Source: Elusimicrobia bacterium GWA2_56_46 (GTDB lineage: Bacteria; Elusimicrobiota; Elusimicrobia; Elusimicrobiales; UBA9959). From it: a stretch of 64,000 bases of DNA. How positions within the stretch are numbered: position 1 is the first letter of the stretch; the number at the start of each line of letters is the position of its first letter. Below, piece by piece: positions 1 through 64,000 of this stretch. Location of the stretch: the NCBI GenBank assembly GCA_001799575.1, contig MGTT01000011.1, forward strand, positions 62,001 to 126,000, in the 5' to 3' direction. Position numbers and translations under genes: made by a program. Below the pieces are notes generated by a model that saw only the letters and a list, made by a program, of their open reading frames with translations, searched no databases and was not told where the DNA came from.

Positions 1-3000
1 CGCGTGCCAGGAATTTACGCCGCCGGTGAAATCGCTGCCGGCCGTCCAGTAACTGTCCACGGGGTGCTTTATCCTGAATTCCACCCCGCCGATATTATTG
101 GAATCCTGCGCCGTGCCTCCGATCTCGGAGAGAGAACTGTACACGCCGTAACCGGAAGTAGTGGGCGTGGTAAAGCCCACCGCGGGGCCGCTGACGTCCC
201 AATTGAACGCCGCGGCGGCGGCCAGGATCGTCTGGGTGTTACCCACCACGTCGTAGGCGCGCGAATAAAGCGTGTACTGGTACAGCAGGCCCGGGTCCGA
301 GGAAAGCGCGGCGGCGTCCGGAAGACCGGTGGTTTTTCTCCATTCTCCGGGACAAGCGCCGCTCATCACGCAATCCACCGGCAGCCATTCCGCCTCGGCC
401 GGCGGCTCGGCGTGCGGGTTCGCGAAAACAGAACCGCTCCACCATCTATTGTCCGAGTTGCGCTTTACGGCGGCCTGTACTCCTCCGCCGCCGGTTACGC
501 CCGAGGCGTTGGCGTTATAATCCAGCGCGGTTCCGGCCACCGCCGGGAAAGTCTTTATATAAGCCCCGTTGGCCGGCTGAAGCACGGCGGAAGTGGGGTT
601 CGTTATATCGTAGGTGAACGTCACCTGGCTGGTCTGGTTGGTCTTGCCGGACTGGGCCATGTCCCTCGCGGCCGCCTCGTAGACGTAATTATCCCTGAGC
701 GGCGGCATCGCGTACGACCATTTATAATTGGGCAGGAAGCCGTCAATGGCCAGATCGGCGGCGGTATACCAGGCCGAAGCGGGGCATTCGTCGGGCGCCG
801 TATTGCTGGGAATATTGAACGTGCTGGCGCCCACGCTCCAGCACAGTTTGCTGTCCTTCTCCCTGATCGAAACGGAAGCGGAAACGACCTGGAAATTATT
901 GGACGCCGTACCGCTGATGAGCGAAATGCTCTTGTAGTAATTGTTGTGCACGGGGGCCGTTATCCCTATGCCGGGAACGCCGGAGGTGTCGTAAGTAAAG
1001 GTTCTGTCCAGCACGGCGCTGTTGTCCGCGTTGTCCTTGATGCGCACCTTGACCCTGTAGGTCTGGCCGCTGATCCAGGTCGGCGTGGACGTGAAATTCC
1101 AGGGCACGTTGTTGGTGACTTCGGTTCCGGTCGAAGCCGCGATCCAGCACGCGTCATCCGCCCCGCCGTCGCAGTCCGCGTCGTTCACCGTGAAAACGGA
1201 GCCGTTCCACCAGTTGTCTCCCGAACCGCCGGCCGCCGGATTGCGTATGGAGACATCCACGGTCTTTATACCGGACTTGCGCGAGTTGGAGCCGTCCGTG
1301 GCCACGCCGTAGACCGCGCCGAACGGAAAGACGCCGGTGAACGAATCCTGATCCTCATACGCCAGGCTGGGTTTGGTGAGAGAACCGCCCGGGGCCGCCG
1401 AATCATAAGTGAAATAGCGGGTGGTCCAGAGGGAGAGGTTCCTGGCCGGCACGGCCTTATCGTAGGCGCGGACGTATATGTCAAAGCGTTTATTATCGCA
1501 CCAGTCGGATACGCCCTGGGCGGGGCAGGTGGCTTTCGGCACGGACCAGCTCACGGAATTTGAATTCCAGCCGGAACTGGAAAGCCAGGTTTCGGGCGCC
1601 GTCCAGCTGGAGCCGGTCCAGTAGACATTATCGTCAAAATTCTTTATGGCCACCTGCACCTCGTCCGTTTTGGCGAACTGGTGGGCGGGCACGTCCGCGG
1701 CCGTGCCGGTGATGACATTGACCGGGCTGGCCGGAGACTTGTAAAGATTGTTCGAAGCGGGGGACGTGACCACGGCCGCGGGCGCGCTCGCGTCGTACAG
1801 CCAGCTTACGGAAGGATAGCCGGTCTCCTGGGTGTTCCCGGTGACGTCGTTACCTCTCGCCTCTATCTTGTAAACGGTACCGGTGATCCAGGACGCGGGC
1901 ACGCCGGAATAGCTCCACGTGGACGAAAGGGCGCCGACCGTTCCGGCCGGGGACGCCACGGTTCTGGTATAACCGGCGGCGGAACTGCTGGACCAGATCA
2001 CCCCGTCCCAGTACCAGGTATCGCCTGCCAGGAGATAGCTCAGCGTAAGCACCGCTTCCTTGACGCCGGAGAATTCATCGGCCAGCGTGCCCGACGTTAT
2101 CAGAAGCTCGCTTCTCTGCGCGCCCTCCGACGGGAAAGCTATGGTCGCGGTGGCCGAGGTATTGTCTATAAAGAACACGCTGGAGGAAACGCCCGCCGTA
2201 AAGAGCGTCTGGGTATTGCCCTGGAAAGGCAGGGTATTATCCATCGCCCTTGAAACCACCAGGTAATTCACGCCGCTTGTAATGTCGGCCGGGGACGGGA
2301 CGGAGGCGTATGTCCAGGTTCCGGAAGAGGCGCCGGTGAAGACGGCGTTTTTCCACAGGGGATGGCAGCCGGCGGCCTGCCAGGTGGCGCCGGTCCAGCA
2401 GCGCAGGTCGTCCAGCCTCTGCATGGCCACCTGCACATAATTGGACTGTACGATACCGGCGTCCACTACGGACATACCGTCGCTCGCCGTGCCGTTGATG
2501 ACCGGGAAAGTCTTAAAGCCCGAGAGATTGGCGGGCTGGGCGAGAGACGCGGTGGGCGAAGAGCGGTCTATCATAAAGATCTGGCCCGCCTCGTCGGCCT
2601 CGTCGTTATCGCCCACGTCCACCGCCCTCACGCTCACCCTGTATCTTCTGGAAGCCTGCCACGGAACCGAAGCCGTAGAATACGACCAGGTGCCCGAGGA
2701 ATAGCCCACGAAGCCGACAGGCACATAAGTGGAATCGGCCACAAAACCGGAGCCGTCCCAGTAAGTGTCCACCGCCCCGCCTTCCTGATAATCGGTTCCG
2801 AAATCTTTTATCTGCAGCTCCACCCTGTCTATGGCGCTGAAGAGCGAAGCGTCCGCGGCCGTGCCGCTTATGGAAGCCATGTTGCGGTAATAGGCGCCGC
2901 TTGAAAAGGAATTGATATACGACGAGGGCGCTTCAGTGTCTATCTTGAACGTCCTCACTTTGGCGGCCGGCTGTTCCGAGTTCGCCCCGCCGTCGCCGGC

Positions 3001-6000
3001 GGAGACCGCGTCTTCGCCGAAGATCCTGAACACGTAGCTCTTGCCAGAAGTCCAGGAAACGGTAGAGGTTGACCACGCTACGGTCACGGCGGGCGGCGCG
3101 GGATTCATATAGACCGAATTGGTCGTGAGTTCCACGCAGTCCGCCGCCGGACCCCAGACTTTGGCGTTCCAGTCCCAGTAGCGGTCCAAGGTGTCGTTAC
3201 ACACGCCGTTGCCGTTCTCGTCCATGAACAGGCTGGCCCTCAGTCCGCCCACCCCGGCGGAAGCGTCGTAGGACGTGCCGGAAATCGCCGTAAGGGGTTT
3301 CGAGGTATCGTTGAAGCCCTCCCCGTCGAACGACGGAACAAGTATCCGCGTATAAGGCGGGGTCTTGTCGAAAGTGAAAGTCTTCGTGGTGAAGACCACG
3401 TCCAGATTGCCGGCATTGTCTTTGGCGTGGGAAACTATCCTGTAAGTATGATCCGTTTCCCAGTTGTCCGGGTAAGCCGGCAGAACATCCAGGTTCCAGG
3501 ACGCGGGCGAACCGTCCGCCGCGGCCAGCGTCCTGCTGGACATCGCCGCCGTCCAGGTGGAGCCCTGGAAATCCCAGAATTTCCCGCCGTTCGTCATATC
3601 CAGAACGCGGACATACACCGTGTTTTCCCCGCTGGCGAAAGACGCCCCGGCGTCGGGATAATCGTCGGCGGTGCCGCTCACCGAGGCCAGCGACGAATAA
3701 TAGTTGTCCGCCGGGAGCGTAACGGCGCTGGCGGGCGTCTTGGTGTCGTAGACGAAGCTCCTGGAGGACACTCCGACGAGCAGCGCGCTCTGGACGTTAT
3801 CCACGTGATCCGCGGCCCTGGCGGTGACCAGGTATTTATGGCCGCTCACCCACTTCCCGGACATATTCACGCCGTAAGACCAGGGCGCAGTGCCCGACAT
3901 CACGCCGTAGCTGGAGGAGGTCAGGGAGAAGTTCTGCGCGCCGAAACTCCAGTAGGTGGCCGGATAAGTCAGATCCTGGATCTGGATCTCCACGCGGACC
4001 ACGGAGATATCGTCGTTGGAAGTTCCGCTTATAGAGGAGAACGAATTATAAGACGTCAGGGAGGGCGACGTGATCGTGGCGGTAGGCTTCACATTGTCGT
4101 AGGTGAAAGTGGAACCGCGCACGCTGCCGAAAGCCTCCTGGTTCCCGCCGCCGTCGGCGTCGTCGAAGCCGGAAGACGTCACGTAGTAGGAAGTGCCCCC
4201 TGGCAGATTGATGCCGGAAGGGAGGCCGGAATTTATGGCCCAGGAGGAGGTGCCCGGGGTCAGCGTGACCTGGCCCAGTTCGGAGGCGAACGGCACCGGG
4301 TCGTTATCCCAGCTGGTTCCGCCGGTATTCCAGTATTTGCCGGTGTCCAGGCGTTTCAGCGAAACCCAGACTTTGGTGACGGAGCCCAGGTTAAAGTTCT
4401 GCCCGGGATCCGAATTCGTCACGTCCAGCATATTGCCGGTGATGGCGTTCAAAGAACTCACGTAGACGGCCCCGCTCGCGGGGAAAGTAAGGGCGGTTTC
4501 CGGCGGCATGGTATCGTAAACGGTCAGGCTGGTGGAGTAATTCAGCGAATACTGGCCGGACTTGTCCCATGACCGGGCGTTTATCCCGTACTTCTTGCCG
4601 CTTACCAGGTCGGTCACAAGAGCGGCGCTTGAAACATACCATTTGGTCCAGTCGGGCGCGCCGGCCGGCTCGGTGGACGCCGCCGTGAACCAGGCCGAAT
4701 CGGCCGCTATCGCGTTGAACTGCCCGCCTCCGGTGACCGGATCCCAGTATTGGCCGGAAGCGTCGTTCTTCACGCGTATCTCCACCCTGTCCAGGATGCC
4801 GGGGGTAATATCGGCCGCTGTCCCCCTTATTTCGCCAAGATCCTTAGAACGCTGCAGGCCGAAGTCGTCCAGGTTTTTGGGGATCAGCATTTTGACCGTG
4901 GGCGTGTCGGTGTCGAAAGTGAACGAATTAAGGCTTATGCCGGGAGTGAAAGCGGTCTGTTCGTTGCCGGCATCGTCCGTGGCCCTGGCCGTGACGATAT
5001 ACTTTTCCTTGTTCACGAAAGGAATAGGCGTGACGGCGGGCGCGTAGGTCCAGGCCGAAGGAATGCCGTTCACGCCGAACCAGTTGGGGCAGGGCGCGGT
5101 GAAACCGCCTTCGGGCACATAGCAGAGCCCGCCGAATTTCTGCATGGAAATATAGACCTGGTTCACGGTCACGCTGGAGGCCTGAAGAGGGAAGAAGATG
5201 CCGGGGCCGTCCGGGTCCGGGTCGGCGGCTCCGCCGGTTATCGTAAACGCCGAGCTCTTGAAACCGCCGTCGGGAGGATCTGAGATCGTGGCGGCCGGAT
5301 CGGCGTTATCGTAGAGGAAATCAAAGACCGGCTCTCCCTTGTTGGCCGGTTCCGCCGTATCGTAAAGCCTGAGCTTGATCCGGTAGGTCTTTCCGTTTTC
5401 CATCACGCCCAGGATATTAACCGGAGCTGTAAGGCTGCGTTTCCAGGTGTCCGGGGTCGTCAGGGGCTGGGCGTTGAACGCGGTGGTGGACAGATACACC
5501 GCGTCCGAGAAAGCGGAGGAGAACGCGCCGTCCTTGTACCAGGTATAGCCGCCGGCCGTATTGCTGGAAAGAGAGATCTCCACCGACTTGACCTCTTCCT
5601 GCAGGTCCACCGAGGTGCCGATTATCTCGGTGTGGTTCTTGTTGAAATAGTAAGTTCCCTTGCCCAGCGACCACGGCGGAACCAGCACTTCGGCCAGCGG
5701 CAGGCCGGCGTCGTAAGTGAACGTGCTGGACGAGTGAACCGTCTGCCAGTTGCCGGAAAGGTCGGTGGCCGAAGACCGTACCACATACTGGGTATTGCTG
5801 GGCGCCCAGTCCACCAGCGAGGAGTCATAAGTCCAGCTCCCCGTGGTACCCTGCACCTGGAACCAGTTGGGGCAGGCCGCGGTGAAAGTGTTGAGCGCGG
5901 GGTTATAGCAGTTGTTGCCGGGCACAAGCGTCTTCTGTATGCTGATGACCGTGGTTGAAACGCTCAGATCGTCGCTGGAATTTCCCCGTAATTCGCTCAT

Positions 6001-9000
6001 CAGCAGGTAGAACCGGCCTTCCTGCGGCATCGTTATCCAGCTCTGGGGGACTATGTTGTCGAACGTGAAAGTGGAGCCGCGCACGCTGCCGAAAGCCTCC
6101 TGATTTCCCCCGACGGACGCGTCGTCGAAGCCGGAGGAGGTTATGTAATAGGAAGTCCCCGACGGCAGATTGGCGCCCGAAGGCAGGCCGGAAGTTATTG
6201 TCCAGGAACTGGCGTAAACGTTGACCTCCGCGTTTTCGGACTTCATACTGATGACGGAGGACGACCAGTTGCCGGCGGGATCCCAATACCAGCCGTCGGA
6301 GAAACGCCGCAGCCGCACCCATACTTTGGTGGCGGTGCCCAGGCTGACATTGTACGTGGAATTGGTGTTCGTAAGATCCACGAAGCCGCCGGAAAGGGCG
6401 CTGAACGAGCTGATATAGACATTGCTCCCGTTGGCCGGGAAATTAAGCGCGGTCTGGGGCGGAGTATTGTCGTACACGGTCGTGGTAGAATATTCCGCGG
6501 AAGCCTGGCCCGCTTTGTTATATGCGATCACATCGAACTGGTAGGTCATTCCGCTCACCATGGCGGAGGTAAGCGTCGGGCTTGAGACATACCATTTGTT
6601 CCAATCCGGAGAGCCGGCCGGCTCGGTGGACGCCGCCGTGAACCAGGCCAGGCTGGGATCGGTTTCAGTGAAGTCCCCGCCGGGCGCCCAGTACCTGAGC
6701 GCCCACGACGGCCCGGCGAGGCGGCCAACGCGAACCCTGACCTTATCCAGTAGGCTGGGCGAGGCGGCCGCCCCTGTCCCGGCCAGGCCGCGCAGTTCGG
6801 AAAGATCTTTGGTGCGGTACGCGAATGGTATCGTGGCCGACACCGTGGGCACGCTGAGATCGTACGTAAATGAGCGGACATCCTGGCCGGATTCGTTCCC
6901 CGCCTTGTCCTTTGACTTGACGGTGACGGTATAAAGCGTGCCGTTCACCCACGACGGCGTGGACGTGTACACCCAATTGGCCGGGCTGTCGGTGATCGAG
7001 ATCCACTGGGGAACGGAACTCGTCCAGGCGGAGCCGGTCCAGTCCTGCGTGGCGGTCGAGATCCTGAGCAGGATCTCGTTCAACTGTCCCGGGGAAACGT
7101 CGCTTGCCGTGCCGGTTATGCTCAGCGTTTCTTTGTAGAAATCCGCGGACGGCTGGGTTATCGCCGCTGACGGATGGTTCGTATCGTAAACGACGGGAGC
7201 GTAGCTCTGCGAGCTGGCATTGCCCGCCAGATCGGTGGTAATGGTCTTCACCAGGTAAGTCTTGCCGTCCTCCATCTTCGCGGACGGCAGATCCCAGGTC
7301 CAGGTGTCCGGATCGGGGGCGGCATTATAGGTGGTGGTGTCGCGGTAAACGGCCGCGGCCGCCTTGAAATCCGCGCCGTCCCACCAGGTGTACGCCGCGC
7401 CGGAGGCGGAGGAGGAAACCGCCAGTTGCAGGGAGGCCACGGCTGAGAGCTGGTCGGCCGCCGTGCCGGCCAGCGCGGTGACCGCGTCGCTGATGAAAGC
7501 CGGGGTGGTAAGCGCCGCGGTGGGGAACCCGGTATCATAGGTGAAAGCCGCCGAGCTCGCCGCGGTCTGGAAGTTGGACGCCATGTCCGTCGCGCTGGAA
7601 TACACTACATACTGTTTCCCGGACTGCCACGGCTGCGGGGAGAAATTATAGCTCCAGCTTGCGACAACGCCGCGCGCCTTGAACCAGTTCGGACAGGCCG
7701 CGTCGAACGCGTTACTCGCCTGGCTGTAACAGGAACCGGAAACTTCCTGTATATTCAGCGCCATCGTGCTGAGCAGCACGCCGTCGGAGGACGCGCCAGA
7801 TAACCCCGCCAGCGAACTATAATACCTGCCGTCAAGCGGGGCACTGATAGAACTCAAAGGCGGCACATTGTCGTAAGTGAACGTGGAGACGCCGGAGGAG
7901 AAATCGGTCTCGATAAGGCCGGAAGAGTCCGAGGATCTCGCCACGATATAATAAGACGCGCCCTGCGTGAGGTTGCCGGGCAGGATGCCTTTATAAGTCC
8001 AGGACGCGGACGCGGTGCAGCTCCCAACCACCACGATACTTATGTCCGGATCGAAATACGGGTCTTCCTGGGGGCCGATATTGAAATCCACCAGGAACTG
8101 CTTCCACCAGCGTCCGTCTGAAAGCCTTCTCACGCCCACATCCATCCTGTCCACGCACGACGGCACTCCGTGCTGGCCGAAATCGGAATAAGCGGGGTCG
8201 GAAGCGGTGCCGGAGATCCCGTTGGCGGTGAAGAAAGCCGCGTTCACGTAAGCGCTGTTGGCCGGCATCGTGGAAACTGAAAGCGGTTTATCGGTGTCCC
8301 AGACGAACGTGGAATAGACCACGGAATAATTGCCGGCCGTGTCCGAAGATTTGACGTGGACGCTGTACTGCTTGCCGTTCACCAGACTGAGCGTGGCCTG
8401 GGTGGTGGACCAGATGGTGTAATTGGACTGCGTGTCTGGAACAAACCACGCCTGGGCCGCCGGCAACTGGGCTTCGGACTTGAATTGCTGCGTAGCGGTG
8501 TCCCACCAGCCCGGCGAAGCGGCGTTAAGCCGTATGCGCGTCCACAGGCCGGCCAGCGCGCCGGGCGCGCCGGTGGCGCTGCCCGTCGTATCGGCCGCCG
8601 TGCCGTGTATAGCCGGCAGAGTGGATTGCGCGACCCTGTAAGGATCGAGCACCACAACCGTCGGCGCGGCCGCGTCGCCGTACCAGCGGAAAGTGTACGC
8701 GGGCGCCCCGCCGGAAATTTTCTGGCTGTTGCCGGCGGCATCCGTGGCGTAGGCGTAAACCGTATAGGTGGAGCCGTCAACCAGTTTGGAGAGCAGCCCC
8801 GCCGCGGTTGCGCTGGACCAGGCCACCGAGGCGCCGTTCCCCGCGCCGCCGGCGGCGCGGAAATAAACTGTGGTGTCCGACAGGAAATCGGTTCCGTTGA
8901 AATAACTGGTCGCCGGAGGCGCCATGCTCTGCTTAATGGCCAGATCCACGTTCGCCAGCCCGGCCAGGTCTCCGGCCGCCGTTCCGCCGATAAGAGCGAG

Positions 9001-12000
9001 ATCCCTTATCAGCGGGGCCGTCGGCGTGCTGATAACGCAGGACGGCGGGGTGGTGTCTATCACTAAGTCCGCCACGGTGACGATATCGCCATAGTTCTGC
9101 GCCGGCGCGGCGTTGTCTTTCCCGCGCGCTTTTATGGTGTAGGACTTGTCCGATATCCAGCCTCCGGGGAGACCTTTGTTATAAGTCCAGGTTCCGGAAG
9201 AGGGCCCCAGGGGCGCGTAACCGGTGAACTGGCTCGGATTGCGCCAGGTAGAGCCCGCGGGGGTGGAGCTGAAAGAGATGTCGTTGTAGTAATAAGTGTC
9301 CCCGGCCTGCAGATAGTAGATCTGGATCTCCACGTTCGTATTCGTGGAGACTTTGGCGTTCGCCGGGTCGTAGGGATCCGTGATCTTACCGGTGAGGGAT
9401 GCAAGCGTCGCCAGCCTGGCGGAGTCTGCTATATTGAGATCCGTTATGGCGGGGCCGTAATGGTCGAAAGTCACCGTCGCGGACGAGAACGCGGTGGTGG
9501 TGAACGAGACCTGCACATTGCCCGCCCTGTCGCGCGCCGACGTCCAGAACGTGTATCTCCTGGCGTTGGAACCGGCGGTTCCGAACTCCGGAGGCAGGCC
9601 TCCGAACGTCCATGAGGAATAGAACACCACGGCCTGGGTGGAACCGGACACGCCCTGCTCGCTCCATTCCAGGCCCGTCCAGTATTTGTCGGCCGTCTGA
9701 TCGTAGATGTAGAGATCAACGGCGGCCACAGGCAGGTTGTTGTCGATAACCGTGCCCGAAGTCAGGCTCAGGGATGAATACACTCCGCCGTTGACCGGGA
9801 CCGTCAGAGCGGCCGTGGCCACGCCGGTATCGAAAGTGAAAAGCTTCGCCGCGGCTACGGGATCTTCGTTGCCGATAAAGGAGCCGCTCTCCGAGTCCAG
9901 CGCGTTGTCCAGGGCCTTGGCTTCGAGTTTGTAGTTCCAGCCGTTCTGCCACGCCACCGTCGGGTAATTCACCACATAAGTCCATGAAGAGCCCCACCAG
10001 ACGCCCTCGTTTAGGCTCCAACTGGTCGATTCCGTCCAGGTAGAAGTCGCGTTATCATAAAACAGATAGTCCGGATTACCCTGCCTCTGCAGGCGGAGCC
10101 GTATTTTTTTGATCCCGCTGGGATTGGTTCCAAGATCCACGGCCGTTCCGAAGATCGTGCCCAGATCGCCGTAAAAGTCGCTGGCGCCCGGATACTCTAT
10201 AAAGGTATCCGGCGCGGTCGTGTCTATGCGGAATTCCACCTCCGGAGGCTCCGGTTCCGAGCGGCGGGCGCCGTTCTTGCCGGTCGTGGTGACCGTGTAG
10301 GAAGATCCGTCCACCCAGCCGGCCGCGGGGGCGAAGATATAGTTCCAGTCGGAGGGGATCGGGGAACCGGCGGCGACAAGCACGTTGGTGGAATCGGAAG
10401 CGAAGTAGCCGCTCCTGTCGCCCTCCGGATCGTGCCAGTATTCGCCCGACCTCTTCTGCAAGACCATCCACACTTCTTCCGTGTAGACGTTGGCCGTGCC
10501 TCCGATCCTGCTCAGGGCGGAATAGTACTTGATATCCGGCCCGGCGGGCATAAGCAGTTTGGTCGCCGCGTTGGCGGCCACGTATTTGAAGTCCCTGCTG
10601 GAAACCGCCACCTGATAATTGTCCGCCAGATCCATGGCCGAGGATCTTACAACGTAGTAACAATCGGGATCCCATACCACCGGCGTGGCGTACTCCCAGG
10701 CTTTTGTGGCCTCGGAATATCCTGTCGCCGGGAACCATTGCGGCGCGGCACTGGCCCAGGCGAAGCCGTTCCAGTACTGCCCTTTCGTCACCAGGGAAGT
10801 ACATTCGCCCTGGTTGTTATTCTCCCTGTTCTGCACCGAGATATAGACCCGCTTTATGGCGGAAGTGGAAATATCCACGGCCGTGCCGGTCAGCACGCCG
10901 ACAAGATCGCGTTCGCTGCCGTCGGGCGGCGGGGGATTGGTGACCGCCGACGCCGGCGCGCTGGAATCCACCACCAGGTCCGCGTATTTAGCGGCCGGAT
11001 CCGTCATATTCGAAGCCCTGTCCCTGGCCCAGATATTTATCCTGTATTTCCGGCCCGTGGGATTCGTGTCCCATCTGGCCCAATAAGTGGTCGAAGGCAG
11101 CACCGTATAATTGACGCTCCAGGAACTGACGAACACGGAAGCTTCGAGCGTGGACACCGTCACCGCCCAGGTGCTGCCGGTCCAGTAATAATTGTCGGAG
11201 GGCGTATGCCCGGCGTCGGTGAGGTCCTGGATCTTGTAATAGACCTTGTCCACTCCGGACACCACATGGCCGCCGGCCGCATCCGGGTCGCTCACCGTGC
11301 CGGAGGCCAGGGAGGTGGAATAGACATAATTCACCGCGCTCGTGGAGAACGTCACCGACTCCACGGTGGGCGTGGTGAAGTCTATGATAAAGGCGGAAGT
11401 GGCGTAGGCCGTCTCGTAATTGGTATAGGCCCCGGCGGTGTTCCTCGCATAATCCAGGCCCTGGGTCTGCGCCTCGTACCTGTAGCCTTCCAGGAAGTCC
11501 GCGGGCTGGCTGATATATTTATTCCACGCGCTCAGACTGCCGGAAACGGGCTGCACGAACGTGTCCGCGCCGGCCCAGCTTCCGTCCCAGTTATACCAGC
11601 CCCTGACCTGGGCGGAGTCCAGCCTGCTTATGCGGATCTTGACTTCCTGCAGGCCCGACGGATAACTCCCCGGATCGGCCGCCGTACCGAAAATATAGGC
11701 CGGCCTGTAACTGAGATACGCGCTGACACCGTCGTTCATCACCGGCTGGGTGGTAACCGAGACCGGCGGGGCGGCGTCTATCAGGATCTGTCTGCCGTAA
11801 GAATCCATGTCGGCGTCGGTTATCACCGGGACATTGCCCACCAGATCCGCCGCTCTGACCATAAGGCGGTAATTTCTGTCGCCGGAGAAGTTGGCCGTGT
11901 TAAGCCGCGTATAAACCCAGGAAGAACCCGAAATGTAATAAGCGGCGGTGCTCCAGACTACGCAGCCCGCGTTGTTACAGCCCGGATTGACGAAGCCGCC

Positions 12001-15000
12001 CGCTCCGCCGACGGCCTCCGGGTCCCAGTAAGAACTGTCGCTCTCTTTTTCTATAGCGAGCCTTACGTTTTGCGGGTCCACTCCCGAACCGGGGCTGTCC
12101 GCGGCCGTTCCGTTTATCTGGGTCAGGCTGGAGAAAGCGGCGCCGTTGACCGGGAAGACGACGGTGGAGATCGCGTTGGTGGTGTCCACCGTGAACGTGG
12201 TCTTGTAGAGAACAAGCGTCTCGTTCCCGGCGTCGTCCGTCGCCCAGACCTGGATCTGCACTTTTTTGCCGTTCAGCGCGCTCCAGACGGGGAAATCCGA
12301 GTCCTTCTTCCATTTGGACCAGTCCGCGGTGCCGTCCTTAACGGCCGTTATCCTGGATTCGCCGCCGTACGTCCAGGTGGAACCGGACCAGTTCCAATAA
12401 GAGCATTCGGCGGGACAATTGTCGAAATTGGTGGAGGTGGACAAAGCCAGCTCCACCTTGTTGATATAAATGTCCCCCAGCGCGTCCGTGGCCGTTCCGG
12501 ACACCAGGCTGAGCGTTTTGAGGTAGTCCACCCTGGGCGCCGTGATATAGAGCGCCGGTTCGGTTATATCGAACGTGAACTTTATATCCGTCGGCATCAC
12601 GCGCCCGGCGGCCGGGTTGCCGGCTTTATCTTTCACCCGCACGCGGATGGTATAACTCTTCCCGTCCTCCATCTGCCCCGCGCCGATAGGAGGCCGAGTG
12701 AACCCCCAAGTATCCGGATCATTTCCGGGGACATAATACGCATTTGTGGACAGGTACACTTCGCTGACCGCGGTGAACGACGAGCCGTTCCACCAGGAAC
12801 CGGCGACCGGGGGATTCGCCGAAGAGATGGCCACGGCGACGCTCATAATATTGGAATCCGGGGTCTCGGGGTTGACGGCCAGATCGTCCGCCGTGCCGGA
12901 GATCACAGTAAGACTGGCGTTATTGAGATTGGCGTTATTTACCGGGAAGGTCACGGCGGCGCTCGGCAGAGTGACGTCGAACATGAAACTCTGCGGGCCA
13001 ACGACCGTGGAGGTGCTTCCCGGGTAGTCCTGCGCCCAGGCATAGATCTCGAACTTTCCGGTGCTGCTGGCCACGCTCCACTGCGCGTCGCCGCCGAGAG
13101 TGTACAGCCAGTTGGGCGGGCCGCTCAGGTTCAGCACGGGTATGGTGCTCACCGAAGCGCCCCAGGCGACCCCGAGACCGTCCCCGTCGGCGTCGCTCAG
13201 ATACTGCCCGTCGGAAGTCCTTTTCACCTTTATGAACACGGATTTGACCGAACTGGAAACGTCCACGGCCGTGCCGCCGATGCTGAGGAAGCTGTTGAAG
13301 ATCTTCAGCGTCGCGCCGGGAGCGCTTATCGCCACCGCCGGGCCGGTGTTGTCGAAAGTGAAAGTGGAACCCCTTACGCTGCCCCAGTTTTCCGCGTTTC
13401 CGCCGCCGTCCGCGCTGTCGATGCCGGAAGACGTTATGTAATAGGAAGCCCCGGCGACCAGCGCCGGCAGATCCGCGGTTATGGCCCACGAACTGGCGTA
13501 GACGCTCACCTGCGCGTTGTCCGACTGGAGGGTGTAGTCCCCTACCCAGCCTGCGGTGTTCCAATAACCGTTATCCTGGAAGCTGTAAAACTTGACGTAC
13601 ACTTTGCCCACGCTTCCCGGATTCACCCCGCCGACGTTGTCGGCCATCGTGCCCGTTATAGCGGTAAGAGTGGCCACAAAAACGCCGGAGCCCTGCGTCG
13701 GAACGGCCAGCGCCGTCTGCGGCGCGGTGTTGTCGTACACGAAGGTGGAGGTGCCGTAGACAAGCGAATAATTGCCGGCCTTGTCGCGGGCGCGCACATT
13801 CAATTCGTACTCCCGCCCGTTCCCCTCCATATCGTTCCTGAGAGTGGCCGAGTCCACGAACCACTTGGTCCAGTCGGGAGTCCCGGCGGGCTCGGTGGCC
13901 GCGGCGACGAACCAGGCGTTCTCGGCGCTGGTCAGCGGCAGGTCGAAGCCGTAATTCCCGCCCACAAGCTGGCCCGCGTCCCAGTACTGGGAGAGCGCGG
14001 TATTGCGCTTAACCCGTATTTCGACCCGGCCCACCCCGCCGTTGGCGTTATCCGCCGCGGTGCCGCGGATGTAGGAGACGTCCTTCGTTCTGGCTGTGTC
14101 AAGCGGCAGCGTCACCGCGGCCGTAGGCACGTCCAGGTCGAACGAGAACGCCGCCGAACTGACCGCCGTCTGGACGTTGGACGCCATGTCGGTGGCGCTG
14201 GAATACACCACGTACTGCACGTCGCTGGCCCAGGGCGGCGCTCCGCCAAAATCATACGTCCAGGAGGCCGGCGTCCCCTTGGCCGCGAACCAGCCGGGGC
14301 AGGCGGCCCAGCTCCCGCCGGGAACGTAACAGGTGCCGCCGGTTTTCCAAATGCTGAGCGCTATCGTGCTCACCAGCACGTTATCCGCGCTGCCTCCGGA
14401 AATGCTGTTGAGCGAGGTATAGAGCTGGCCGTTCACGGGAGCCGCTATGGAAGCGGACGGGGGCTCGTTATCATAGGCGAACGTGTAATTGTAGGTGCTC
14501 GCCTGCGGGGGGACCGCCGCGTCCATTACCCGCAGTCTCACGAGATACTGTTTGCCGTTCTCAAGGCCGGGCCGCGTCCAGTTCCAGACGTCCGGAGTGC
14601 CGGGAGGATTGTTAGTGTAGCTGTCGGTGGTCCTATACACCGATTCCGAGAAAGCGTCCGTGAAGCCGGAGCCGTTCCACCACGAATTACCCGCCCCCGC
14701 CGCGCTCGAAGACAGCGCCACCTTCAGGCTTCCTATATCGGCCGGCAGATCATCCGCCGTCCCGGAAATGGCGGTCAGGGCCGCGTTCACATAGCCCCCG
14801 GCGGAGGGCGACACCAGCGAAGCCGTCGGCTTCACCAGATCGAACACCACCGAAACGCTGTCCACCCCGACCGAGAAAGCCGTCTCCTCGTTGCCTATCG
14901 CGTCCAAAGCCTTGGCGCTTATCACGTAACGCACATTGTGCTGCCACGCCGGCATCATGGAATACAGCCAGCCGGGCTGCGTGCTTATCCACACCTCCCC

Positions 15001-18000
15001 GCTCTTCCACTCCTGCGCGTCCCCGTCCCAGTAGGTCGTGGTGTCGGACGTCAACCGCTGCAATTTAATCTTCACCTGGCCTATACCGGCGCGCACATAC
15101 GCCGCCCCCTGCGGCTCGTCCAGGCTCGTGCCGGAAATATAGCCCAGCGCGCTCACCGTGGAAAGATTAACCGGATAGGCCGCATTCGTGACCGGCGAGG
15201 AATAGTCCACGCTGAACGTGGAGCCCTTCACATAGAAAACCTCGGCATTGCCGCCCGCGTTGGCGTTGTCCACGGCTGAAACCGTCACGTAATACGACGC
15301 CCCGCTCGCCAGGTCCGACGGCGGCTTCGGCAGATTGGCCGTCCTGGTAGTGAAAGAGTCCGTGAACACGTCTATATACGCGGGCGATGTTATCGTGCTC
15401 ACGCCCGCGCCCCACTGGTTGTCCACCACGCTCCAGTAATAGCCGTCGCTCAGCCGCCTGATCTGCATGCGCACCGCCGTCGCCTGGCCCGTATTATAGC
15501 CCGTAGCGGTCTTGTCCGTCATCCGCCCGGACAGAACCGGCAGCGAGCTCACGAAGATATTGCCCTCCGCGGGGAACGTCATCGTGGACACCGGCGCGCT
15601 TATATCGTAGATCGCCGTCTTAGTCGAATACGCAAGCGAATACAAGCCCGTCCGGTCGTAAGCGCGCGCCTCATAGCGGTACTCGTGCCCGCATTCGAAC
15701 GCGGCCGCGCTCGACACGCTCCAATTCAGCCACCCGTTCGACGTCGCCGCGTTGAACCACGCACTCTCGGCCTGCGATTCCAGCAGATTGAACGCCAGAG
15801 CGCCGGCCGGATCGGCGTATTTGCCCGAAGTCACGTCCTTTATCCGCGTCTGCACGCGCTCCAGCGCGCCGTACGACCCCGCGTCCGACGACGTGCCGTA
15901 AAACACCGTGAAGCCCCCGCTCGCCAGATCGCGCGCGCGCCCGGCCTCGGGCGTCGAAATATACACTTCCGGACGCGACGTGTCGTATGTGAACGACACC
16001 GAGCTCGTCCCCACATCGAACATATCCTGAACGTTGGAAGCCGTGTCGGAGGCGCGCGCCACCAACACGTACCGGTTCCCGTCCGCGAACGAAACCCCGG
16101 AAACCGTCCACTGCGCCAACGTCCCGCCCGCGGGAAAGAAGCCGGGGCACCCGCCCGCGAACGTGCTGCCGTTATAGCACCCGCCGCCCAATTGCTGGAT
16201 GGAGACGAACACCGTGCTCACGCCCACCCCGTAATCGTTCGTGCTGCCATACACCGTGAACGGAGCGCTGTAATACGCGCCGTTCACAGGCACGCTTATC
16301 GTAGCCGTCGGCTTTACAGCGTCATAGGTGAACGTGTATTGCTGCTCGGACGGCGGACGCTCGTTGCCGGAACCGGAATCGCCGGGCACGGCCCAGTCGC
16401 GCGCGCGGAGCCTTATCAGGTACTGCTTGCCCGTCGCCATCTTAGCGTCCGTCGGCCTGGTCCAGTTCCAAGTGTCGGACGTGCCGGGGGTATTATTAGT
16501 ATAAGCCGACGTCGCATAGTACACCGCCTCACCGAACGCCGAAGTGAAGTCGGCGCCGTTCCACCACGAACTGCCGGCGCCCGTCGAACTTGATGACAAA
16601 GCTATTTCAAGGCTCCTGATATCCGCCGGGGCATCATCCGCCGTGCCGGAAATGGGGCCGTTGGAGGCGTTCATATAGCCGCCGGGAACCGGCGACAGCA
16701 CCGTCGCCGTCGGCCTCAACAGGTCGAACAGCACCGAGATAGTGTCCACGCCCACCGCAAAATCGGTCTCCTGGTTGCCCGCCGCGTCCACCGCTTTAGC
16801 GCTTATCGCGTACCGCACATTGTGTTCCCACGGCGGCATGATCGAATACAGCCAGCCCGGCGACGTGCTTATCCACAACTCGTTCTCTTTCCATTCGGAC
16901 GCTCCGCCGTCCCAGTACGTTGACGTGTCGGCCGTCAGCCGCTGGACGCGCAGCTTGACCGCGGCGATCCCGGCGCGCACAAAAGCCGCGCCCTGCGGCT
17001 CGTCCAGACTGGTGCCGGAGATATAACCAAGCGAACTTCTGGTGGAAAGATTAACGGGGTACGCTATGCCGGTGACCGGCGAGGAATAGTCAACGCTGAA
17101 CGTAGAACCTTTGACATAGAACAGCTCGGCGTTACCGACGGCGTCCGCATTATCCACAGCCGAAGCTGTGACGTAATAAGAAGCGCCGCTCGCCAGATCG
17201 GTGGGTGGCCTGGGCAGACGGTTCGTATTGGTGGTGAACGAATCCACAAAAACGTCTATATACGCCGGTGAAAGTATGGTGCTGACGCTCACGCCCCACT
17301 GGTTGTCCACCGCGCTCCAGTAAGCCCCGTCGCTCAGCCGCCGGATCTGTAACCGCACCGCCGCGACGCCGCTTAAATTCAAACCGGTGGCCGTCTTGTC
17401 CGACATGCGGCCGGACAGCGCCGGCAGCGAGCTCACGAAAATATTGCCCTCGGCCGGGAACGTCATCGTGGACACGGGCGCGGTTATATCGTAAATGGTC
17501 GTCCGCGTGGAATAATTAAGCGACGGCCAGCCCGTATTGTCGTATACCACCGCCTCATAACGGTACTGGTGGCCGCACAGGAACGACGCCGCGCTGGACA
17601 CGCTCCAGTTCAGCCACCCGTCCGACGTGGCCGCGTTGAACCACGCGCTCTCGGCCTGCGATTCCAGCAGATTGAACGCCAGCGCCGCGGCCGGATCGGC
17701 GTATTTGTCCGCGCTTATGTCCTTTATCCTCACTTTCACCGACTGCAAAGCCCCGTAAGTCCCGGAATCAGCCGCCGTTCCCATGAACACCGTGTAGCCA
17801 GCGTTCACCAGGTTCCTCGACTTCGCCGCCGACGGCGTTGAGATATACACATCGGGCCGGTCGGTATCGTAGGTGAACGACACCGAGCTCACCCCCGCGT
17901 CAAAGACATCCTGCACGTTAGACGCCGTATCCGACGCGCGCGCCACCATCACGTAACGCTTGCCGTTGTTGAACGAAATATTGGGAACCGTCCACGCCGC

Positions 18001-21000
18001 GAGCGTCCCGCCCGCGGGGAAGTAACCGGGGCAGCCGCCCGCGAAGCCGGAGCCGTTATAACAGCCCGTGCCCAGTTCCTGGATGGAGACGAACACCGTG
18101 CTCACGCCCACGCCGTAGTCGTTCGTGCTGCCGGCTATCGCGAACGGAGCGTTATAGTACGCGCCGTTCACAGGCACGCTTATCGTAGCCGTCGGCTTCA
18201 CCGCGTCGTACGTGAACGTATAGTTATACTCGTTCCAGTTGGCCGGCAGGGCAAGGTCGACCGATTTCACCCGCATAAGATAGGTCTTGCCGGTCTCCAT
18301 ATAACTTCCGCCCGGACGTGTCCAGCCCCAGGTGCTGGTCTGGACGCCGGAAACATAAGAGGTGGTGCTGCCGTACACAGCGTCGGCGTTCAACCCCGTA
18401 AAGCCGGCCCCGGTCCACCAGGTGTTCGCCGCGCCGATGGAGGACGAAGACAAAGCCACCGCCACGCTTGAGATATTGGCGCCGTAATCATACGCCGTGC
18501 CGGTGCTGGCGCCCTGCGAAGCGTTCATATAGCCGCCGTTCACGGGCGACAGTATAGCGACCGTCGGCTGATAAATATCGTAATAGAACGTAACCGAGCT
18601 CACCGCCGTCTGAGCGTTGGACCCAAGATCGGTGGCGCTGGAATAAACGATGTACTGCGTCTCAGGCTGCCACGGAGCGGAAGCGAAAGTATAGTTCCAG
18701 CTTCCCACGACGCCCTGGGCCTTGAACCAGCTCTGCGTACCCGAGGTAAATCCGCTGCCGGGGACATACCACTGGCCCGCGGCCTCCCGTATGCTGAGGG
18801 CCACCGTGCTCACACCGACATTGTCCGCGGAACCGCCGGAAAGAACGTTGAGCAAACTGTAATACCTCCCATCCAGGGGCGCGCTCACATTGGAGGAAGG
18901 GGCGCTGTCGTCAAAAGTGACGGTCGCGCCGATCACGTAGAAATCTATTTTGTTGGCCGGGGCCGAGTTATCCCTGACCGAAACGGTGAGGTAGTAAGAC
19001 GTTCCCGAAGTAAGTTTCCCCGTAGGAACGGCATAGGTCCAGGGCGCGGAAACGCCGGCCGCGGAGCCGCCGAAATTGGCCGGGACCGACGCGAAAGATA
19101 CGATAAAGTCGCTGGCGCCGGCGTCCCACCAGCCCTCGAAAGGCGGTCCCAGGCGTTTCACGGCAACCCAGACGCCGTCCCCGCTTCCTTTCGCCAGGAT
19201 CTCGCCGGGCGCCCTGGCACCCCCGTCGCGCGCCGTCCCGGCTATGTCCATAAGCCGGATGACAGTCCCGCTCACCGGCCCGGTGGCGGCCGCCACCGGG
19301 ATATCGCGGTCGATCGTGAAAGTTGCGGTGGAATACGCGGAACTAAGATTCCCGGCATTGTCCTCCGACTTCGCTTCCACCAGGTAGCGGCGGTCGGTTT
19401 CAAAAGTGAAAGTGGACGACCAGGCCGCTAAAGGGGCGTCCGCGTTATACCAGGCCTGGTCTCCCTGATAGTCCATAAGATTGTAGGCCTTGGCGGCCGG
19501 GTTCCAGTAGCGGCCGTCCCCGGCTCCCGCGTAATCGTTGTTCCACACGCGCATAGAGACCGTTTTCAGCCCCGAGGGGACGTCGGAAGCCGAACCAGAA
19601 ACGGTCGCCTGCACCGCCCCCGTGGAAAGCCGGGGCGAAGTATAATCGGCCGCCGTCACGTCAGCCGGGAAAACAATGCTCTGGGAAGGGTTGGCCGCGT
19701 CGAAAACAAAAGTGAAATAGGACTCCGTAAGCATAGCGCTCATGTTATGCGCCCTGTCCGCGGCGCGGGTGCGGACGCGGTAGTAATGCGAACTCTCCCA
19801 GGTGGGGGTGGAGGCGCCCGTAAAGCCCCAGTCCGCCGTTTCCGGGTCTATCGGATTACCGTTATTATGGGTCATGGTCAGGGAGGTGGTGGCGTTCCAG
19901 ATCTCCGGTTCCACGGACCAGACCCGGCCGGCGGCGTTCCAGTAATCGCCGGTATCCGTATTCGCGAAACCCCTGTCCTCTATCGAAAGCTGGACGCTCT
20001 CTATTTCCTGCGCCGTTTTAAGGTCGTCGCCGCGCGCGGTCCCCGAAATAGCGGCAAGCGACTTGATATAAGTATTGCCCGCCGTGTCCGGGACCAGCAA
20101 AGCGACCGAGGAAATTGAAACGTCATAGGTGAACACCATATCGGCCAACGGGGTGGCGTTGCCCGCGTTGTCCGTCATCTTCACCGACACCGTGTAATCG
20201 GTTCCGTTGCCCCACGACGGCAGATTTTTGCCGGTGGTCCCGGGGAAGGTCCAGTTTTCGGTCCCGCTCACAACCAGCCAGGCGTCGTCCTGAACGTTTA
20301 TCGTAAAACCGTTCACGCCGTTCCAGTAGTTGGCCCCTTCTTTTATAGTTATCTCCACCCTTTTTACGCCAGACGGCGTGGTCCCGCCGCCCAGGTCCAC
20401 GGCGGTGCCGGAAATGGCGTTGATGAGCCTGGCAGCGATGCCGGAAGCCGGCGCGCCCGCGCCGCCGTAAAACACGCCGTTCACCGGCAGCGTGGACACC
20501 ACCGTGCCGCTGGCCTTGTCAATGCTGAACGTTATGGTGGAGGTGGTCATCACGCCGTTCAGATCCTCGGCGTCCACGGCGGCATAATAGGGATTTTTAG
20601 TCACGTCCAGCGCTGAGGCCGGCGGCAGATCGGCCGACACGCTCCAGGCGGACGTTCCGGAGGTAATGGAATAAGAGGCCGTCTTGTTCAATATGCCCGG
20701 GGTGGCGCTGAAACCGGAAACCCAGTCCCAGAAGTATTTAGTGCCGCCGTCCTCGTAATAGAGCCTGACCTTTATGCCGTTGGCGGCGCTGTCCTTGAGA
20801 CCCACAAAATCTCCGTTGGCGGTACCGGCTATCTGGGCTATGCCGTTCAGGTAGGTTCCGGCCGCCGGCGTTCCGATGAAGACCGAAGCCGGGGTATCGT
20901 CCACTATAAATCTATGATAGCTGGCCCCGCCGTAGGCGAACGAATCCTGCACGTTGCCGTCCACCGTCCCGTCGCTTTTGCGCGCCAGGTCCCTGGCCCG

Positions 21001-24000
21001 CGCCTGTATGAAATATTCCTTGTCGCTCACCCACACTTCCGGGCCCAGCGTTTTCTTCCAGGGCGTGGTACTGTTATCAGTGGCGTAGAGCCAGGCTTCG
21101 GGGTTGGAGACGTCGAAATCCGCGCCGTCGAAATAGCGGCTTGTGCCGCTCTCCAGATGCCACAGCTTATATTCGGTGGGGGCCAGATAATCGCCTGTGT
21201 AGTAGCCGCCCTGGGCGTCCGAGGCGGTGCCGTTGAGGGCGTCCAGACCAGCCAGTTGCGAAGACTTGTAGCTCTGGTTATGGGCCGGTTTTGTGATATA
21301 GGCCGTGGGCGAGCTCTTGTCTATATAGAATACGAAGCTGGACTTGTTGACCTCGAACGTGTCCTGGAGATTGGCCGCCAGGTCACGGCTCCTGGCCTTG
21401 ATCAGATACCGCCCGGTGGTCATTTTGGAATTAAGCGCGACCCCGGCGTAAGTCCAGGGGTGGGGCGTCCCCAGGACGACCCAGGAAGACGCGTAATAGT
21501 CGAAAGCCGATCCGCCCCATTGTTTATTGTCCTGGTCGTAGGCGGTGAGCTGGATTTCGTCGTAGTTTAATCCCGAGATCCTGTTCCTCGGAGCCACATC
21601 CGGCGCCGGATCGTTGGCGGTGCCGGCCAGCATGAGCAGTTCCTTGTAGACATAACCGGCGACGGGCTGCGTCGTCACCGCCACCGGCGGCGTGGTATCG
21701 TACACTATGCTTAGCGGCGCGATAGGCGGGTCGGTCGCGCTTATATTAAGCGCCTCGTCGTAAGGCCTGAGCAGCAGATCGTACTGGTAGCCGGTGCCCA
21801 GCCCCCAGCCCGCGGCCGCGGCCGTGGACCAATCTATAGTACCGCAGGACACGCCGTTACAGCTGCCGTCCGAACTGCCGCCGCCCGGCACCGCCAGGGT
21901 TATATCGGAAGAAGTGTCGCAGGCGCCCCATACCCCGGAATTGCGGCACTGAAGCGTGTCCGCGTTCTTTATACGCAGCTTCAGCCCCGTAAGATAGAGA
22001 CTGCCCAGGTTATTGGAATCCTGCGCCGTGCCCCGGATCTCGGTCAGGGAACTGCGCGGCCCGGCGGAGGGAATAGTGACGCTGCCGGACGGCGGCTGGG
22101 TGTCGGAATAAATAATGAAACCGCTGCCGCCCCTGGCGGACGGCAGAGAGCAGTATTCGTCGTCCTCGCACTGACCGCCGGGGGAAGTTCCGGCCGAGCG
22201 TATGGTGAACGAGGAATTGGAGGGTTCCCAGGCCATTGTGGAGATCGTAAACTGCCAGTTCCCGGCCGCACCGGAAGTGGACACCGGGGCGTTCCAGAAC
22301 GGAGCGGCGACATATTCGCCGCTGGAAGCGTACTGCTTCCAATCCTGGCCACTGGAATTTTTGGTTACCCTCACCGCCACCGACACGGAGTACACGCTGG
22401 TGCCGGAGATGCTGGCGAGGGAGACGGGCTTTACCCTCTGGTTAAGGGTCGGCGCCGCAACTACGGTGTCCGGCAGATTTTCCGCGAACCTGAACCGCCT
22501 GTCATAATCGTCCCTCGCTGGCAGGACCGCGCCGGCAACATTCCCCGCCTTATCCTTGCCCCTGGCCGTGACCCTGTAAACGCTCTTCGGCGAGAGGAAG
22601 CCGGACGGAATGGGAAAAGTCCAGTTTGCGCCCGCGACCGTCCCCGAATCCAGCCATATATCGCAGGTGCCCGGCGCTCCCGGCTCCACCCAGCCGCTTC
22701 CGTTCCAGCACTTGTTATCGGAGTCTCCGTCGGAGCAGCTGTCCAGGTTAACGTTCGTCTTTTCGCGTATAATGCGCAGCCTGACCACGTCCATTTCTCC
22801 GGTGGGCACGTCCGCGGCCGTACCGGCCAACTGGGTAAGGGCGGTGAATTTATAACTGTCGGCGCACTGCTCGGCCGGGGCCGGAGAAGTTATGGCGGAA
22901 GAAGGGGTCGAAAGATCCACTGTGAAATAATTGGTGGTATAGCTCAGTTGCAGGTTCCCGGCCAGGTCAACGGCGCGCGCCACCGCGTAATAGGTCGCGT
23001 TATCGGCCAGCTTCGTCCGGTCTATGTAATATTCCCAGGTCCCGGACGACTTGCCCATGACGGAGGTCCCGTCGTTATACCAGGAAGGCAGCACGCCGTA
23101 ATTGAAATGGGGCGTTGACTGCGCCACGGTGAAGTCGGCGCCGTCCCACCATTTATTGTCGGACAGCCTCTGGAAGCCCACCTGAATGCTCTGCGAAGCC
23201 GTTGTGGTGCCCAGCCCGGCCTCGTAATCGCGGGGCGCGGCAAAGGGCGAATAATCGCCCGCCGTGCCGGTGAACGTGGAGAACCTCTGATAAAACCCGT
23301 TATGCGCCGGAATGCCGGTAAAGTGCCCGCCGCCCGCGTCAGGAACCGCCGGCGCCGTAACGTCCAGGCCGAACGACGTCGTGGCATAAACCACCTGGTA
23401 ATTTCCGGCCGCGTCCGTGGCGATGGAGACAACCTCGTATTTATATCCCTCGTCGAACAATCCGGAAGTGAGAGTGTTGCTGTTCCAGGCCGCGTTGGAA
23501 TTTATCCCGTCGCCGGTGACCGCGGCGGGCAGAATAAAGCCGGTATCGGCGCCCCAGCCACCCACGCCGTTGTAGTAATCATAGCCGTCTCCGCCCGAAG
23601 CCGTCCTGCGGAGCTTCAGCTTGACCACGCTGATGCCCGACGCCATGATCTGGGCGGAGCCCAGCGAGGTGTCCAGGGTAGTGCCGGAAACAGGCAGAAC
23701 CGCGGACTGCGAGAAAAGATTCTGGGCCGGGCTCGTGGTCACCGACACCGGCCGGTCGCGGTCTATGGTGAACTCATTATAACCGTCGGCCGGCGCCGTG
23801 CTGGCCCTGCTGGCGTTGCCGGCGTAGTCCACGGCCCGCGCGTACAACCTGAACCACTGCGGATTGGCCAGCCCCGCGAAATAGGTGTTCAGCGCGGAAT
23901 TGGAGAACGTCCAGCTGTCTACGTGCACCGCGCACTCGTGCCAGGACGAGACGGCGCTGTACGCGCTGAAACCCGCGCCGTCCCAGAAATCCCCGTTGGC

Positions 24001-27000
24001 GTTAGAGAAAGCCGCGTACACTTTCTCCACTCCGGAGCCGGCCACGTCGGCGTCCGCGGGATCGGGGTCTATATCGGCCTTGGGGCCGGAATACTCTGCC
24101 ACGCTCTGATGCTTGCCCGAAGCGGCCGGATAGCCCACCGAGGCCGTGGGAGAGGAAATGTCGTAGCGGAATAGCGCCGCGGTGGCGGAGCCGTCATTCT
24201 GGTTGCCCGCCTGGTCGGAGGCCAACAGCCGCACCTGGTAACGCACGCCGTCCCGGAAGATCGTCCGAGCCGTGAAATAGGAGTCGGAATAAACGTAAGA
24301 CTCCCCTGACAACGTGGCCGGCAGGGCGGCCGCGCTGGAGTAGAACACCAGGCCGTTCCAGTTCTCGCCCGGGTCCACCGTCGCGGTGGCCAGCCGTATC
24401 TGGAAACTCTGGGAAACGCGCACGCCCGGAGACACGTCGTAGGCGGTGCCGGCGATATTCGGCAATTCGCCGGCCCTATGCGCCGTCTTATTAGGCAGCG
24501 TTATCGAAGTGACCGGCGCAGCCCCGTCTACCACGAACACCCTGGAATCATACGGCGTGGTCTCAACGGAGGTTTCCGGCGTGCCGGCGAAGGCTCTCAC
24601 CATGACCTTGAGCTGATTGGCCCCCGCCGGCCAGATCGAAGTGAGCCCGTCTTTCACCCAGGCCGTGGTCTTGACCCCGACCCAGCCGCAGGTGGAGATA
24701 CCGGCGGAATAGTAGTTATCGTACTCGTAGCCCGAAGCCGAGACCGCGCAGACGCCGGTCAGATACGCGGCTGTGGAAACCCAGTTGTTACCCGCGCCCG
24801 TCCAGACTTCATCCGGATTGGCCGTGACGTTGATGATCCGCATCTGCGCGGTGCTGGCGTCGGACAGCGTGCCGACTATCTGCGTGAGCTCGGACGGCTT
24901 GGAATGGGAGTTCGCCGCCGGCGCCGTGACGGCCGATTCCGGAACCGGAGCGGTTTTCCTGAAGTATACGTGCTGGGTTCCCGAAACGGGGGCGGAAGGG
25001 AACGGGGTCTCCTGGCCGGCCTTGTCGAACGTCCTGGCGTATATGTGGTATTTGCAACCCGCCTTCAAAACGCCGTTGGCGGGGATGGAGCCCCCGGACA
25101 CCGTCCAATTGGAGCCGTCAAACGACGTGGAGGCGCCCCAGGCCGCCGGGGAAACATTATCCGGCGCGTATCCGCCCGGAGCTATATCGAACGCGCCGCT
25201 GACTATGTTCCAGTAGGAATTGGCCCCGCCGCAGCCGGCGTAATCCTCTTCGTAAAACGCAGCGCGCAAAGCCGCCGTGCTGTTCTCCAGTATCCCGGAG
25301 CCGCTCAAGCCGGTCCAACTGTCCGCCGCCGTACCGGTAATCGCCGCCGGAAAGCCCGCCAGATCGCCGCCGCTGGCCGCCGGAGCGGTTATGTATGTTT
25401 TTGGCGTGGATCTATCCACCCACAAGTTTTTTTCGTTGAGCCCGGCGGTGAAAGACGTTTCCTTATTGCGGCTGGTGAACGTGGTGGCGCCCGAGGCGTC
25501 CGCCGAATTATCCAGAGCGCAGACCCTCACCTGATAGCCCTGGCCGTCGGTCATGGCGGCCCAGAGCGTGCCGGCGCCGGCCTGGGCCTGAAGCGTCCAG
25601 CTGCTGGCCGAGATGGTCATTTCCTGCCAGCTAGAAGCCGACGTTCCGCAGACCGAGCCGCCGTCCTGGTAGCAGAGCTTGTCGAAAGCCGTCCCGCCCC
25701 AGCACTTATTGGCGTCGCCGTCGTTGGTGTAACGTATCTCGGCGTAAGCCCTGAAAATAGTGTTGCCGGCGGCCGGGCCAGTCGCCGGACGGTCGCTGGC
25801 CGTGCCCAGCAGATATTGCAGGTCGTAGCCGGAGACGGCGCTGTACCACTGGCCGTGCGCCGGAGCGATCACCGAAGAGGTCGGCGAGACGATATCGTAG
25901 TAGAAATTCCTGTCCACTACGGTATAAGAGGACTCTATATTCCTGTAACTCCCGTCCGGCTGCTCCACCTTGTCCTGAGCCCAGGCGTAAACCTTGAACG
26001 CCTCGCTGCTGCCGGTTATGCCGCCCCAGAACAACCCGAAGTTGGCGTGGCTCCAGGCGGTCGCCTCTCCGGGGCTGCCCTGGGTGACGGCCTGCGCGGG
26101 GTCGCCGCGGCCGGCCTGCCAGCCCGAGCCGCCGTTATACCAGTAGCCGTCGCTCAGCCGCTGTACGCCTATATTCATGAGGTCAATGCCGCTCTGGCGG
26201 CTGGTCAAAGGCTTGTCCTGCACCACGCCGCTGACTGTCGGTTGGCCGCTGAAAAACGTGTTTTCCGTCGGGAACGTAACAGTGGCTTCCGGATCGGAGG
26301 CGTCATACTTGAACGTGATAGTGGAATAAGCGGCGGAATAATTGCCCGCATTGTCCATGACCCTGACTATCAGCGCATACTCCTCCCCGTCCACCCATTT
26401 GGCCGCTTTGGTCACGTCGGAAGCGTGCCAGATCTGGTAGGGGATCGTCGTGGTGCTTTCCGCCGCGTTCCAGATAGCCGCGGTCTGATCGCACCAATCA
26501 TTCGGCCCTTTAGCGCCTCCCGCGCAGGTGCCGGTGACGCCCTTGGTCCACTTGGTAAGGCCCCCGCTGCCGGGATACTCAAGCCGGTATTCCACCTTAT
26601 TGACCCCGCTGGTGGAATCGGAGGCGTTGCCGTTGGGATCGTCCAACCCGTTCAATCCGTAAGCTCCGCCGTTCACCGCCGGAGAGCTTACGGAGATTGT
26701 GGGCTTGTCGGCGTCGAACTTGAAAAAGCGGGTATAAAGCGGGGTGGCGGCCGTGCCGGTGGAATTGCCGGCGCCGTCCAGGCCGTAGACCTCCAGCCGG
26801 TATTCCCGGCCGTTCTGCCAACCGCAGGCGGGTCCGCCGTAGGGCCCGCACGCCCCGCCAACCGGAACGGCGCTGAAACCGCAGCTCCATGTCCCGCCGG
26901 CGCCGTTCAGCGTGCAGTTGGCCTGTCCACCGCTCTTTTTAGCCTCGAACCAGGCGTTATCCGGCTGGATATTGGTGAAGCTCAGCGTCCCGGTATCCAG

Positions 27001-30000
27001 GTAAAGCGTGGTGGCCGTGACGTCGAAAATCCTGAGCCTCACGTTCGGATTCTGCAACGCCTCCACCACGGGAACATTGTCCGAGATCGTCCCGCCCATG
27101 GAAGAAGCCGCGTTCTTCCAACTGACGGCGCAGCCCGCGCCAGCGGTGCACGTGGAGACGTTCGCCCACTGCGACTCCAGGGTGACGGTCGGCACCGTAA
27201 TATCATAATAGAAAACCGTTTCGGTCGGAGACGCCGCGCCATTCGGAGCGTAGCCGAGCTGGCTCAACCGATCCAATGCCTTCGCGCGCAACTTGTATTT
27301 CCATCCGTCCACCCAGGCCGGCCGGCGCAGATCCCCCGATGCCGCAGTAATGTTCACGCTGTTGGCGGCGGTGGGCGGCGCGAACTGCATCTGGGGACTG
27401 GCCGCGGTGGAAAGCCAGGTTTCATTAACCGTCCAGGAGGAACCCGTCCAGTAACGAGCCGTATCCGTATCCGCCTGGAGCGAAAAATCCACCCTGCCCA
27501 CGCCCGAGATATCGCTGAAAGACATGGCTATATCGCTGGGCGAGGCTATGATTTGTCCGCCGGGAGGGGAAGTGATGTTAATGACGGGACGCTTGCGATC
27601 CATAGTAAGCGTAACCACGCCGGCGCCCGAAGCGAGGCCCCGGCCTTCGTCCGATGTCCTGCCGCGCGTCTCTATACGGTACTGCTTGCCCTCCTCATCA
27701 GCCGCCTGGAAGAGATTCATGTCCAGCGTGGAATAACCCCAGGGCGTGGCGGCCGTCGCGGACTGCCATTCATCTTCAGGCGTAGAAAAACTGCCTGCGG
27801 AAGCGAAGGCGCTCCCGTTCCAGAGATAACTGTCGCTCAACCTGACAATACGCACATTGGAAGTGTTCTGCGAAATCCCCGCAATTGAATCCGCCAAACC
27901 GTCACCTGTGCCGTCATAACCCGCCGTACCGGCGATTGTAACGAATCCGGTTGTATAGCCTCCCAAAAGACCATTGGCCTCAACCGGATATGTAACCGCA
28001 GATATCGGACTTGTGACGGTGAAAGTTGACGGCTCCGAAACAGTCAAGCCGTCCGGATTCCTGATTGTAAGCGCATATGTCCCCGCGACGGTATTCGTAG
28101 AGATTTTGAGCTTAACTATAAATGAAGAATTGGTGACACTGGTTATAGAATTTACCGACACGCCTGCCGTGACCGAGACAGTCGGGAGGCCGGTTGACCC
28201 CCAATTTTCAAAATTTCCGCCGTTGATCGCTATATCCCTGGTGATAGATGACGTCCCAGTGTTGTCCGGAAAAATACCGCCGGAAAGGCGCGCACCGTTA
28301 TCCTCATCCACGAAAGAGGTGGTAGAGGGATTTGGTATCTTAAAAACACGCTCACCGGACGCTCCCGTAGTTCCACCGTCCGGGTTCACGATGCGTATAT
28401 CATAGGGAGTCGCTGACAAGGCAACCGTAGTAGATATTTTTACCGTCAGCCTTATCTCCGTGCCAGAAGTAAACGTCAGGGTACTGACAACAATGGCTGA
28501 TTGAGCCGCCCCGCCAGAAAGTATAGATGCTAATGGATCTTTGCCGCCATATTGTCTAAAAGGATTAGAGGGGGAGGCGGTAATAACGTAGTCATACACG
28601 TTCGAATTCAACCAGGCATTCACAGGAGACGTGGCAACTGAAACTATTGCGGGTACGGCCCAACCGGAAGTGACGCTCTTGTCAAAATATACTCCGTCGC
28701 TCTGCTGCCAAACGAAGGGTATGGCATCCGGCCTGGTCACTGAATAGGCTATGGATGGATGCGCCGGAGTGGCTGAAGCCTCCGCCCATTCAGTTTGTTC
28801 CACCCAATCGGTTCCGAGCGTTGTTGCGGTAGAGTAACAGGTAAGGCTCTGGAGATCGGAGGTGGATGAAACAAAAATCATGTACAGTGTATCAGAATTG
28901 AATCCATTGGCTGGATCGGCTTTGGCGATGCCCAGCGAAACATTTTTAAACACCTGCCCGCCCACCGCATTATCTCCTCTTAAGTTTGCATCGCCATAAC
29001 TTATGTCCCATGCGGTATTCCACGTTCCATCGTTATTGATGCGTCCATACCATATATCCTCCTGGCAGTCTACCCAGACCGCGTGGAGATTCCCTGCGGA
29101 GTCCGTAAGCATGGACACATTGTTGTCAAAGCCGGTTTGGTCGCAACTTAACCCGGTGAAAGTCGGGTTACCCGTGCCGGCATCCGCGTACGAATCCTCA
29201 TTTTGGTGGATTCTGGGAGTAACTGCTGCCACATTAGCGATATCCAAAGATGCGGCGATAACTCTCTGCGCCGCGACCGGATGTGGGAGCAGAACCGGAT
29301 AAGCCAGAGAATCGTTATCGGTGCCAGCTTCGCTGCAGTCAGCGTCACCATCATCAAATCGCCAGGTGCCCGCAGGATCGGTCAGATTATCGTCATATAC
29401 GATATAGCCGTCAAGCATATCCACACCCGGCAAGGCGCCGTTATCTGTCAGCAAACCGCTTATCCAGACTTTATTCGTAGAATCCGTGGGATGAACCATA
29501 AGTCCGACCGGCCAGTTCTGACCAACGAATCCGCCGGAGCCTAACGTAGCGCGCAAGCAACCTGTAACACTCGGGGTGATATTAGAGGTTTTCTGATTAC
29601 TTACCATTTGAATACCGGTTGAACTCACATTAAAACGCCTGATGAATATTTCCGGATAATAGCCAGCCGGCCTATCGGGCGCTCTAGAGGTAGAAACCGC
29701 CGCGATAACCTTTGTCGATATCCCCCCCTCGTACCAAATGTTGGGCTTTATGCCTACATCGGTATCGTACGCACCTCCAAGCCCACGAAAAAGATTCGTA
29801 GACGTCCACGGCCCCTCTCCCGTATACGACCAATAGGCCACGGTACTATCACTTCCTGTACCTACAACTATCACATAGCCGTTAGGAGTGGCTATCACTT
29901 TTCTCTGGTTAGAATTCTGTGTATTGCCAACACTGTCCACTACAACAGCAGCATACACTGTCAAACTCCCGGAGCAGAACAAGGCCAATAGCATAAGGAC

Positions 30001-30171
30001 AAGGACAGAGAAAAAAGGGACGTTGCTTAATCGCTTAAATGCCGCAAAAGGCGCTCCCAAAAAGGCGGCGGGAGTCCTTTTGGCAATGCGGGCAAAAAAC
30101 GAAGCCAAAACGGATTTTGAACTAAAAATTCCGTTGTTTTTTAAGCCCTTTTTATCTTCCGCTTTCAGCAT
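1..30171 (-). CDS. Giant secreted Ig-like repeat protein (3' end outside window)
   Basis: One frame stays open from the ATG at 30171 to the left edge, 10,057 codons, with no in-frame stop. The N-terminus has a basic stretch and then a hydrophobic core (residues about 52-70) ending in VYAA, a plausible signal peptide. An alternative ATG at 29994 gives a conventional short signal peptide starting MLLALF. Residues to about 700-850 are non-repetitive and lower in GC; they may form a propeller-like head, but I do not recognise it. After that about 70 modules of about 130 residues follow. Each starts with an Asp-Pro-Thr-type linker, carries an Ile-Ser-x-Pro strand and a Tyr-Trp-x-Gly-like motif, and ends in a Tyr-x-Leu/Val-x-Ala-x-Asp strand. 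This is typical of bacterial Ig-like domains in adhesins and giant surface proteins. Likely role is a cell-surface or released filament for attachment or predation (inference). No Shine-Dalgarno site is clear. The C-terminal anchor is not visible. Confidence 0.9.
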   Translation of the reverse strand, partial: MLKAEDKKGLKNNGIFSSKSVLASFFARIAKRTPAAFLGAPFAAFKRLSNVPFFSVLVLMLLALFCSGSLTVYAAVVVDSVGNTQNSNQRKVIATPNGYVIVVGTGSDSTVAYWSYTGEGPWTSTNLFRGLGGAYDTDVGIKPNIWYEGGISTKVIAAVSTSRAPDRPAGYYPEIFIRRFNVSSTGIQMVSNQKTSNITPSVTGCLRATLGSGGFVGQNWPVGLMVHPTDSTNKVWISGLLTDNGALPGVDMLDGYIVYDDNLTDPAGTWRFDDGDADCSEAGTDNDSLAYPVLLPHPVAAQRVIAASLDIANVAAVTPRIHQNEDSYADAGTGNPTFTGLSCDQTGFDNNVSMLTDSAGNLHAVWVDCQEDIWYGRINNDGTWNTAWDISYGDANLRGDNAVGGQVFKNVSLGIAKADPANGFNSDTLYMIFVSSTSDLQSLTCYSTATTLGTDWVEQTEWAEASATPAHPSIAYSVTRPDAIPFVWQQSDGVYFDKSVTSGWAVPAIVSVATSPVNAWLNSNVYDYVITASPSNPFRQYGGKDPLASILSGGAAQSAIVVSTLTFTSGTEIRLTVKISTTVALSATPYDIRIVNPDGGTTGASGERVFKIPNPSTTSFVDEDNGARLSGGIFPDNTGTSSITRDIAINGGNFENWGSTGLPTVSVTAGVSVNSITSVTNSSFIVKLKISTNTVAGTYALTIRNPDGLTVSEPSTFTVTSPISAVTYPVEANGLLGGYTTGFVTIAGTAGYDGTGDGLADSIAGISQNTSNVRIVRLSDSYLWNGSAFASAGSFSTPEDEWQSATAATPWGYSTLDMNLFQAADEEGKQYRIETRGRTSDEGRGLASGAGVVTLTMDRKRPVINITSPPGGQIIASPSDIAMSFSDISGVGRVDFSLQADTDTARYWTGSSWTVNETWLSTAASPQMQFAPPTAANSVNITAASGDLRRPAWVDGWKYKLRAKALDRLSQLGYAPNGAASPTETVFYYDITVPTVTLESQWANVSTCTAGAGCAVSWKNAASSMGGTISDNVPVVEALQNPNVRLRIFDVTATTLYLDTGTLSFTNIQPDNAWFEAKKSGGQANCTLNGAGGTWSCGFSAVPVGGACGPYGGPACGWQNGREYRLEVYGLDGAGNSTGTAATPLYTRFFKFDADKPTISVSSPAVNGGAYGLNGLDDPNGNASDSTSGVNKVEYRLEYPGSGGLTKWTKGVTGTCAGGAKGPNDWCDQTAAIWNAAESTTTIPYQIWHASDVTKAAKWVDGEEYALIVRVMDNAGNYSAAYSTITFKYDASDPEATVTFPTENTFFSGQPTVSGVVQDKPLTSRQSGIDLMNIGVQRLSDGYWYNGGSGWQAGRGDPAQAVTQGSPGEATAWSHANFGLFWGGITGSSEAFKVYAWAQDKVEQPDGSYRNIESSYTVVDRNFYYDIVSPTSSVIAPAHGQWYSAVSGYDLQYLLGTASDRPATGPAAGNTIFRAYAEIRYTNDGDANKCWGGTAFDKLCYQDGGSVCGTSASSWQEMTISASSWTLQAQAGAGTLWAAMTDGQGYQVRVCALDNSADASGATTFTSRNKETSFTAGLNEKNLWVDRSTPKTYITAPAASGGDLAGFPAAITGTAADSWTGLSGSGILENSTAALRAAFYEEDYAGCGGANSYWNIVSGAFDIAPGGYAPDNVSPAAWGASTSFDGSNWTVSGGSIPANGVLKAGCKYHIYARTFDKAGQETPFPSAPVSGTQHVYFRKTAPVPESAVTAPAANSHSKPSELTQIVGTLSDASTAQMRIINVTANPDEVWTGAGNNWVSTAAYLTGVCAVSASGYEYDNYYSAGISTCGWVGVKTTAWVKDGLTSIWPAGANQLKVMVRAFAGTPETSVETTPYDSRVFVVDGAAPVTSITLPNKTAHRAGELPNIAGTAYDVSPGVRVSQSFQIRLATATVDPGENWNGLVFYSSAAALPATLSGESYVYSDSYFTARTIFRDGVRYQVRLLASDQAGNQNDGSATAALFRYDISSPTASVGYPAASGKHQSVAEYSGPKADIDPDPADADVAGSGVEKVYAAFSNANGDFWDGAGFSAYSAVSSWHECAVHVDSWTFSNSALNTYFAGLANPQWFRLYARAVDYAGNASRASTAPADGYNEFTIDRDRPVSVTTSPAQNLFSQSAVLPVSGTTLDTSLGSAQIMASGISVVKLKLRRTASGGDGYDYYNGVGGWGADTGFILPAAVTGDGINSNAAWNSNTLTSGLFDEGYKYEVVSIATDAAGNYQVVYATTSFGLDVTAPAVPDAGGGHFTGIPAHNGFYQRFSTFTGTAGDYSPFAAPRDYEAGLGTTTASQSIQVGFQRLSDNKWWDGADFTVAQSTPHFNYGVLPSWYNDGTSVMGKSSGTWEYYIDRTKLADNATYYAVARAVDLAGNLQLSYTTNYFTVDLSTPSSAITSPAPAEQCADSYKFTALTQLAGTAADVPTGEMDVVRLRIIREKTNVNLDSCSDGDSDNKCWNGSGWVEPGAPGTCDIWLDSGTVAGANWTFPIPSGFLSPKSVYRVTARGKDKAGNVAGAVLPARDDYDRRFRFAENLPDTVVAAPTLNQRVKPVSLASISGTSVYSVSVAVRVTKNSSGQDWKQYASSGEYVAAPFWNAPVSTSGAAGNWQFTISTMAWEPSNSSFTIRSAGTSPGGQCEDDEYCSLPSARGGSGFIIYSDTQPPSGSVTIPSAGPRSSLTEIRGTAQDSNNLGSLYLTGLKLRIKNADTLQCRNSGVWGACDTSSDITLAVPGGGSSDGSCNGVSCGTIDWSTAAAAGWGLGTGYQYDLLLRPYDEALNISATDPPIAPLSIVYDTTPPVAVTTQPVAGYVYKELLMLAGTANDPAPDVAPRNRISGLNYDEIQLTAYDQDNKQWGGSAFDYYASSWVVLGTPHPWTYAGVALNSKMTTGRYLIKARSRDLAANLQDTFEVNKSSFVFYIDKSSPTAYITKPAHNQSYKSSQLAGLDALNGTASDAQGGYYTGDYLAPTEYKLWHLESGTSRYFDGADFDVSNPEAWLYATDNSTTPWKKTLGPEVWVSDKEYFIQARARDLARKSDGTVDGNVQDSFAYGGASYHRFIVDDTPASVFIGTPAAGTYLNGIAQIAGTANGDFVGLKDSAANGIKVRLYYEDGGTKYFWDWVSGFSATPGILNKTASYSITSGTSAWSVSADLPPASALDVTKNPYYAAVDAEDLNGVMTTSTITFSIDKASGTVVSTLPVNGVFYGGAGAPASGIAARLINAISGTAVDLGGGTTPSGVKRVEITIKEGANYWNGVNGFTINVQDDAWLVVSGTENWTFPGTTGKNLPSWGNGTDYTVSVKMTDNAGNATPLADMVFTYDVSISSVALLVPDTAGNTYIKSLAAISGTARGDDLKTAQEIESVQLSIEDRGFANTDTGDYWNAAGRVWSVEPEIWNATTSLTMTHNNGNPIDPETADWGFTGASTPTWESSHYYRVRTRAADRAHNMSAMLTESYFTFVFDAANPSQSIVFPADVTAADYTSPRLSTGAVQATVSGSASDVPSGLKTVSMRVWNNDYAGAGDGRYWNPAAKAYNLMDYQGDQAWYNADAPLAAWSSTFTFETDRRYLVEAKSEDNAGNLSSAYSTATFTIDRDIPVAAATGPVSGTVIRLMDIAGTARDGGARAPGEILAKGSGDGVWVAVKRLGPPFEGWWDAGASDFIVSFASVPANFGGSAAGVSAPWTYAVPTGKLTSGTSYYLTVSVRDNSAPANKIDFYVIGATVTFDDSAPSSNVSAPLDGRYYSLLNVLSGGSADNVGVSTVALSIREAAGQWYVPGSGFTSGTQSWFKAQGVVGSWNYTFASAPWQPETQYIVYSSATDLGSNAQTAVSSVTFYYDIYQPTVAILSPVNGGYMNASQGASTGTAYDYGANISSVAVALSSSSIGAANTWWTGAGFTGLNADAVYGSTTSYVSGVQTSTWGWTRPGGSYMETGKTYLMRVKSVDLALPANWNEYNYTFTYDAVKPTATISVPVNGAYYNAPFAIAGSTNDYGVGVSTVFVSIQELGTGCYNGSGFAGGCPGYFPAGGTLAAWTVPNISFNNGKRYVMVARASDTASNVQDVFDAGVSSVSFTYDTDRPDVYISTPSAAKSRNLVNAGYTVFMGTAADSGTYGALQSVKVRIKDISADKYADPAAALAFNLLESQAESAWFNAATSDGWLNWSVSSAASFLCGHQYRYEAVVYDNTGWPSLNYSTRTTIYDITAPVSTMTFPAEGNIFVSSLPALSGRMSDKTATGLNLSGVAAVRLQIRRLSDGAYWSAVDNQWGVSVSTILSPAYIDVFVDSFTTNTNRLPRPPTDLASGASYYVTASAVDNADAVGNAELFYVKGSTFSVDYSSPVTGIAYPVNLSTRSSLGYISGTSLDEPQGAAFVRAGIAAVKLRVQRLTADTSTYWDGGASEWKENELWISTSPGWLYSIMPPWEHNVRYAISAKAVDAAGNQETDFAVGVDTISVLFDLLRPTATVLSPVPGGYMNASNGPISGTADDAPADIRSLEIALSSSSTGAGSSWWNGADFTSAFGEAVYYATSAYTNNTPGTSDTWNWTRPTDAKMATGKQYLIRLRARDWAVPGDSGSGNERPPSEQQYTFTYDAVKPTATISVPVNGAYYSAPFTVYGSTNDYGVGVSTVFVSIQQLGGGCYNGSTFAGGCPGFFPAGGTLAQWTVSGVSFADGNRYVLVARASDTASNVQDMFDVGTSSVSFTYDTSRPEVYISTPEAGRARDLASGGFTVFYGTSSDAGSYGALERVQTRIKDVTSGKYADPAGALAFNLLESQAESAWFNAATSNGWLNWSVSSAAAFECGHEYRYEARAYDRTGLYSLAYSTKTAIYDISAPVSTMTFPAEGNIFVSSLPVLSGRMTDKTATGYNTGQATAVRMQIRRLSDGYYWSVVDNQWGAGVSTITSPAYIDVFTDSFTTRTANLPKPPSDLASGASYYVTVSAVDNANAGGNAEVFYVKGSTFSVDYSSPVTNAAYPVNLSTVSALGYISGTSLDEPQGAAYVRAGIGQVKIKLQRLTSDTTTYWDGDAQEWKSGEVWISTQPGWLYSMMPAWQHNVRYVISAKALDAIGNEETAFSVGVDSVSVVFDLVKPTASLVSPSAGGYVNAALTAISGTADDLPADIGSLKVALSSSAAGAGNSWWNGSGFTDAFSESVYRTTDSYTNNPPGTPDVWNWTRPGLENGKQYLVRLRVMDAAVPPQASTYNYTFAYDNEPPSASIAAPVNGQLYTSLNSISGGSADNVLVSTIALSIWKTGGTCYVPGGSWAACPGWFAAKGTPASWTYDFGGAPPWASDVQYVVYSSATDMASNVQTAVSSAAFSFDLDVPTAAVTLPLDTARTKDVSYIRGTAADNANGGVGRVEIRVKRNTALSQYWDAGQLVGGNYGFDLPLTSAENAWFVAAATEPAGTPDWTKWFVDSATLRNDMEGNGREYELNVRARDKAGNYSLVYGTSTFVYDNTAPQTALAVPTQGSGVFVATLTAITGTMADNVGGVNPGSVGKVYVKFYSFQDNGYWNTAGWVGDYTLQSDNAQVSVYASSWAITADLPALVAGASYYITSSGIDSADGGGNAENWGSVRGSTFTFDNTGPAVAISAPGATLKIFNSFLSIGGTAVDVSSSVKSVFIKVKRTSDGQYLSDADGDGLGVAWGASVSTIPVLNLSGPPNWLYTLGGDAQWSVASSTGKFEIYAWAQDYPGSTSTVVGPQSFMFDVTLPSAAVTFPVNNANLNNASLTVISGTADDLAVNPETPDSNIMSVAVAISSANPPVAGSWWNGSSFTAVSEVYLSTNAYYVPGNDPDTWGFTRPPIGAGQMEDGKSYTIRVRVKDKAGNPAAGRVMPTDIKFTFDITEPALYITAPRVDYLKTLSLVSGTATDALGDIYINKVELALSTSTNFDNCPAECSYWNWSGSTWTYGGESRITAVKDGTADWSKWKKDSDFPVWSALNGKKVQIQVWATDDAGNETLVLYKTTFTVDTTNAISTVVFPVNGAAFSSLTQINGTAADSPGSGVDPQNVRLAIEKESDSSYWDPEAVGGAGGFVNPGCNNAGCVVWSTAAYYISGSSWVYTRLNTANFSGDRNYRLMVRAADLVGNVPVITDADMDSYGRQILIDAAPPVSVTTQPVMNDGVSAYLSYRPAYIFGTAADPGSYPSGLQEVKIRISRLDSAQVRGWYNWDGSWAGADTFVQPVSGSLSAWNKYISQPADFLEGYRYEAQTQGLDYARNTAGAYTNYETAYATSAFIIDFTTPTVESVTFSTSAVNYVYSTSLASGTVSDPDAAGGHVVSGVDKVYYKIQDLTDAGHTPSDNYYWTGSTWAVTVSTLEASVFVSSWSVNYTVLPSTTYWARWDTNPTGRKYRINIWARDRASNMTDPAAKYADLVVDSSAPASAVTNPPPPDGSERDLVGVLTGTAVDISTSAIKRVYISVQNRENNNQGECTSLVTKGQYWNGFAWASAAPQWFPATGYSEATKAWEYATPVVWDPDCYYVVRSSAMDLADNYQVAVSSRDFKYVAANAATKLLMPAGPDIKYYSALSRIGGTANVYTEEVWMVLQKRSGEYWHDPEGDRSGYFASDSTNVLVAAGSPIPSDWNYIFAPAAGWVDGSSYTVTTTGKNGARRSEPEPPEVEFRIDTTAPDTFIEYPGASDFYGDLGTIFGTAVDLGTNPSGIKKIRLRLQRQGNPDYLFYDNATSTWTESTSWSLNEGVWWGSSWTYVVNYPTVAWQNGWNYKLEAKALDNALDSESGSFIGNEDPVAAAKLFTFDTGVATAALTVPVNGGVYSSLSLTSGTVIDNNLPVAAVDLYIYDQTADKYWTGLEWSEQGVSGSTQAVVFYSSWTFGGLPPEFGTAGSNARRYTFWTSARDRAGNVQVSFTTTAFSSATVTFDHYGPAITDLNIADSARLATLASLTGKITDPYDPANAKVSTNTNVEIQIYYLQAGDTYYYNDISFSSTPAGSTWRNPSQFTGYAPLGPSSGTWTYNKGLPGGWISDKSYTIKARGKDNAAPAQNYGDIVTVADLVIDTTPPSCVISTPTAPLIRDLALIGGTAAGDLAGLANVDLAIKQSMAPPATSYFNGTDFLSDTTVYFRAAGGAGNGASVAWSSATAAGLLSKLVDGSTYTVYAYATDAAGNSQKISGGAPAYTFRWYGDAAAPTVVVLDPYRVAQSTLPAIHGTAADTTGSATGAPGALAGLWTRIRLNAASPGWWDTATQQFKSEAQLPAAQAWFVPDTQSNYTIWSTTQATLSLVNGKQYSVHVKSSDTAGNYSVVYSTFVWDTDKPLSVSTMPANSAYVNAAFFTANGISGTASDPAYSDFGQHGVPSCVDRMDVGVRRLSDGRWWKQFLVDFNIGPQEDPYFDPDISIVVVGSCTASASWTYKGILPGNLTQGASYYIVARSSDSSGLIETDFSSGVSTFTYDNVPPLSSISAPLDGRYYSSLAGLSGASSDGVLLSTMALNIQEVSGSCYSQASNAFDAACPNWFKARGVVASWSYNFSPQPWQSGKQYVVYSSATDMASNFQTAASSAAFTYDTGFPTAALTTPAFISDAVTALAGTAADQLSAVASLQLAVSSSASGAAYTWWDGADFKAAAAVYRDTTTYNAAPDPDTWTWDLPSAKMEDGKTYLVKTITTDLAGNASSQSYAPVVYDTNHPSAAITQPSADFYKETLSITGTASDVSPGQLNEILLRISTATQDWTGSAWTSSVPQWISITDSPANWVYTSTPSWVNGTLYTVTVKSKDKAGNESGQDVRSFTYDLSVPTVSATIPFAYRTKDLSELRGLAGTGAAASPSLLDKVRVRVGRLAGPSWALRYWAPGGDFTETDPSLAWFTAASTEPAGSPDWNKWYVSSPTLTSAMVSGMTYQFDVIAYNKAGQASAEYSTTTVYDNTPPQTALNFPANGSNVYISSFSALSGGFVDLTNTNSTYNVSLGTATKVWVRLRRFSDGWYWDPAGNWSSSVISMKSENAEVNVYASSWTITSGLPSGANLPSGTSYYITSSGFDDASVGGNQEAFGSVRGSTFTFDNIVPQSWITMPQEGRFYLLMSELRGNSSDDLSVSTTVISIQKTLVPGNNCYNPALNTFTAACPNWFQVQGTTGSWTYDSSLVDWAPSNTQYVVRSSATDLSGNWQTVHSSSTFTYDAGLPLAEVLVPPWSLGKGTYYFNKNHTEIIGTSVDLQEEVKSVEISLSSNTAGGYTWYKDGAFSSAFSDAVYLSTTAFNAQPLTTPDTWKRSLTAPVNILGVMENGKTYRIKLRLYDTAEPANKGEPVFDFLYDNADPAATISDPPDGGFKSSAFTITGGAADPDPDGPGIFFPLQASSVTVNQVYISMQKFGGLCYVPEGGFTAPCPNWFGVNGIPSAWTYAPAVTPIPFVNKEKYIVTARATDDAGNEQTAFTPGISLNSFTFDTDTPTVKMLIPKNLDDFGLQRSKDLGEIRGTAADITPGILDRVEIRVKNDASGQYWDPVTGGGQFNAIAADSAWFTAASTEPAGAPDWTKWYVSSAALVTDLVSGKKYGINARSWDKSGQYSLNYSTSLTVYDTMPPETALTFPASGAVYVSSLNAITGNMLDVTNSDPGQNFNLGSVTKVWVSLKRLDTGKYWNTGGTSWDNDPVPFASELGQVTLTPGTSSWAINSGLPSGINLPGGTSYYVTSSGFDDADGGGNQEAFGSVRGSTFTYDNVKPTATITSPSLTSYNSFSSISGTSNDDISVVRVEIQIQDLTYPATYWSFGAQNFSLTSSSYGVMSGTAPWSYGVNMSGKWVSGHKYLVTARAADHVDNVQSALLVGVSSRSFVYDTKTPASAVTLPADNYYSSLASVSGTADDYPDAGASFASGENTVYVRVLDMTNGGKFWDFQGSTWTAAMSSRTLAAADGSPASWNLDVLPAYPDNWETDHTYRIVSHAKDNAGNLDVVFTTKTFTFDKTPPYTRILVPSFDGEGFNDTSKPLTAISGTSYDASAGVGGLRASLFMDENGNGVCNDTLDRYWDWNAKVWGPAADCVELTTNSVYMNPAPPAVTVAWSTSTVSWTSGKSYVFRIFGEDAVSAGDGGANSEQPAAKVRTFKIDTEAPSSYINSFSSGAYYRNMASISGTAADASLFSAIDRVELQIKDFGTDYQEGGAVDTYWDGSGFVADSTYVPVGFVGYSSGTWSYSTASVPWQASRRYRVSVRAVDVGDNDEADEAGQIFMIDRSSPTASLAQPANLSGFKTFPVINGTASDGMSVVDAGIVQSNYVQVAMQRLDDLRCWTGATWQAAGCHPLWKNAVFTGASSGTWTYASVPSPADITSGVNYLVVSRAMDNTLPFQGNTQTLFTAGVSSSVFFIDNTSATATIAFPSEGAQRSELLITSGTLADEFSGVKEAVLTLSYLLAGDTWYWDGVIWSSSSAAGYTRTVASPAGTVGALSSTWSYSGVPASWITGTVYKIEARGNDVTGNTQETGYPSVSWLYDASAPAAVVTSPASNNLYKSPASPVNVITGTAADVPAHQFAKTDEVQVAIKNFDDNVYWTGSSWTAPETWLSSSGWNSNSVSWSVPKATCPAQGVSDWCDNKRFDIYVRAYDKAVPARNLSLWTTRYFTYDSAAPGGSLTKPSLAYEDQDSFTGVFPFGAVYGVATDGSNSRKSGIKTVDVSIRNPAAGGSGDNWWNGSVFTVNDADCDGGADDACWIAASTGTEVTNNVPWNFTSTPTWISGQTYRVKVRIKDNADNSAVLDRTFTYDTSGVPGIGITAPVHNNYYKSISLISGTASNNFQVVSASVSIREKDSKLCWSVGASTFNIPSNTAPDECPASAWYTAADLAIDGFLPNYKWSYAMPPLRDNYVYEAAARDMAQSGKTNQTSQVTFTYDITNPTSAVLQPANGAYIKTFPAVAGTALDYNANASGVTGGGGVQAAVKRNSDNRWWSGSVFANPHAEPPAEAEWLPVDCVMSGACPGEWRKTTGLPDAAALSSDPGLLYQYTLYSRAYDVVGNTQTILAAAAAFNWDVSGPAVGFTTPTTSGYGVYSSLSEIGGTAQDSNNIGGVEFRIKHPVDSYWTAGSDFTGGVNSWHA
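4095..7869 (-). repeat. Higher-order repeat block A of the giant gene (two five-module units)
   Basis: Within the giant gene, the module starting near 4095 recurs near 6055, about 1,960 bp away. The four following modules recur in the same order. Matching stretches include the segment near 4108 and 6070 (GCGCACGCTGCCGAAAGCCT on the plus strand) and the segment encoding the Trp-Phe-Thr-Ala-Ala motif near 4650 and 6620. A more diverged copy of the first module follows near 7870. This shows duplication of blocks of five modules rather than of single domains. Confidence 0.7.
13350..18909 (-). repeat. Higher-order repeat block B of the giant gene (three five-module units)
   Basis: Modules starting near 13350, 15210 and 17090 are copies of one type, spaced about 1,870 bp apart, and the modules between them repeat in the same order. 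The copies at 15.2-17.1 kb and 17.1-18.9 kb are the most alike. The stretch near 15620-15800 matches that near 17503-17690, including an identical 27-base run encoding the residues around Leu-Leu-Glu-Ser. The similarity looks recent compared with the rest of the gene. Confidence 0.7.
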
Positions 30172-30188
30172 AAATTCGGCTAAAACCC

Positions 30189-30211
30189 AAAAAGGTAGCG
30201 TCTACCTTTTT
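30189..30211. repeat. Short palindrome between HEAT gene and giant gene
   Basis: Perfect 10-bp arms (AAAAAGGTAG / CTACCTTTTT) around a CGT loop. The element begins at the stop codon of the HEAT gene and sits 18 bp upstream of the giant gene's ATG. The same core is found at 31177-31203. It could form a hairpin with a U-run in either direction and act as a weak terminator. It belongs to the palindrome family scattered over 30-40 kb. Confidence 0.7.
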
Positions 30212-31317
30212 TACCTTCCGCTCTTGTCCAGGGCGGACTCCAAGATCCTGCGCACCACCGGGTTAGGCTCGACTCTCAGGGCTTCCTGCACAGCTCCGGT
30301 TGTGGAGGCATCGCCCGATTCCGCCAGGGCTTCAGCGATTTCCCGGCGTATGCCGGCTTCGGAGTGGGAGAGAAGCCCCAGGCAAACCGGCAAACCGGAT
30401 TTATCATTTAGTTTGAGCAAAGCCCGGCAGGAAACCGCCCTTATCCTGTCATCCGGGGAATCCAGCCCCTTTTTAACCAGAGGCACGGCATCCGCTCCGC
30501 CTATTTCGCCCAAAGCCCGGATAGCCTCTTCTTCAACAAGCAGGGGCTGGTCAATTTTCGCACCGCCGGCTCTTTTGGCCCGCAGATCTTCAAGCTCCGT
30601 CTTGACCGCACCGCCGGCCTCCGGGGAACCGACTTTACCCAGGGAATTAAGGACCTGAGCCTTAAAGTCGGCATTCGCCCCGGCCATCAGGCCCGCCAGA
30701 GGCGCGACCGCCTCTTTAGCCCGCAATATCCCCAAAGCCCTGACGCAATAACCTTTAACCCCGGCGCTTTTATCCTTGAAGCATTGAACCAGAGCCGGGA
30801 CAGCTTTCCGATCCCCGATCTCAGCCAGCGCCAGAGCCGCCTGGCCACGCACACTGGAACTAGTATCGCTCTTAAGCCGACTCGTAAGAGGCACAACAGC
30901 CTTGCCGCTTTTCAATCTGCCCAGGCTCCGGGTCGCGTCACCCCGCACGCCGGGATCGCCGTCGCCCAGCGACTTGATCAACTGCGGCACGGCTTTCTCC
31001 CCCCGTGATCCCACTAATTCCGCCAGCGCCTCCCGCCGCTCCTTAGGAGCGGCGGATAAAATATTCTTCTCCGCGGCGGCGCAAACCCCACCCGCCCCAT
31101 AAACCAACAACACCACATAGGGGACGTTGCTTAAACGCTTAATTGTCGGCCAAAAACCCGCCAGAGCGGACTTTAACGCAAAGGTAGCGTCTACCTTTTG
31201 CGGGTTCCGGGGGGCACCAGCGCAAAAACGGGCAAGAACGGACCTGAATCCGCTTATTTTTCTCGTAATTTGACCGCTATTAAGTATCATAAGCACATTG
31301 ACCGCAAACACCCTCAA
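30211..31317 (-). CDS. Secreted HEAT-repeat (PBS lyase-like) protein
   Basis: This 368-residue ORF consists, from about residue 85 to the end, of helical HEAT or PBS-lyase-like repeats. They show the recurring pattern Asp-x-x-Val-Arg-x-x-Ala-x-x-x-Leu-Gly, for example DPGVRGDATRSLGRL and SSVRGQAALALAEIGD. Such arrays are protein-interaction scaffolds. The hydrophobic stretch VVLLVYGAGGVCAA before Ala-Glu-Lys is a likely signal sequence. The nominal start is TTG at 31317. An ATG at 31290 or a GTG at 31116 is possible, and the upstream leader is repeat-derived and shared with the giant gene, so the start is uncertain. It lies 39 bp upstream of the giant gene on the same strand, so the two may be co-transcribed and the HEAT protein could assist the giant protein (inference). 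Confidence 0.8.
   Translation of the reverse strand: MRVFAVNVLMILNSGQITRKISGFRSVLARFCAGAPRNPQKVDATFALKSALAGFWPTIKRLSNVPYVVLLVYGAGGVCAAAEKNILSAAPKERREALAELVGSRGEKAVPQLIKSLGDGDPGVRGDATRSLGRLKSGKAVVPLTSRLKSDTSSSVRGQAALALAEIGDRKAVPALVQCFKDKSAGVKGYCVRALGILRAKEAVAPLAGLMAGANADFKAQVLNSLGKVGSPEAGGAVKTELEDLRAKRAGGAKIDQPLLVEEEAIRALGEIGGADAVPLVKKGLDSPDDRIRAVSCRALLKLNDKSGLPVCLGLLSHSEAGIRREIAEALAESGDASTTGAVQEALRVEPNPVVRRILESALDKSGR
31177..31203. repeat. Short palindrome inside the HEAT gene leader
   Basis: Arms CGCAAAGGTAG and CTACCTTTTGCG around a CGT loop, with the same core as 30189-30211. It is read through as codons of the HEAT protein's N-terminal leader if the upstream start is used. It would be non-coding if translation begins at the GTG at 31116. 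Confidence 0.65.
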
Positions 31318-31338
31318 AAAAGGCAGCGCTGCCTTTTT
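31316..31338. terminator. Perfect palindrome with T-runs after hepT, likely terminator
   Basis: GGCAGC|GCTGCC is flanked by A-runs and T-runs on both sides. On the minus strand the hairpin is followed by six T, directly upstream of the TTG start of the HEAT gene. It therefore probably ends the MNT/HepT transcript and could work in both directions. Confidence 0.6.
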
Positions 31339-31355
31339 CTTCTTTTCGTTCCTTG

Positions 31356-31376
31356 AAAAGGCGCCTGGCTCCTTTT
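31356..31376. repeat. Short palindrome at the hepT stop codon
   Basis: AAAAGG-CGCC and GGCTCCTTTT arms form an imperfect palindrome that begins at the hepT stop codon. It belongs to the same AAAGG...CCTTT family as the other elements in 30-40 kb. Confidence 0.5.
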
Positions 31377-31719
31377 ACTCGCCATCCAGCGGCAACTTTT
31401 TTATCGCATCCAGTATTCCCGGAAGCTCACTTTTGGCGATATTCCACAAGATGTCGTAGTTGACGCCAAAATAATCGTGAATAAGCTTGTCCCTTGTCCC
31501 CGCCATTTCTTTCCACGGTATTCCGGCATGCTTCGAAGTAAAAGATTTCGGAAGCTTTTTTACCGCTTCGCCGATAATCTCGACATTTCTGACGACCGCG
31601 TCCTGAGTCTTCAGATCCTCAAGAAAAGCCTGATAATCCATACCCCCGATATATTTCTCAATTCTTCCGGCAGCCTCTTTTATGTCCTCCAGCAGCTCCT
31701 CTGCATGCCGTTTAGACAT
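31375..31719 (-). CDS. hepT: HepT-like HEPN RNase toxin (DUF86)
   Basis: This 114-residue all-helical protein has the HepT active-site motif R-x4-H-x-Y (Arg76, His81, Tyr83 in RDKLIHDY). Proteins of this family form the toxin of the HepT/MntA type VII toxin-antitoxin system. The HEPN dimer acts as an RNase and is silenced when MntA adds AMP to the motif tyrosine. Its start overlaps the end of the upstream MNT gene by 8 bp, so the pair is translationally coupled. Length is normal for the family (110-145 residues). Function is assigned by motif and pairing. Confidence 0.88.
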   Translation of the reverse strand: MSKRHAEELLEDIKEAAGRIEKYIGGMDYQAFLEDLKTQDAVVRNVEIIGEAVKKLPKSFTSKHAGIPWKEMAGTRDKLIHDYFGVNYDILWNIAKSELPGILDAIKKLPLDGE

Positions 31720-32011
31720 ATTTCAACCCCTTTCGGATACTATCAGCGGCGGTTTTCGTCCTGATGCCTTTAAGACCGTCCGGAGTAAGCACGTCCACTT
31801 TCCGGCCAAGCAGTTTTTCAAGATATTCGGCCAGGCGCATGAACTTTAAACCTATAGGCCTGTCAAATTCAATGATTAAATCCACATCGCTACTCTTCCC
31901 TGCTGTTCCGGCAGCGAACGAGCCGAAAAGCGCCAGTTTTTTGACCCCAAACTGCTCATGCATATAGGCCCGCTTGCCATTAAGCGCCGCCACTATCGTT
32001 CTCTGTGTCAT
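31712..32011 (-). CDS. mntA: MntA-like minimal nucleotidyltransferase antitoxin
   Basis: This 99-residue protein has the MNT signature G-S-x10-D-x-D (Gly30, Ser31, Asp42, Asp44; GSFAAGTAGKSSDVD). It is the expected antitoxin AMP-transferase of the HepT pair just downstream, which it overlaps by 8 bp. I start it at the ATG at 32011. A longer reading from 32071 would translate the palindromic repeat at 32032-32055. A near-identical copy of its last 154 bp lies at 37913-38066. Confidence 0.87.
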   Translation of the reverse strand: MTQRTIVAALNGKRAYMHEQFGVKKLALFGSFAAGTAGKSSDVDLIIEFDRPIGLKFMRLAEYLEKLLGRKVDVLTPDGLKGIRTKTAADSIRKGLKYV

Positions 32012-32031
32012 AATCAAAATCTCCGCCTCTG

Positions 32032-32055
32032 GCAAAAGGTACCTGTTACCTTTGC
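32032..32055. repeat. Short palindrome upstream of mntA
   Basis: Arms GCAAAAGGTA and TACCTTTGC around a short loop. The 25-bp core is identical to the element at 36439-36463, 4.4 kb away. It lies just upstream of the mntA start and may affect its mRNA structure. A degraded second copy follows at about 32070-32090. Confidence 0.7.
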
Positions 32056-32231
32056 ACCGGTTCGGGGGCAATAGGTAACAGGCGCCTTTCTTCCATCAAA
32101 AAGGCAAAAACCTCTCCATTATTCAGCACTCCTGAATTGTTATATATTTTATTATATAAAGAGCCTGTTACAAAGTTGTTTCTTGCGCCATTTTCCGAAA
32201 CAAATTTCATAACCAGGCCCTCCCTCACCCT

Positions 32232-32254
32232 CAAAAGGTGCCAGGCACCTTTTG
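32232..32254. repeat. 23-bp perfect palindrome
   Basis: CAAAAGGTGCC and GGCACCTTTTG surround a single A, making a perfect palindrome. It lies just after the terminator at 32276-32350 in the non-coding stretch before mntA. It is the cleanest member of the family. Confidence 0.7.
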
Positions 32255-32275
32255 GGGTACCTTTCAGACAGGCAT

Positions 32276-32350
32276 AAAAAAAGACCGTTTTGGATCTCTT
32301 CGTCATGCCCCGGTAACAGGGCCAATAACCCGAAGACAGCCAAAACGGCC
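32276..32350 (-). terminator. Strong intrinsic terminator downstream of the GEMM element
   Basis: On the minus strand an 11-bp stem (GGCCGTTTTGG with CCAAAACGGTC, one G-U pair) continues through a second partly paired helix (TCTTCG with CGAAGA). It closes with an inner GCCC/GGGC hairpin and is followed by seven T. No ORF with clear coding support lies between the promoter at 32766-32793 and this terminator, so it ends a short non-coding transcript. It could also be the switch element of the riboswitch. Confidence 0.8.
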
Positions 32351-32456
32351 TAGATCGATATAAGATTCCGGATCCCGGATCCAAGATTCCGGATTGGGAA
32401 CGGCAAACGGCTCCAATCCTGAATCTTAAATCTTCAATCTTGAATCCCTGTTGTCT

Positions 32457-32540
32457 TCGGCAACCTGACCCCCGCGTCACTTAGCGGGTCTCTGGCTTTG
32501 CGCCGCCGGCTTTCGCCGACTTTGCTATTATCGTGACCGA
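32457..32540 (-). promoter_or_regulatory. GEMM-I riboswitch fold, candidate cGAMP-type (A20)
   Basis: Minus-strand sequence matches the cyclic di-GMP-I (GEMM) aptamer. It has GGTCACG at the 5' side, AGCAAA, a GAAA tetraloop closing the P2 hairpin (CGGC-GAAA-GCCG), the hallmark GCGCAAAGCC, a P3 helix with GCTAAG, and GGTTGCCGA closing P1. Aligned to the Vibrio Vc2 aptamer, the base at position 20 is A (plus-strand T at 32526) instead of G. A at this position is known from GEMM-Ib riboswitches of Geobacter that prefer 3',3'-cGAMP. Ligand specificity here is inference. The fold call rests on conserved core bases and pairing. Confidence 0.75.
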
Positions 32541-32765
32541 ACTTAAACTGCCCCGTTAGAGTCGCACCGGCTGCTGCCACCGTCTCCACTTCCACCGTAC
32601 CGCTCCTGGTGTCTACCGCACTTCCAGCTCGCTGACCGCACCCGACGCTTCACCCGACTGCTACCGCGCCTCTAACGGGGCACCACTCCACTCCGACACC
32701 GCTCTCTCGAACGAACGCCCGCACCACCAAAGCACAAACCTCGGCAAATCTCCGCTTCCAACTAT

Positions 32766-32793
32766 ATTATAGCAGATACCCCGGCTTTGTCAA
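32766..32793 (-). promoter_or_regulatory. Near-consensus sigma-70 promoter of the GEMM transcript
   Basis: TTGACA (32788-32793) and TATAAT (32766-32771) on the minus strand are separated by 16 bp. The perfect palindrome TTGACATGTCAA lies 10 bp further upstream at 32804-32815 and could be an operator. The promoter sits in the gap after the fn3-protein gene and points at the riboswitch. Confidence 0.8.
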
Positions 32794-32836
32794 GACCCAA
32801 TTCTTGACATGTCAATGGCTGGATATGCAGATCCGG

Positions 32837-34198
32837 CTACCACCACTTGCCCTGCTTTAGCAGCATCACGGAATCGGCGGCGCTGAAAGGCAGGCCGCCG
32901 TAGAAAGTTCCCTGAAAAGTGACCCGAGACCATTTTCCCGCAGGCAGCTCCCTCTCAAGGGCCTTGCGGTCGAATTCGAGCGTAATGGTTTTTCGCCTGT
33001 ACTTTTCCTCTTTTTTTAAATCTTTCCCTTTACCTTGGCCGCGAGCCTCGTCTTTATCATCGTCGCCGTCACAGTTTTCCTCTTCCCTGTGGGGATTAAT
33101 GATCGCGGGGATCGGCGTTATTAATTGCCGGCCATCCACTTTCACGATCTTCACACTCAGCGGATCGATATCCGAGGCGGTTTTCCAACCGGAAACACGG
33201 AATCTGGCCAACACATATCTGCCATTACCCTTATCATTCAACATCTTCGGCTCAAGGTTCACGGACACCGTGGGCGCGGGGCGCTTCGCGAACAATCCAT
33301 ACAGCGAAAGGCTGCTAAGCCGCCCGGTTATAAAATTACCGTCATAATCAGCCGTCTGATCTGCGACATCGGCCCATTCGGTTCCGTTAAACCGCATCAG
33401 CTTTAGGTCGGTTTCATTGATTGGGCCTGCAAGCTCAGTAGAATCCACTATGCCGTTGTTGTTTGAATCCAGCCACCTCAGGGTCAGCACGGCTGGGGGG
33501 TCAAAAGTGGTTCCTTCCGGGCCCAGTTCGTAGATATTGGTTATAAGAACCAGGCCCTGCTCAGCAACCGAAGCCAGCGCGACTAAATATTCCTGGCTTG
33601 TGGTTGAGGCTAAAGCGGCAAAAACAGGCTTCTCCGCTGAAAATTCAAGCTCCGCCAGCCCGTTTACCACCACTGTACTGCGCGAGAGCCCCGCCACATT
33701 GCTCAGATCGGAAACATTCCCCGCCGAATCCATACTTTTCAAAGCAACGAAGAAAGAAGTCCAGTCCGCCGCAATTTCAATATCCATGGTTTGAGTAGTC
33801 CCCGGAGCAAGCGGAGCCGGCGGCGTGCTAACAATTATCGCCGAATTAAAATTTGAGGCATCAATCATCGTTGAGGCATATCTGATGTCATACAAACTGA
33901 CCGTACTCCCGACATCCAAAGGCGCGGACCATGACAACGTCACCGACGACGGATAAACCATGTCAATCCCCAAATCCGCCACCGCCGCAGGAGGGTTGTA
34001 ATCCGGGGCAAAGCTTATTTGCAATACGGCTGAAGCCACCCCAACAACATAGTCAGGCTGAAAGGTGATAAGAACCTGGGCCTGCGCGGGCGCGGACGCC
34101 TGATAATCAGGCATAAAGCTTATGATAGAACTCGCGGAAGTCTGCCCCAAAACGCTTGAGGGCAGTAAAATCGCGATCACTAAGACGATTAGTTTCAC
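32837..34198 (-). CDS. Secreted fibronectin-type protein with three N-terminal PDY repeats
   Basis: This 453-residue protein starts at a GTG that overlaps the upstream stop codon (TAGTG). A signal peptide of about 18 residues ends at LG-QT. Three short repeats follow (SFMPDYQAS, TFQPDYVVG, SFAPDYNPP, about residues 27-69), then a fibronectin type III-like domain (about 70-170) with the usual Trp-Ser-Ala-Pro strand. Around residue 248 a DSNNNGIVDSTEL segment resembles a calcium-binding EF-hand/dockerin loop. The C-terminal part has a charged, low-complexity linker (Glu/Asp/Lys-rich) before a last beta-rich region. It is the last gene of a three-gene secreted operon. Function is unknown; an extracellular or cell-wall role is inferred. 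Confidence 0.8.
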   Translation of the reverse strand: MKLIVLVIAILLPSSVLGQTSASSIISFMPDYQASAPAQAQVLITFQPDYVVGVASAVLQISFAPDYNPPAAVADLGIDMVYPSSVTLSWSAPLDVGSTVSLYDIRYASTMIDASNFNSAIIVSTPPAPLAPGTTQTMDIEIAADWTSFFVALKSMDSAGNVSDLSNVAGLSRSTVVVNGLAELEFSAEKPVFAALASTTSQEYLVALASVAEQGLVLITNIYELGPEGTTFDPPAVLTLRWLDSNNNGIVDSTELAGPINETDLKLMRFNGTEWADVADQTADYDGNFITGRLSSLSLYGLFAKRPAPTVSVNLEPKMLNDKGNGRYVLARFRVSGWKTASDIDPLSVKIVKVDGRQLITPIPAIINPHREEENCDGDDDKDEARGQGKGKDLKKEEKYRRKTITLEFDRKALERELPAGKWSRVTFQGTFYGGLPFSAADSVMLLKQGKWW

Positions 34199-35010
34199 TA
34201 ACTCTTCCCCTTCAGCCGGAGAATGCGCGCAAATTCATATCCAGAAGTCCCCTCGGGCACAGCGGCTATCAGAACTTCCTGCCCCGGAAGCACGCTTTCG
34301 CTTTTGGAAACCTTTATACCGGCTATTTGACCATTTGAAAGTTCAATTTTAAACCTGTTTGTTGCAACTTTTTTCCCAATTTCCATACTGATCTCAAACC
34401 CCGGACCCTCTTTCAGCCATTCATATCCCGGTGATTGCACAAAAAGACTTGAACCGCTCCTTTGCGGCGGATAGATCAAAAAAACATTGAAAGTTCTGGA
34501 TGAACCGGTATTGTTATAGATGAAAATTTCTTTTTTTGTTACATCATTTACATCAAACGCGCTAGGCATAAAGCCAAAACCTTTTTCAAGATTTTCCGTT
34601 GAATCAAAAACTTTACTTTCCGTCTCTATCCAAACCGGTACAGCAATCTCCGTAGCAATAGGCCCCTCCGCCCGCGCGGTCAGCGTTGCTTCAAAATGCC
34701 GGTTATAATATTTTTGCTCTTCAGGGATGCGCACAATATTCTTATTTTTTGAACCGGCAAACAAATTTTCCGGAAATTTGGAATACCCCTTTCGCATATT
34801 GTCTTTTAAACTAAAAAAACAGGAAACCTTTTTCTCCGGCTTTATGCACATATCGGGAAGATCAATGTTAATTTCTCTCCCCACGGGAACGTTGACTACC
34901 ACTATTTTATCCTTGTTTAGAACCAACCCGCTTGAAACAGGCCCTGCGGCTCCGATTAAAGCCGGGATCAAAGCAAAAGCCATAATACTTCCCAAAAGTT
35001 TTCTACTCAT
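34198..35010 (-). CDS. Secreted protein of unknown function
   Basis: This 270-residue protein has a signal peptide (hydrophobic residues 7-21, possible cleavage after IGAAG). The rest is predicted beta-rich with no motif I recognise; it contains two Cys near residues 55 and 64. Its stop codon overlaps the next gene's start by one base, and it begins 2 bp after the preceding propeller gene. The three are therefore almost certainly one operon. Codon use is more AT-rich than in the pilus region. Confidence 0.75.
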   Translation of the reverse strand: MSRKLLGSIMAFALIPALIGAAGPVSSGLVLNKDKIVVVNVPVGREINIDLPDMCIKPEKKVSCFFSLKDNMRKGYSKFPENLFAGSKNKNIVRIPEEQKYYNRHFEATLTARAEGPIATEIAVPVWIETESKVFDSTENLEKGFGFMPSAFDVNDVTKKEIFIYNNTGSSRTFNVFLIYPPQRSGSSLFVQSPGYEWLKEGPGFEISMEIGKKVATNRFKIELSNGQIAGIKVSKSESVLPGQEVLIAAVPEGTSGYEFARILRLKGKS

Positions 35011-35012
35011 TT

Positions 35013-36353
35013 TTAATACTGAGGAGATAAAATTGAAATTCGCCCATCGTCCTGACTAAAATAAATTTTCCCGGTTGAATCAACAGCCATCCCCCCTGAA
35101 GCGACACCCTCTAATATCGCAAGTGTTTTAAACAGTGTTCCTTCCAACCGTACTAAACGACGCCCCATCTCGGTTGTCCCCACCGCAAGAAGATTCCCAA
35201 AAGGGTCTTTAGCTGTTTGCCCTATATCCGGCCAAGTGTCACTATACAGATTAGAAATCATTCTTTTCAAACTTCCTTCAAGACCAAATTCATAAAGCTC
35301 ACCTTGATTAGTAGTAAGATATACTGATTCATTTGTAACCTGTAGCGTGTTAACACCTTCAAGATTTGGATATCCAAAACTGTTATAGCCTATCGTAGAA
35401 AATGGCGTAGTTAAAGGATCCATTGTAACCTTGAGGCTGGCAGAATGCGCAAAATAAACATACCCGTTTGCCCCAGCACTAAGGTAACCTAACGGATCCT
35501 CGCAAGCATCAACGCTGGTGCACCCAGGAGTATAATAAAGACCCAAAAGATTGCCAGATGGATCTAATTTGCAAACCCTTGTCCGCATAAGAAGTAAAAT
35601 ATTCCCATTTGAATCAATGTCATTCATACTGTTTTCACCAATATTATTTGAAATTTCTCCCTGATAGCAAGCCACAGGAACCAAGGATTCGTGTAAAACC
35701 GTTCCATCCGGAGATATTTTTTTCACAGTAGCTGTAGCATTTCCGTAGGGCTCATACACAAAGAGCAACCATAAATTATTCTGGCTATCTATTCCAATCA
35801 TGGAGACCGCAGAGCTTGTAGCAACCTGCCATTCTCCGGTTATTGTATAGGCAGAAGGCAATAATGGAGCGGGGTCAGCCGTAACTGTAAGCGAGGTTTG
35901 CTGAGGCGCACTCAGATCCGGCGGCTCGACCTGGGTCGGAGACTGGAATTTTAAATCAAATTTATAGTCAGCCGCGGGAGAAAGCGGGACGGGTATTACC
36001 GAATCGGTTGAAGATATCGTGTTCCAGACAGGCTGAACTCCTGCGGCCGCCGTCTGCCCCCATTTAAGGGAGAACTGGTTTAGCCCCGTGCCCGGGGACA
36101 AAGTCCAGTTTTGAGTGTTCGTGGCACGCACTTTCAAGTTGACATTCTGGGTTCCAGTATTGGCGACGCTGAAATAGCCGCCCCCGGCGGGTGTTCCGGA
36201 ATTCCATGAGATGTAACTGCCGCTCCCCCCGGTCCCCGCGTTCCATGAGCCGGGGTTAATGGAAATCCCGACGTCCGCAAAAATCTTTTCCGAGGCCCCT
36301 GTTCCCAGCATAAAAATCCCCGCCGCCAAAATTTTAATAAACCTCTTTCGCAT
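35013..36353 (-). CDS. Secreted beta-propeller-like (NHL/SMP-30 type) protein
   Basis: I start this 446-residue protein at the ATG at 36353, preceded by AAGGAG six bases upstream, rather than at 36443. The longer reading would translate across the palindrome at 36439-36464. A signal peptide (RKRFIKILAAGIFMLGTG) is followed by a Gly/Asn/Ser/Trp-rich beta domain (about residues 30-150). The C-terminal 290 residues have repeating D-x-x-G-N-x/D-S-x-G-x-I-Y blades, for example DSQNNLWLL, DSNGNILLL, DPSGNLLGL and DSTGKIYFS. This is the pattern of NHL/SMP-30-like propellers. It heads the secreted three-gene operon. Ligand unknown. Confidence 0.8.
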   Translation of the reverse strand: MRKRFIKILAAGIFMLGTGASEKIFADVGISINPGSWNAGTGGSGSYISWNSGTPAGGGYFSVANTGTQNVNLKVRATNTQNWTLSPGTGLNQFSLKWGQTAAAGVQPVWNTISSTDSVIPVPLSPAADYKFDLKFQSPTQVEPPDLSAPQQTSLTVTADPAPLLPSAYTITGEWQVATSSAVSMIGIDSQNNLWLLFVYEPYGNATATVKKISPDGTVLHESLVPVACYQGEISNNIGENSMNDIDSNGNILLLMRTRVCKLDPSGNLLGLYYTPGCTSVDACEDPLGYLSAGANGYVYFAHSASLKVTMDPLTTPFSTIGYNSFGYPNLEGVNTLQVTNESVYLTTNQGELYEFGLEGSLKRMISNLYSDTWPDIGQTAKDPFGNLLAVGTTEMGRRLVRLEGTLFKTLAILEGVASGGMAVDSTGKIYFSQDDGRISILSPQY

Positions 36354-36438
36354 ATTCCGCTCCTTTTTCATCACATTGTAAAAGGCACCGTCCACCTTTC
36401 TTCGCTTTGACTGCATATTCTGCCCCAAATCGGCCGGT

Positions 36439-36464
36439 GGCAAAAGGTACCTGTTACCTTTGCC
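36439..36464. repeat. Short palindrome upstream of the propeller operon
   Basis: GGCAAAAGGTA and TACCTTTGCC arms around a short loop. The core matches 32031-32055 over 25 bp without a mismatch. It lies between the small ORF at 36474-36710 and the propeller gene. Confidence 0.7.
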
Positions 36465-36473
36465 AACCTTTTC

Positions 36474-36710
36474 CTAAACCTTTGTTCGTCCTGATACCGG
36501 TATGCAAGGGCCAACTTCAAAACGGTCGCACCAGCGCAAGCGGTGGCGCCCAACTTCTATAGCGTTTATCACGCGGCCCATATCCGCCTTGGAGGCCATT
36601 TTGGCCGGTATGAAGTCGTTGACATGGTGGATGTCTGCCTGGTCTTTTGAAACATCAACAAGCATACGGGGAAATACTCCGGTAAGGTTTGGGGCTTCTC
36701 CGTCTACCAT
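36474..36710 (-). CDS. Small hypothetical ORF
   Basis: This 78-codon frame starts with ATG at 36710 behind a weak AAGAGAG site. The product is soluble and mixed in composition, with four Asp/His/Cys positions but no family motif that I recognise. It lies 18 bp after a truncated 19-codon frame that overlaps the MNT gene. It may be a fragment of a larger lost gene or a filler ORF. Confidence 0.35.
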   Translation of the reverse strand: MVDGEAPNLTGVFPRMLVDVSKDQADIHHVNDFIPAKMASKADMGRVINAIEVGRHRLRWCDRFEVGPCIPVSGRTKV

Positions 36711-36728
36711 AAAAGAAAATCTCTCTTC

Positions 36729-36788
36729 TTACAACACCATCTTCAACAACTCCTCAACCTGGGTGTAAAGCACCTGGACTTCGCTCAC
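36729..36788 (-). pseudogene. 19-codon stub at the end of the MNT gene, possible lost HEPN partner
   Basis: A GTG inside the last codons of the MNT gene opens a frame ending at 36729 (MSEVQVLYTQVEELLKMVL). The overlapping start is typical for the partner of an MNT gene and the sequence is helix-like. The frame stops after 19 codons. It may be the remnant of a deleted HEPN gene, leaving this MNT gene as an orphan. Too short to prove. Confidence 0.35.
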
Positions 36789-37092
36789 ACATCACCTTTC
36801 CCCTATTCATAATTTCCAGAATAAAATCGTCTTCCAGACCCACTCTTTTTTTCAATTCCTCATTGGTAAATACCAACGGCTCTATTGAGACACCTTTTAC
36901 GTCCCTGAGAATTTTCATGACCTCGCAGAACCTGTCCATGCTTTTGCGGTTGTCGTCTTTCACAATAAACAGGTCGAGGTCGCTGTCCTCGGTGGGCGTG
37001 CCATAGGCGTAGGAGCCGAACAGGATGATCTTGTCCGGGTTATACCCGTCAACAATTCTCTTTACGATGCTTTCCAGCAATTCCGGCGACAT
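36754..37092 (-). CDS. Orphan MNT-domain nucleotidyltransferase
   Basis: This 112-residue protein carries the G-S-x10-D-x-D motif (GSYAYGTPTEDSDLD, residues about 26-40) of minimal nucleotidyltransferases, the antitoxin half of MNT/HEPN modules. A good Shine-Dalgarno GAGAGG lies 7 bases before the ATG. No intact HEPN gene follows, only a 19-codon stub. Upstream is a complete MNT/HEPN pair. It may cross-act on that pair or be a relic. Confidence 0.82.
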   Translation of the reverse strand: MSPELLESIVKRIVDGYNPDKIILFGSYAYGTPTEDSDLDLFIVKDDNRKSMDRFCEVMKILRDVKGVSIEPLVFTNEELKKRVGLEDDFILEIMNRGKVMCERSPGALHPG

Positions 37093-37141
37093 TTTCCATC
37101 CTCTCTAAAAGGAGCCTTTTCTCGCTTAAACACTCAGTCTG

Positions 37142-37522
37142 CTAACCCTTCACCGCCAGATATATTTTCGCTGCATTTATAAAATCTTTTGCATTCTGTA
37201 ATGCCTGTTTGGTTTTACTTTCATCTATTTCCGGCAGCGGATCATAGTCGCAATTTTGCCTTAACTCAAAAATGTCGCGCAGCGCCTTCTGGAATTTTTT
37301 ATCAAAAATACCGCTTTTAACAAATTCTCTGCCGAAATTGGAGATAACGCCTTTATGCGAAGAAAAAGACAATTCCCTGGTCAGCAACAACGCTTCCGCG
37401 ACATAAAACATGGCGTAATACGCCCTGGAAACGGCAATCCGGCACAGTTCCTCCTTAATGAGCATTTCTGCGGCTTTTATTTCCTCTTCCGCTTTTTTAA
37501 CCAGACCGGTTATCTCATCCAT
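37142..37522 (-). CDS. HEPN-domain protein (COG1895 type)
   Basis: This 126-residue helical protein belongs to the HEPN family. It has an SRAYYAMFYVAEALL helix typical of COG1895, and the catalytic-type Arg88-x3-Asp92-Tyr93 in the C-terminal helix region (ELRQNCDYDP). It overlaps the upstream MNT gene by 13 bp. By family knowledge it is the toxin or RNase-like half of an MNT/HEPN pair. Confidence 0.85.
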   Translation of the reverse strand: MDEITGLVKKAEEEIKAAEMLIKEELCRIAVSRAYYAMFYVAEALLLTRELSFSSHKGVISNFGREFVKSGIFDKKFQKALRDIFELRQNCDYDPLPEIDESKTKQALQNAKDFINAAKIYLAVKG

Positions 37523-37854
37523 AAATTCACTCCCTCCCTGCGCACATTAAGCAACAGCGGGGTCTGCCTGACACGGTACTCTTCTTTTTTTCTGATGATA
37601 AACGATATCAGAAGAGCATAATCATATTCCTCCTCAACCGCGTAAACCAACTTAAAAACCTTGTCAAACTCCTCGCTCTGGTTATTGTATCCATTCAGTA
37701 TGATCATGACATCAATATCGGAGTCCCGCGTGGCGTCACCACGCGCTTTCGAACCGTAAAGGATAACGCTGTCCAGATTGGCGCCGTAAAGATTCTTTAA
37801 GCCCGATATCAGCTTATTAACCGCCTGTTTTTCTTTCCCCGTAAGATTATCCAT
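37510..37854 (-). CDS. MNT-domain nucleotidyltransferase (partner of downstream HEPN)
   Basis: This 114-residue protein has GSKARGDATRDSDIDV, the G-S-x10-D-x-D catalytic signature, at about residues 34-49. The C-terminal half has the second conserved Asp region (YDYALLISFII). It overlaps the HEPN gene by 13 bp, the usual arrangement in these modules. It is distinct in sequence from the MNT proteins at 31712 and 36754. Confidence 0.85.
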   Translation of the reverse strand: MDNLTGKEKQAVNKLISGLKNLYGANLDSVILYGSKARGDATRDSDIDVMIILNGYNNQSEEFDKVFKLVYAVEEEYDYALLISFIIRKKEEYRVRQTPLLLNVRREGVNLWMR

Positions 37855-37912
37855 AATACGCTGTTCCCTTTAACACCTGTTGTTACAGACAAAAGATAAC
37901 CGCTATCCTTTG

Positions 37913-38066
37913 TATTTCAACCCCTTTCGGATACTATCAGCGGCGGTTTTCGCCCTGATGCCTTTAAGACCGTCCGGAGTAAGCACGTCCACTTTCCGGC
38001 CAAGCAGTTTTTCAAGATATTCGGCCAGGCGCATAAACTTCAAACCTATAGGCCTGTCAAATTCAA
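37913..38066 (-). pseudogene. Truncated duplicate of mntA 3' half
   Basis: These 154 bp match 31719-31872 with only three differences. They correspond to the C-terminal half of MntA plus the first bases of hepT's start region. The copy lacks the catalytic motif and a start codon, and abuts the stop codon of the AbiEii-like gene. It is a recent duplication that lost its 5' half. Confidence 0.9.
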
Positions 38067-38509
38067 CCATTCTCCAGTAAACTCAAGTCCATCTTATCCT
38101 GCGGCCTGTTAAAATGCTTTTTGAGTTTTATCAAATCCTCTTTTGACACCACATTAATGGAAAAATCTTCCAAAGTATCCGTCAATTTCCGTTCCCACGC
38201 TTCCTCAAAACCCAGGATTTCCTGGGAAGTCCATATTTCAATTTTGAACGCCTCGCTTTTAATTTCAATTCTTTGACCCATCTTCAAAATAGCCTCTTCA
38301 GAAACCTCCAGGCCCCCGAACTCCTTCAACGACGCCGCCAACTTAACCGCGTTTTCTTCCGTCTGTCTTATCCAGGTATCCATGTCTTTAGTCGCTCTCG
38401 GTGTTTTTGTGTGGATCATAACGGCATAAGCGCCGATAACGAGATAATCGACCTTGTGTTTATCCAAAAGCCTGAGAAATTTTAAATACTCGTCGGTATA
38501 AGAAGCCAC
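38063..38509 (-). CDS. AbiEii-like / DUF6036-type nucleotidyltransferase
   Basis: I start this 148-residue protein at GTG 38509, with a GAGG Shine-Dalgarno 9 bases before. Upstream codons of the open frame overlap a separate small ORF. It has the motif V-I-G-A-Y-A-V-x7-P-R-A-T-K-D-M-D (residues about 20-40) of nucleotidyltransferases related to AbiEii toxins, with the Asp-x-Asp pair intact. Family members act as the toxin or modifier half of type IV toxin-antitoxin or phage-defence modules. Its 3' end has been joined to the truncated mntA copy, and only the stop codon falls in the junction. Confidence 0.75.
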   Translation of the reverse strand: MASYTDEYLKFLRLLDKHKVDYLVIGAYAVMIHTKTPRATKDMDTWIRQTEENAVKLAASLKEFGGLEVSEEAILKMGQRIEIKSEAFKIEIWTSQEILGFEEAWERKLTDTLEDFSINVVSKEDLIKLKKHFNRPQDKMDLSLLENG

Positions 38510-38511
38510 GT

Positions 38512-38688
38512 TTATTTCCTCGCCATTGTAACGGTGTACGCTGTCTTTACCGTCCTGATATCTTTTTTTAACACCAGCATATGATAATTGAACATTATCT
38601 GTCCCGCCGCCCTGAAAATGCCATTTACGGTTTTTTCCGTTTTGTCCGTCGGTGTATCCTGATTGACGAAGCTGATTTGCATGCTCAT
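38512..38688 (-). CDS. 58-codon ORF upstream of the AbiEii-like gene
   Basis: An ATG at 38688 with GAGAGG 7 bases upstream opens a 58-codon frame ending 2 bp before the GTG of the nucleotidyltransferase. Its 5' flank is nearly the same as that of the MNT gene at 36754-37092 (CTCCTTTTAGAGAGGATG). The product is basic and soluble; I do not recognise it. Its position is where the antitoxin of such modules usually lies. Confidence 0.5.
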   Translation of the reverse strand: MSMQISFVNQDTPTDKTEKTVNGIFRAAGQIMFNYHMLVLKKDIRTVKTAYTVTMARK

Positions 38689-38702
38689 TTTTCATCCTCT
38701 CT

Positions 38703-38720
38703 AAAAGGAGCCAGGCTTTT
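38703..38720. repeat. Short palindrome AAAAGGAGCC...GGCTTTT
   Basis: This is a degraded member of the AAAGG...CCTTT palindrome family. A shorter relative (AAAAGG-AG-CCTTTT) is at 37107-37120. Both are immediately upstream of an AGAGAGG ribosome-binding site of a toxin-antitoxin-type gene. About 100 bp between this element and the STAS gene shows nothing else. Confidence 0.45.
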
Positions 38721-38827
38721 GCTCATACTATAGAGGCGCACAGTTCACGGTTTACACCATTTTATAACCGAGGATATATTACTATTTTACGAGGGCTTTA
38801 TTCGCGGCGGCCGCGCGCCTTCTATAT

Positions 38828-39127
38828 CTATTCCGGGCCGAGGCTTTCCTGCATATAGTCCGTCACTATGCCGATTATTTTTTTTACCGTGGGCGTGCAA
38901 GATCTGAAAGACATCCGGTCCAGCGCTGCGCTTCCGAATTTTCTTATAACATCACTGATCAGGGCATGGACAAAAGATTGCGTGGCGGCTTCAACTTTTT
39001 CGAAATCAAGGACTACGTCTTCGCCGCTGTTAAGCGCGGGGATAATTTCCTTGACCCTGATATCCCTGGCTATATCCTTATTTTCGGCGAACGCGCCCGC
39101 CTTGTTAAAGAGCACGATATTCTTCAT
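38828..39127 (-). CDS. STAS-like (DUF4325) protein
   Basis: This 99-residue protein shows a DUF4325 pattern: beta strand VVLDFEKVEAATQSFVHALISDVIRKFG in the position of the STAS phosphorylatable loop (Ser/Thr near residues 48-50). Such proteins are usually paired with a GHKL ATPase, which is the gene directly upstream here with a 4-bp overlap. It also has a GGAG Shine-Dalgarno. By analogy to anti-anti-sigma systems it may be switched by the partner (inference). Confidence 0.8.
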   Translation of the reverse strand: MKNIVLFNKAGAFAENKDIARDIRVKEIIPALNSGEDVVLDFEKVEAATQSFVHALISDVIRKFGSAALDRMSFRSCTPTVKKIIGIVTDYMQESLGPE

Positions 39128-40086
39128 ATGAACTTAGGTCTCCTGTAGCGGGCCTGAACGCGCTCCCTGACCGCCGCCTTATATGTACCGGCGATCGCGT
39201 CCAGGAGCGCGGAGAACTCCGCGGTCTGGTCCAGTGTAATATCAGCTCCGACCACCGTCCCGCGCCAGGCGGGGAGATTTTCTTCCTGTGAATGCCGGTC
39301 ATCGAATGGATCCGCATGGAGACGCGGCCTCACACCCGCCGGCTTCTTGAGCAGCTTATAAAGAGCGTTCCCGCTATAGATAACAAAAAAATCCCGGTTT
39401 ATGCTGGCTATGGATTTAATAAAAAAGAGGCCCGCTCCGGCGTTCTGTTCCGTGCCCCCTTCCCTGTTGGTTGTTCCGGTTATGCCCGGCCGCAACGCCA
39501 GTCTTATGGCCTCCAGATCGGTGTCGGCCGGATGAGACCGGGTAATAGTTTGTTTTATCCCCACCCCGGTGTCCGCGATACCGACACGAATGGAATTGCT
39601 CTTTTTATAATACTGCGCGCACAAGAAAGCCCCGTGATCCGCCTCCGCGTGCTCGATAACATTCCGGGCCAGCTCGCTTATAATATAACCGATCGTTCTA
39701 GCCTGCTCCGGTTCGAGGTGCAGCAATGGCACCATATCGGCAATAAATCTGGACAATTCATCCGAGCCGCGTATCCGGGTTATCGGGATAAAACGTCCGG
39801 CCGGTTCATGCTCCACAAAAGGGACATTAAAAGGTATTTTAAGGGTTTTAAACAACCCCATACGGGCCAGATAATGGCTTGATCTGGCTTCAAATTTTTG
39901 ACACCGGATATTTGCCGGGTCAACTGTGACGCCCAAAGCGGCGATCATAGCAAGCACAGCGGGATGGATAGAGATCCATTTGTTATTAGCCGTAATTTCC
40001 AAAGATTCGGTTCCGGAGGGATCAAAACTTTTAAGAAAAGGGTCAATGTTCCCCAAAAAGGCGCTATTTGGAATATAAAGTTTCAT
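39124..40086 (-). CDS. GHKL (HATPase_c) ATP-binding protein with N-terminal STAS-like half
   Basis: This 320-residue protein has the GHKL boxes: N box ELARNVIEHA (Asn142), G1 ADTGVGI (Asp172), and G2 NAGAGLFF (about 215-222). The first 100 residues are alpha/beta and resemble a STAS fold. It has no histidine phosphotransfer domain or membrane segment. The ATG lies 5 bases after a TATAAT box, so the mRNA is probably leaderless. It is followed with 4-bp overlap by the DUF4325 gene. Role is inferred as an anti-sigma-like ATPase or kinase controlling its partner; such pairs also occur next to defence genes. Confidence 0.82.
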   Translation of the reverse strand: MKLYIPNSAFLGNIDPFLKSFDPSGTESLEITANNKWISIHPAVLAMIAALGVTVDPANIRCQKFEARSSHYLARMGLFKTLKIPFNVPFVEHEPAGRFIPITRIRGSDELSRFIADMVPLLHLEPEQARTIGYIISELARNVIEHAEADHGAFLCAQYYKKSNSIRVGIADTGVGIKQTITRSHPADTDLEAIRLALRPGITGTTNREGGTEQNAGAGLFFIKSIASINRDFFVIYSGNALYKLLKKPAGVRPRLHADPFDDRHSQEENLPAWRGTVVGADITLDQTAEFSALLDAIAGTYKAAVRERVQARYRRPKFI

Positions 40087-40091
40087 GCCCT

Positions 40092-40121
40092 ATTATACCG
40101 GGAATCCCGGTATATTGTCAA
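40092..40121 (-). promoter_or_regulatory. Consensus promoter giving a leaderless mRNA for the GHKL/STAS operon
   Basis: TTGACA (40116-40121) and TATAAT (40092-40097) on the minus strand are spaced 18 bp. A palindrome ACCGGGAATCCCGGT fills the spacer and touches the -10 box. The -10 box ends 5 bp before the ATG, so transcription should start at or very near the start codon. Confidence 0.8.
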
Positions 40122-40167
40122 TACACCGGGAATCCCGGTATATTGTCAATACACCGGGAATCCCGGT
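40097..40167. repeat. Three 28-bp direct repeats with palindromic operators
   Basis: The palindrome ACCGGGAATCCCGGT occurs at 40097-40111, 40125-40139 and 40153-40167, spaced exactly 28 bp. TATATTGTCAATA lies between copies. The first copy is inside the promoter spacer, so a bound repressor would block RNA polymerase. No obvious DNA-binding regulator is adjacent. Confidence 0.85.
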
Positions 40168-40183
40168 GTTTTATCCTCGTAGT

Positions 40184-40202
40184 AAAGGTAACAGGTGCCT
40201 TT
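40184..40202. repeat. Short palindrome upstream of the operator repeats
   Basis: AAAGGTAACAGGTGCCTTT, an imperfect palindrome of the 30-40 kb family and its rightmost member. It marks the border between the accessory zone and the pilus region. Confidence 0.6.
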
Positions 40203-40241
40203 CCGTTGCGCAAACCGCGGGCGTGCACCTGTTTGCGGGGG

Positions 40242-41375
40242 CTATTTAGTCAGTGCTTCCAGGGCTTTTTTGTAGACGGGGTCGGCCAAGAGGACGGTTT
40301 CTCCGGAGGAGGCCCAGGCGGCTTTTAGTTCCGCCTCCCGCCCGGGAGACAAGGCTATCTTCAGGCCGGGTTCCAGGCCGTTTTCCTCCAGATCCGCGCC
40401 TGAGGGCGGGAAGAGGCGGGCCACGGTAAGCGTAAGGCCTTTTCGGCTCCGCCCAAGTCTGAATGTTCTGGTAAGCGAAACCTCCCCTTTTGTAAGCCCG
40501 CCTATGACAACTGCGCCGGACAGCTCCCTCAGCGCGGCGGCGAAGACTTCGCCGGTCATGGCGGTGCCGGAATTGACAAGCACGGCGGCTTTAAGACCGG
40601 CGAACCGGCCCCGGCCGGGGGCCTCAATGAGCCTGGAATAGCCCTTATGGCGGGATTTGATCTCAAGAACCGGGCCGGCTTTGGGCGCGAAAGCCGCAAG
40701 CAAACCGGCGGCCTCGTCCGGCGCGCCGCCGGCGCAGTCCCTCAGGTCGAATATGACTTTTTTGGCGCCCAGGCGGGAGAGAGTCTCCAATCCCGACGCT
40801 ACGGAGGATCCGGACCCCTGGTAAAACATCCCTATTTTCACGAAAGCCGTCCGGCTCCCGGGCGCGTACAGGCCGAAGACGGCCGGAAACGAAAACTTCT
40901 CCCGTTTCACGTCCGCGATCATCACAACCGGCCCTTTCAGCGTCCGGCGTTCGGCTTTAAATTTAAAAGCCCGGCCCCGCAGCCGTTCTGAGAGCGCGGC
41001 CGGAACGGCTTTCACCCCGTCTATTTCAAGTATCCGGTCGCCGTCCCTTAGGCCGGCCGCTTCGGCGGGAGATCCGCGGAATACTTTTGCCGCATAAACC
41101 CCGCCGCCGTCTTCCGCCGCCAGCAGGCCGGATGAAATGTGTCCGCCGGACGGCAGTTCTCCGAGCTCTTTTCTGGACGCCACAACTTCGGCGTGCCTGT
41201 CCAGGAGCTTAAGGCCGGCCGCGCCCCTTGAACGGAGCAGTTCCGTTATTTTTTGCGGAGCGTACTCCCGGTAGCTGTGCCTCTCGAACACTTTCACGAT
41301 ATCTCTGTCCAGGCTCCTGTCGGCGCAGGCCGCGGCGCCGAGCAGAAAAAAAACCGCCGGGAATATTTTTTTCAT
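40242..41375 (-). CDS. S41-family (Ctp-like) protease with Thr in place of catalytic Ser
   Basis: This 377-residue exported protein has a signal peptide ending near ALA-ALA-Cys17 (possible but atypical lipobox). A PDZ-like domain (about residues 75-130, AAGLRDGDRILEIDG) is followed by an S41 peptidase domain (about 160-350). The family's nucleophile Ser in G-S-A-S is replaced by Thr271 (NSGTAMTGE). The general-base Lys296 (LTKGEV) is kept at the usual 25-residue spacing. It may use Thr, be weakly active, or be a pseudo-enzyme. The family trims periplasmic proteins. A GGAG precedes the ATG. It is the last gene of the pilus-region strand. Confidence 0.82.
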   Translation of the reverse strand: MKKIFPAVFFLLGAAACADRSLDRDIVKVFERHSYREYAPQKITELLRSRGAAGLKLLDRHAEVVASRKELGELPSGGHISSGLLAAEDGGGVYAAKVFRGSPAEAAGLRDGDRILEIDGVKAVPAALSERLRGRAFKFKAERRTLKGPVVMIADVKREKFSFPAVFGLYAPGSRTAFVKIGMFYQGSGSSVASGLETLSRLGAKKVIFDLRDCAGGAPDEAAGLLAAFAPKAGPVLEIKSRHKGYSRLIEAPGRGRFAGLKAAVLVNSGTAMTGEVFAAALRELSGAVVIGGLTKGEVSLTRTFRLGRSRKGLTLTVARLFPPSGADLEENGLEPGLKIALSPGREAELKAAWASSGETVLLADPVYKKALEALTK

Positions 41376-41426
41376 AGATCTCCGGTAAGCATCCGGATTG
41401 GAAACAAGAACTGGATTTCCCCGCCT

Positions 41427-42734
41427 TTATTGCGGTATTGCCGTATCCAGGGGCGGAAAATCGCCCGCGCCGGCGGTGCAGGTGCCGGCAGGAGCGGACG
41501 GATCCGTCACTGAACATTGCTGGTTAAGATAGCCGGGGGGCAGGCAGCACATGGGGTGCTCAGGCGTTCCGCCGCATGCCGCGCCGTTGTCCGCGCAGGC
41601 AGTGACAAGGTAATCTTCCTGGGCCAAAGTCTGCAGTTCCTGCTCGGCCTCGGGATCATCGTATTTGCCGGGATCCGCCTCCCCCGCCGGAGACGCCGAA
41701 TCCCCTGCGCCGGCCGCGACCGGATTGTCGGCGCTTCCGGCGGCGGCGAAAGGCCCGATCGGATTGAACAGAGCTTTGGCCAGATCCTGGCTGCTGTCTT
41801 TTTTGTCCTGGTAATCCTTGTCGCTTTTCAACGCCTCTTTAGTGCCGTCACCGTCGAACTCCGGCTTATCCACCTCGGGAATGCGCAGCGACTTGGCTTC
41901 TGAGGCGTCGAGATTCTGCTCGCGCAGATATTTGGGGATGGAATTCGGATTTATACGGTCGAGTTTGGCTTTCATTTTCTCGTCGTAGCCCAGGGAGTAC
42001 GAAGATTCGGGGTTGGCGTCGAACGACCTGGCTATCCAGCCCCTTGAGGCGTCATGCGAGGCCTGGCGCGCACCGGAAAGATTGGCCCTGAAAGCGCTTT
42101 TTAACGCATCCATGACGGAGGTTTTGGGCGCTCCGGCGAGGCCGCCGGCCGGCCGGCCCGCGTCGGATCGGACGGCCCTGGCCGGAATGCCGGCGGCCAT
42201 CTCCTCGGGCTTTGAGACCGAGGAATTAGAAGTCTGCCCGCCGCTAAACCGGGAGAGACTTGCTCCCCGGACAAGCAGTTTAGTCCCCGGCGCGGAACCG
42301 GAAACCCCGGAGCGCGCCGCGTAACCCCCGGAACCGGCGGAGAACCCCTCACCCCCGGCCCCGGCGGAGGCGGCGGCGGAAGCGGACGCGGAATCCGGGG
42401 CGCGGGCCGCGCCGGCCGCACCGGCGTCCGGCGCGCCGGCGGCGCTGTCGAGGAGATCTTTTTTGAGCGCTGGATCGGCCTTTGCCAGCTCCTCTTCGGA
42501 GGCAAAGAAGCCGCGCTCTCTCTCGGCCACGGCCGCGGCGCTCCCGGAGGCGGCGGCGCTGTTGGCGGTCAACTGGTTATATTTATCCCCGGCCGCCAGG
42601 TTATGGGCGGCGTTCTTCATGGCGAACCAGGCCACAAAACCCCCGCCGGCCAGGAATATAGCCGTTAATAACAGGCCCGCCCGCGCGCGGTTCCCCGCGC
42701 TTCTTGAACCGGAATCGGTTTTCTCGGAGTTCAT
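41427..42734 (-). CDS. Ala/Ser/Gly-rich membrane-anchored protein
   Basis: The start is chosen at ATG 42734, behind TGGAGA, giving 435 residues. One membrane segment (about residues 19-40, AGLLLTAIFLAGGGFVAWF) leaves a short cytoplasmic tail and a long external part. That part is low-complexity Ala/Ser/Gly-rich (about 55-200), then charged, with a Cys-rich end containing six Cys between about residues 380 and 425. I do not recognise the family. Its place after the TadE/TadG-like genes suggests a pilus-related or envelope role. It has its own sigma-70-like promoter at 42855-42883. Confidence 0.75.
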   Translation of the reverse strand: MNSEKTDSGSRSAGNRARAGLLLTAIFLAGGGFVAWFAMKNAAHNLAAGDKYNQLTANSAAASGSAAAVAERERGFFASEEELAKADPALKKDLLDSAAGAPDAGAAGAARAPDSASASAAASAGAGGEGFSAGSGGYAARSGVSGSAPGTKLLVRGASLSRFSGGQTSNSSVSKPEEMAAGIPARAVRSDAGRPAGGLAGAPKTSVMDALKSAFRANLSGARQASHDASRGWIARSFDANPESSYSLGYDEKMKAKLDRINPNSIPKYLREQNLDASEAKSLRIPEVDKPEFDGDGTKEALKSDKDYQDKKDSSQDLAKALFNPIGPFAAAGSADNPVAAGAGDSASPAGEADPGKYDDPEAEQELQTLAQEDYLVTACADNGAACGGTPEHPMCCLPPGYLNQQCSVTDPSAPAGTCTAGAGDFPPLDTAIPQ

Positions 42735-42854
42735 ATATTCTCCAGTCAAATCCCAGAGTAGAGGATCCAGGGTACAGAAACAAAGAACACTTGAGTCAGG
42801 GAACTGATATCCTTATATCATCCCCAAGGCTCATCTTCGACAACTTTCTTCTAT

Positions 42855-42883
42855 GTTATAGCAGAGAAAACCGCGATTTTCAA
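42855..42883 (-). promoter_or_regulatory. Sigma-70-like promoter for the Ala-rich protein gene
   Basis: TTGAAA (42878-42883) and TATAAC (42855-42860) on the minus strand have 17 bp between them, 3 bp after the TadE-like gene's stop. The remaining leader to the ATG at 42734 is about 115 nt and shows no hairpin with a T-run. Confidence 0.6.
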
Positions 42884-42886
42884 GGG

Positions 42887-43531
42887 TTATTTCAGTCCCG
42901 GCAGGACGAACTGGATGGGCCGGTCGCGGTTAGGCACGTATTTCACCACTTCCAGCTGTTTCCCGCCGGCGCAGAGATAGTCGTAGCCGTTGTTGCAGGC
43001 CGCGCCGTAGGGGGCGGCGCAAACGGCCTGTTTGGGATATTTGCAAAGCAGCCCTATCCCGGAGGGGTCGGTTTCCACGGTCAGAGTGACCACGTTCCAG
43101 ACCTGGGTCCTTACAATGTCCAGTTTCAGGGAGCGTAGATTGAGAAATTTGCCTACCGACGGGGTGTAGAAACCGAGGTAGCCCTTCACTTTTTCCTCGA
43201 TGTCCCGCTTCAGGAAAGTTTCGTCCCAGCCGGCCGCGAATTCGGCGTTGAGGTGGGATTCCAACTGCCAGCGGCGGGCGGCGTAATAAGAGCCTATTTC
43301 CATCTTCTGCACCAGCACCAGCAGCGCGAACATCTTTGCCGTGATAAAGACTATGACCATGAAAAGCGGGAACAGAAGCACGACTTCGGTCATAGCCTGG
43401 CCTTTCCGGCGCAGCCGGAAAAGGCGGAGGGATGAGGGATGAGGGATGAGGGATGAAAAATTAAAAGATTGAAAAGAGGGGAAAAAACTTTTCCCCGACG
43501 CCATTTTATTTTTTTTCTCCTCAATTCCCAT
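42887..43531 (-). CDS. TadE-like minor pseudopilin
   Basis: This 214-residue protein starts at ATG 43531. An unusual leader, partly encoded by the GGATGAG repeat (HPSS), precedes RRKG-QAMTEVVLLFPLFMVIVFI. That is the TadE-type prepilin-peptidase site (Gly|Gln-x-x-x-Glu) and membrane helix. The C-terminal half is extracytoplasmic, with four Cys that could form disulfides. It follows the TadG-like gene. TadE/TadG proteins are minor, non-Flp pseudopilins of the Tad secretion system. Confidence 0.82.
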   Translation of the reverse strand: MGIEEKKNKMASGKSFFPSFQSFNFSSLIPHPSSLRLFRLRRKGQAMTEVVLLFPLFMVIVFITAKMFALLVLVQKMEIGSYYAARRWQLESHLNAEFAAGWDETFLKRDIEEKVKGYLGFYTPSVGKFLNLRSLKLDIVRTQVWNVVTLTVETDPSGIGLLCKYPKQAVCAAPYGAACNNGYDYLCAGGKQLEVVKYVPNRDRPIQFVLPGLK

Positions 43532-43567
43532 ACAAGTCACTCTCTCCCTCATCCCTCATCCCTCTGC
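43415..43567. repeat. Repeat-bounded leader element, copy 1
   Basis: GGGATGA heptamers at one end and CCCTCAT heptamers at the other face each other as inverted repeats. They enclose about 75 bp that is nearly identical to the centre of 44691-44960. The core includes GAAAAGAGGGGAAAAAA and CCCCGACGC, and it encodes the start and first 25 residues of the TadE-like protein. Confidence 0.75.
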
Positions 43568-43568
43568 C

Positions 43569-44798
43569 CTACGGATAAAGCCTCGTCTGATACTTCGGCG
43601 TGGGGGCCGGCCACACGCAGTTATTGCCGGAATCCATCTGCGGGCACTGGCTGGAGACCAGGGCGTGCACGCAGGGGCGGCCGGTTTCCTCGCAGGGTAC
43701 CTTGGTATTGAAATTGACGCCGAAATAGTTGGAGGGCGCGTCCCAGCCCTGGTAGACATTGTAGCCGTCGCCGATGCGTTTCATGGAACTGTCGCTGAAA
43801 GACGCGAGCTGGAACAGGCCGTTGGGGTTCATGGAGGTCATATCCAGCGGCGGGGTGGTCTTACCCAGAAAATAAGGCGGCAGCCCGGACTGCGGCACTT
43901 TGGCGTGGAAAGTTATCGTCTTGATATAATGCATGAACATACTGGCGCCGCGGGTAAATTTATTATCCCGGAAACCGCCCCGGCTTCTTATGCCGTCTTC
44001 GCCGCAGACGTCGGGGTTTCTCACGCACTCCGCGGTATTTGCGTTCAGGTAATAAGATTTTCTGAAAAAGTTGAAATTCTCGGTCAGGCGCTCGAACACC
44101 GTCATCTGGGATTCCTCCACCGTGCCCAGCAGCGTATAGACCTGAGCGTAGAACTTATAGATGCCGACGGCCGGATCCCAGAAAATATAATACCGGATGC
44201 CCTGGTCGCTGTTTATCAGGTCGACATTGCTCTCCGGCGCCGGTGGGTTGGCGTTCATGCTTCCCCGCGGGGGATCGGCGAAAGCTATCTCCCACTTGGG
44301 CTTTTTGTCCAGCGGCACGGCGTCCTGGAGCTCCACATCGTCCTTATATTTAGGGATGGCGCCGGACTCGTAAAGCATTTTGTAGGTGCAGACCGCCCCG
44401 CTGTCATCGGTCTTTTTCAGACAGTTCTCCTCGGTACCGGTGCTGCAGCCATGGGTGCACTCGTAGGACTCCTTGAAGATCCTGTACGGGAAAGCGCCGT
44501 TGACGTAGGCGGTGCGGTTCAGGAGGTTGGTATAATCGCCCATCTGGATGAAAGCGGCGGAGTCCACCGCGAACTGCTGGCGGATCTTTTCCCTGGAAAG
44601 CTTGGTAGTCTCGAACAGCAGGTAGATAAAAAGCATCAGCGAGGGGATTATAAAAAGAGAGGGGATCAGGATCTGCCCTTTCCGGCTGAGCCGGAAAGGG
44701 CGGAGGGATGAGGGATGAGGGATGAGGGATGAAAAAAGAAAAGAGGGGAAAAAAATTTTCCCCGACGCTATTTTATTTTTTTTATCCTCAATCCCCAT
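43569..44798 (-). CDS. TadG-like pilus-assembly protein
   Basis: This 409-residue protein begins MGIEDKKNK and, like the TadE-like protein, has a repeat-encoded SSLIPHPSS stretch. SRKG-QILIPSLFIIPSLMLFIYLLFETTK follows, a leader plus one membrane helix as in TadG/TadE-family proteins. The large external part (about residues 70-409) has an even number of Cys, several in pairs (HGCSTGTEENC, CEETGRPC), suggesting disulfides. It lies between the second Flp pilin and the TadE-like gene. TadG lacks glutamate at +5, as here. No von Willebrand domain is evident. Confidence 0.75.
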   Translation of the reverse strand: MGIEDKKNKIASGKIFFPSFLFSSLIPHPSSLRPFRLSRKGQILIPSLFIIPSLMLFIYLLFETTKLSREKIRQQFAVDSAAFIQMGDYTNLLNRTAYVNGAFPYRIFKESYECTHGCSTGTEENCLKKTDDSGAVCTYKMLYESGAIPKYKDDVELQDAVPLDKKPKWEIAFADPPRGSMNANPPAPESNVDLINSDQGIRYYIFWDPAVGIYKFYAQVYTLLGTVEESQMTVFERLTENFNFFRKSYYLNANTAECVRNPDVCGEDGIRSRGGFRDNKFTRGASMFMHYIKTITFHAKVPQSGLPPYFLGKTTPPLDMTSMNPNGLFQLASFSDSSMKRIGDGYNVYQGWDAPSNYFGVNFNTKVPCEETGRPCVHALVSSQCPQMDSGNNCVWPAPTPKYQTRLYP

Positions 44799-44960
44799 AC
44801 AAGTAACACTCCCTCATCCCTCATCCCTCATCCCTCATCCCTCATCCCTCATCCCTCATCCCTCATCCCTCATCCCTCATCCCTCATCCCTCATCCCTCA
44901 TCCCTCATCCCTCATCCCTCATCCCTCATCCCTCATCCCTCATCCCTCATCCCTCATCCC
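44691..44960. repeat. Repeat-bounded leader element, copy 2, with 21-copy heptamer tract
   Basis: This has the same architecture as 43415-43567 but with an expanded right side. Positions 44811-44960 are 21 uninterrupted copies of CCCTCAT plus CCC. On the minus strand each unit, ATGAGGG, contains ATG, TGA and an AGGG ribosome-binding-like stretch. The tract starts inside the stop codon of the Flp pilin gene and ends 13 bp before the TadG-like start. Confidence 0.9.
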
Positions 44961-45229
44961 GGCGTCGCGGGCCTGCCGGCGCCTATCACCATGCCCACCA
45001 GGCTGAACATCGCGCCCAGGATCTTCTTGTGAAAGAGTACGCCGAAAATAAGCGTCACGCCGACCACGGCGGCCAGCATAAGCAGATATTCCACAGTAAC
45101 CTGCCCTTTCCGGCATGGCCGGAAAGGGCGCCATAAGCCGTAAGCCACAGGCCATAGGCAGAAAGAGCGCCATAAGCCATAGGCCATAGGCCGCACGCTG
45201 CCAAAGAATATATCATTCACTAAATTCAT
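44954..45229 (-). CDS. Flp-type pilin with repeat-derived long leader
   Basis: The ATG at 45229 (MNLVNDIFF) gives 91 residues. The mature part is Flp-like: CRKG-QVTVEYLLMLAAVVGVTLIFGVLF, with Glu+5 and Tyr+6 after the cleavage site. A 49-residue mature pilin with one hydrophobic helix results. The leader of about 42 residues is unusually long. It contains PMAYGLW and PVAYGLW copies encoded by the GCCATAGG repeat, and RPFRP encoded by a palindrome. The TGA stop lies in the first unit of the heptamer tract. Confidence 0.78.
   Translation of the reverse strand: MNLVNDIFFGSVRPMAYGLWRSFCLWPVAYGLWRPFRPCRKGQVTVEYLLMLAAVVGVTLIFGVLFHKKILGAMFSLVGMVIGAGRPATPG
45102..45129. repeat. Palindrome GCCCTTTCCGGC...GCCGGAAAGGGC in pilin leader
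   Basis: This 12-bp-arm palindrome encodes RPFRPCRKG in the Flp leader. Related palindromes at 43401-43424 and 44679-44702 encode RLFRLRRKG and RPFRLSRKG of the TadE- and TadG-like leaders. In each case the element ends at the Lys-Gly of the prepilin cleavage site. Confidence 0.75.
45130..45192. repeat. GCCATAGG/GCCATAAG short repeat array
   Basis: Copies of CCATAAGCC and CCATAGGCC alternate here and encode part of the Flp leader. The same words, in both orientations, fill 52288-52390. Confidence 0.6.
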
Positions 45230-45260
45230 AGCTCCCTGTTCATAAATATTCAGTAAACCC

Positions 45261-45338
45261 GTCATTCCCGCGTGCTTTTAGCGGGAATCCATAAATCTTT
45301 ACTCAATGGATCCCGGCCAACAGATCGCCGGGATGACG
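45261..45338. repeat. MITE-like double-hairpin element, copy 1
   Basis: Ends are GTCATTCCCG and CGGGATGAC, nearly inverted. It contains two hairpins, TTCCCGC...GCGGGAA and GATCCCGGC...GCCGGGATG. A second copy with about seven differences is at 53967-54043. It lies upstream of the second Flp pilin gene. The GTCATTCCCGC...GCGGGAATCC half is a widespread kind of bacterial intergenic repeat. Confidence 0.8.
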
Positions 45339-45415
45339 GATTTACCGAATGCGTACCCCTGTTTCAGTTGATCCGTCATATTATACCTTTACGTTGTTGC
45401 CCATTTATTGCAAAC

Positions 45416-45444
45416 AGGGGCTGCTGAAAAGATCAGCAGCCCCT
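45416..45444 (-). terminator. Hairpin after the NarL-type regulator gene
   Basis: GGGGCTGCTG and CAGCAGCCCC form a perfect 10-bp stem with a 7-nt loop, 23 bp after the regulator's stop codon. The minus-strand tail TGTTTGCAATAAA is only moderately T-rich, so termination may be partial. Confidence 0.55.
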
Positions 45445-45467
45445 GATTACGGCGGTTAAAGAAGAGC

Positions 45468-46142
45468 TTACTGCCCCTCGTGCGAAATGAGGCCTTTTTC
45501 TATCGCTTTAACCACGGCTTCAGTCCTGTTATTGACCGCAAGCTTCTGGAAGATGCTGTTAAGGTGGTTCTTCACGGTCTTGACGCTGCAACCCAGCGCC
45601 GCGGCGATCTCTTTGTTGGAGTTGCCCTTGCCGAGCAGGGACATAACCTTGATCTCGGTGGCGGTAAGGGCGTCCGGGGCGTTTTCGTAACCCGGCTGGC
45701 CCATCTGCCTTAAACCCTGTATAAGCTTGCCCATGATGGGCTGCGGGATCATGACGCCGTCGGAAGTGAAAGTCTTGAGCGCATGAACCAGCTCCGAAGC
45801 GGGGAGCATCTTGGAGAGATATCCGTTCGCTCCGGCCTGGATGGCTTCGGTAACGTGCGCCTCGTCTTCATAACTGGACAGTATAAGAACGTTGGTCTGC
45901 GGACATTCTTTCCTGATGATGCGGGTGGCCGCGATTCCGTCCAGCTGCGGAAGCTTTATATCCATAAGGATCACGTCCGGCTTTATCTTTTTCGCCATCG
46001 CCACCGCTTCCGGACCGTTGGAAGCCTCCCCCACTACGGAGATGCCGTTCTCGTCCTCCAGCAGATCTTTTATGCCTTCCCTGAAAAGAGTCTGGTCGTC
46101 AGCGATTAATACTGTTACGGTTTTTTTGATAATTTTGGCCAT
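45468..46142 (-). CDS. NarL/FixJ-family response regulator
   Basis: This 224-residue protein has a receiver domain (about residues 8-128) with acidic pocket Asp15-Asp16, phospho-acceptor Asp61 (VILMDIKLP) and Lys111. A LuxR-type helix-turn-helix follows (about 157-220, LTATEIKVMSLLGKGNSNKE). It should bind DNA when phosphorylated. It sits downstream of two histidine kinases, the likely phosphodonors. A strong GAAGGAG is present, and an extended -10 promoter lies at 46215-46223. Confidence 0.92.
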   Translation of the reverse strand: MAKIIKKTVTVLIADDQTLFREGIKDLLEDENGISVVGEASNGPEAVAMAKKIKPDVILMDIKLPQLDGIAATRIIRKECPQTNVLILSSYEDEAHVTEAIQAGANGYLSKMLPASELVHALKTFTSDGVMIPQPIMGKLIQGLRQMGQPGYENAPDALTATEIKVMSLLGKGNSNKEIAAALGCSVKTVKNHLNSIFQKLAVNNRTEAVVKAIEKGLISHEGQ

Positions 46143-46214
46143 GGTGAAAGTCTCCTTCTGTTTTAGCAGCCGGCAACGGGAAAAAATCAGCTTATTCTTG
46201 TCAACCCTAAAGGC

Positions 46215-46223
46215 ATTATAGCA
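46215..46223 (-). promoter_or_regulatory. Extended -10 promoter before the NarL-type gene
   Basis: TGCTATAAT on the minus strand, without a convincing -35 box, sits in the 84-bp gap after the hybrid kinase gene. It suggests that the regulator can be transcribed apart from the kinases. Confidence 0.45.
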
Positions 46224-46226
46224 AAA

Positions 46227-47402
46227 TCAAGGCTTGTTCGCGCCCGTCGCCGGCGCGCCGGGCGCGTTTTCGGCGGGCGGCGGCTCCTTGGCGAACGGGA
46301 TGGTGAATTTGAACGAAGAGCCCTTACCCACGCCCTCCGATTCGACCCAGATCCTGCCCTCGTGGTTCTGGATTATCTCTTTTGAAATGGACAGGCCCAG
46401 GCCCAGCCGCCCGTGCGGGGATTTGCTGCCGGCCGGCTGATAAAAACTCTGAAAAAGCTTGGTCAGTTCGGCCTGCTCTATTCCCTCGCCGTTGTCCGTC
46501 ACGGAAACGCAGACCGCTTCTTCCTGACGTTCCACGAAAACGGTCACCTTGCCGCCGCGCGAGGTGTGGCGGATCGAGTTTTCCAGGAGGTTCATGAGCA
46601 CCTGGCTTATCCTGCGCTTGTCGGCGCAGACCATCTTGAGCCCCTCTTTACGGATGGCCGTGCCTATGGTTATGGATTTCTGCTGGGCCCTGGCTTTCGG
46701 CCCTTCCACGATCTCTTCCACCATCTTATCCATCTCGAAATAGTTCTTCTCCATGCGCAGCTTGCCCTGCTCGATAGAAGCCCAGTCCACCAGATCCCCG
46801 ATAAGGCGCGAGATCTGTGAAATGCTGGTGTTGATGAAAACCATCTTTTTGCCCTGCTCCTCGTTCGGCGTGATCGTGGCGGCCAGCATCTCGAAGCTGA
46901 TCTGCAGGGTCATCAGCGAGTTGGAGAGGTCGTGCGAGGCCATGGACATGAATTTGGATTTCATGCCGTTCAGGCGGTCCAGTTCCTCGTTATTATGCTT
47001 GAGGATGTCTATAAGGCGCTTGTTTTCCTGCTCAAGGAACAGTTTTTCCTCGGCTTTCTTTATGGCGCGCCGCAGATAGCTGAAATCCACGGGCTTTATA
47101 AGAAAATCATAGACCGATTCCTGTATGGCCTTAACCGCGGTATCCAGCGAGGCGTGGGCGGTCATCATCAGGATCTGGGTGTCGGTATTGAGCTTGCGGA
47201 TGTCCTTTACGACCTCTATGCCGGTCTTATCGGGCAGATTGAAATCCATCATGATAATGTGGAAGAAATCGGAAACGACCAGCCGCATGGCCTCGGCGCC
47301 GCTGCCGGCCTCGAAGACCTTGTAGCCCTCCATCTCCAGCAGATCGCGCAGGGTTTCCCGCAGGTGGGCGTCGTCGTCAACTATTAAAATTTTGCTTTCC
47401 AT
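46227..47402 (-). CDS. Receiver-histidine kinase hybrid (REC-HisKA-HATPase)
   Basis: This 391-residue soluble protein has an N-terminal receiver with Asp53 and Lys103 (residues 1-120). A coiled linker leads to a HisKA domain with His157 (SHDLSNSL), then the ATPase with N box Asn275, DNGEGI and GRLGLGLS. It has no membrane segment, so it takes its input from another kinase via Asp53, presumably the membrane kinase encoded just upstream 21 bp away. It would pass phosphate to the NarL-type regulator (inference). A Pro/Ala-rich tail ends the protein. Confidence 0.92.
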   Translation of the reverse strand: MESKILIVDDDAHLRETLRDLLEMEGYKVFEAGSGAEAMRLVVSDFFHIIMMDFNLPDKTGIEVVKDIRKLNTDTQILMMTAHASLDTAVKAIQESVYDFLIKPVDFSYLRRAIKKAEEKLFLEQENKRLIDILKHNNEELDRLNGMKSKFMSMASHDLSNSLMTLQISFEMLAATITPNEEQGKKMVFINTSISQISRLIGDLVDWASIEQGKLRMEKNYFEMDKMVEEIVEGPKARAQQKSITIGTAIRKEGLKMVCADKRRISQVLMNLLENSIRHTSRGGKVTVFVERQEEAVCVSVTDNGEGIEQAELTKLFQSFYQPAGSKSPHGRLGLGLSISKEIIQNHEGRIWVESEGVGKGSSFKFTIPFAKEPPPAENAPGAPATGANKP

Positions 47403-47422
47403 GGTTTCCAGAAGTTATATTG

Positions 47423-49315
47423 TCACTTATTTGCCGGGGAAGTGGCAAGCGGGATGAAGAGTTTAAAACAGGTGCCCTTGCCCACCACGCTGACAACTTC
47501 CACCCTGCCCTTATGCCTGTCGGCTATCTTCTTGACCACGGCCAGGCCGAGGCCGGTGCCGCGGGCCTTGGTGGTGAAGAAAGGCGCGAAGATCTTTTCC
47601 AGGGTCTCTTTGGGGATGCCGGGGCCGGCGTCCTCGACGTCAATGCGCGCCATCTCGGCGGACACTTCGGTGCGCACCGACACCCTGCCGCGCTCCGGCA
47701 TGACCTCTATGCCGTTCTTGATGAGGTTCCTGAGCGCCTGCGACATTTCGTCGGTGTCTATATTGACCGACGGATTTTCCGGGGCGAACTGCTTGACCAG
47801 TTCGATATGGGACGGGAACGGGAAAGACATCAGCAGATCCTCCATATAGGCGTTCAGGCTGGTGATCTTGGGGTTGAGCTCGCGCGTGCGGGCGAAACCC
47901 AGGATCTCGTCGATGATGCCGTTGGCCTGCCGGATCTCGGACTCTATGATGGAGATGTGCTTGGTTATTTTAGGCTCTATCGGAACGGCGGAAGCCGCGG
48001 CCGCGGCGTTCACTTTCGTCTTTATGAAGTAGATGGAGTTGTTGATGACGGCAAGCGGGTTCCGGATCTCGTGGCCCACCACGGAAGCCATCTGCCCGAT
48101 GGCCGCCAGCCGCTCTTTCTTGATGAGTTCGTCCTGCGCAGATTTCAGTTCCCTGGTGCGGGCTTCCACCCTGTTTTCCAGGCTGCGGTTCAGCCGCTCC
48201 TGGTCTTCCTTGGCGGACATAAGCTCGGCCGTCTTTATCTTCAGGGACTCGCTCATCTGCATGAATGTATGAGCCAGCTCGCCTATTTCATCGTTGGGGA
48301 TATTAAGATCGGGCAGGTAGTCGAAGTCCCCCTCGCCCAGCTTGATGGCGGCCGCGCGCAGGGCCTGGATAGGCTGGGTGATGAACAGCGAGACGGCGTA
48401 ACCCAGGAAAAGCACCAGCACCGCCACGCCCAGCATCATGCGCCAGGTGCGCTTAAGCATATCGTTGGACGCCTGGTACGCAAGAGAGATCGGACGCTGG
48501 ATATAGACGACCCAGCCCAGATCCGAGACTTCGGCGAAAGCGCCCAGCACTTTCTCCCCGGTGTCCAGGGGGATCTCGCCGCCTCCGGTCTTCGCGTCGT
48601 TTTCAAGGAGAACCTTGGTGATGTCCTCCGGCAGCTTGGCGTCGGGTTTGTAAACTTCCTTAAGATTGGAATGAGCTATCAGGAAGCCGTTGGAATCTAT
48701 GACCGCGGCCTGGGTCTGCGTGGCCTCCGGGAAACCGGTCTTCAGGATGCTGGAGAGGCCGGTCAGGCTCATCTTGGCGAGAAGAACGCCTACACCCTGG
48801 TTGGTGGCCGGGTTGACTATCTGAACACCCATGGTTATGGCCGGGTAGGAGCCCATGTACTTTTCCAGCCCGCCCACGAACTCGCCGGTTTTAATTACTT
48901 TACCGAAGAGAGCGTCGCCGGAAAAATCACGCAGCTTGTTATCGCGCACAAAACGGCCCACGCGCACGGTTTCCTGGCCGTTGACGTCCATAACGGAGAT
49001 TTCCAGGAACGGGGCGTGCAGCTGCATGATATGGTTGATCAGCGCCTGCTGTTTGGCGGCGTCCATGGAGGCGAAATCCTGCAGATGGGCGGCGTCGAAC
49101 AGGACATTGCGGAAACTTATGATATAGCTGGAGACGGTGCCGGCGAAACCCACAGCCACGGACTCCTGGTCACGGGTGATGGCCAGATTGAGCGTGGCCT
49201 GGCTCAGGTTCACCATGTAATACCCGACCATGCCCAGCGGCGCCAGGGAGACGATCAGAAAAACGAAGAGGAATTTATAGAAGAGCCTGCCGCGTTTTTT
49301 GGGAACATCAGTCAT
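47423..49315 (-). CDS. Membrane sensor histidine kinase with extracytoplasmic Cache-like domain
   Basis: The start at ATG 49315 gives 630 residues. The longer frame would read through a repeat. Membrane helices at about residues 11-33 and 291-312 flank an extracytoplasmic dCache-like domain. A HAMP domain, a coiled coil (about 365-402), HisKA with His415 (GHEIRNPL) and a HATPase (DAGPGIP, GTGLGL) follow. It probably senses a small molecule in the periplasm and starts the cascade to the receiver-kinase hybrid encoded just downstream. Confidence 0.9.
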   Translation of the reverse strand: MTDVPKKRGRLFYKFLFVFLIVSLAPLGMVGYYMVNLSQATLNLAITRDQESVAVGFAGTVSSYIISFRNVLFDAAHLQDFASMDAAKQQALINHIMQLHAPFLEISVMDVNGQETVRVGRFVRDNKLRDFSGDALFGKVIKTGEFVGGLEKYMGSYPAITMGVQIVNPATNQGVGVLLAKMSLTGLSSILKTGFPEATQTQAAVIDSNGFLIAHSNLKEVYKPDAKLPEDITKVLLENDAKTGGGEIPLDTGEKVLGAFAEVSDLGWVVYIQRPISLAYQASNDMLKRTWRMMLGVAVLVLFLGYAVSLFITQPIQALRAAAIKLGEGDFDYLPDLNIPNDEIGELAHTFMQMSESLKIKTAELMSAKEDQERLNRSLENRVEARTRELKSAQDELIKKERLAAIGQMASVVGHEIRNPLAVINNSIYFIKTKVNAAAAASAVPIEPKITKHISIIESEIRQANGIIDEILGFARTRELNPKITSLNAYMEDLLMSFPFPSHIELVKQFAPENPSVNIDTDEMSQALRNLIKNGIEVMPERGRVSVRTEVSAEMARIDVEDAGPGIPKETLEKIFAPFFTTKARGTGLGLAVVKKIADRHKGRVEVVSVVGKGTCFKLFIPLATSPANK

Positions 49316-49320
49316 AAAAA

Positions 49321-49378
49321 ACGGTATCCAGTATCCGGTAACCGGTAACCGGCAACAGCCACCGATCACTGATTATCC
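49321..49378. repeat. GGTAACCG/CCAGTATC-type repeat array
   Basis: Copies of GGTAACCGG and CCAGTATCCGG fill the upstream side of the sensor kinase gene. A related array lies at 49480-49502 behind the thioredoxin-fold gene's stop, and another at 54045-54078. The 100 bp between the first two shows no gene. Confidence 0.6.
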
Positions 49379-49503
49379 GGTCAGACCACTCTTTACCCTG
49401 CGGTTATACTATCGCGAAAGGCTGTTGCTAAAATATTGCGGTACGATAAAATCCTGTAAACCGGCTTTTACTGGCCACCGGTTACCGGATACTGGTTACC
49501 GCT

Positions 49504-50985
49504 TTATTTCGCCGCGCAGCCGGCGCCGGTGGAACCCTGGGCGGAGACCTTTTCAAAGCCGGGGATCTTCGCGACCTCGCCCATGCCGACCATAAAATTC
49601 CGCCCCTCCCAGAGGAAAGAGGGCGAAGTCGTTACGCCGAGCGAGGAGGTGTACTTGAAATCTTCCGCCAGCATGGTCTTGCCTTCCTCGAAACCGCCCG
49701 CAACGGCCCTGGGGTCGAGACCCGCCTTTTTGGCCGCCTCCTCCCATTGCGTGGAGGTAACGTCTTTGTTCCTCTCAAGAAGGTAGGCGTGCAGCTTGGC
49801 CGGGAATTTGCGCGCGATCACCAGCTGCCGGACGTTCTCTTCCCATTCGGGAGTGCCGTGCAGGCTCTTAAAGTTGTATTTGCCGTCGTCCCCTTTCACC
49901 GCGTCGCCGATATAATGGATCTCTATCCTGGTGTTTTCCGGCACGAGTTTTTTGTTCAGCGCGTCTATCAGGCCGTTCTCCGCGGTCACTCCAAAGGGAC
50001 ACTGCGACATGACAAAGACCCTGAGAACCCCGGGTTCGGGTTTGGCGGCGGCATAAAGCCCCCGGCCCTGCCTGTCGGAATAAATGAGGTATCCCTTGTT
50101 CTCCGCGAAGATGCCGGCCTTGATCTCGGCTTCGAGAACGGATCTGGCGTCCTTGGTGTCCTCCAGAATATAGGCCGGGAGATAGTCCAGGCCGGGAAAA
50201 TTTTTCACGCGCTCCGGGGAGTCGTAATCCAGGACGACCGGCTTTATGCCGGGGAAATATTTGGAAAACACGCTCAGCAGCGCATCGCTTTTCTGGACGC
50301 CGGAACTGAGCACGATCCAGAACCCGGGAGCCTTGACCGCGGCGGCCGGCGGCGCTCCGGCCGCTTTCGGCAAAGTCAAGCGCTTGCCGGCCGGCAGCTG
50401 GCCGTTCACAGCTTCGAAAAGCGCCAAAAGCCTGGGGCCGCCTTCATAAGGTTTGCCGTTGATCAGGATCGAGGCGCCCGTAACGCCCGCCTTTTGGGCG
50501 CGGGCGTATATTTTTTCCATGGACGCCTCGCCGCCGGCGGAGACTTTCGCCTCCAGAGCTTCCGGAGTGATGCCGCTGAAAATGGCCGCGTCCCGCCAGC
50601 CGTCGGCCCAGGGACTCAGCGACCGGGCGTTAAGGTAAAGAGACAGCTTGTCTCCGTAGAATCCGGCCATGACGGCTATGCGCATGGACTCGGCTATCTC
50701 GGAAGCCCCCCGCTTGGATTCCCACTCCCCTTTTTCATTTTTGCCGAGCAGGGGATATACGCCCAGCTCCACGGCCGGCAGCCTTTTGCGCACGGCGTCG
50801 CCCAGAAAGAACCACTGCCAGCCGGCGCCGTCCATGCTCTCAAAAAAAACCTCAAGTTTTACACCGGCGCTCTTGGCGTCGGCGGCGGACAGCGGGACGC
50901 GGGACAAAAGAACCAGAACCGGGATCAAAACCAAAACCAGGCCCGGAAATATTTTTTTAAAAGAGATCGCCCTTGTGTTTGTCAT
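49504..50985 (-). CDS. Exported tandem thioredoxin-fold (DsbA-like) protein
   Basis: This 493-residue protein has an N-terminal signal/anchor (LVLVLIPVLVLLSRVPLSA). A first thioredoxin-like half (about residues 42-210) has an ESMDG sequence where a redox motif might be. The second DsbA-like half (about 310-485) has MSQCPFG, a Cys-x-x-Gly in which the second redox Cys is missing, then a helical insertion and a TSPSF cis-Pro loop. It may be an isomerase or reductase acting through one Cys, or a redox-inert chaperone. Pilus proteins in this locus are Cys-rich. AGGAG precedes the ATG. Confidence 0.8.
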   Translation of the reverse strand: MTNTRAISFKKIFPGLVLVLIPVLVLLSRVPLSAADAKSAGVKLEVFFESMDGAGWQWFFLGDAVRKRLPAVELGVYPLLGKNEKGEWESKRGASEIAESMRIAVMAGFYGDKLSLYLNARSLSPWADGWRDAAIFSGITPEALEAKVSAGGEASMEKIYARAQKAGVTGASILINGKPYEGGPRLLALFEAVNGQLPAGKRLTLPKAAGAPPAAAVKAPGFWIVLSSGVQKSDALLSVFSKYFPGIKPVVLDYDSPERVKNFPGLDYLPAYILEDTKDARSVLEAEIKAGIFAENKGYLIYSDRQGRGLYAAAKPEPGVLRVFVMSQCPFGVTAENGLIDALNKKLVPENTRIEIHYIGDAVKGDDGKYNFKSLHGTPEWEENVRQLVIARKFPAKLHAYLLERNKDVTSTQWEEAAKKAGLDPRAVAGGFEEGKTMLAEDFKYTSSLGVTTSPSFLWEGRNFMVGMGEVAKIPGFEKVSAQGSTGAGCAAK

Positions 50986-51000
50986 AGTCTCCTGATTCCT

Positions 51001-51378
51001 TTATTTTCCCTTTCTCGACAGAAGCTGGCGGATACGCAGACAAAGCCCCATAATATCGAAAGGTTTGGTGAGATATTCGTCCGCCCCGAGGGAGAAGCCC
51101 TGCGTTTTCTCCTCGGCGGACAGGAAGCGGCCCGTCATCATGATAAGGATGAAGTCCTTGGAATGGCGCCGCAGCTCCTGGCAGATCTGAAAACCGCTGG
51201 AATCCGGCAGCTGTATATCCATTATGACCACGTCCGGATTATGCTTTTTGGCCGATTCGATGCCGGTCTTGGCGTTGGCGGCTTCAAGGCAGACGAAACC
51301 TTCCAGATCCAGCACCTCGGCGAGACTTTCCCGCATATGAGCGTCGTCGTCAATCACCAGAACTTTCTGACCCGGCAT
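51001..51378 (-). CDS. Single-domain response regulator
   Basis: This 125-residue receiver domain has the complete site: Asp10-Asp11-Asp12, Asp54 (VIMDIQLP), Thr82 and Lys105 (YLTKPFD). There is no output domain, so it works by phosphotransfer or protein binding. GGAGG lies 7 bases upstream. It is between the degenerate OmpR-type regulator and the thioredoxin-fold gene. Confidence 0.92.
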   Translation of the reverse strand: MPGQKVLVIDDDAHMRESLAEVLDLEGFVCLEAANAKTGIESAKKHNPDVVIMDIQLPDSSGFQICQELRRHSKDFILIMMTGRFLSAEEKTQGFSLGADEYLTKPFDIMGLCLRIRQLLSRKGK

Positions 51379-51398
51379 AGTAAACCTCCATCTTGAAC

Positions 51399-51484
51399 AG
51401 GGTAGAGGGGACAGGGTTTAGGGTTCAGGGTGCGGAAGCAGGGACTTTCCGGCTCTACCCTAAACCCTCTACCCTATACCCTAC
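51399..51484. repeat. GGGTTTA-type repeat with inverted ends, copy 1
   Basis: Heptamer-like words GGGTAGA, GGGTTTA, GGGTTCA on one side and CCCTAAA, CCCTCTA, CCCTATA on the other enclose GTGCGGAAG. A homologue is at 60236-60325. The end CCCTAC supplies the TAG stop of the upstream gene, as it also does in copy 2. Confidence 0.75.
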
Positions 51485-52260
51485 TTAATATTCGGCACCA
51501 GCTTATAACCCACGCAGGGCACGGTGTGCACATACTTCGCGGCTTTCCCCATCTTGGATCTGAGACGGCGGACGTGAACGTCCACGGTGCGGGGCGAGCC
51601 GAAATAGTTGTACCCCCAGACGCGCTCTATGAGATACGGCCGTGAAAGCACGCGGTTGGGAGAACTCAGGAACACGTACAGCAGGTCGAATTCCTTGGCC
51701 GTGACGGTGATCTCGCGCCCGAGGATCCTGACGGTATAGCTGGACATATTGATCTCGATCTCGTTAAGCTTGATGACTTCGTCGGGCTGGACGCTGGCCG
51801 TGCGCCGCACCACGGCCCGGATGCGGGCCATGCTCTCGTGCAGATCCTGACTGTAGCTCAGACATTCGTCCGCGCCCAACTGGAAAAAGGCCAGCTTGTA
51901 ACTGATCTTCGGCGCCTGGTGGGCGTTGTGGCCGCCATGCGCGCCGTGCCCGTGCGGCGCCAGGCTTTCGAGCGTCAGTCCCGACGGCATATGCTCCAGG
52001 CACGCATCCGGCGACTCCAGCATGGCGACGACCGGGATATTTTTGTTCTTGGCGCGGAGATTTTTCAGGAAAACGAGCCCTTCCTCGTCCGAAAGGTTCT
52101 GTCCGATGATCACCAGATCGAACGATTTCTCCGCCAGCATGCCCATGACCTCGCGCGACCTGTGGGCGGTCATGACCGAATAGCCCTGGCGGTTCAGCAT
52201 CTCAAGGATAAGCGACGCCCGCGAAAAATCTTTCGCGGCGAAAATGACGTTTATTTTCAC
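51481..52260 (-). CDS. OmpR-family regulator with degenerate receiver and His-rich insertion
   Basis: The GTG at 52260, with GGAG 5 bases upstream, gives 259 residues. The N-terminal part has the receiver fold but lacks its chemistry. The acidic pocket is AAKD, the phospho-Asp position is Gly53 (DLVIIGQNL), and the conserved Lys is replaced (ECLSYS). Between strands 4 and 5 a loop (about residues 94-120) contains HGHGAHGGHNAH (His103, 105, 108, 111, 114). The winged-helix DNA-binding domain (about 165-255) is intact. It is likely phosphorylation-independent, perhaps controlled by a metal or another ligand at the loop (inference). Confidence 0.85.
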   Translation of the reverse strand: MKINVIFAAKDFSRASLILEMLNRQGYSVMTAHRSREVMGMLAEKSFDLVIIGQNLSDEEGLVFLKNLRAKNKNIPVVAMLESPDACLEHMPSGLTLESLAPHGHGAHGGHNAHQAPKISYKLAFFQLGADECLSYSQDLHESMARIRAVVRRTASVQPDEVIKLNEIEINMSSYTVRILGREITVTAKEFDLLYVFLSSPNRVLSRPYLIERVWGYNYFGSPRTVDVHVRRLRSKMGKAAKYVHTVPCVGYKLVPNIK

Positions 52261-52287
52261 AAGGTCTCCATGCGGCTGGAACAGCCG

Positions 52288-52390
52288 CGCCATAGGCCAT
52301 ACGCTTTAGGCCATACGCAGGAGCCTTTAAATAACTCCTTGAAAAACCTATGGCTTATGGCGGGCGCGGCGCCCTTACGGCCTATGGCTA
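52288..52390. repeat. GCCATAGG-type repeat with inverted halves
   Basis: CCATAGGCCATACGC on one side and GGCTTATGGC / GGCCTATGGC on the other form imperfect inverted repeats. They share words with 45130-45192, and no gene is apparent within them. Confidence 0.6.
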
Positions 52391-52412
52391 TAATTTTTTG
52401 CATGGCAAAAAA

Positions 52413-52712
52413 TTATTCGTGATCGTGTATCTCTTCGAGGTCGAACGTAACGCCCCTCATACCCAGAACGCCGGTAAGAACATTATACAGGAAAGCCACA
52501 AACACGAATAGCGCCGAAACGATAACGACATACAAAAGAGAGAAAAGCCCGATGGACAGCATTTTCTGCCAGACGTTCATCGGCACTATCTGCGGATTAG
52601 GCACGAACACAAACTGCACCAGGCCGCCCAGCAGCGCCAGGGCGAACACAACTATGGGCGCGGACGACGTTACAAGCGAAGTGATACTGATATTTCTGAT
52701 CTCAAGTTTCAT
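52413..52712 (-). CDS. Small two-helix membrane protein (DUF3566-like)
   Basis: This 99-residue protein has two membrane helices (about 17-37 and 50-78) and an acidic C-terminus (DLEEIHDHE). The final YNVLTGVLGMRGVTFDLEE is reminiscent of DUF3566, but I am not certain. GGAGG lies 7 bases before the ATG. It lies between the HAMP-PAS sensor and the degenerate regulator genes. Confidence 0.75.
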   Translation of the reverse strand: MKLEIRNISITSLVTSSAPIVVFALALLGGLVQFVFVPNPQIVPMNVWQKMLSIGLFSLLYVVIVSALFVFVAFLYNVLTGVLGMRGVTFDLEEIHDHE

Positions 52713-52814
52713 TTACAAACCTCCGGAAAGAACGGGGACGCCCCTCGGCAGCTAAGGGTGTCCCTATCGCTACTTCTTTATTTTAGCAATTATTTTCTGG
52801 GAATCAAGGACAAA

Positions 52815-53930
52815 TTACGCGTTAGCGCCGGGTTTCGGATAAAGTATGATGAGCGTGCGGTTCATCTCCGAGATTTCGCCGACATGCAGGACTTTTACGT
52901 TCAAATTCTGGTTGCGGAAAACGGTCTCCCCCTCCACCGGCTGGTTCGGCGTCTCAAAAGCCTGGCCCACGAGGCGCAGGAGGTTCTGCTGCTGGCTGTC
53001 CACCACGTCCAGCAAGTGTATATTCCTGGCGTCCGCCCCGCCGGAAAGCTCGAAATTCACGTAGAGGATGTTGTTATTCTCATCCACGACTATGACATAT
53101 TCGCTTCCGGGGACGATGGTGCTCAGAAGGGAACGCCACCATTTTTGTTCCGCGTCCTTGTATTTGCGGTCCCTGTTGGCGATGCCGTCTATCTCCGTCT
53201 TCATCTTGCCCAGCAGGCGGGAAATGGCGCCCGACAAGTCCCCGATCTCGTCGTTCTTGGAGGGGAAACGGAGGTCGAAATTCTTAAGCGAAATGGTCTC
53301 CACGCTGTCGCGGAGCGTTTCCATCGGGGAGACGACGTAGTGATGGAAAAAGAAATAAAGCGGCAATCCCAGCAGGAACAGGACGCCGATGGCCCCGAAA
53401 ATATACTTGCGCATAGCGGAACCTATCAGCACGTCGGCGCCGGCCTTGGAAACCAGCACGTCTATTATGCCGATGATCTCGCCGCGCACGGAGAAAGGAA
53501 TAGCGATCTCGTAAAAGGGTTCCTTGGGAACCTGCCGCACCTTGGGCAGTTTGGCGAGGTACGCCTGGCCTATGGCGTCGGTGGGCGGGGGGACGTCCTT
53601 CTGAAACTCGTCCCACGGCCTGCCTATAAAGCGGGATTCCTTGTGCCAGCGCACCGTGCCCTGGCGGCTGAGGTAAAGAATGGCGGCGATGCGCTCGTCC
53701 TTGGCCAGGGACTGCATGATGTCGTATTCCTCGAAACTGATGACTTTCGGACTTTTGAGGAGGCCGTTGCGCATCGTGGGGGCGTAAACCTTAACGGTCT
53801 CTATGATATCCTGTTTAAGTTTCTCGTCGAAAGTCCACTTGAACAGGTTATAATAGAAAACGCCGCCCAGGCACATGACATAAACGCCTATGCCGATGAA
53901 CCACAAAAGCCATCTCAAAGTCAGTCGCAT
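52815..53930 (-). CDS. Membrane sensor with HAMP and PAS domains, no kinase
   Basis: This 371-residue protein has membrane helices at about 7-29 and 175-197, with an extracytoplasmic Cache-like domain between. HAMP (about 195-250) and a C-terminal PAS-like domain (about 265-365, YVIVVDENNNILYVN) follow. No HisKA, GGDEF, EAL or methyl-accepting region follows, so it must work through a partner. It lies just upstream of the small membrane protein and the degenerate OmpR-type regulator, which is a candidate partner. Confidence 0.85.
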   Translation of the reverse strand: MRLTLRWLLWFIGIGVYVMCLGGVFYYNLFKWTFDEKLKQDIIETVKVYAPTMRNGLLKSPKVISFEEYDIMQSLAKDERIAAILYLSRQGTVRWHKESRFIGRPWDEFQKDVPPPTDAIGQAYLAKLPKVRQVPKEPFYEIAIPFSVRGEIIGIIDVLVSKAGADVLIGSAMRKYIFGAIGVLFLLGLPLYFFFHHYVVSPMETLRDSVETISLKNFDLRFPSKNDEIGDLSGAISRLLGKMKTEIDGIANRDRKYKDAEQKWWRSLLSTIVPGSEYVIVVDENNNILYVNFELSGGADARNIHLLDVVDSQQQNLLRLVGQAFETPNQPVEGETVFRNQNLNVKVLHVGEISEMNRTLIILYPKPGANA

Positions 53931-53966
53931 AATAAAATCTTTCCTTTTTCCACACCCTGCCGCGCC

Positions 53967-54043
53967 GTCATTCCCGCATGCCGTTGGCGGGAATCCATAA
54001 ATCTTTACTTAATGGATCCCGGCCAACAGCTCGCCGGGATGAC
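53967..54043. repeat. MITE-like double-hairpin element, copy 2
   Basis: Same ends and hairpins as 45261-45338, with about seven differences over 77 bp. It lies between the TPR gene and the sensor gene and is directly followed by the ACTGGATACCGG-type array at 54045-54078. Confidence 0.8.
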
Positions 54044-54044
54044 A

Positions 54045-54078
54045 GCCTGGCACTGGATACCGGTCACTGGTTACTGAC
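54045..54078. repeat. CACTGGATACCGGTCACTGG-type repeat
   Basis: Eight-base words with ACTGG and GGTTACTG continue up to the TAG stop codon of the TPR protein gene. They share words with the arrays at 49321-49378 and 49480-49502. Confidence 0.6.
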
Positions 54079-55391
54079 TACTGTCCGCCCGCCAATAACT
54101 GATCTATGCGCTTCAGGCCGGAATCGACGTCGGAATTGCCCGGATCCAGTTGTTTGGCTATGGTCCATTCGTCGCGGGCCTTTTCATAATTGGAATTCAT
54201 AAAATACTTCAGCCCTTCCTCGTAATGTTTCTGGGCGGACAGACGGTTTTCCTCGCTCGCCCCCTGGAGCCTCCGGATCGGGCCCTCAAGGGAATCCTTG
54301 TTCTTCGCTTCCTCCTCGGCTTTTTTGCGCTCCGCTTCCTCTTTGGCGCGGCGCTCCGCCTCTTCGCGGGCGCGCACCGCGGCCGCTTCCGAACGCCGGC
54401 GCTTATCTTCGGCTTCAAGCCGCATCTGCTCTTTGGCGCGGGAGATCAGTTTATCCAGATACGCCAGGCTCGCGGTGTACGGCTTGGCCGCGTTCCATTC
54501 GCCGATGGCTTCGTTATATTTTCTTTCTCCGTAAAGTTTCCTGCCGCGGTTTATATAATTCTGCTCTATCTCGTTCTTGACCTCGGCCAGCAGTTTATTG
54601 GCCTTGGAATCACCCGGCTGCACCTCCAGCGCGCGCTTGAGGCCCTCGTACGCGGCCGTAAGCCGGCCCTGGGCGTAATACTCAAGAGCCGTCCTGAGTT
54701 TCTCGTTGGCGGTCTCCTGGCGCAGTTCGTCCTCCACCCTGGTGACGTACGCCACGGTTCTGGCGTCCCGGGGCCTCACCAGGAGGGCGTTATACAGGTT
54801 ATCCAGCGCCCCCCTGAGATCGCGGCGCGCGTAAGCCTGGTCGCCTTTCTGAAAGTAATAATCGCGCAGATCGTCTTTCATTTTGGACAGCCAGTAAGCG
54901 GCCTTGATATTGTTGGAAGCAAGCTTCACCACTTCTTCCATCTTCTTATGGGCGTCCACGATGCGGCCGTCGTTATATAAGGAAAGCGCGCTTTTAAAGC
55001 GGTCTTCGATCATCAGCTTTTCGGAGAGGGCTGGGCGGATGGCTCCGCGCAGCTGGTCGGAAGCCTCCAGAAGCATGCTTGCGTCCTCAAAATTCGGATC
55101 GATGGACAGGATCTTGGCCGCCAGATCCCGCGCGTCCTCGTAATTGCCGGCGCGGTAATAGTTGAAAGCGTTCTCGTACACGTTCAGAAGCATCTTGGAC
55201 TGGATCTTGGACTTTTCCAGCTTGATGGTCTCGATAAACCGCTTCTTTTCCTGCAATTCGTTGATCGAACCCAGCCCCGTCTTCTGCAGATCCAGAAAAA
55301 GCGACTCCTCGCTCTTCACTTTCTGCTGCTGGGAAAAAACCGGCGAGCAGAGCGCCGCTGAGAAGATCGCCGCCAATATGATGTTTTTCAT
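54078..55391 (-). CDS. TPR-containing exported protein with coiled coil (TadD-like)
   Basis: The start is chosen at ATG 55391, behind AGAGAG, giving 437 residues. A signal peptide (IILAAIFSAALCSPVFS) is followed by TPR-like repeats (about residues 50-310, for example YYRAGNYEDARDLAAKILSIDP and YYAQGRLTAAYEGLKRALEVQP). A Glu/Arg/Ala-rich coiled coil (about 320-370) and a final TPR (YFMNSNYEKARDEW) complete it. It lies directly after TadC, where tadD is usual. TadD is a TPR lipoprotein that aids secretin assembly; this one lacks a lipobox. Confidence 0.8.
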   Translation of the reverse strand: MKNIILAAIFSAALCSPVFSQQQKVKSEESLFLDLQKTGLGSINELQEKKRFIETIKLEKSKIQSKMLLNVYENAFNYYRAGNYEDARDLAAKILSIDPNFEDASMLLEASDQLRGAIRPALSEKLMIEDRFKSALSLYNDGRIVDAHKKMEEVVKLASNNIKAAYWLSKMKDDLRDYYFQKGDQAYARRDLRGALDNLYNALLVRPRDARTVAYVTRVEDELRQETANEKLRTALEYYAQGRLTAAYEGLKRALEVQPGDSKANKLLAEVKNEIEQNYINRGRKLYGERKYNEAIGEWNAAKPYTASLAYLDKLISRAKEQMRLEAEDKRRRSEAAAVRAREEAERRAKEEAERKKAEEEAKNKDSLEGPIRRLQGASEENRLSAQKHYEEGLKYFMNSNYEKARDEWTIAKQLDPGNSDVDSGLKRIDQLLAGGQ

Positions 55392-55477
55392 ACGAAACTC
55401 TCTCTTAAACCCGCAAAATCGTCTTGCGTCCGCCGCAGCTTTCCCTTCATCCTTTATCCTTAAGCCTTTATCCTTTC

Positions 55478-56371
55478 TCAAAACGTCAGCCCTCCCGTCA
55501 TCAGGTCGGAGATCATGGGCGCCAGCATCAGTATGAACACCGTCGGGAAAATAAAAATAAACAGGGGGATGAGCATTTTGGTGGAGGCCTGGGCCGCCAG
55601 TTTTTCGGCCTTGTTCAGCCGCCGGAAACGCATATCGGTGGAATAATTGCGCAGGAGATCCACGAGGCTGGTGCCCAGCTCGTCGGACTGGATTACCAGC
55701 CCCGCGAAAGAACGCACTTCCTGCAGGCCGGTCCTCAGGGACAGGCGCCTGAGGGCGTCCCGCCTGGAGTAGCCCAGCTGAACCTCGTTGATGGTGCGCT
55801 CGATCTCCACCTCCAGGCTGGTCTTGACCGGAGCGATCTTTACGATGCGGTCGAAAGCGGTCATATAATCGAGGCCCGACTCGATCATAAGCGCGGCCAG
55901 ATCCACGAAAGTGGGAAAGTTATGGATGATTTCTTCCTGGCGCGCCCGGATCCTGCGCGAATAATAGCCGACGCCGGGCAGAACAAAACCCAGCGGCGCC
56001 AGAATGAGCGAAGCGGCGGAATTGGTGAAAAAATAAAAAACCACGGGCAGAACCAGCGCCCAGATCTGGCTGTAATGCATCATTTTGAGCGGATCCGTGC
56101 CGGCCGGACGGCCCAGCAGCATATACCGCTCCTCGAACTTCTTCTCCATGCCAAGGCCGCGGGCGAAAAACAGATCCATTTTATCCCAGAAATTAGCGCT
56201 GTTCTCCAGCTTCGAGAAGACCGAGACCTCTTTCCCCTCCATGTCGCTGACATCGCCGATGGCGGAGCGGTCCTCCTCCCTGGGAGCGAAGAAACGCCGC
56301 ACGGCCGCGAAAACCGCGAACGAGCCGAAAGCCGCGAGCCCCATCAGGAAATATTTTGTAAAAGAGTCCAT
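55478..56371 (-). CDS. tadC: TadC-like inner-membrane platform protein
   Basis: This 297-residue protein has a membrane helix near residues 7-25, then two at about 105-140, and a T2SSF domain (about 150-290). The domain has the helix-rich motif FPTFVDLAALMIESGLDYMTAFDRI and a final membrane helix (LIPLFIFIFPTVFILMLAP). With TadB it forms the platform that couples ATPase action to pilin extraction. It starts 4 bp after tadB ends. Confidence 0.92.
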   Translation of the reverse strand: MDSFTKYFLMGLAAFGSFAVFAAVRRFFAPREEDRSAIGDVSDMEGKEVSVFSKLENSANFWDKMDLFFARGLGMEKKFEERYMLLGRPAGTDPLKMMHYSQIWALVLPVVFYFFTNSAASLILAPLGFVLPGVGYYSRRIRARQEEIIHNFPTFVDLAALMIESGLDYMTAFDRIVKIAPVKTSLEVEIERTINEVQLGYSRRDALRRLSLRTGLQEVRSFAGLVIQSDELGTSLVDLLRNYSTDMRFRRLNKAEKLAAQASTKMLIPLFIFIFPTVFILMLAPMISDLMTGGLTF

Positions 56372-56375
56372 AGAA

Positions 56376-57980
56376 TTACACTTTTATCTTCCCCAGGCTT
56401 GAGACCACTTTCATGCCTATGGCTATCCAGACGGCGCAGCCCGCGAAAATACCCATGCCGAGCGGGCTGGTGTAAAACCTGATCATCACGTCCGGCTGGA
56501 ACATAAACATCACGCCCAGCATGATCCAGGGCATGATCCCGACCACGATGGACTGGATGCGCTGCTGCGCGGTCATAGCTTTGGTTTTTTCCTCCAGCTT
56601 CGACTCCTCCCGGATATCTATGACTATGCGTTCGAAAACTTTGGTCAGGTTGCCTCCCATCTGCCGCTGCAGGACTATCGCGCGGATCATATAGGAAAGC
56701 ATCTTGCTGGAAACGCGCTCCTCCATGACTCCGAGCGCCCGCTCGAAAGGCGTGCCGAGCTGGTAATTCTTGATCACAAGCCCGAACTCGTCGGAGATCG
56801 GCGGGATCAGATCTTTTGAGACCATTTCAAAGCCCTGCACGATGTCCAGACCCGAGCGCAGGGAGTTGGACAGCAGGATCAGCCCGTCCATAAGCTGGGT
56901 GTCTATTTTCAATCCGCGCCGGATCTTCATGTGATTCAGCACGAAACCCGGGGTTCTCAGGCCCACCGCCATGCCCAGCGCGGACAGGAACGCAAAAATC
57001 AGCAGATTAAAACTCAACAGCCCCAGCAGCGCGAAAAGCCCGGCCGGAATGAAAACCAGGTAGTGCACCTTTATGGCTATAAACTGCCGTGAAAAATCGT
57101 CGGTCCATTTGTCCACTTTCGTGGAGTAATCGGCCACCATCCTGGCGGTCTTTTCCTCGTTCATAATGAAGAAAAGTCTTACCGACAGAAAAACGAGCAT
57201 GATGCCCAGCACCGTCGCCGCGGTATAAACGGCCTGCTGGGATTTGGAGATCACCGCGGGCGGAGAGTAGGCGCGGGGCGCCCTGAAAAGCACGCTGAAA
57301 GAATCCTGCCCCATTACGGCTATGGCCGTTATGGCTTCAGCGTATCGCTTCTGGTCGGCGCTTGAAATGGCGTCCGAAATGCTTTCCATCTCCCTTAACA
57401 TGAGGTTGAAGATGCCGAGCAGCGTCCGCCCCCGGCCGTTCATGGAATCGAAACGCTTGGCCCTGTAGAGCCTGTCCAGCGACATCTGGAAGCGTATCCT
57501 GATATCGGCGTATTCCTTGACCAGCAGGCCGGGGGAAATTTCCGCGCCCATTTCCTCCCGGGGAAAAGTCTTTTTGGTCAGTTCCAGGAACTCGTAAATT
57601 ATGGAAACGGGCGTCTGCCAGAGCGCCGCTTCGGAGATCTCCCCCTCCTCCGGATCGCGCCAGACCTTATTTGAGAGCATGGCCGGGACGGAGGTCTCGA
57701 TCCACTTGGGCATTTTAACGTTGACGGTGGCGCCTTTGCATTTTATGGGGTAATCCTGAAGCTTGGCGTCGCGCTCGGGCGCCAGATAATAATAGAACAG
57801 CTGCATCTTGGTGACGGCGCAGGAGACCTCGGCCATCTGGTTCCTGGCCAGAACGCCCGCCTGTACGGAAAGGATGAAGGATGAAGGATGAAGGATGAAA
57901 CAAACCAATATTAAAAACCGCAGGCTGAACGCTTTTTTCAGCCACTTCCCCCCCGCTCCATTCTCAAAAAAAATTCTCAT
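56376..57980 (-). CDS. tadB: TadB-like platform protein with large N-terminal extracytoplasmic region
   Basis: The start is chosen at ATG 57980, giving 534 residues. The C-terminal 280 residues carry a T2SSF domain and membrane helices (about 310-345, 490-520), typical of TadB. The N-terminus is unusual. A signal-like segment ends SVQAG after HPSSFIL, which is encoded by GGATGAA repeats at 57872-57899. A long extracytoplasmic part with two Cys (about residues 40-225) follows, then a helix (about 230-250). Standard TadB proteins have only a short N-terminus, so this could be an added secretion or sensing domain. Confidence 0.88.
   Translation of the reverse strand: MRIFFENGAGGKWLKKAFSLRFLILVCFILHPSSFILSVQAGVLARNQMAEVSCAVTKMQLFYYYLAPERDAKLQDYPIKCKGATVNVKMPKWIETSVPAMLSNKVWRDPEEGEISEAALWQTPVSIIYEFLELTKKTFPREEMGAEISPGLLVKEYADIRIRFQMSLDRLYRAKRFDSMNGRGRTLLGIFNLMLREMESISDAISSADQKRYAEAITAIAVMGQDSFSVLFRAPRAYSPPAVISKSQQAVYTAATVLGIMLVFLSVRLFFIMNEEKTARMVADYSTKVDKWTDDFSRQFIAIKVHYLVFIPAGLFALLGLLSFNLLIFAFLSALGMAVGLRTPGFVLNHMKIRRGLKIDTQLMDGLILLSNSLRSGLDIVQGFEMVSKDLIPPISDEFGLVIKNYQLGTPFERALGVMEERVSSKMLSYMIRAIVLQRQMGGNLTKVFERIVIDIREESKLEEKTKAMTAQQRIQSIVVGIMPWIMLGVMFMFQPDVMIRFYTSPLGMGIFAGCAVWIAIGMKVVSSLGKIKV
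57872..57899. repeat. GGATGAA heptamers in the TadB signal region
   Basis: Four copies of GGATGAA are read on the minus strand as the heptapeptide HPSSFIL inside the TadB export signal. A one-copy change would shift the frame by 7 bp, so the tract could alter tadB translation. Confidence 0.8.
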
Positions 57981-57999
57981 AACGTATCCGTAACATCCC

Positions 58000-60228
58000 T
58001 CATCCCTTGACTCCACGGGCGCGCCTCTGCTCTTCGGTCCAGAACAATTCTATCGGCATGGGGATGCCGTGCGTTTCAAAGTCCTTGAAAAACTTGGGCG
58101 GATCCCCGGTGGCCGCGAAATGGCCGGCGACTTTGCCGGTGTCCTTGTCTATGCCGGTCTGATGATACCTGAAAATGTCATGCGTAGTGATCTGGTTCTC
58201 CTCGCGGCCGGTAACCTCGGTGACCGCGGTTATCTTCCTGGTGCCGTCCGAGAACCTGGTAAGCTGGACTATCAGATGCACGGCCGACGCGATCATCTCG
58301 CGCAGAGCCCAGATGGGCAGATCGGCGCCGGCCATAAGGCACATGGCCTCCATGCGGGTAAGGGCGTCCCTGGGCTGGTTCGCGTGTATAGTGGCCAGGG
58401 AGCCTTCGTGGCCCGTATTCATGGCCTGGAGCATATCCAGCGCCTCGGAACCGCGAACCTCTCCCACGACTATGCGGTCGGGCCTCATACGAAGGCAGTT
58501 TTTGACGAGATCGCGGATGGTGACCTCGCCCTTGCCCTCGATATTCGGCGGGCGGCTTTCAAGGCGCACCCAGTGCCCCTGTTCGAGCCGCAGCTCGGCC
58601 ACGTCCTCCACCGTCACGATGCGTTCGTCCTCGGGGATATAGCTGGACAACATATTGAGGAAGGTGGTTTTACCGGTGCCGGTACCACCCGAAATAATAA
58701 TGTCCTTGCGCAGCCTGACGCAGCCTTTCAGGAAGTTCACGCATTCCTGGGAAATGCTGCCTTTCTTCACCAGTTCCGTGTCGGTGAAAGGCTTGCTTGA
58801 AAATCTTCTGATGGTGAGCGTGGGCCCGGAGACGGCCAGCGGAGGGATAATGGCGTTCACGCGGGAACCGTCTTTCAGACGGGCGTCCACCAGCGGCACG
58901 GATTCGTCTATGCGCCGGCCCAGGGGCGCGACGATCCTTTTCATCACCTGTATGATCTGCTCGTCGTTCCTGAACTGATACTTGGTCAGCGTCAGTTTGC
59001 CGGCCCTTTCGATAAACACCCGGTCGGGCGCGTTTACCATGATTTCGGTGACGGCCGGATCCCTCATCAACTCTTCAAGCGGGCCGAGGCCCAGGATCTC
59101 GTCCAGAAGCTCGTTGATGAATTTGACGCGCTGCTCCCTGGTGAGGGGCATGGCGGTCTCTTTCTGCAGAAGGCCGTTTATGATGGAATCCACTTTTTTC
59201 CTGGCCGCCTCGTTGGCGGCGGCGTCGTCCGAGATCTTGATGCGCTCGGTCTCCAGCGCGGTAACGACGTCCTTGTGCATCTTCATCTTTAGTTCGTCCC
59301 AGAAAGGCGGCACATCCACCCTGGGGGCGCCCGCGGACTGGGGGGATTGGGAGGGCCGGGACGCCCCGGAAGACGCGTCCGCTTCCCTGCTCATGGGACG
59401 CCACAGCATATCCGAACCGTGGGAAAATTCCGCCGCCGCCACGCTGGAAACCCACTGTTTCTCCGCCGGCTTCAGCTCCGAGAGGCGGCCCAGCAGCACC
59501 CGGAGGATCTTCCCCCATTGGGTGTTGGGCTGCTCCACTATCAGCACCTTGTTCTGGTTGGCGTAACCGGGCATGGAGTCTTCCCAGGGCATGAAAGCCA
59601 GAACGTCCTTGTTCATCTGCTTGAAGAATTTTTCCACTTCCTTGGGGCCGATGGCGCCAGGCATATCGTAAAGATTGCTGACGACCTCGAACTTGTTCAT
59701 GGGGAAATGCAGCTCGTTTATCTCGCGGAAAGTGGCGGCGGTGGCGTTAAGGGAGGATACGTTGGAATTAGTCACCCAGAAGACCAGATCGGAGATATCG
59801 AAAGCGAAGACCTGCATGGAGAAGTACGGATCCACGTCTATAAAGATATCGAAAGACTGGGAAAGCCTGGAAAGGATGGGGAGTATCAGTTCCGGCGAGA
59901 TCTTGCCGACGTCGGAACGCTTCTTGGCCAGCGGCAGCACGCCCACGCCGTAAGGCGAAATGGGAATCTTGCCCCTTATCAGCGCGCCCAGGGCGCCGAT
60001 GGATTCTTTCCCCAGCGCCCGTATCAGCTCGACCATGGACGGCGGATTCAGGCCGAGGATGGTGGCATGTTCCTGGCGGCACATGGGATCCAGCGGGATT
60101 ATCAGCACGTTCCGTTTCTGGTAATTCGCCCAGGCCAGCGCCAGGTTGAGCGCGATGGAAGTCTTGCCCACGCCCTCTTTGGGGCCCGAGAAAGTGATGA
60201 CTCGCGGCGCGGGATTAAGATTGTCCAT
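58000..60228 (-). CDS. CpaE/TadZ-CpaF/TadA fusion ATPase
   Basis: One 742-residue protein joins two Tad proteins usually made separately. Residues 1-250 are a ParA/MinD-like CpaE/TadZ domain with deviant Walker [11 protein letters not shown] (15-24) and no receiver domain. After a linker (about 260-330), residues 330-742 are the secretion ATPase CpaF/TadA. It has Walker [10 protein letters not shown] (514-522), Asp box and Walker B (RPDRIVVGE, 582-590), and His box THAN. It would power pilin polymerisation while placing the machine. Its stop at 58000 lies 20 bp before the tadB start. Confidence 0.93.
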
Positions 60229-60235
60229 AAGAATC

Positions 60236-60325
60236 AGGGTAGAGGGTTCAGGGTCTAGGGTTTAGGGTGCGGAAGTAAGGAACTTCCATATTACTCTACC
60301 CTCTACCCTAACCCCTCTACCCTAC
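60236..60325. repeat. GGGTTTA-type repeat with inverted ends, copy 2
   Basis: Homologous to 51399-51484, with GGGTAGA, GGGTTCA, GGGTCTA, GGGTTTA then GTGCGGAAG and CCCTCTACCC ends. It fills the gap between the secretin gene and the CpaE-CpaF gene. CCCTAC gives the TAG stop of the secretin gene. Confidence 0.75.
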
Positions 60326-61044
60326 TTTATAATATCGAACGTCACGAACAGGAACAGGGAACTCTGCTCCTCCACTATATCCGTGGAGCGGAATAAAGCG
60401 CCTAAAAGCGGGATGGAACCGAGGATAGGAACCCGGCTCTTGGAAACGTTCCTGTTGCTCCGCTTAAGCCCGCCGATAACCAGCGTCTCCCCGCTTTTCA
60501 ATTCCACCTCGGTCTGGATCTGGCGGGTGACCATGGAGGGGATGGTGGTGCCTCCCACGTTCACGGGCTTGGAATAGTCCGGATTGGAAACCTCCAGTTG
60601 GAGCTGCACGTCCACCGTGTCCTTTTTTTCCGTAAGAATGACCGGCAGGACGTTCAGGATAACGCCGAATTTCTTGAATTCCGCGCCCACGCCCTGGGCG
60701 TTGGAATAGGGCACCGGAACTTCGCCGCCTACGGTAAAATTGGCCTGGGTGCCGCTCTTGGTGATGACTTTGGGATTAGACAACAGCTGCGCTTTTCCCT
60801 CGGTTTCAAGCAGCCTGAGTTTGGTGGCCAGGGCGGTCTTTCTTTCGAAATTCCCCAGCGTAAGGATGCCGGGGACGTTTTTCTCGCCGAAATCGAATTC
60901 CTGGCTCCAGGAGAAACCCGCGGTCTTCTGGATGGAGCCGCTTATTTCCACGATATCGGCGCTGACGGCGACCATCTCGCTCTTCTGCGCCCAGGCGGAC
61001 GGCGCCAAAGCCAGGGCCGCCAGAAGAAAATAAAATCTGTTCAT
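60322..61044 (-). CDS. Minimal secretin (CpaC/RcpA-like)
   Basis: This 240-residue protein has a signal peptide (FLLAALALAPSAWA) and directly after it a secretin core. The core has VPVPYSN, the beta-strand GVILNVLPVI, VELKSGETLVIGGL and the conserved C-terminal VPILGSIPLLGALFR. Normal CpaC/RcpA proteins of 400-500 residues carry an N-terminal pilus/BON region that is absent here. It should form the outer-membrane pore. The N0/N1-like function may be supplied by CpaB or the TPR protein. GGAGATG lies 8 bases upstream. Confidence 0.9.
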   Translation of the reverse strand: MNRFYFLLAALALAPSAWAQKSEMVAVSADIVEISGSIQKTAGFSWSQEFDFGEKNVPGILTLGNFERKTALATKLRLLETEGKAQLLSNPKVITKSGTQANFTVGGEVPVPYSNAQGVGAEFKKFGVILNVLPVILTEKKDTVDVQLQLEVSNPDYSKPVNVGGTTIPSMVTRQIQTEVELKSGETLVIGGLKRSNRNVSKSRVPILGSIPLLGALFRSTDIVEEQSSLFLFVTFDIIK

Positions 61045-61103
61045 AAATGGTTCATCTCCTGCGGAACATTAGCGGCGGGCGGTCAGCGGCCGGCAGCCGC
61101 CGC

Positions 61104-61865
61104 TTACTGGCCGCCCATAAGCTTTTTGAAGCTCGAGATCGGCATCGGGTGCCGTTCGACGTCGCCCAGACCCCGGACGATAACTGAAACCGCGCCCTGC
61201 TGCATGGCAAGCGCGAGATACTGCGCCTCCTCCGGGTTGAGCGCCAGGCTCATGATACCCTTGTCGGAAAAAGCCTGATCCGCGGAAACCTGGGAATCCT
61301 TGGCTTTAGCCTGGATGGAGGACATACCCTGTCCGAGATTGGTGCCCACGCCCAGCACAAGCACGTTCTGGAGCATGGTCACGGTCACTTTTTCCTTGCG
61401 GTTATCGCCCATGACGGCGTCGAAGGTAACCAGGACATCCACCCGGTCACCGGGTTTTATGAGGCGCATGGGCGCATTGTCCATGGGCATAACGCAACCC
61501 CTGTAACCCGGGGGCACCTTTACGCTCAGGCCCGCTTCCGGGCTGAGCGAAACCAGAGCCGACGACGTCACCTGGTTTCCCTTGGGGATCCTGACGGCGG
61601 TCACCAGGTTGGCGACGAGTTTTATGTCGGAAGCGCTGCGTATTTCCTGGGCGTCCTGCTGCATATACTGCCTGGGGATCTGCACTATCGACACCAGGTC
61701 TTCCTTGAGAATGGTGCGCGCCGGCAGATCGTATTTCGCGACCAGGACCTGGGCGATCTCCTGCGAAGCGGCGAGGGCCTTTTCTTTAGAGGTCAGGATC
61801 CACCAGTAAATACCGGCGGCAAACAAAGCCAGGATCACGGGCACCAGGACGCCTTTCTTTTCCAT
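61104..61865 (-). CDS. CpaB/RcpC-family pilus assembly protein
   Basis: This 253-residue protein has an N-terminal membrane helix (VPVILALFAAGIYWWIL), a SAF-like domain (about 45-105, LPARTILKEDLVSIVQIPRQYM) and the RcpC domain (about 110-235, IKPGDRVDVLVTF). RcpC/CpaB proteins sit in the periplasm and link secretin and inner-membrane parts of the Tad machine. GGGAG precedes the ATG, and it is followed by the secretin gene, the usual order. Confidence 0.92.
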   Translation of the reverse strand: MEKKGVLVPVILALFAAGIYWWILTSKEKALAASQEIAQVLVAKYDLPARTILKEDLVSIVQIPRQYMQQDAQEIRSASDIKLVANLVTAVRIPKGNQVTSSALVSLSPEAGLSVKVPPGYRGCVMPMDNAPMRLIKPGDRVDVLVTFDAVMGDNRKEKVTVTMLQNVLVLGVGTNLGQGMSSIQAKAKDSQVSADQAFSDKGIMSLALNPEEAQYLALAMQQGAVSVIVRGLGDVERHPMPISSFKKLMGGQ

Positions 61866-61937
61866 ATGTATCGCTCCCTTACCAGATTATAGACCGCGCC
61901 GATTGCGCCTTTGTTAAATAAATGTAAATTTTCCCGC

Positions 61938-62450
61938 TCACTGGAACACCGGCTTCTCTATCGGCATCCGCACCGTCACCGTTATTTTTTTTATCCGGGC
62001 GCCCTTTGGCGGATCCGCGAAAAAATAGCTGGAACCGGGGAAGATCAGCTTGGCCGGAAATACCAGGGTGACCAGCAGATCCTCGTTGGTATGCGTATAC
62101 GGATCGGGAGAGGCCTTGGGCTGGGGGTCAATACCGGTCGGTTCGCACGACGCGGAGAGCTGGATCCGGCCGGGATTGAGGAACATCTTCCCTTTCACCG
62201 CGTCCATCTTCATCTGCGCGTTTCCGCAGTTTGAAGCGTTGCTTAAACTGCCCCCCGGGGGCCCGGCCACCAGCGAACCGATCCGCGCCAGCTCATAGGC
62301 GCAATGGTGCGCCAGAATGGTCTGATACGCCAGGCTGCCCAGTTCCATGATGAAGAACAGCAGCAGCATGAAGACCGGCAGAACCAGCAGAAGTTCGACG
62401 GTCACCTGCCCTGCGCTTCTGGTTCCGCTTAATGACCGGTAAAAAGCCAC
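61938..62450 (-). CDS. TadE-like minor pseudopilin
   Basis: The start is chosen at GTG 62450, behind GGGAG, giving 170 residues. RSAG-QVTVELLLVLPVFMLLLFFIMELG is a TadE leader and helix with a cleavage site after Gly. The external part (about residues 40-170) has two Cys and ends in beta-rich sequence. It lies between Flp and CpaB, upstream of the secretin and ATPase genes, and would be co-processed by the prepilin peptidase (no TadV is in the window). Confidence 0.85.
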   Translation of the reverse strand: MAFYRSLSGTRSAGQVTVELLLVLPVFMLLLFFIMELGSLAYQTILAHHCAYELARIGSLVAGPPGGSLSNASNCGNAQMKMDAVKGKMFLNPGRIQLSASCEPTGIDPQPKASPDPYTHTNEDLLVTLVFPAKLIFPGSSYFFADPPKGARIKKITVTVRMPIEKPVFQ

Positions 62451-62528
62451 TGGATCTCCCACGCACAAGCCGGTGAAGCAAAGACCCCGCTCTCTTACAT
62501 CCCTGCTTCCTTGGATCGTTCAACAACT

Positions 62529-62723
62529 TTACGGATTGTTACCGCCGCTGGAACCCAGGCTGCCGGCGGCTCCGTTTATCATACCCTGGATCTTCATGAA
62601 AAGGCCGGGCATATAGTTCTTGAGCGCCATGCCGGCGATAAGGACCACGCCCACCACCACAGCCAGCATCAGCAGATATTCCACCGTGTTCTGGCCTTTC
62701 CGGTTCTTAAACAGTCTGTTCAT
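62529..62723 (-). CDS. flp: Flp-type major pilin
   Basis: This 64-residue prepilin has the leader MNRLFKNRKG and then QNTVEYLLMLAVVVGVVLIAGMAL: cleavage after Gly10, Glu+5 and Tyr+6. A Gly/Ser/Asn-rich tail follows. This is a standard Flp major pilin in length and shape. GGAGG lies 8 bases upstream. Confidence 0.92.
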   Translation of the reverse strand: MNRLFKNRKGQNTVEYLLMLAVVVGVVLIAGMALKNYMPGLFMKIQGMINGAAGSLGSSGGNNP

Positions 62724-62787
62724 TTTGCTATTCCTCCAAGTGTGCTCTGAGTATAACTAATTATATCTAATTATGCGCCCGGCTAGT

Positions 62788-63024
62788 CTACCACGGATCC
62801 TCTTTATACATCCTGAGTATTATGACGCCGCCGTTGGTGAACTGCTTTGACAGATACCACTGGAGCGACCTGTACATCATTACGAAAACCGTTAAAAGCG
62901 ACACCGTCACCAGCAGGTACTCGATGGTGGTCTGGCCTTTCCTAAGGATGAGGGATGAAGGATGAGTGATGAAAGAAAAACGTTTCGGACTTTTAGCTTT
63001 TACGACCGGACTTGATATTCCCAT
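62788..63024 (-). CDS. Flp/TadE-like pseudopilin with repeat-encoded leader
   Basis: This 78-residue protein has a 29-residue leader containing HPSSL, encoded by GGATGAG repeats at 62946-62973, then LRKG-QTTIEYLLVTVSLLTVFVMMYR and a 25-residue tail. It has Glu+5 and Tyr+6 like Flp, but a shorter tail with a Trp-Tyr-rich amphipathic part. It is a probable minor pilin. Confidence 0.75.
   Translation of the reverse strand: MGISSPVVKAKSPKRFSFITHPSSLILRKGQTTIEYLLVTVSLLTVFVMMYRSLQWYLSKQFTNGGVIILRMYKEDPW
62946..62973. repeat. GGATGAG/GGATGAA heptamers in pilin leader
   Basis: Four imperfect heptamers on the plus strand encode the ITHPSSLI part of the small pseudopilin leader on the minus strand. 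Similar tracts occur at 57872-57899 and at the right edge (63975-64000). Confidence 0.7.
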
Positions 63025-63057
63025 TATTCTTCTCGTTCCTTAACAGCCCCCGGTCTT

Positions 63058-64000
63058 TTAAAATTGCACTTTCACCATGATCTGGCTTGATTTACCGAGG
63101 GCGCCGTAGGGAACCATAGTGTAGTCCAGCGACATCCCGTAACCCATGGCCTGCGCGGTATAGATCCCTATGCCGAACGACCAGCCGCTGGTCTTGCTCA
63201 GGCCCAGCGTATCCAGGGTCTTATCGTCGTAATTTTTGCCGTAGTCGTCCGCGCCCGTATACCCCGTGCGGACGCTCACGCGCCCCACCTGGATCACTTC
63301 CTCCGGGAGGTTGAACTCCACGCCGCCGCCGGGCTGGGTCCGCCGGTCGGAATAACTCTTGGACTCCAGAAGAGCCGTGATGAACGGATTGGGCGAATAA
63401 GCCAGGCCCAGCCGCTGGATCCTGACCACCTGGTCTTTCTTGCCGGAAAAGTTCGCGCCGGACCAGCCGAGAGAAAGTTTACGGCCCACTTTCAGAACGA
63501 CGCCGCCGTCGAAAACAAGATTATTGTACTTCTCGGTGTAATTATCCTCCATCACTTCCTTGGCGCTGACGCCCACAAGCAGGCGTTCAAGGAAAAAACT
63601 TTTGGCCAGCGTCAGCGTACCGTAGCTGTTGCGGACTTTTACGTCCTCCCCGTACTGCGGTATCCCGGCCTGATCCCTCACGTCAAAGCCCTTGATGCCG
63701 TAATAGGCGACGTTGACTCCGATGACCGACTGCCCCACGGGATGCACGTAAGCCATGTACTGTCCGGAATAATCCTGGAACCAGCTCAGATAGGAAAACC
63801 CCGCTTCGCGCAGCTGCGAGGAAGCGACGCCCGCGGGATTTATAGTCATGGCCTCGGTTCCCTCCACTATGGATACCCCGCAGTTTCCAAGCGCCTGCGC
63901 CCTGGGACTGCCGGTCGGGATCTTCATGAACACCGCTCCCGAAGTCCCCACTTGCGAGTCCGCGGCATGGGCGGAAAGGATGAAGGATGAGGGATGAAGG
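63058..64000 (-). CDS. PorV/PorQ-family outer-membrane beta-barrel (5' end outside window)
   Basis: Beta-strand-rich barrel with the family's N-terminal G-x-G/A-x-F-M-x-I-P-x-G-S-P-R-A-x-A-L-G-N-C-G and INPAG motifs. It ends in a terminal aromatic strand IMVKVQF. The open frame continues past the first internal candidate start through SAHAADSQVG and LHPSSFILS to the window edge. This is a signal peptide that includes a GGATGAA-encoded HPSSFIL unit, so the true start lies outside. PorV/PorQ proteins act in secretion or as outer-membrane porin-like shuttles. This copy heads the visible Tad operon. Confidence 0.85.
   Translation of the reverse strand, partial: LHPSSFILSAHAADSQVGTSGAVFMKIPTGSPRAQALGNCGVSIVEGTEAMTINPAGVASSQLREAGFSYLSWFQDYSGQYMAYVHPVGQSVIGVNVAYYGIKGFDVRDQAGIPQYGEDVKVRNSYGTLTLAKSFFLERLLVGVSAKEVMEDNYTEKYNNLVFDGGVVLKVGRKLSLGWSGANFSGKKDQVVRIQRLGLAYSPNPFITALLESKSYSDRRTQPGGGVEFNLPEEVIQVGRVSVRTGYTGADDYGKNYDDKTLDTLGLSKTSGWSFGIGIYTAQAMGYGMSLDYTMVPYGALGKSSQIMVKVQF

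Follow-up and report, generated by a model that had tools for sequence, protein, structure and literature searches.

A GEMM-I-fold riboswitch unit with a covarying leader hairpin is linked to a giant-gene operon in Elusimicrobiota

A stretch of 64,000 nucleotides (hereafter the window) from the genome of Elusimicrobia bacterium GWA2_56_46 (2.66 Mb in 30 contigs) carries a riboswitch unit that runs on the minus strand from promoter to terminator (32793-32276), and the question it raises is which gene, if any, the unit controls. An earlier note on this DNA took the unit for an orphan, free-standing RNA or for a switch placed before a toxin-antitoxin pair. The parts of the unit that the note described are all in place. 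In particular, the consensus promoter, P1 (TTGACA-16-TATAAT, 32766-32793, minus strand), has 12 of 12 matches and an extended -10 TG, and the expected start near 32759 lies about 215-223 nt from the aptamer, where the note had given some 215 nt. The full GEMM-I core that the note had recognized, and for which it proposed a covariance-model check, matches the c-di-GMP-I family RF01051 over model positions 1-87 of 87 (32456-32536, minus strand) with 53.9 bits against a gathering score of 35 (E = 9.7e-8 for 64 kb against all Rfam families); this is the only Rfam match within the window and supports the proposed cyclic-dinucleotide class of ligand. The stem with one mismatch was found at 32682-32665 with 32566-32549 (18 positions), and the strong terminator (32276-32350, minus strand) comprises a hairpin at 32350-32283 and a T7 tract at 32282-32276, with -37.8 kcal/mol on folding. 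(Note that a simple scan misses the terminator on account of its long loop.) The one long frame within the unit (32046-32480), which spans the aptamer through the terminator, is unconvincing as a gene, as the note had held, and the ATG of mntA lies about 262 nt past the terminator rather than 265 bp. As a whole, the 487-nt unit is more stable when folded than 100 dinucleotide shuffles of it (z = -4.8). Two things escaped the note: a single giant gene, oriented like the unit, takes up the left half of the window, and the 215 nt ahead of the aptamer form a conserved, covarying RNA domain.

Promoter-like sites are more numerous in the region than expected (10 versus 2.7), P1 being the only perfect one, and P1-type promoters also precede the aptamers of relatives, with TG before the -10 element in 70 of 73. 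Ten nucleotides upstream of the -35 element of P1 lies a palindrome with the halves TTGACA and TGTCAA (32804-32815), a candidate operator; its core, TTGAC-NN-GTCAA, occurs 10-14 nt upstream of the -35 element in 61 of the 73 GEMM promoters of the family. Across the whole genome there are three instances of the palindrome followed by TTGACA: before the unit in the window, before a second riboswitch (class A, see below) that heads a motor/PorV-like operon, and just past the giant gene, about 39 bp beyond its stop, where it stands ahead of a frame that has no aptamer (an Rfam search after this third copy gave no match). The presence of the palindrome at these three promoters links unit and giant gene whether or not the two are co-transcribed. 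(The two sites outside the unit are near 17321 at locus L164 and at locus L166.)

At position 20 of such aptamers (numbering transferred from the Vc2 aptamer), G is usual for c-di-GMP specificity. The window aptamer has A at this ligand-contact position, as do 75 of 81 aptamers of the family (f1, loci L001-L157), whereas G was found in 18 of 18 aptamers from other families of the class. A20 has been associated with cGAMP binding in a G20A GEMM-I complex (PMC6274999), in line with the earlier suspicion that cGAMP might be relevant here. The cGAMP (GEMM-Ib) riboswitches of Geobacter likewise have A at position 20, and Geobacter makes cGAMP by Hypr GGDEF enzymes, in which Ser replaces Asp (PMC6456294), whereas no Hypr GGDEF was found among the sampled genomes of the family and its sister family, in which 27 of 27 readable GGDEFs keep Asp. 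Moreover, SMODS-type synthases are sporadic (2 of 13 family genomes searched, the window's own genome included). A20 in combination with Asp-keeping GGDEFs and sporadic SMODS-type synthases leaves the ligand between c-di-GMP and cGAMP, both of which are candidates. The window aptamer shares with RF01051 riboswitches the full-length match, the GAAA tetraloop and the conserved GCCGAA 3' end; it differs from them in having A rather than G at position 20, and we therefore file it, as a reading of its sequence, under the GEMM-I fold with the ligand open rather than as a proven c-di-GMP sensor. The unit also differs from them in its long structured upstream domain and in its presumed control of a giant-gene operon. 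A match to the c-di-GMP-I-GGC variant, RF03167, overlaps the aptamer with 47.4 bits, which in the window is under the gathering score of 59, whereas the aptamer of a related locus (L036) passes the cut-off. Within the family 48 of 59 genomes have RF01051, and within the class 116 of 235; the window genome has two such aptamers. Named records that share the aptamer core are, a few odd names excepted, labelled Elusimicrobia bacterium or Elusimicrobiales.

The 3' tail of the aptamer, CCGAAGACA (32452-32460, minus strand), is complementary over 9 bp to the terminator strand TGTCTTCGG (32338-32330, minus strand), that is, a strand of the terminator can pair with a conserved strand of the aptamer, as is characteristic of transcription attenuators. 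Complementarity of 7-10 bp between tail and arm was found in nearly all of 26 loci. When nascent prefixes of the window unit were folded, the helix between tail and arm had a pairing probability of 0.94-0.99 before the second terminator arm and of 0 once the terminator was complete. In 24 aligned terminators the outer stem varies, whereas the arm TCTTCGG does not, partly by selection, since these were gathered by searching TCT[TC]CGG. The last G of TCTTCGG is unpartnered inside the terminator, and the arm is complementary to the tail CCGAAGA, which we take to include the conserved CC near the ligand-contacting C92 (Vc2 structure numbering). In two loci (L067 and L134) the arm pairs with the 5' strand of the aptamer instead, likewise disrupting the aptamer. 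Pairing of the arm with the aptamer tail or 5' strand argues that ligand binding should favour termination, so the unit is predicted to be an OFF switch; prefix folding in some relatives does not favour the helix between tail and arm, which makes the direction uncertain, and an ON switch is also possible. OFF behaviour would set the unit apart from the cGAMP riboswitches of Geobacter, where loss of the cGAMP synthase lowers gene expression, i.e. ON behaviour (PMC6456294).

A dispersed repeat of the GGATTCAAGATT type is inserted between the aptamer and the terminator (32356-32447, minus strand), where most relatives have a gap of about 60 nt, and stretches similar to it occur elsewhere in the genome (on contigs C19, C1, C17 and others). 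This repeat, lying in the expression platform, may have altered the switching of the window unit. (The repeat forms a hairpin and is found at several places in its own genome and also in relatives.)

The leader domain (32549-32682, minus strand) is a long hairpin, with the one-mismatch stem as its arms, around a G-rich region of spaced YRG triplets. A leader stem of 15-20 bp enclosing about 70-130 nt was found in 29 of 29 loci. When the two arms were aligned, joined by a neutral spacer and with the loop left out, both sides had changed in 10 of 15 pairs while 99.5% of cells were paired (14 distinct stems), and the covariation score was 0.673, versus 0.237 for shuffled alignments and at most 0.284 in slid registers. 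YRG triplets at a spacing of 5-6 nt number 362 over all leaders, compared to 115 +/- 9.5 in shuffles, and 14 in the window leader, compared to 4.2 +/- 1.8. No Rfam family was matched in the leader. The hairpin is an RNA structure that is not in Rfam and that is attached only to the riboswitch copy of the giant gene. In one genus (g4) the leader core, GGTCGCAGACAGACGCGGTGC, is essentially single copy per genome and stands beside the class-B aptamer (see below), with a few three-mismatch matches elsewhere, and we therefore rejected the idea that the leader is a dispersed or mobile element.

Several other explanations of the leader were tried. As in TRAP sites (NAG-N2-3), the triplets end in G and are spaced by 5-6 nt; unlike in TRAP sites, CGG rather than GAG or UAG dominates by eye, and TRAP-like binding was rejected because the TRAP protein (PF02081) was found in 0 of 37 genomes, the Bacillus subtilis control being found. 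Two-tier G-quadruplex motifs are not enriched (37 versus 46 expected), and arrays of RNA polymerase pause sites (43 versus 20 expected) are probably a by-product of the repeats. Tentatively, hairpin and repeats could constitute a new regulatory RNA domain joined to a riboswitch with a cGAMP-type pocket in a lineage without known cGAMP synthases; such a domain might, for example, be the binding site of a repeat-binding protein or prime RNA polymerase for a transcript of 35-53 kb.

Comparison with relatives bears directly on what the unit controls. Class A units have a short leader, with a start codon directly after the aptamer, and precede genes for a PorV-family protein, a FliG-like protein and MotA. 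Class B units, including that in the window, have a leader of 130-310 nt and an aptamer followed by a terminator (B1) or by a short frame and a terminator (B2); three units of one genus combine a class-B terminator with a short leader. The long-leader architecture of the window unit was found at 29 Elusimicrobiota loci, and a giant open frame follows the unit in 23 of the 28 class-B loci with enough flank, often with a HEAT-repeat gene in between; these loci are related, so the counts are non-independent, and most or all of the genomes are metagenome assemblies, many of them incomplete. (Note that automatic clustering of open reading frames linked spurious frames across the aptamer to the HEAT group, and that the 23 of 28 comes from a separate count.) In another genome of the same genus (G002) the unit, the HEAT gene and the giant gene are adjacent, and in two further genomes (G024 and G036) the giant gene is flanked by class B and class A riboswitches. 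(In G024 the second GEMM-I aptamer precedes an operon at C35:269485-277199 (L172) for a FliG_C-like protein, MotA and a PorV-family protein, the last typed in G036; operons of this kind adjoin the giant gene in relatives.)

The corresponding genes in the window are a HEAT-repeat gene (30211-31317, minus strand; PF13646, 1.6e-41; start codon uncertain), which is the first gene of the ancestral operon, and the giant gene (1-30171, minus strand), one open frame encoding 17,603 aa that starts at 30171 and extends beyond the window to contig position 39360 (C11:92171-39360). Complete giant frames in G024 and G036 encode 14,428 and 11,787 aa. (A plus-strand frame at 24478-27888 is an antisense shadow of the giant gene.) We conclude that the unit is probably an intact 5' leader through which an operon for a giant surface protein and a secreted HEAT-repeat protein is controlled, and that it would act as an OFF switch. 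RNA would start at P1, which bears the palindromic operator, and would comprise the long-hairpin leader domain, the GEMM-I aptamer for a cyclic dinucleotide and the terminator. Without ligand, the arm would pair with the tail (or, in some relatives, with the 5' strand of the aptamer) and transcription would read through into the operon; with ligand bound, the tail would be kept in the aptamer and the arm freed, so that the terminator would form.

The unit could instead be a trans-acting regulatory RNA of about 480 nt, made from P1 and ending at the terminator, such as a ligand-gated YRG sponge, the operon being driven by a second promoter-like site, P2 (TTGTAA-16-TAAAAT, 32146-32173, minus strand), with GAAAC/GTAAC repeats. 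Part of the family has a P2-like site in the interval from terminator to operon (the strict pattern fits 8 of the 24 units examined, those of the window and G002 included), so expression of the operon may be independent of P1; the leader is conserved and rich in repeats, and one genome (G031) has the unit some 9 kb away from the giant gene, directly before which stands a different riboswitch. However, a free-standing RNA would have no conserved linked operon, whereas linkage to the giant-gene operon persists at the loci counted above; the switching strands look like those of a cis attenuator, and each genome has essentially one copy, next to the aptamer of that operon. We thus regard a trans-acting RNA as unlikely. 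The earlier description of the unit as an orphan is not supported: in relatives it is the leader of the HEAT/giant-protein operon, free of any intervening toxin-antitoxin pair. (The GTAAC/GAAAC repeats, at 32190-32146 and also in B2 units, are spaced about 11 bp apart before the P2-like promoter, and GTAAC-like motifs also occur in class A leaders.)

That the unit looks orphaned in this genome can be attributed to an inserted gene pair, which encodes a MntA-like nucleotidyltransferase (antitoxin; 31712-32010, minus strand; PF01909, 1.2e-14) and a HepT-like ribonuclease (toxin; 31375-31719, minus strand; PF01934, 9.6e-30). The pair is missing at the corresponding place in G002 and in another relative (G003), and is on this comparison a lineage-specific insertion that separates the unit from the HEAT gene while sharing their orientation; read-through from P1 would have to cross it. 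A further stretch of about 7.4 kb directly upstream of the unit (32816-40242) also appears to be inserted, since the homology of G002, which lacks either insertion, jumps from 40243 in the window to 32815, exactly the edge of the palindrome, with 14 bp between (less simply, the stretch was lost in G002 and G003). Moreover, 154 bp of the mntA region (31719-31872) are 98% identical to 37913-38066, so modules have been copied locally here. (This second copy sits within a cluster of nucleotidyltransferase/HEPN-type genes at 36754-38695. At 40242-41375 there is an S41 peptidase gene with a PDZ domain; in G002 and G024 its relatives are found immediately upstream of the riboswitch unit.)

Three insertions within or next to the unit, together with the leader-stem mismatch, which has no counterpart in G002, might be taken to mean that the flanking insertions and the repeat in the expression platform have made the unit a disabled relic in this genome; this is quite unlikely, as the unit has kept its promoter, operator, aptamer, terminator and switching strands intact. 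Control now mainly of the MntA/HepT pair is very unlikely, for although the two genes are the first downstream and in the same orientation, they are missing from this place in relatives, P2 and its flank intervene between them and the terminator, and toxin-antitoxin pairs usually have their own control.

The reading of the unit as the leader of the giant-gene operon leads to the question of what the giant protein is. It has weak matches to Ig-like domains and, at its C-terminus, a FlgD_ig match and weak similarity to type IX (T9SS) sorting domains; together with the PorV, FliG and MotA neighbours in relatives, these suggest by linkage a secreted surface protein of a motor-linked system. Elusimicrobiota are rich in huge proteins of unknown role (PMC11573180), and we found no paper connecting a riboswitch with such a giant gene. 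The covarying leader domain, present only on the giant-gene copy, is a new RNA structure that needs explanation, and the replacement of G20 by A20 across the family, with no Hypr enzyme found, raises the question of which ligand is really sensed. For the biology of the family, an operator and GEMM-I riboswitches are common to a motor/PorV-like operon and a bacterial gene of very large size, which are neighbours in relatives. This suggests a surface or gliding system that is linked to a motor and controlled by a second messenger, a proposal that can be tested.
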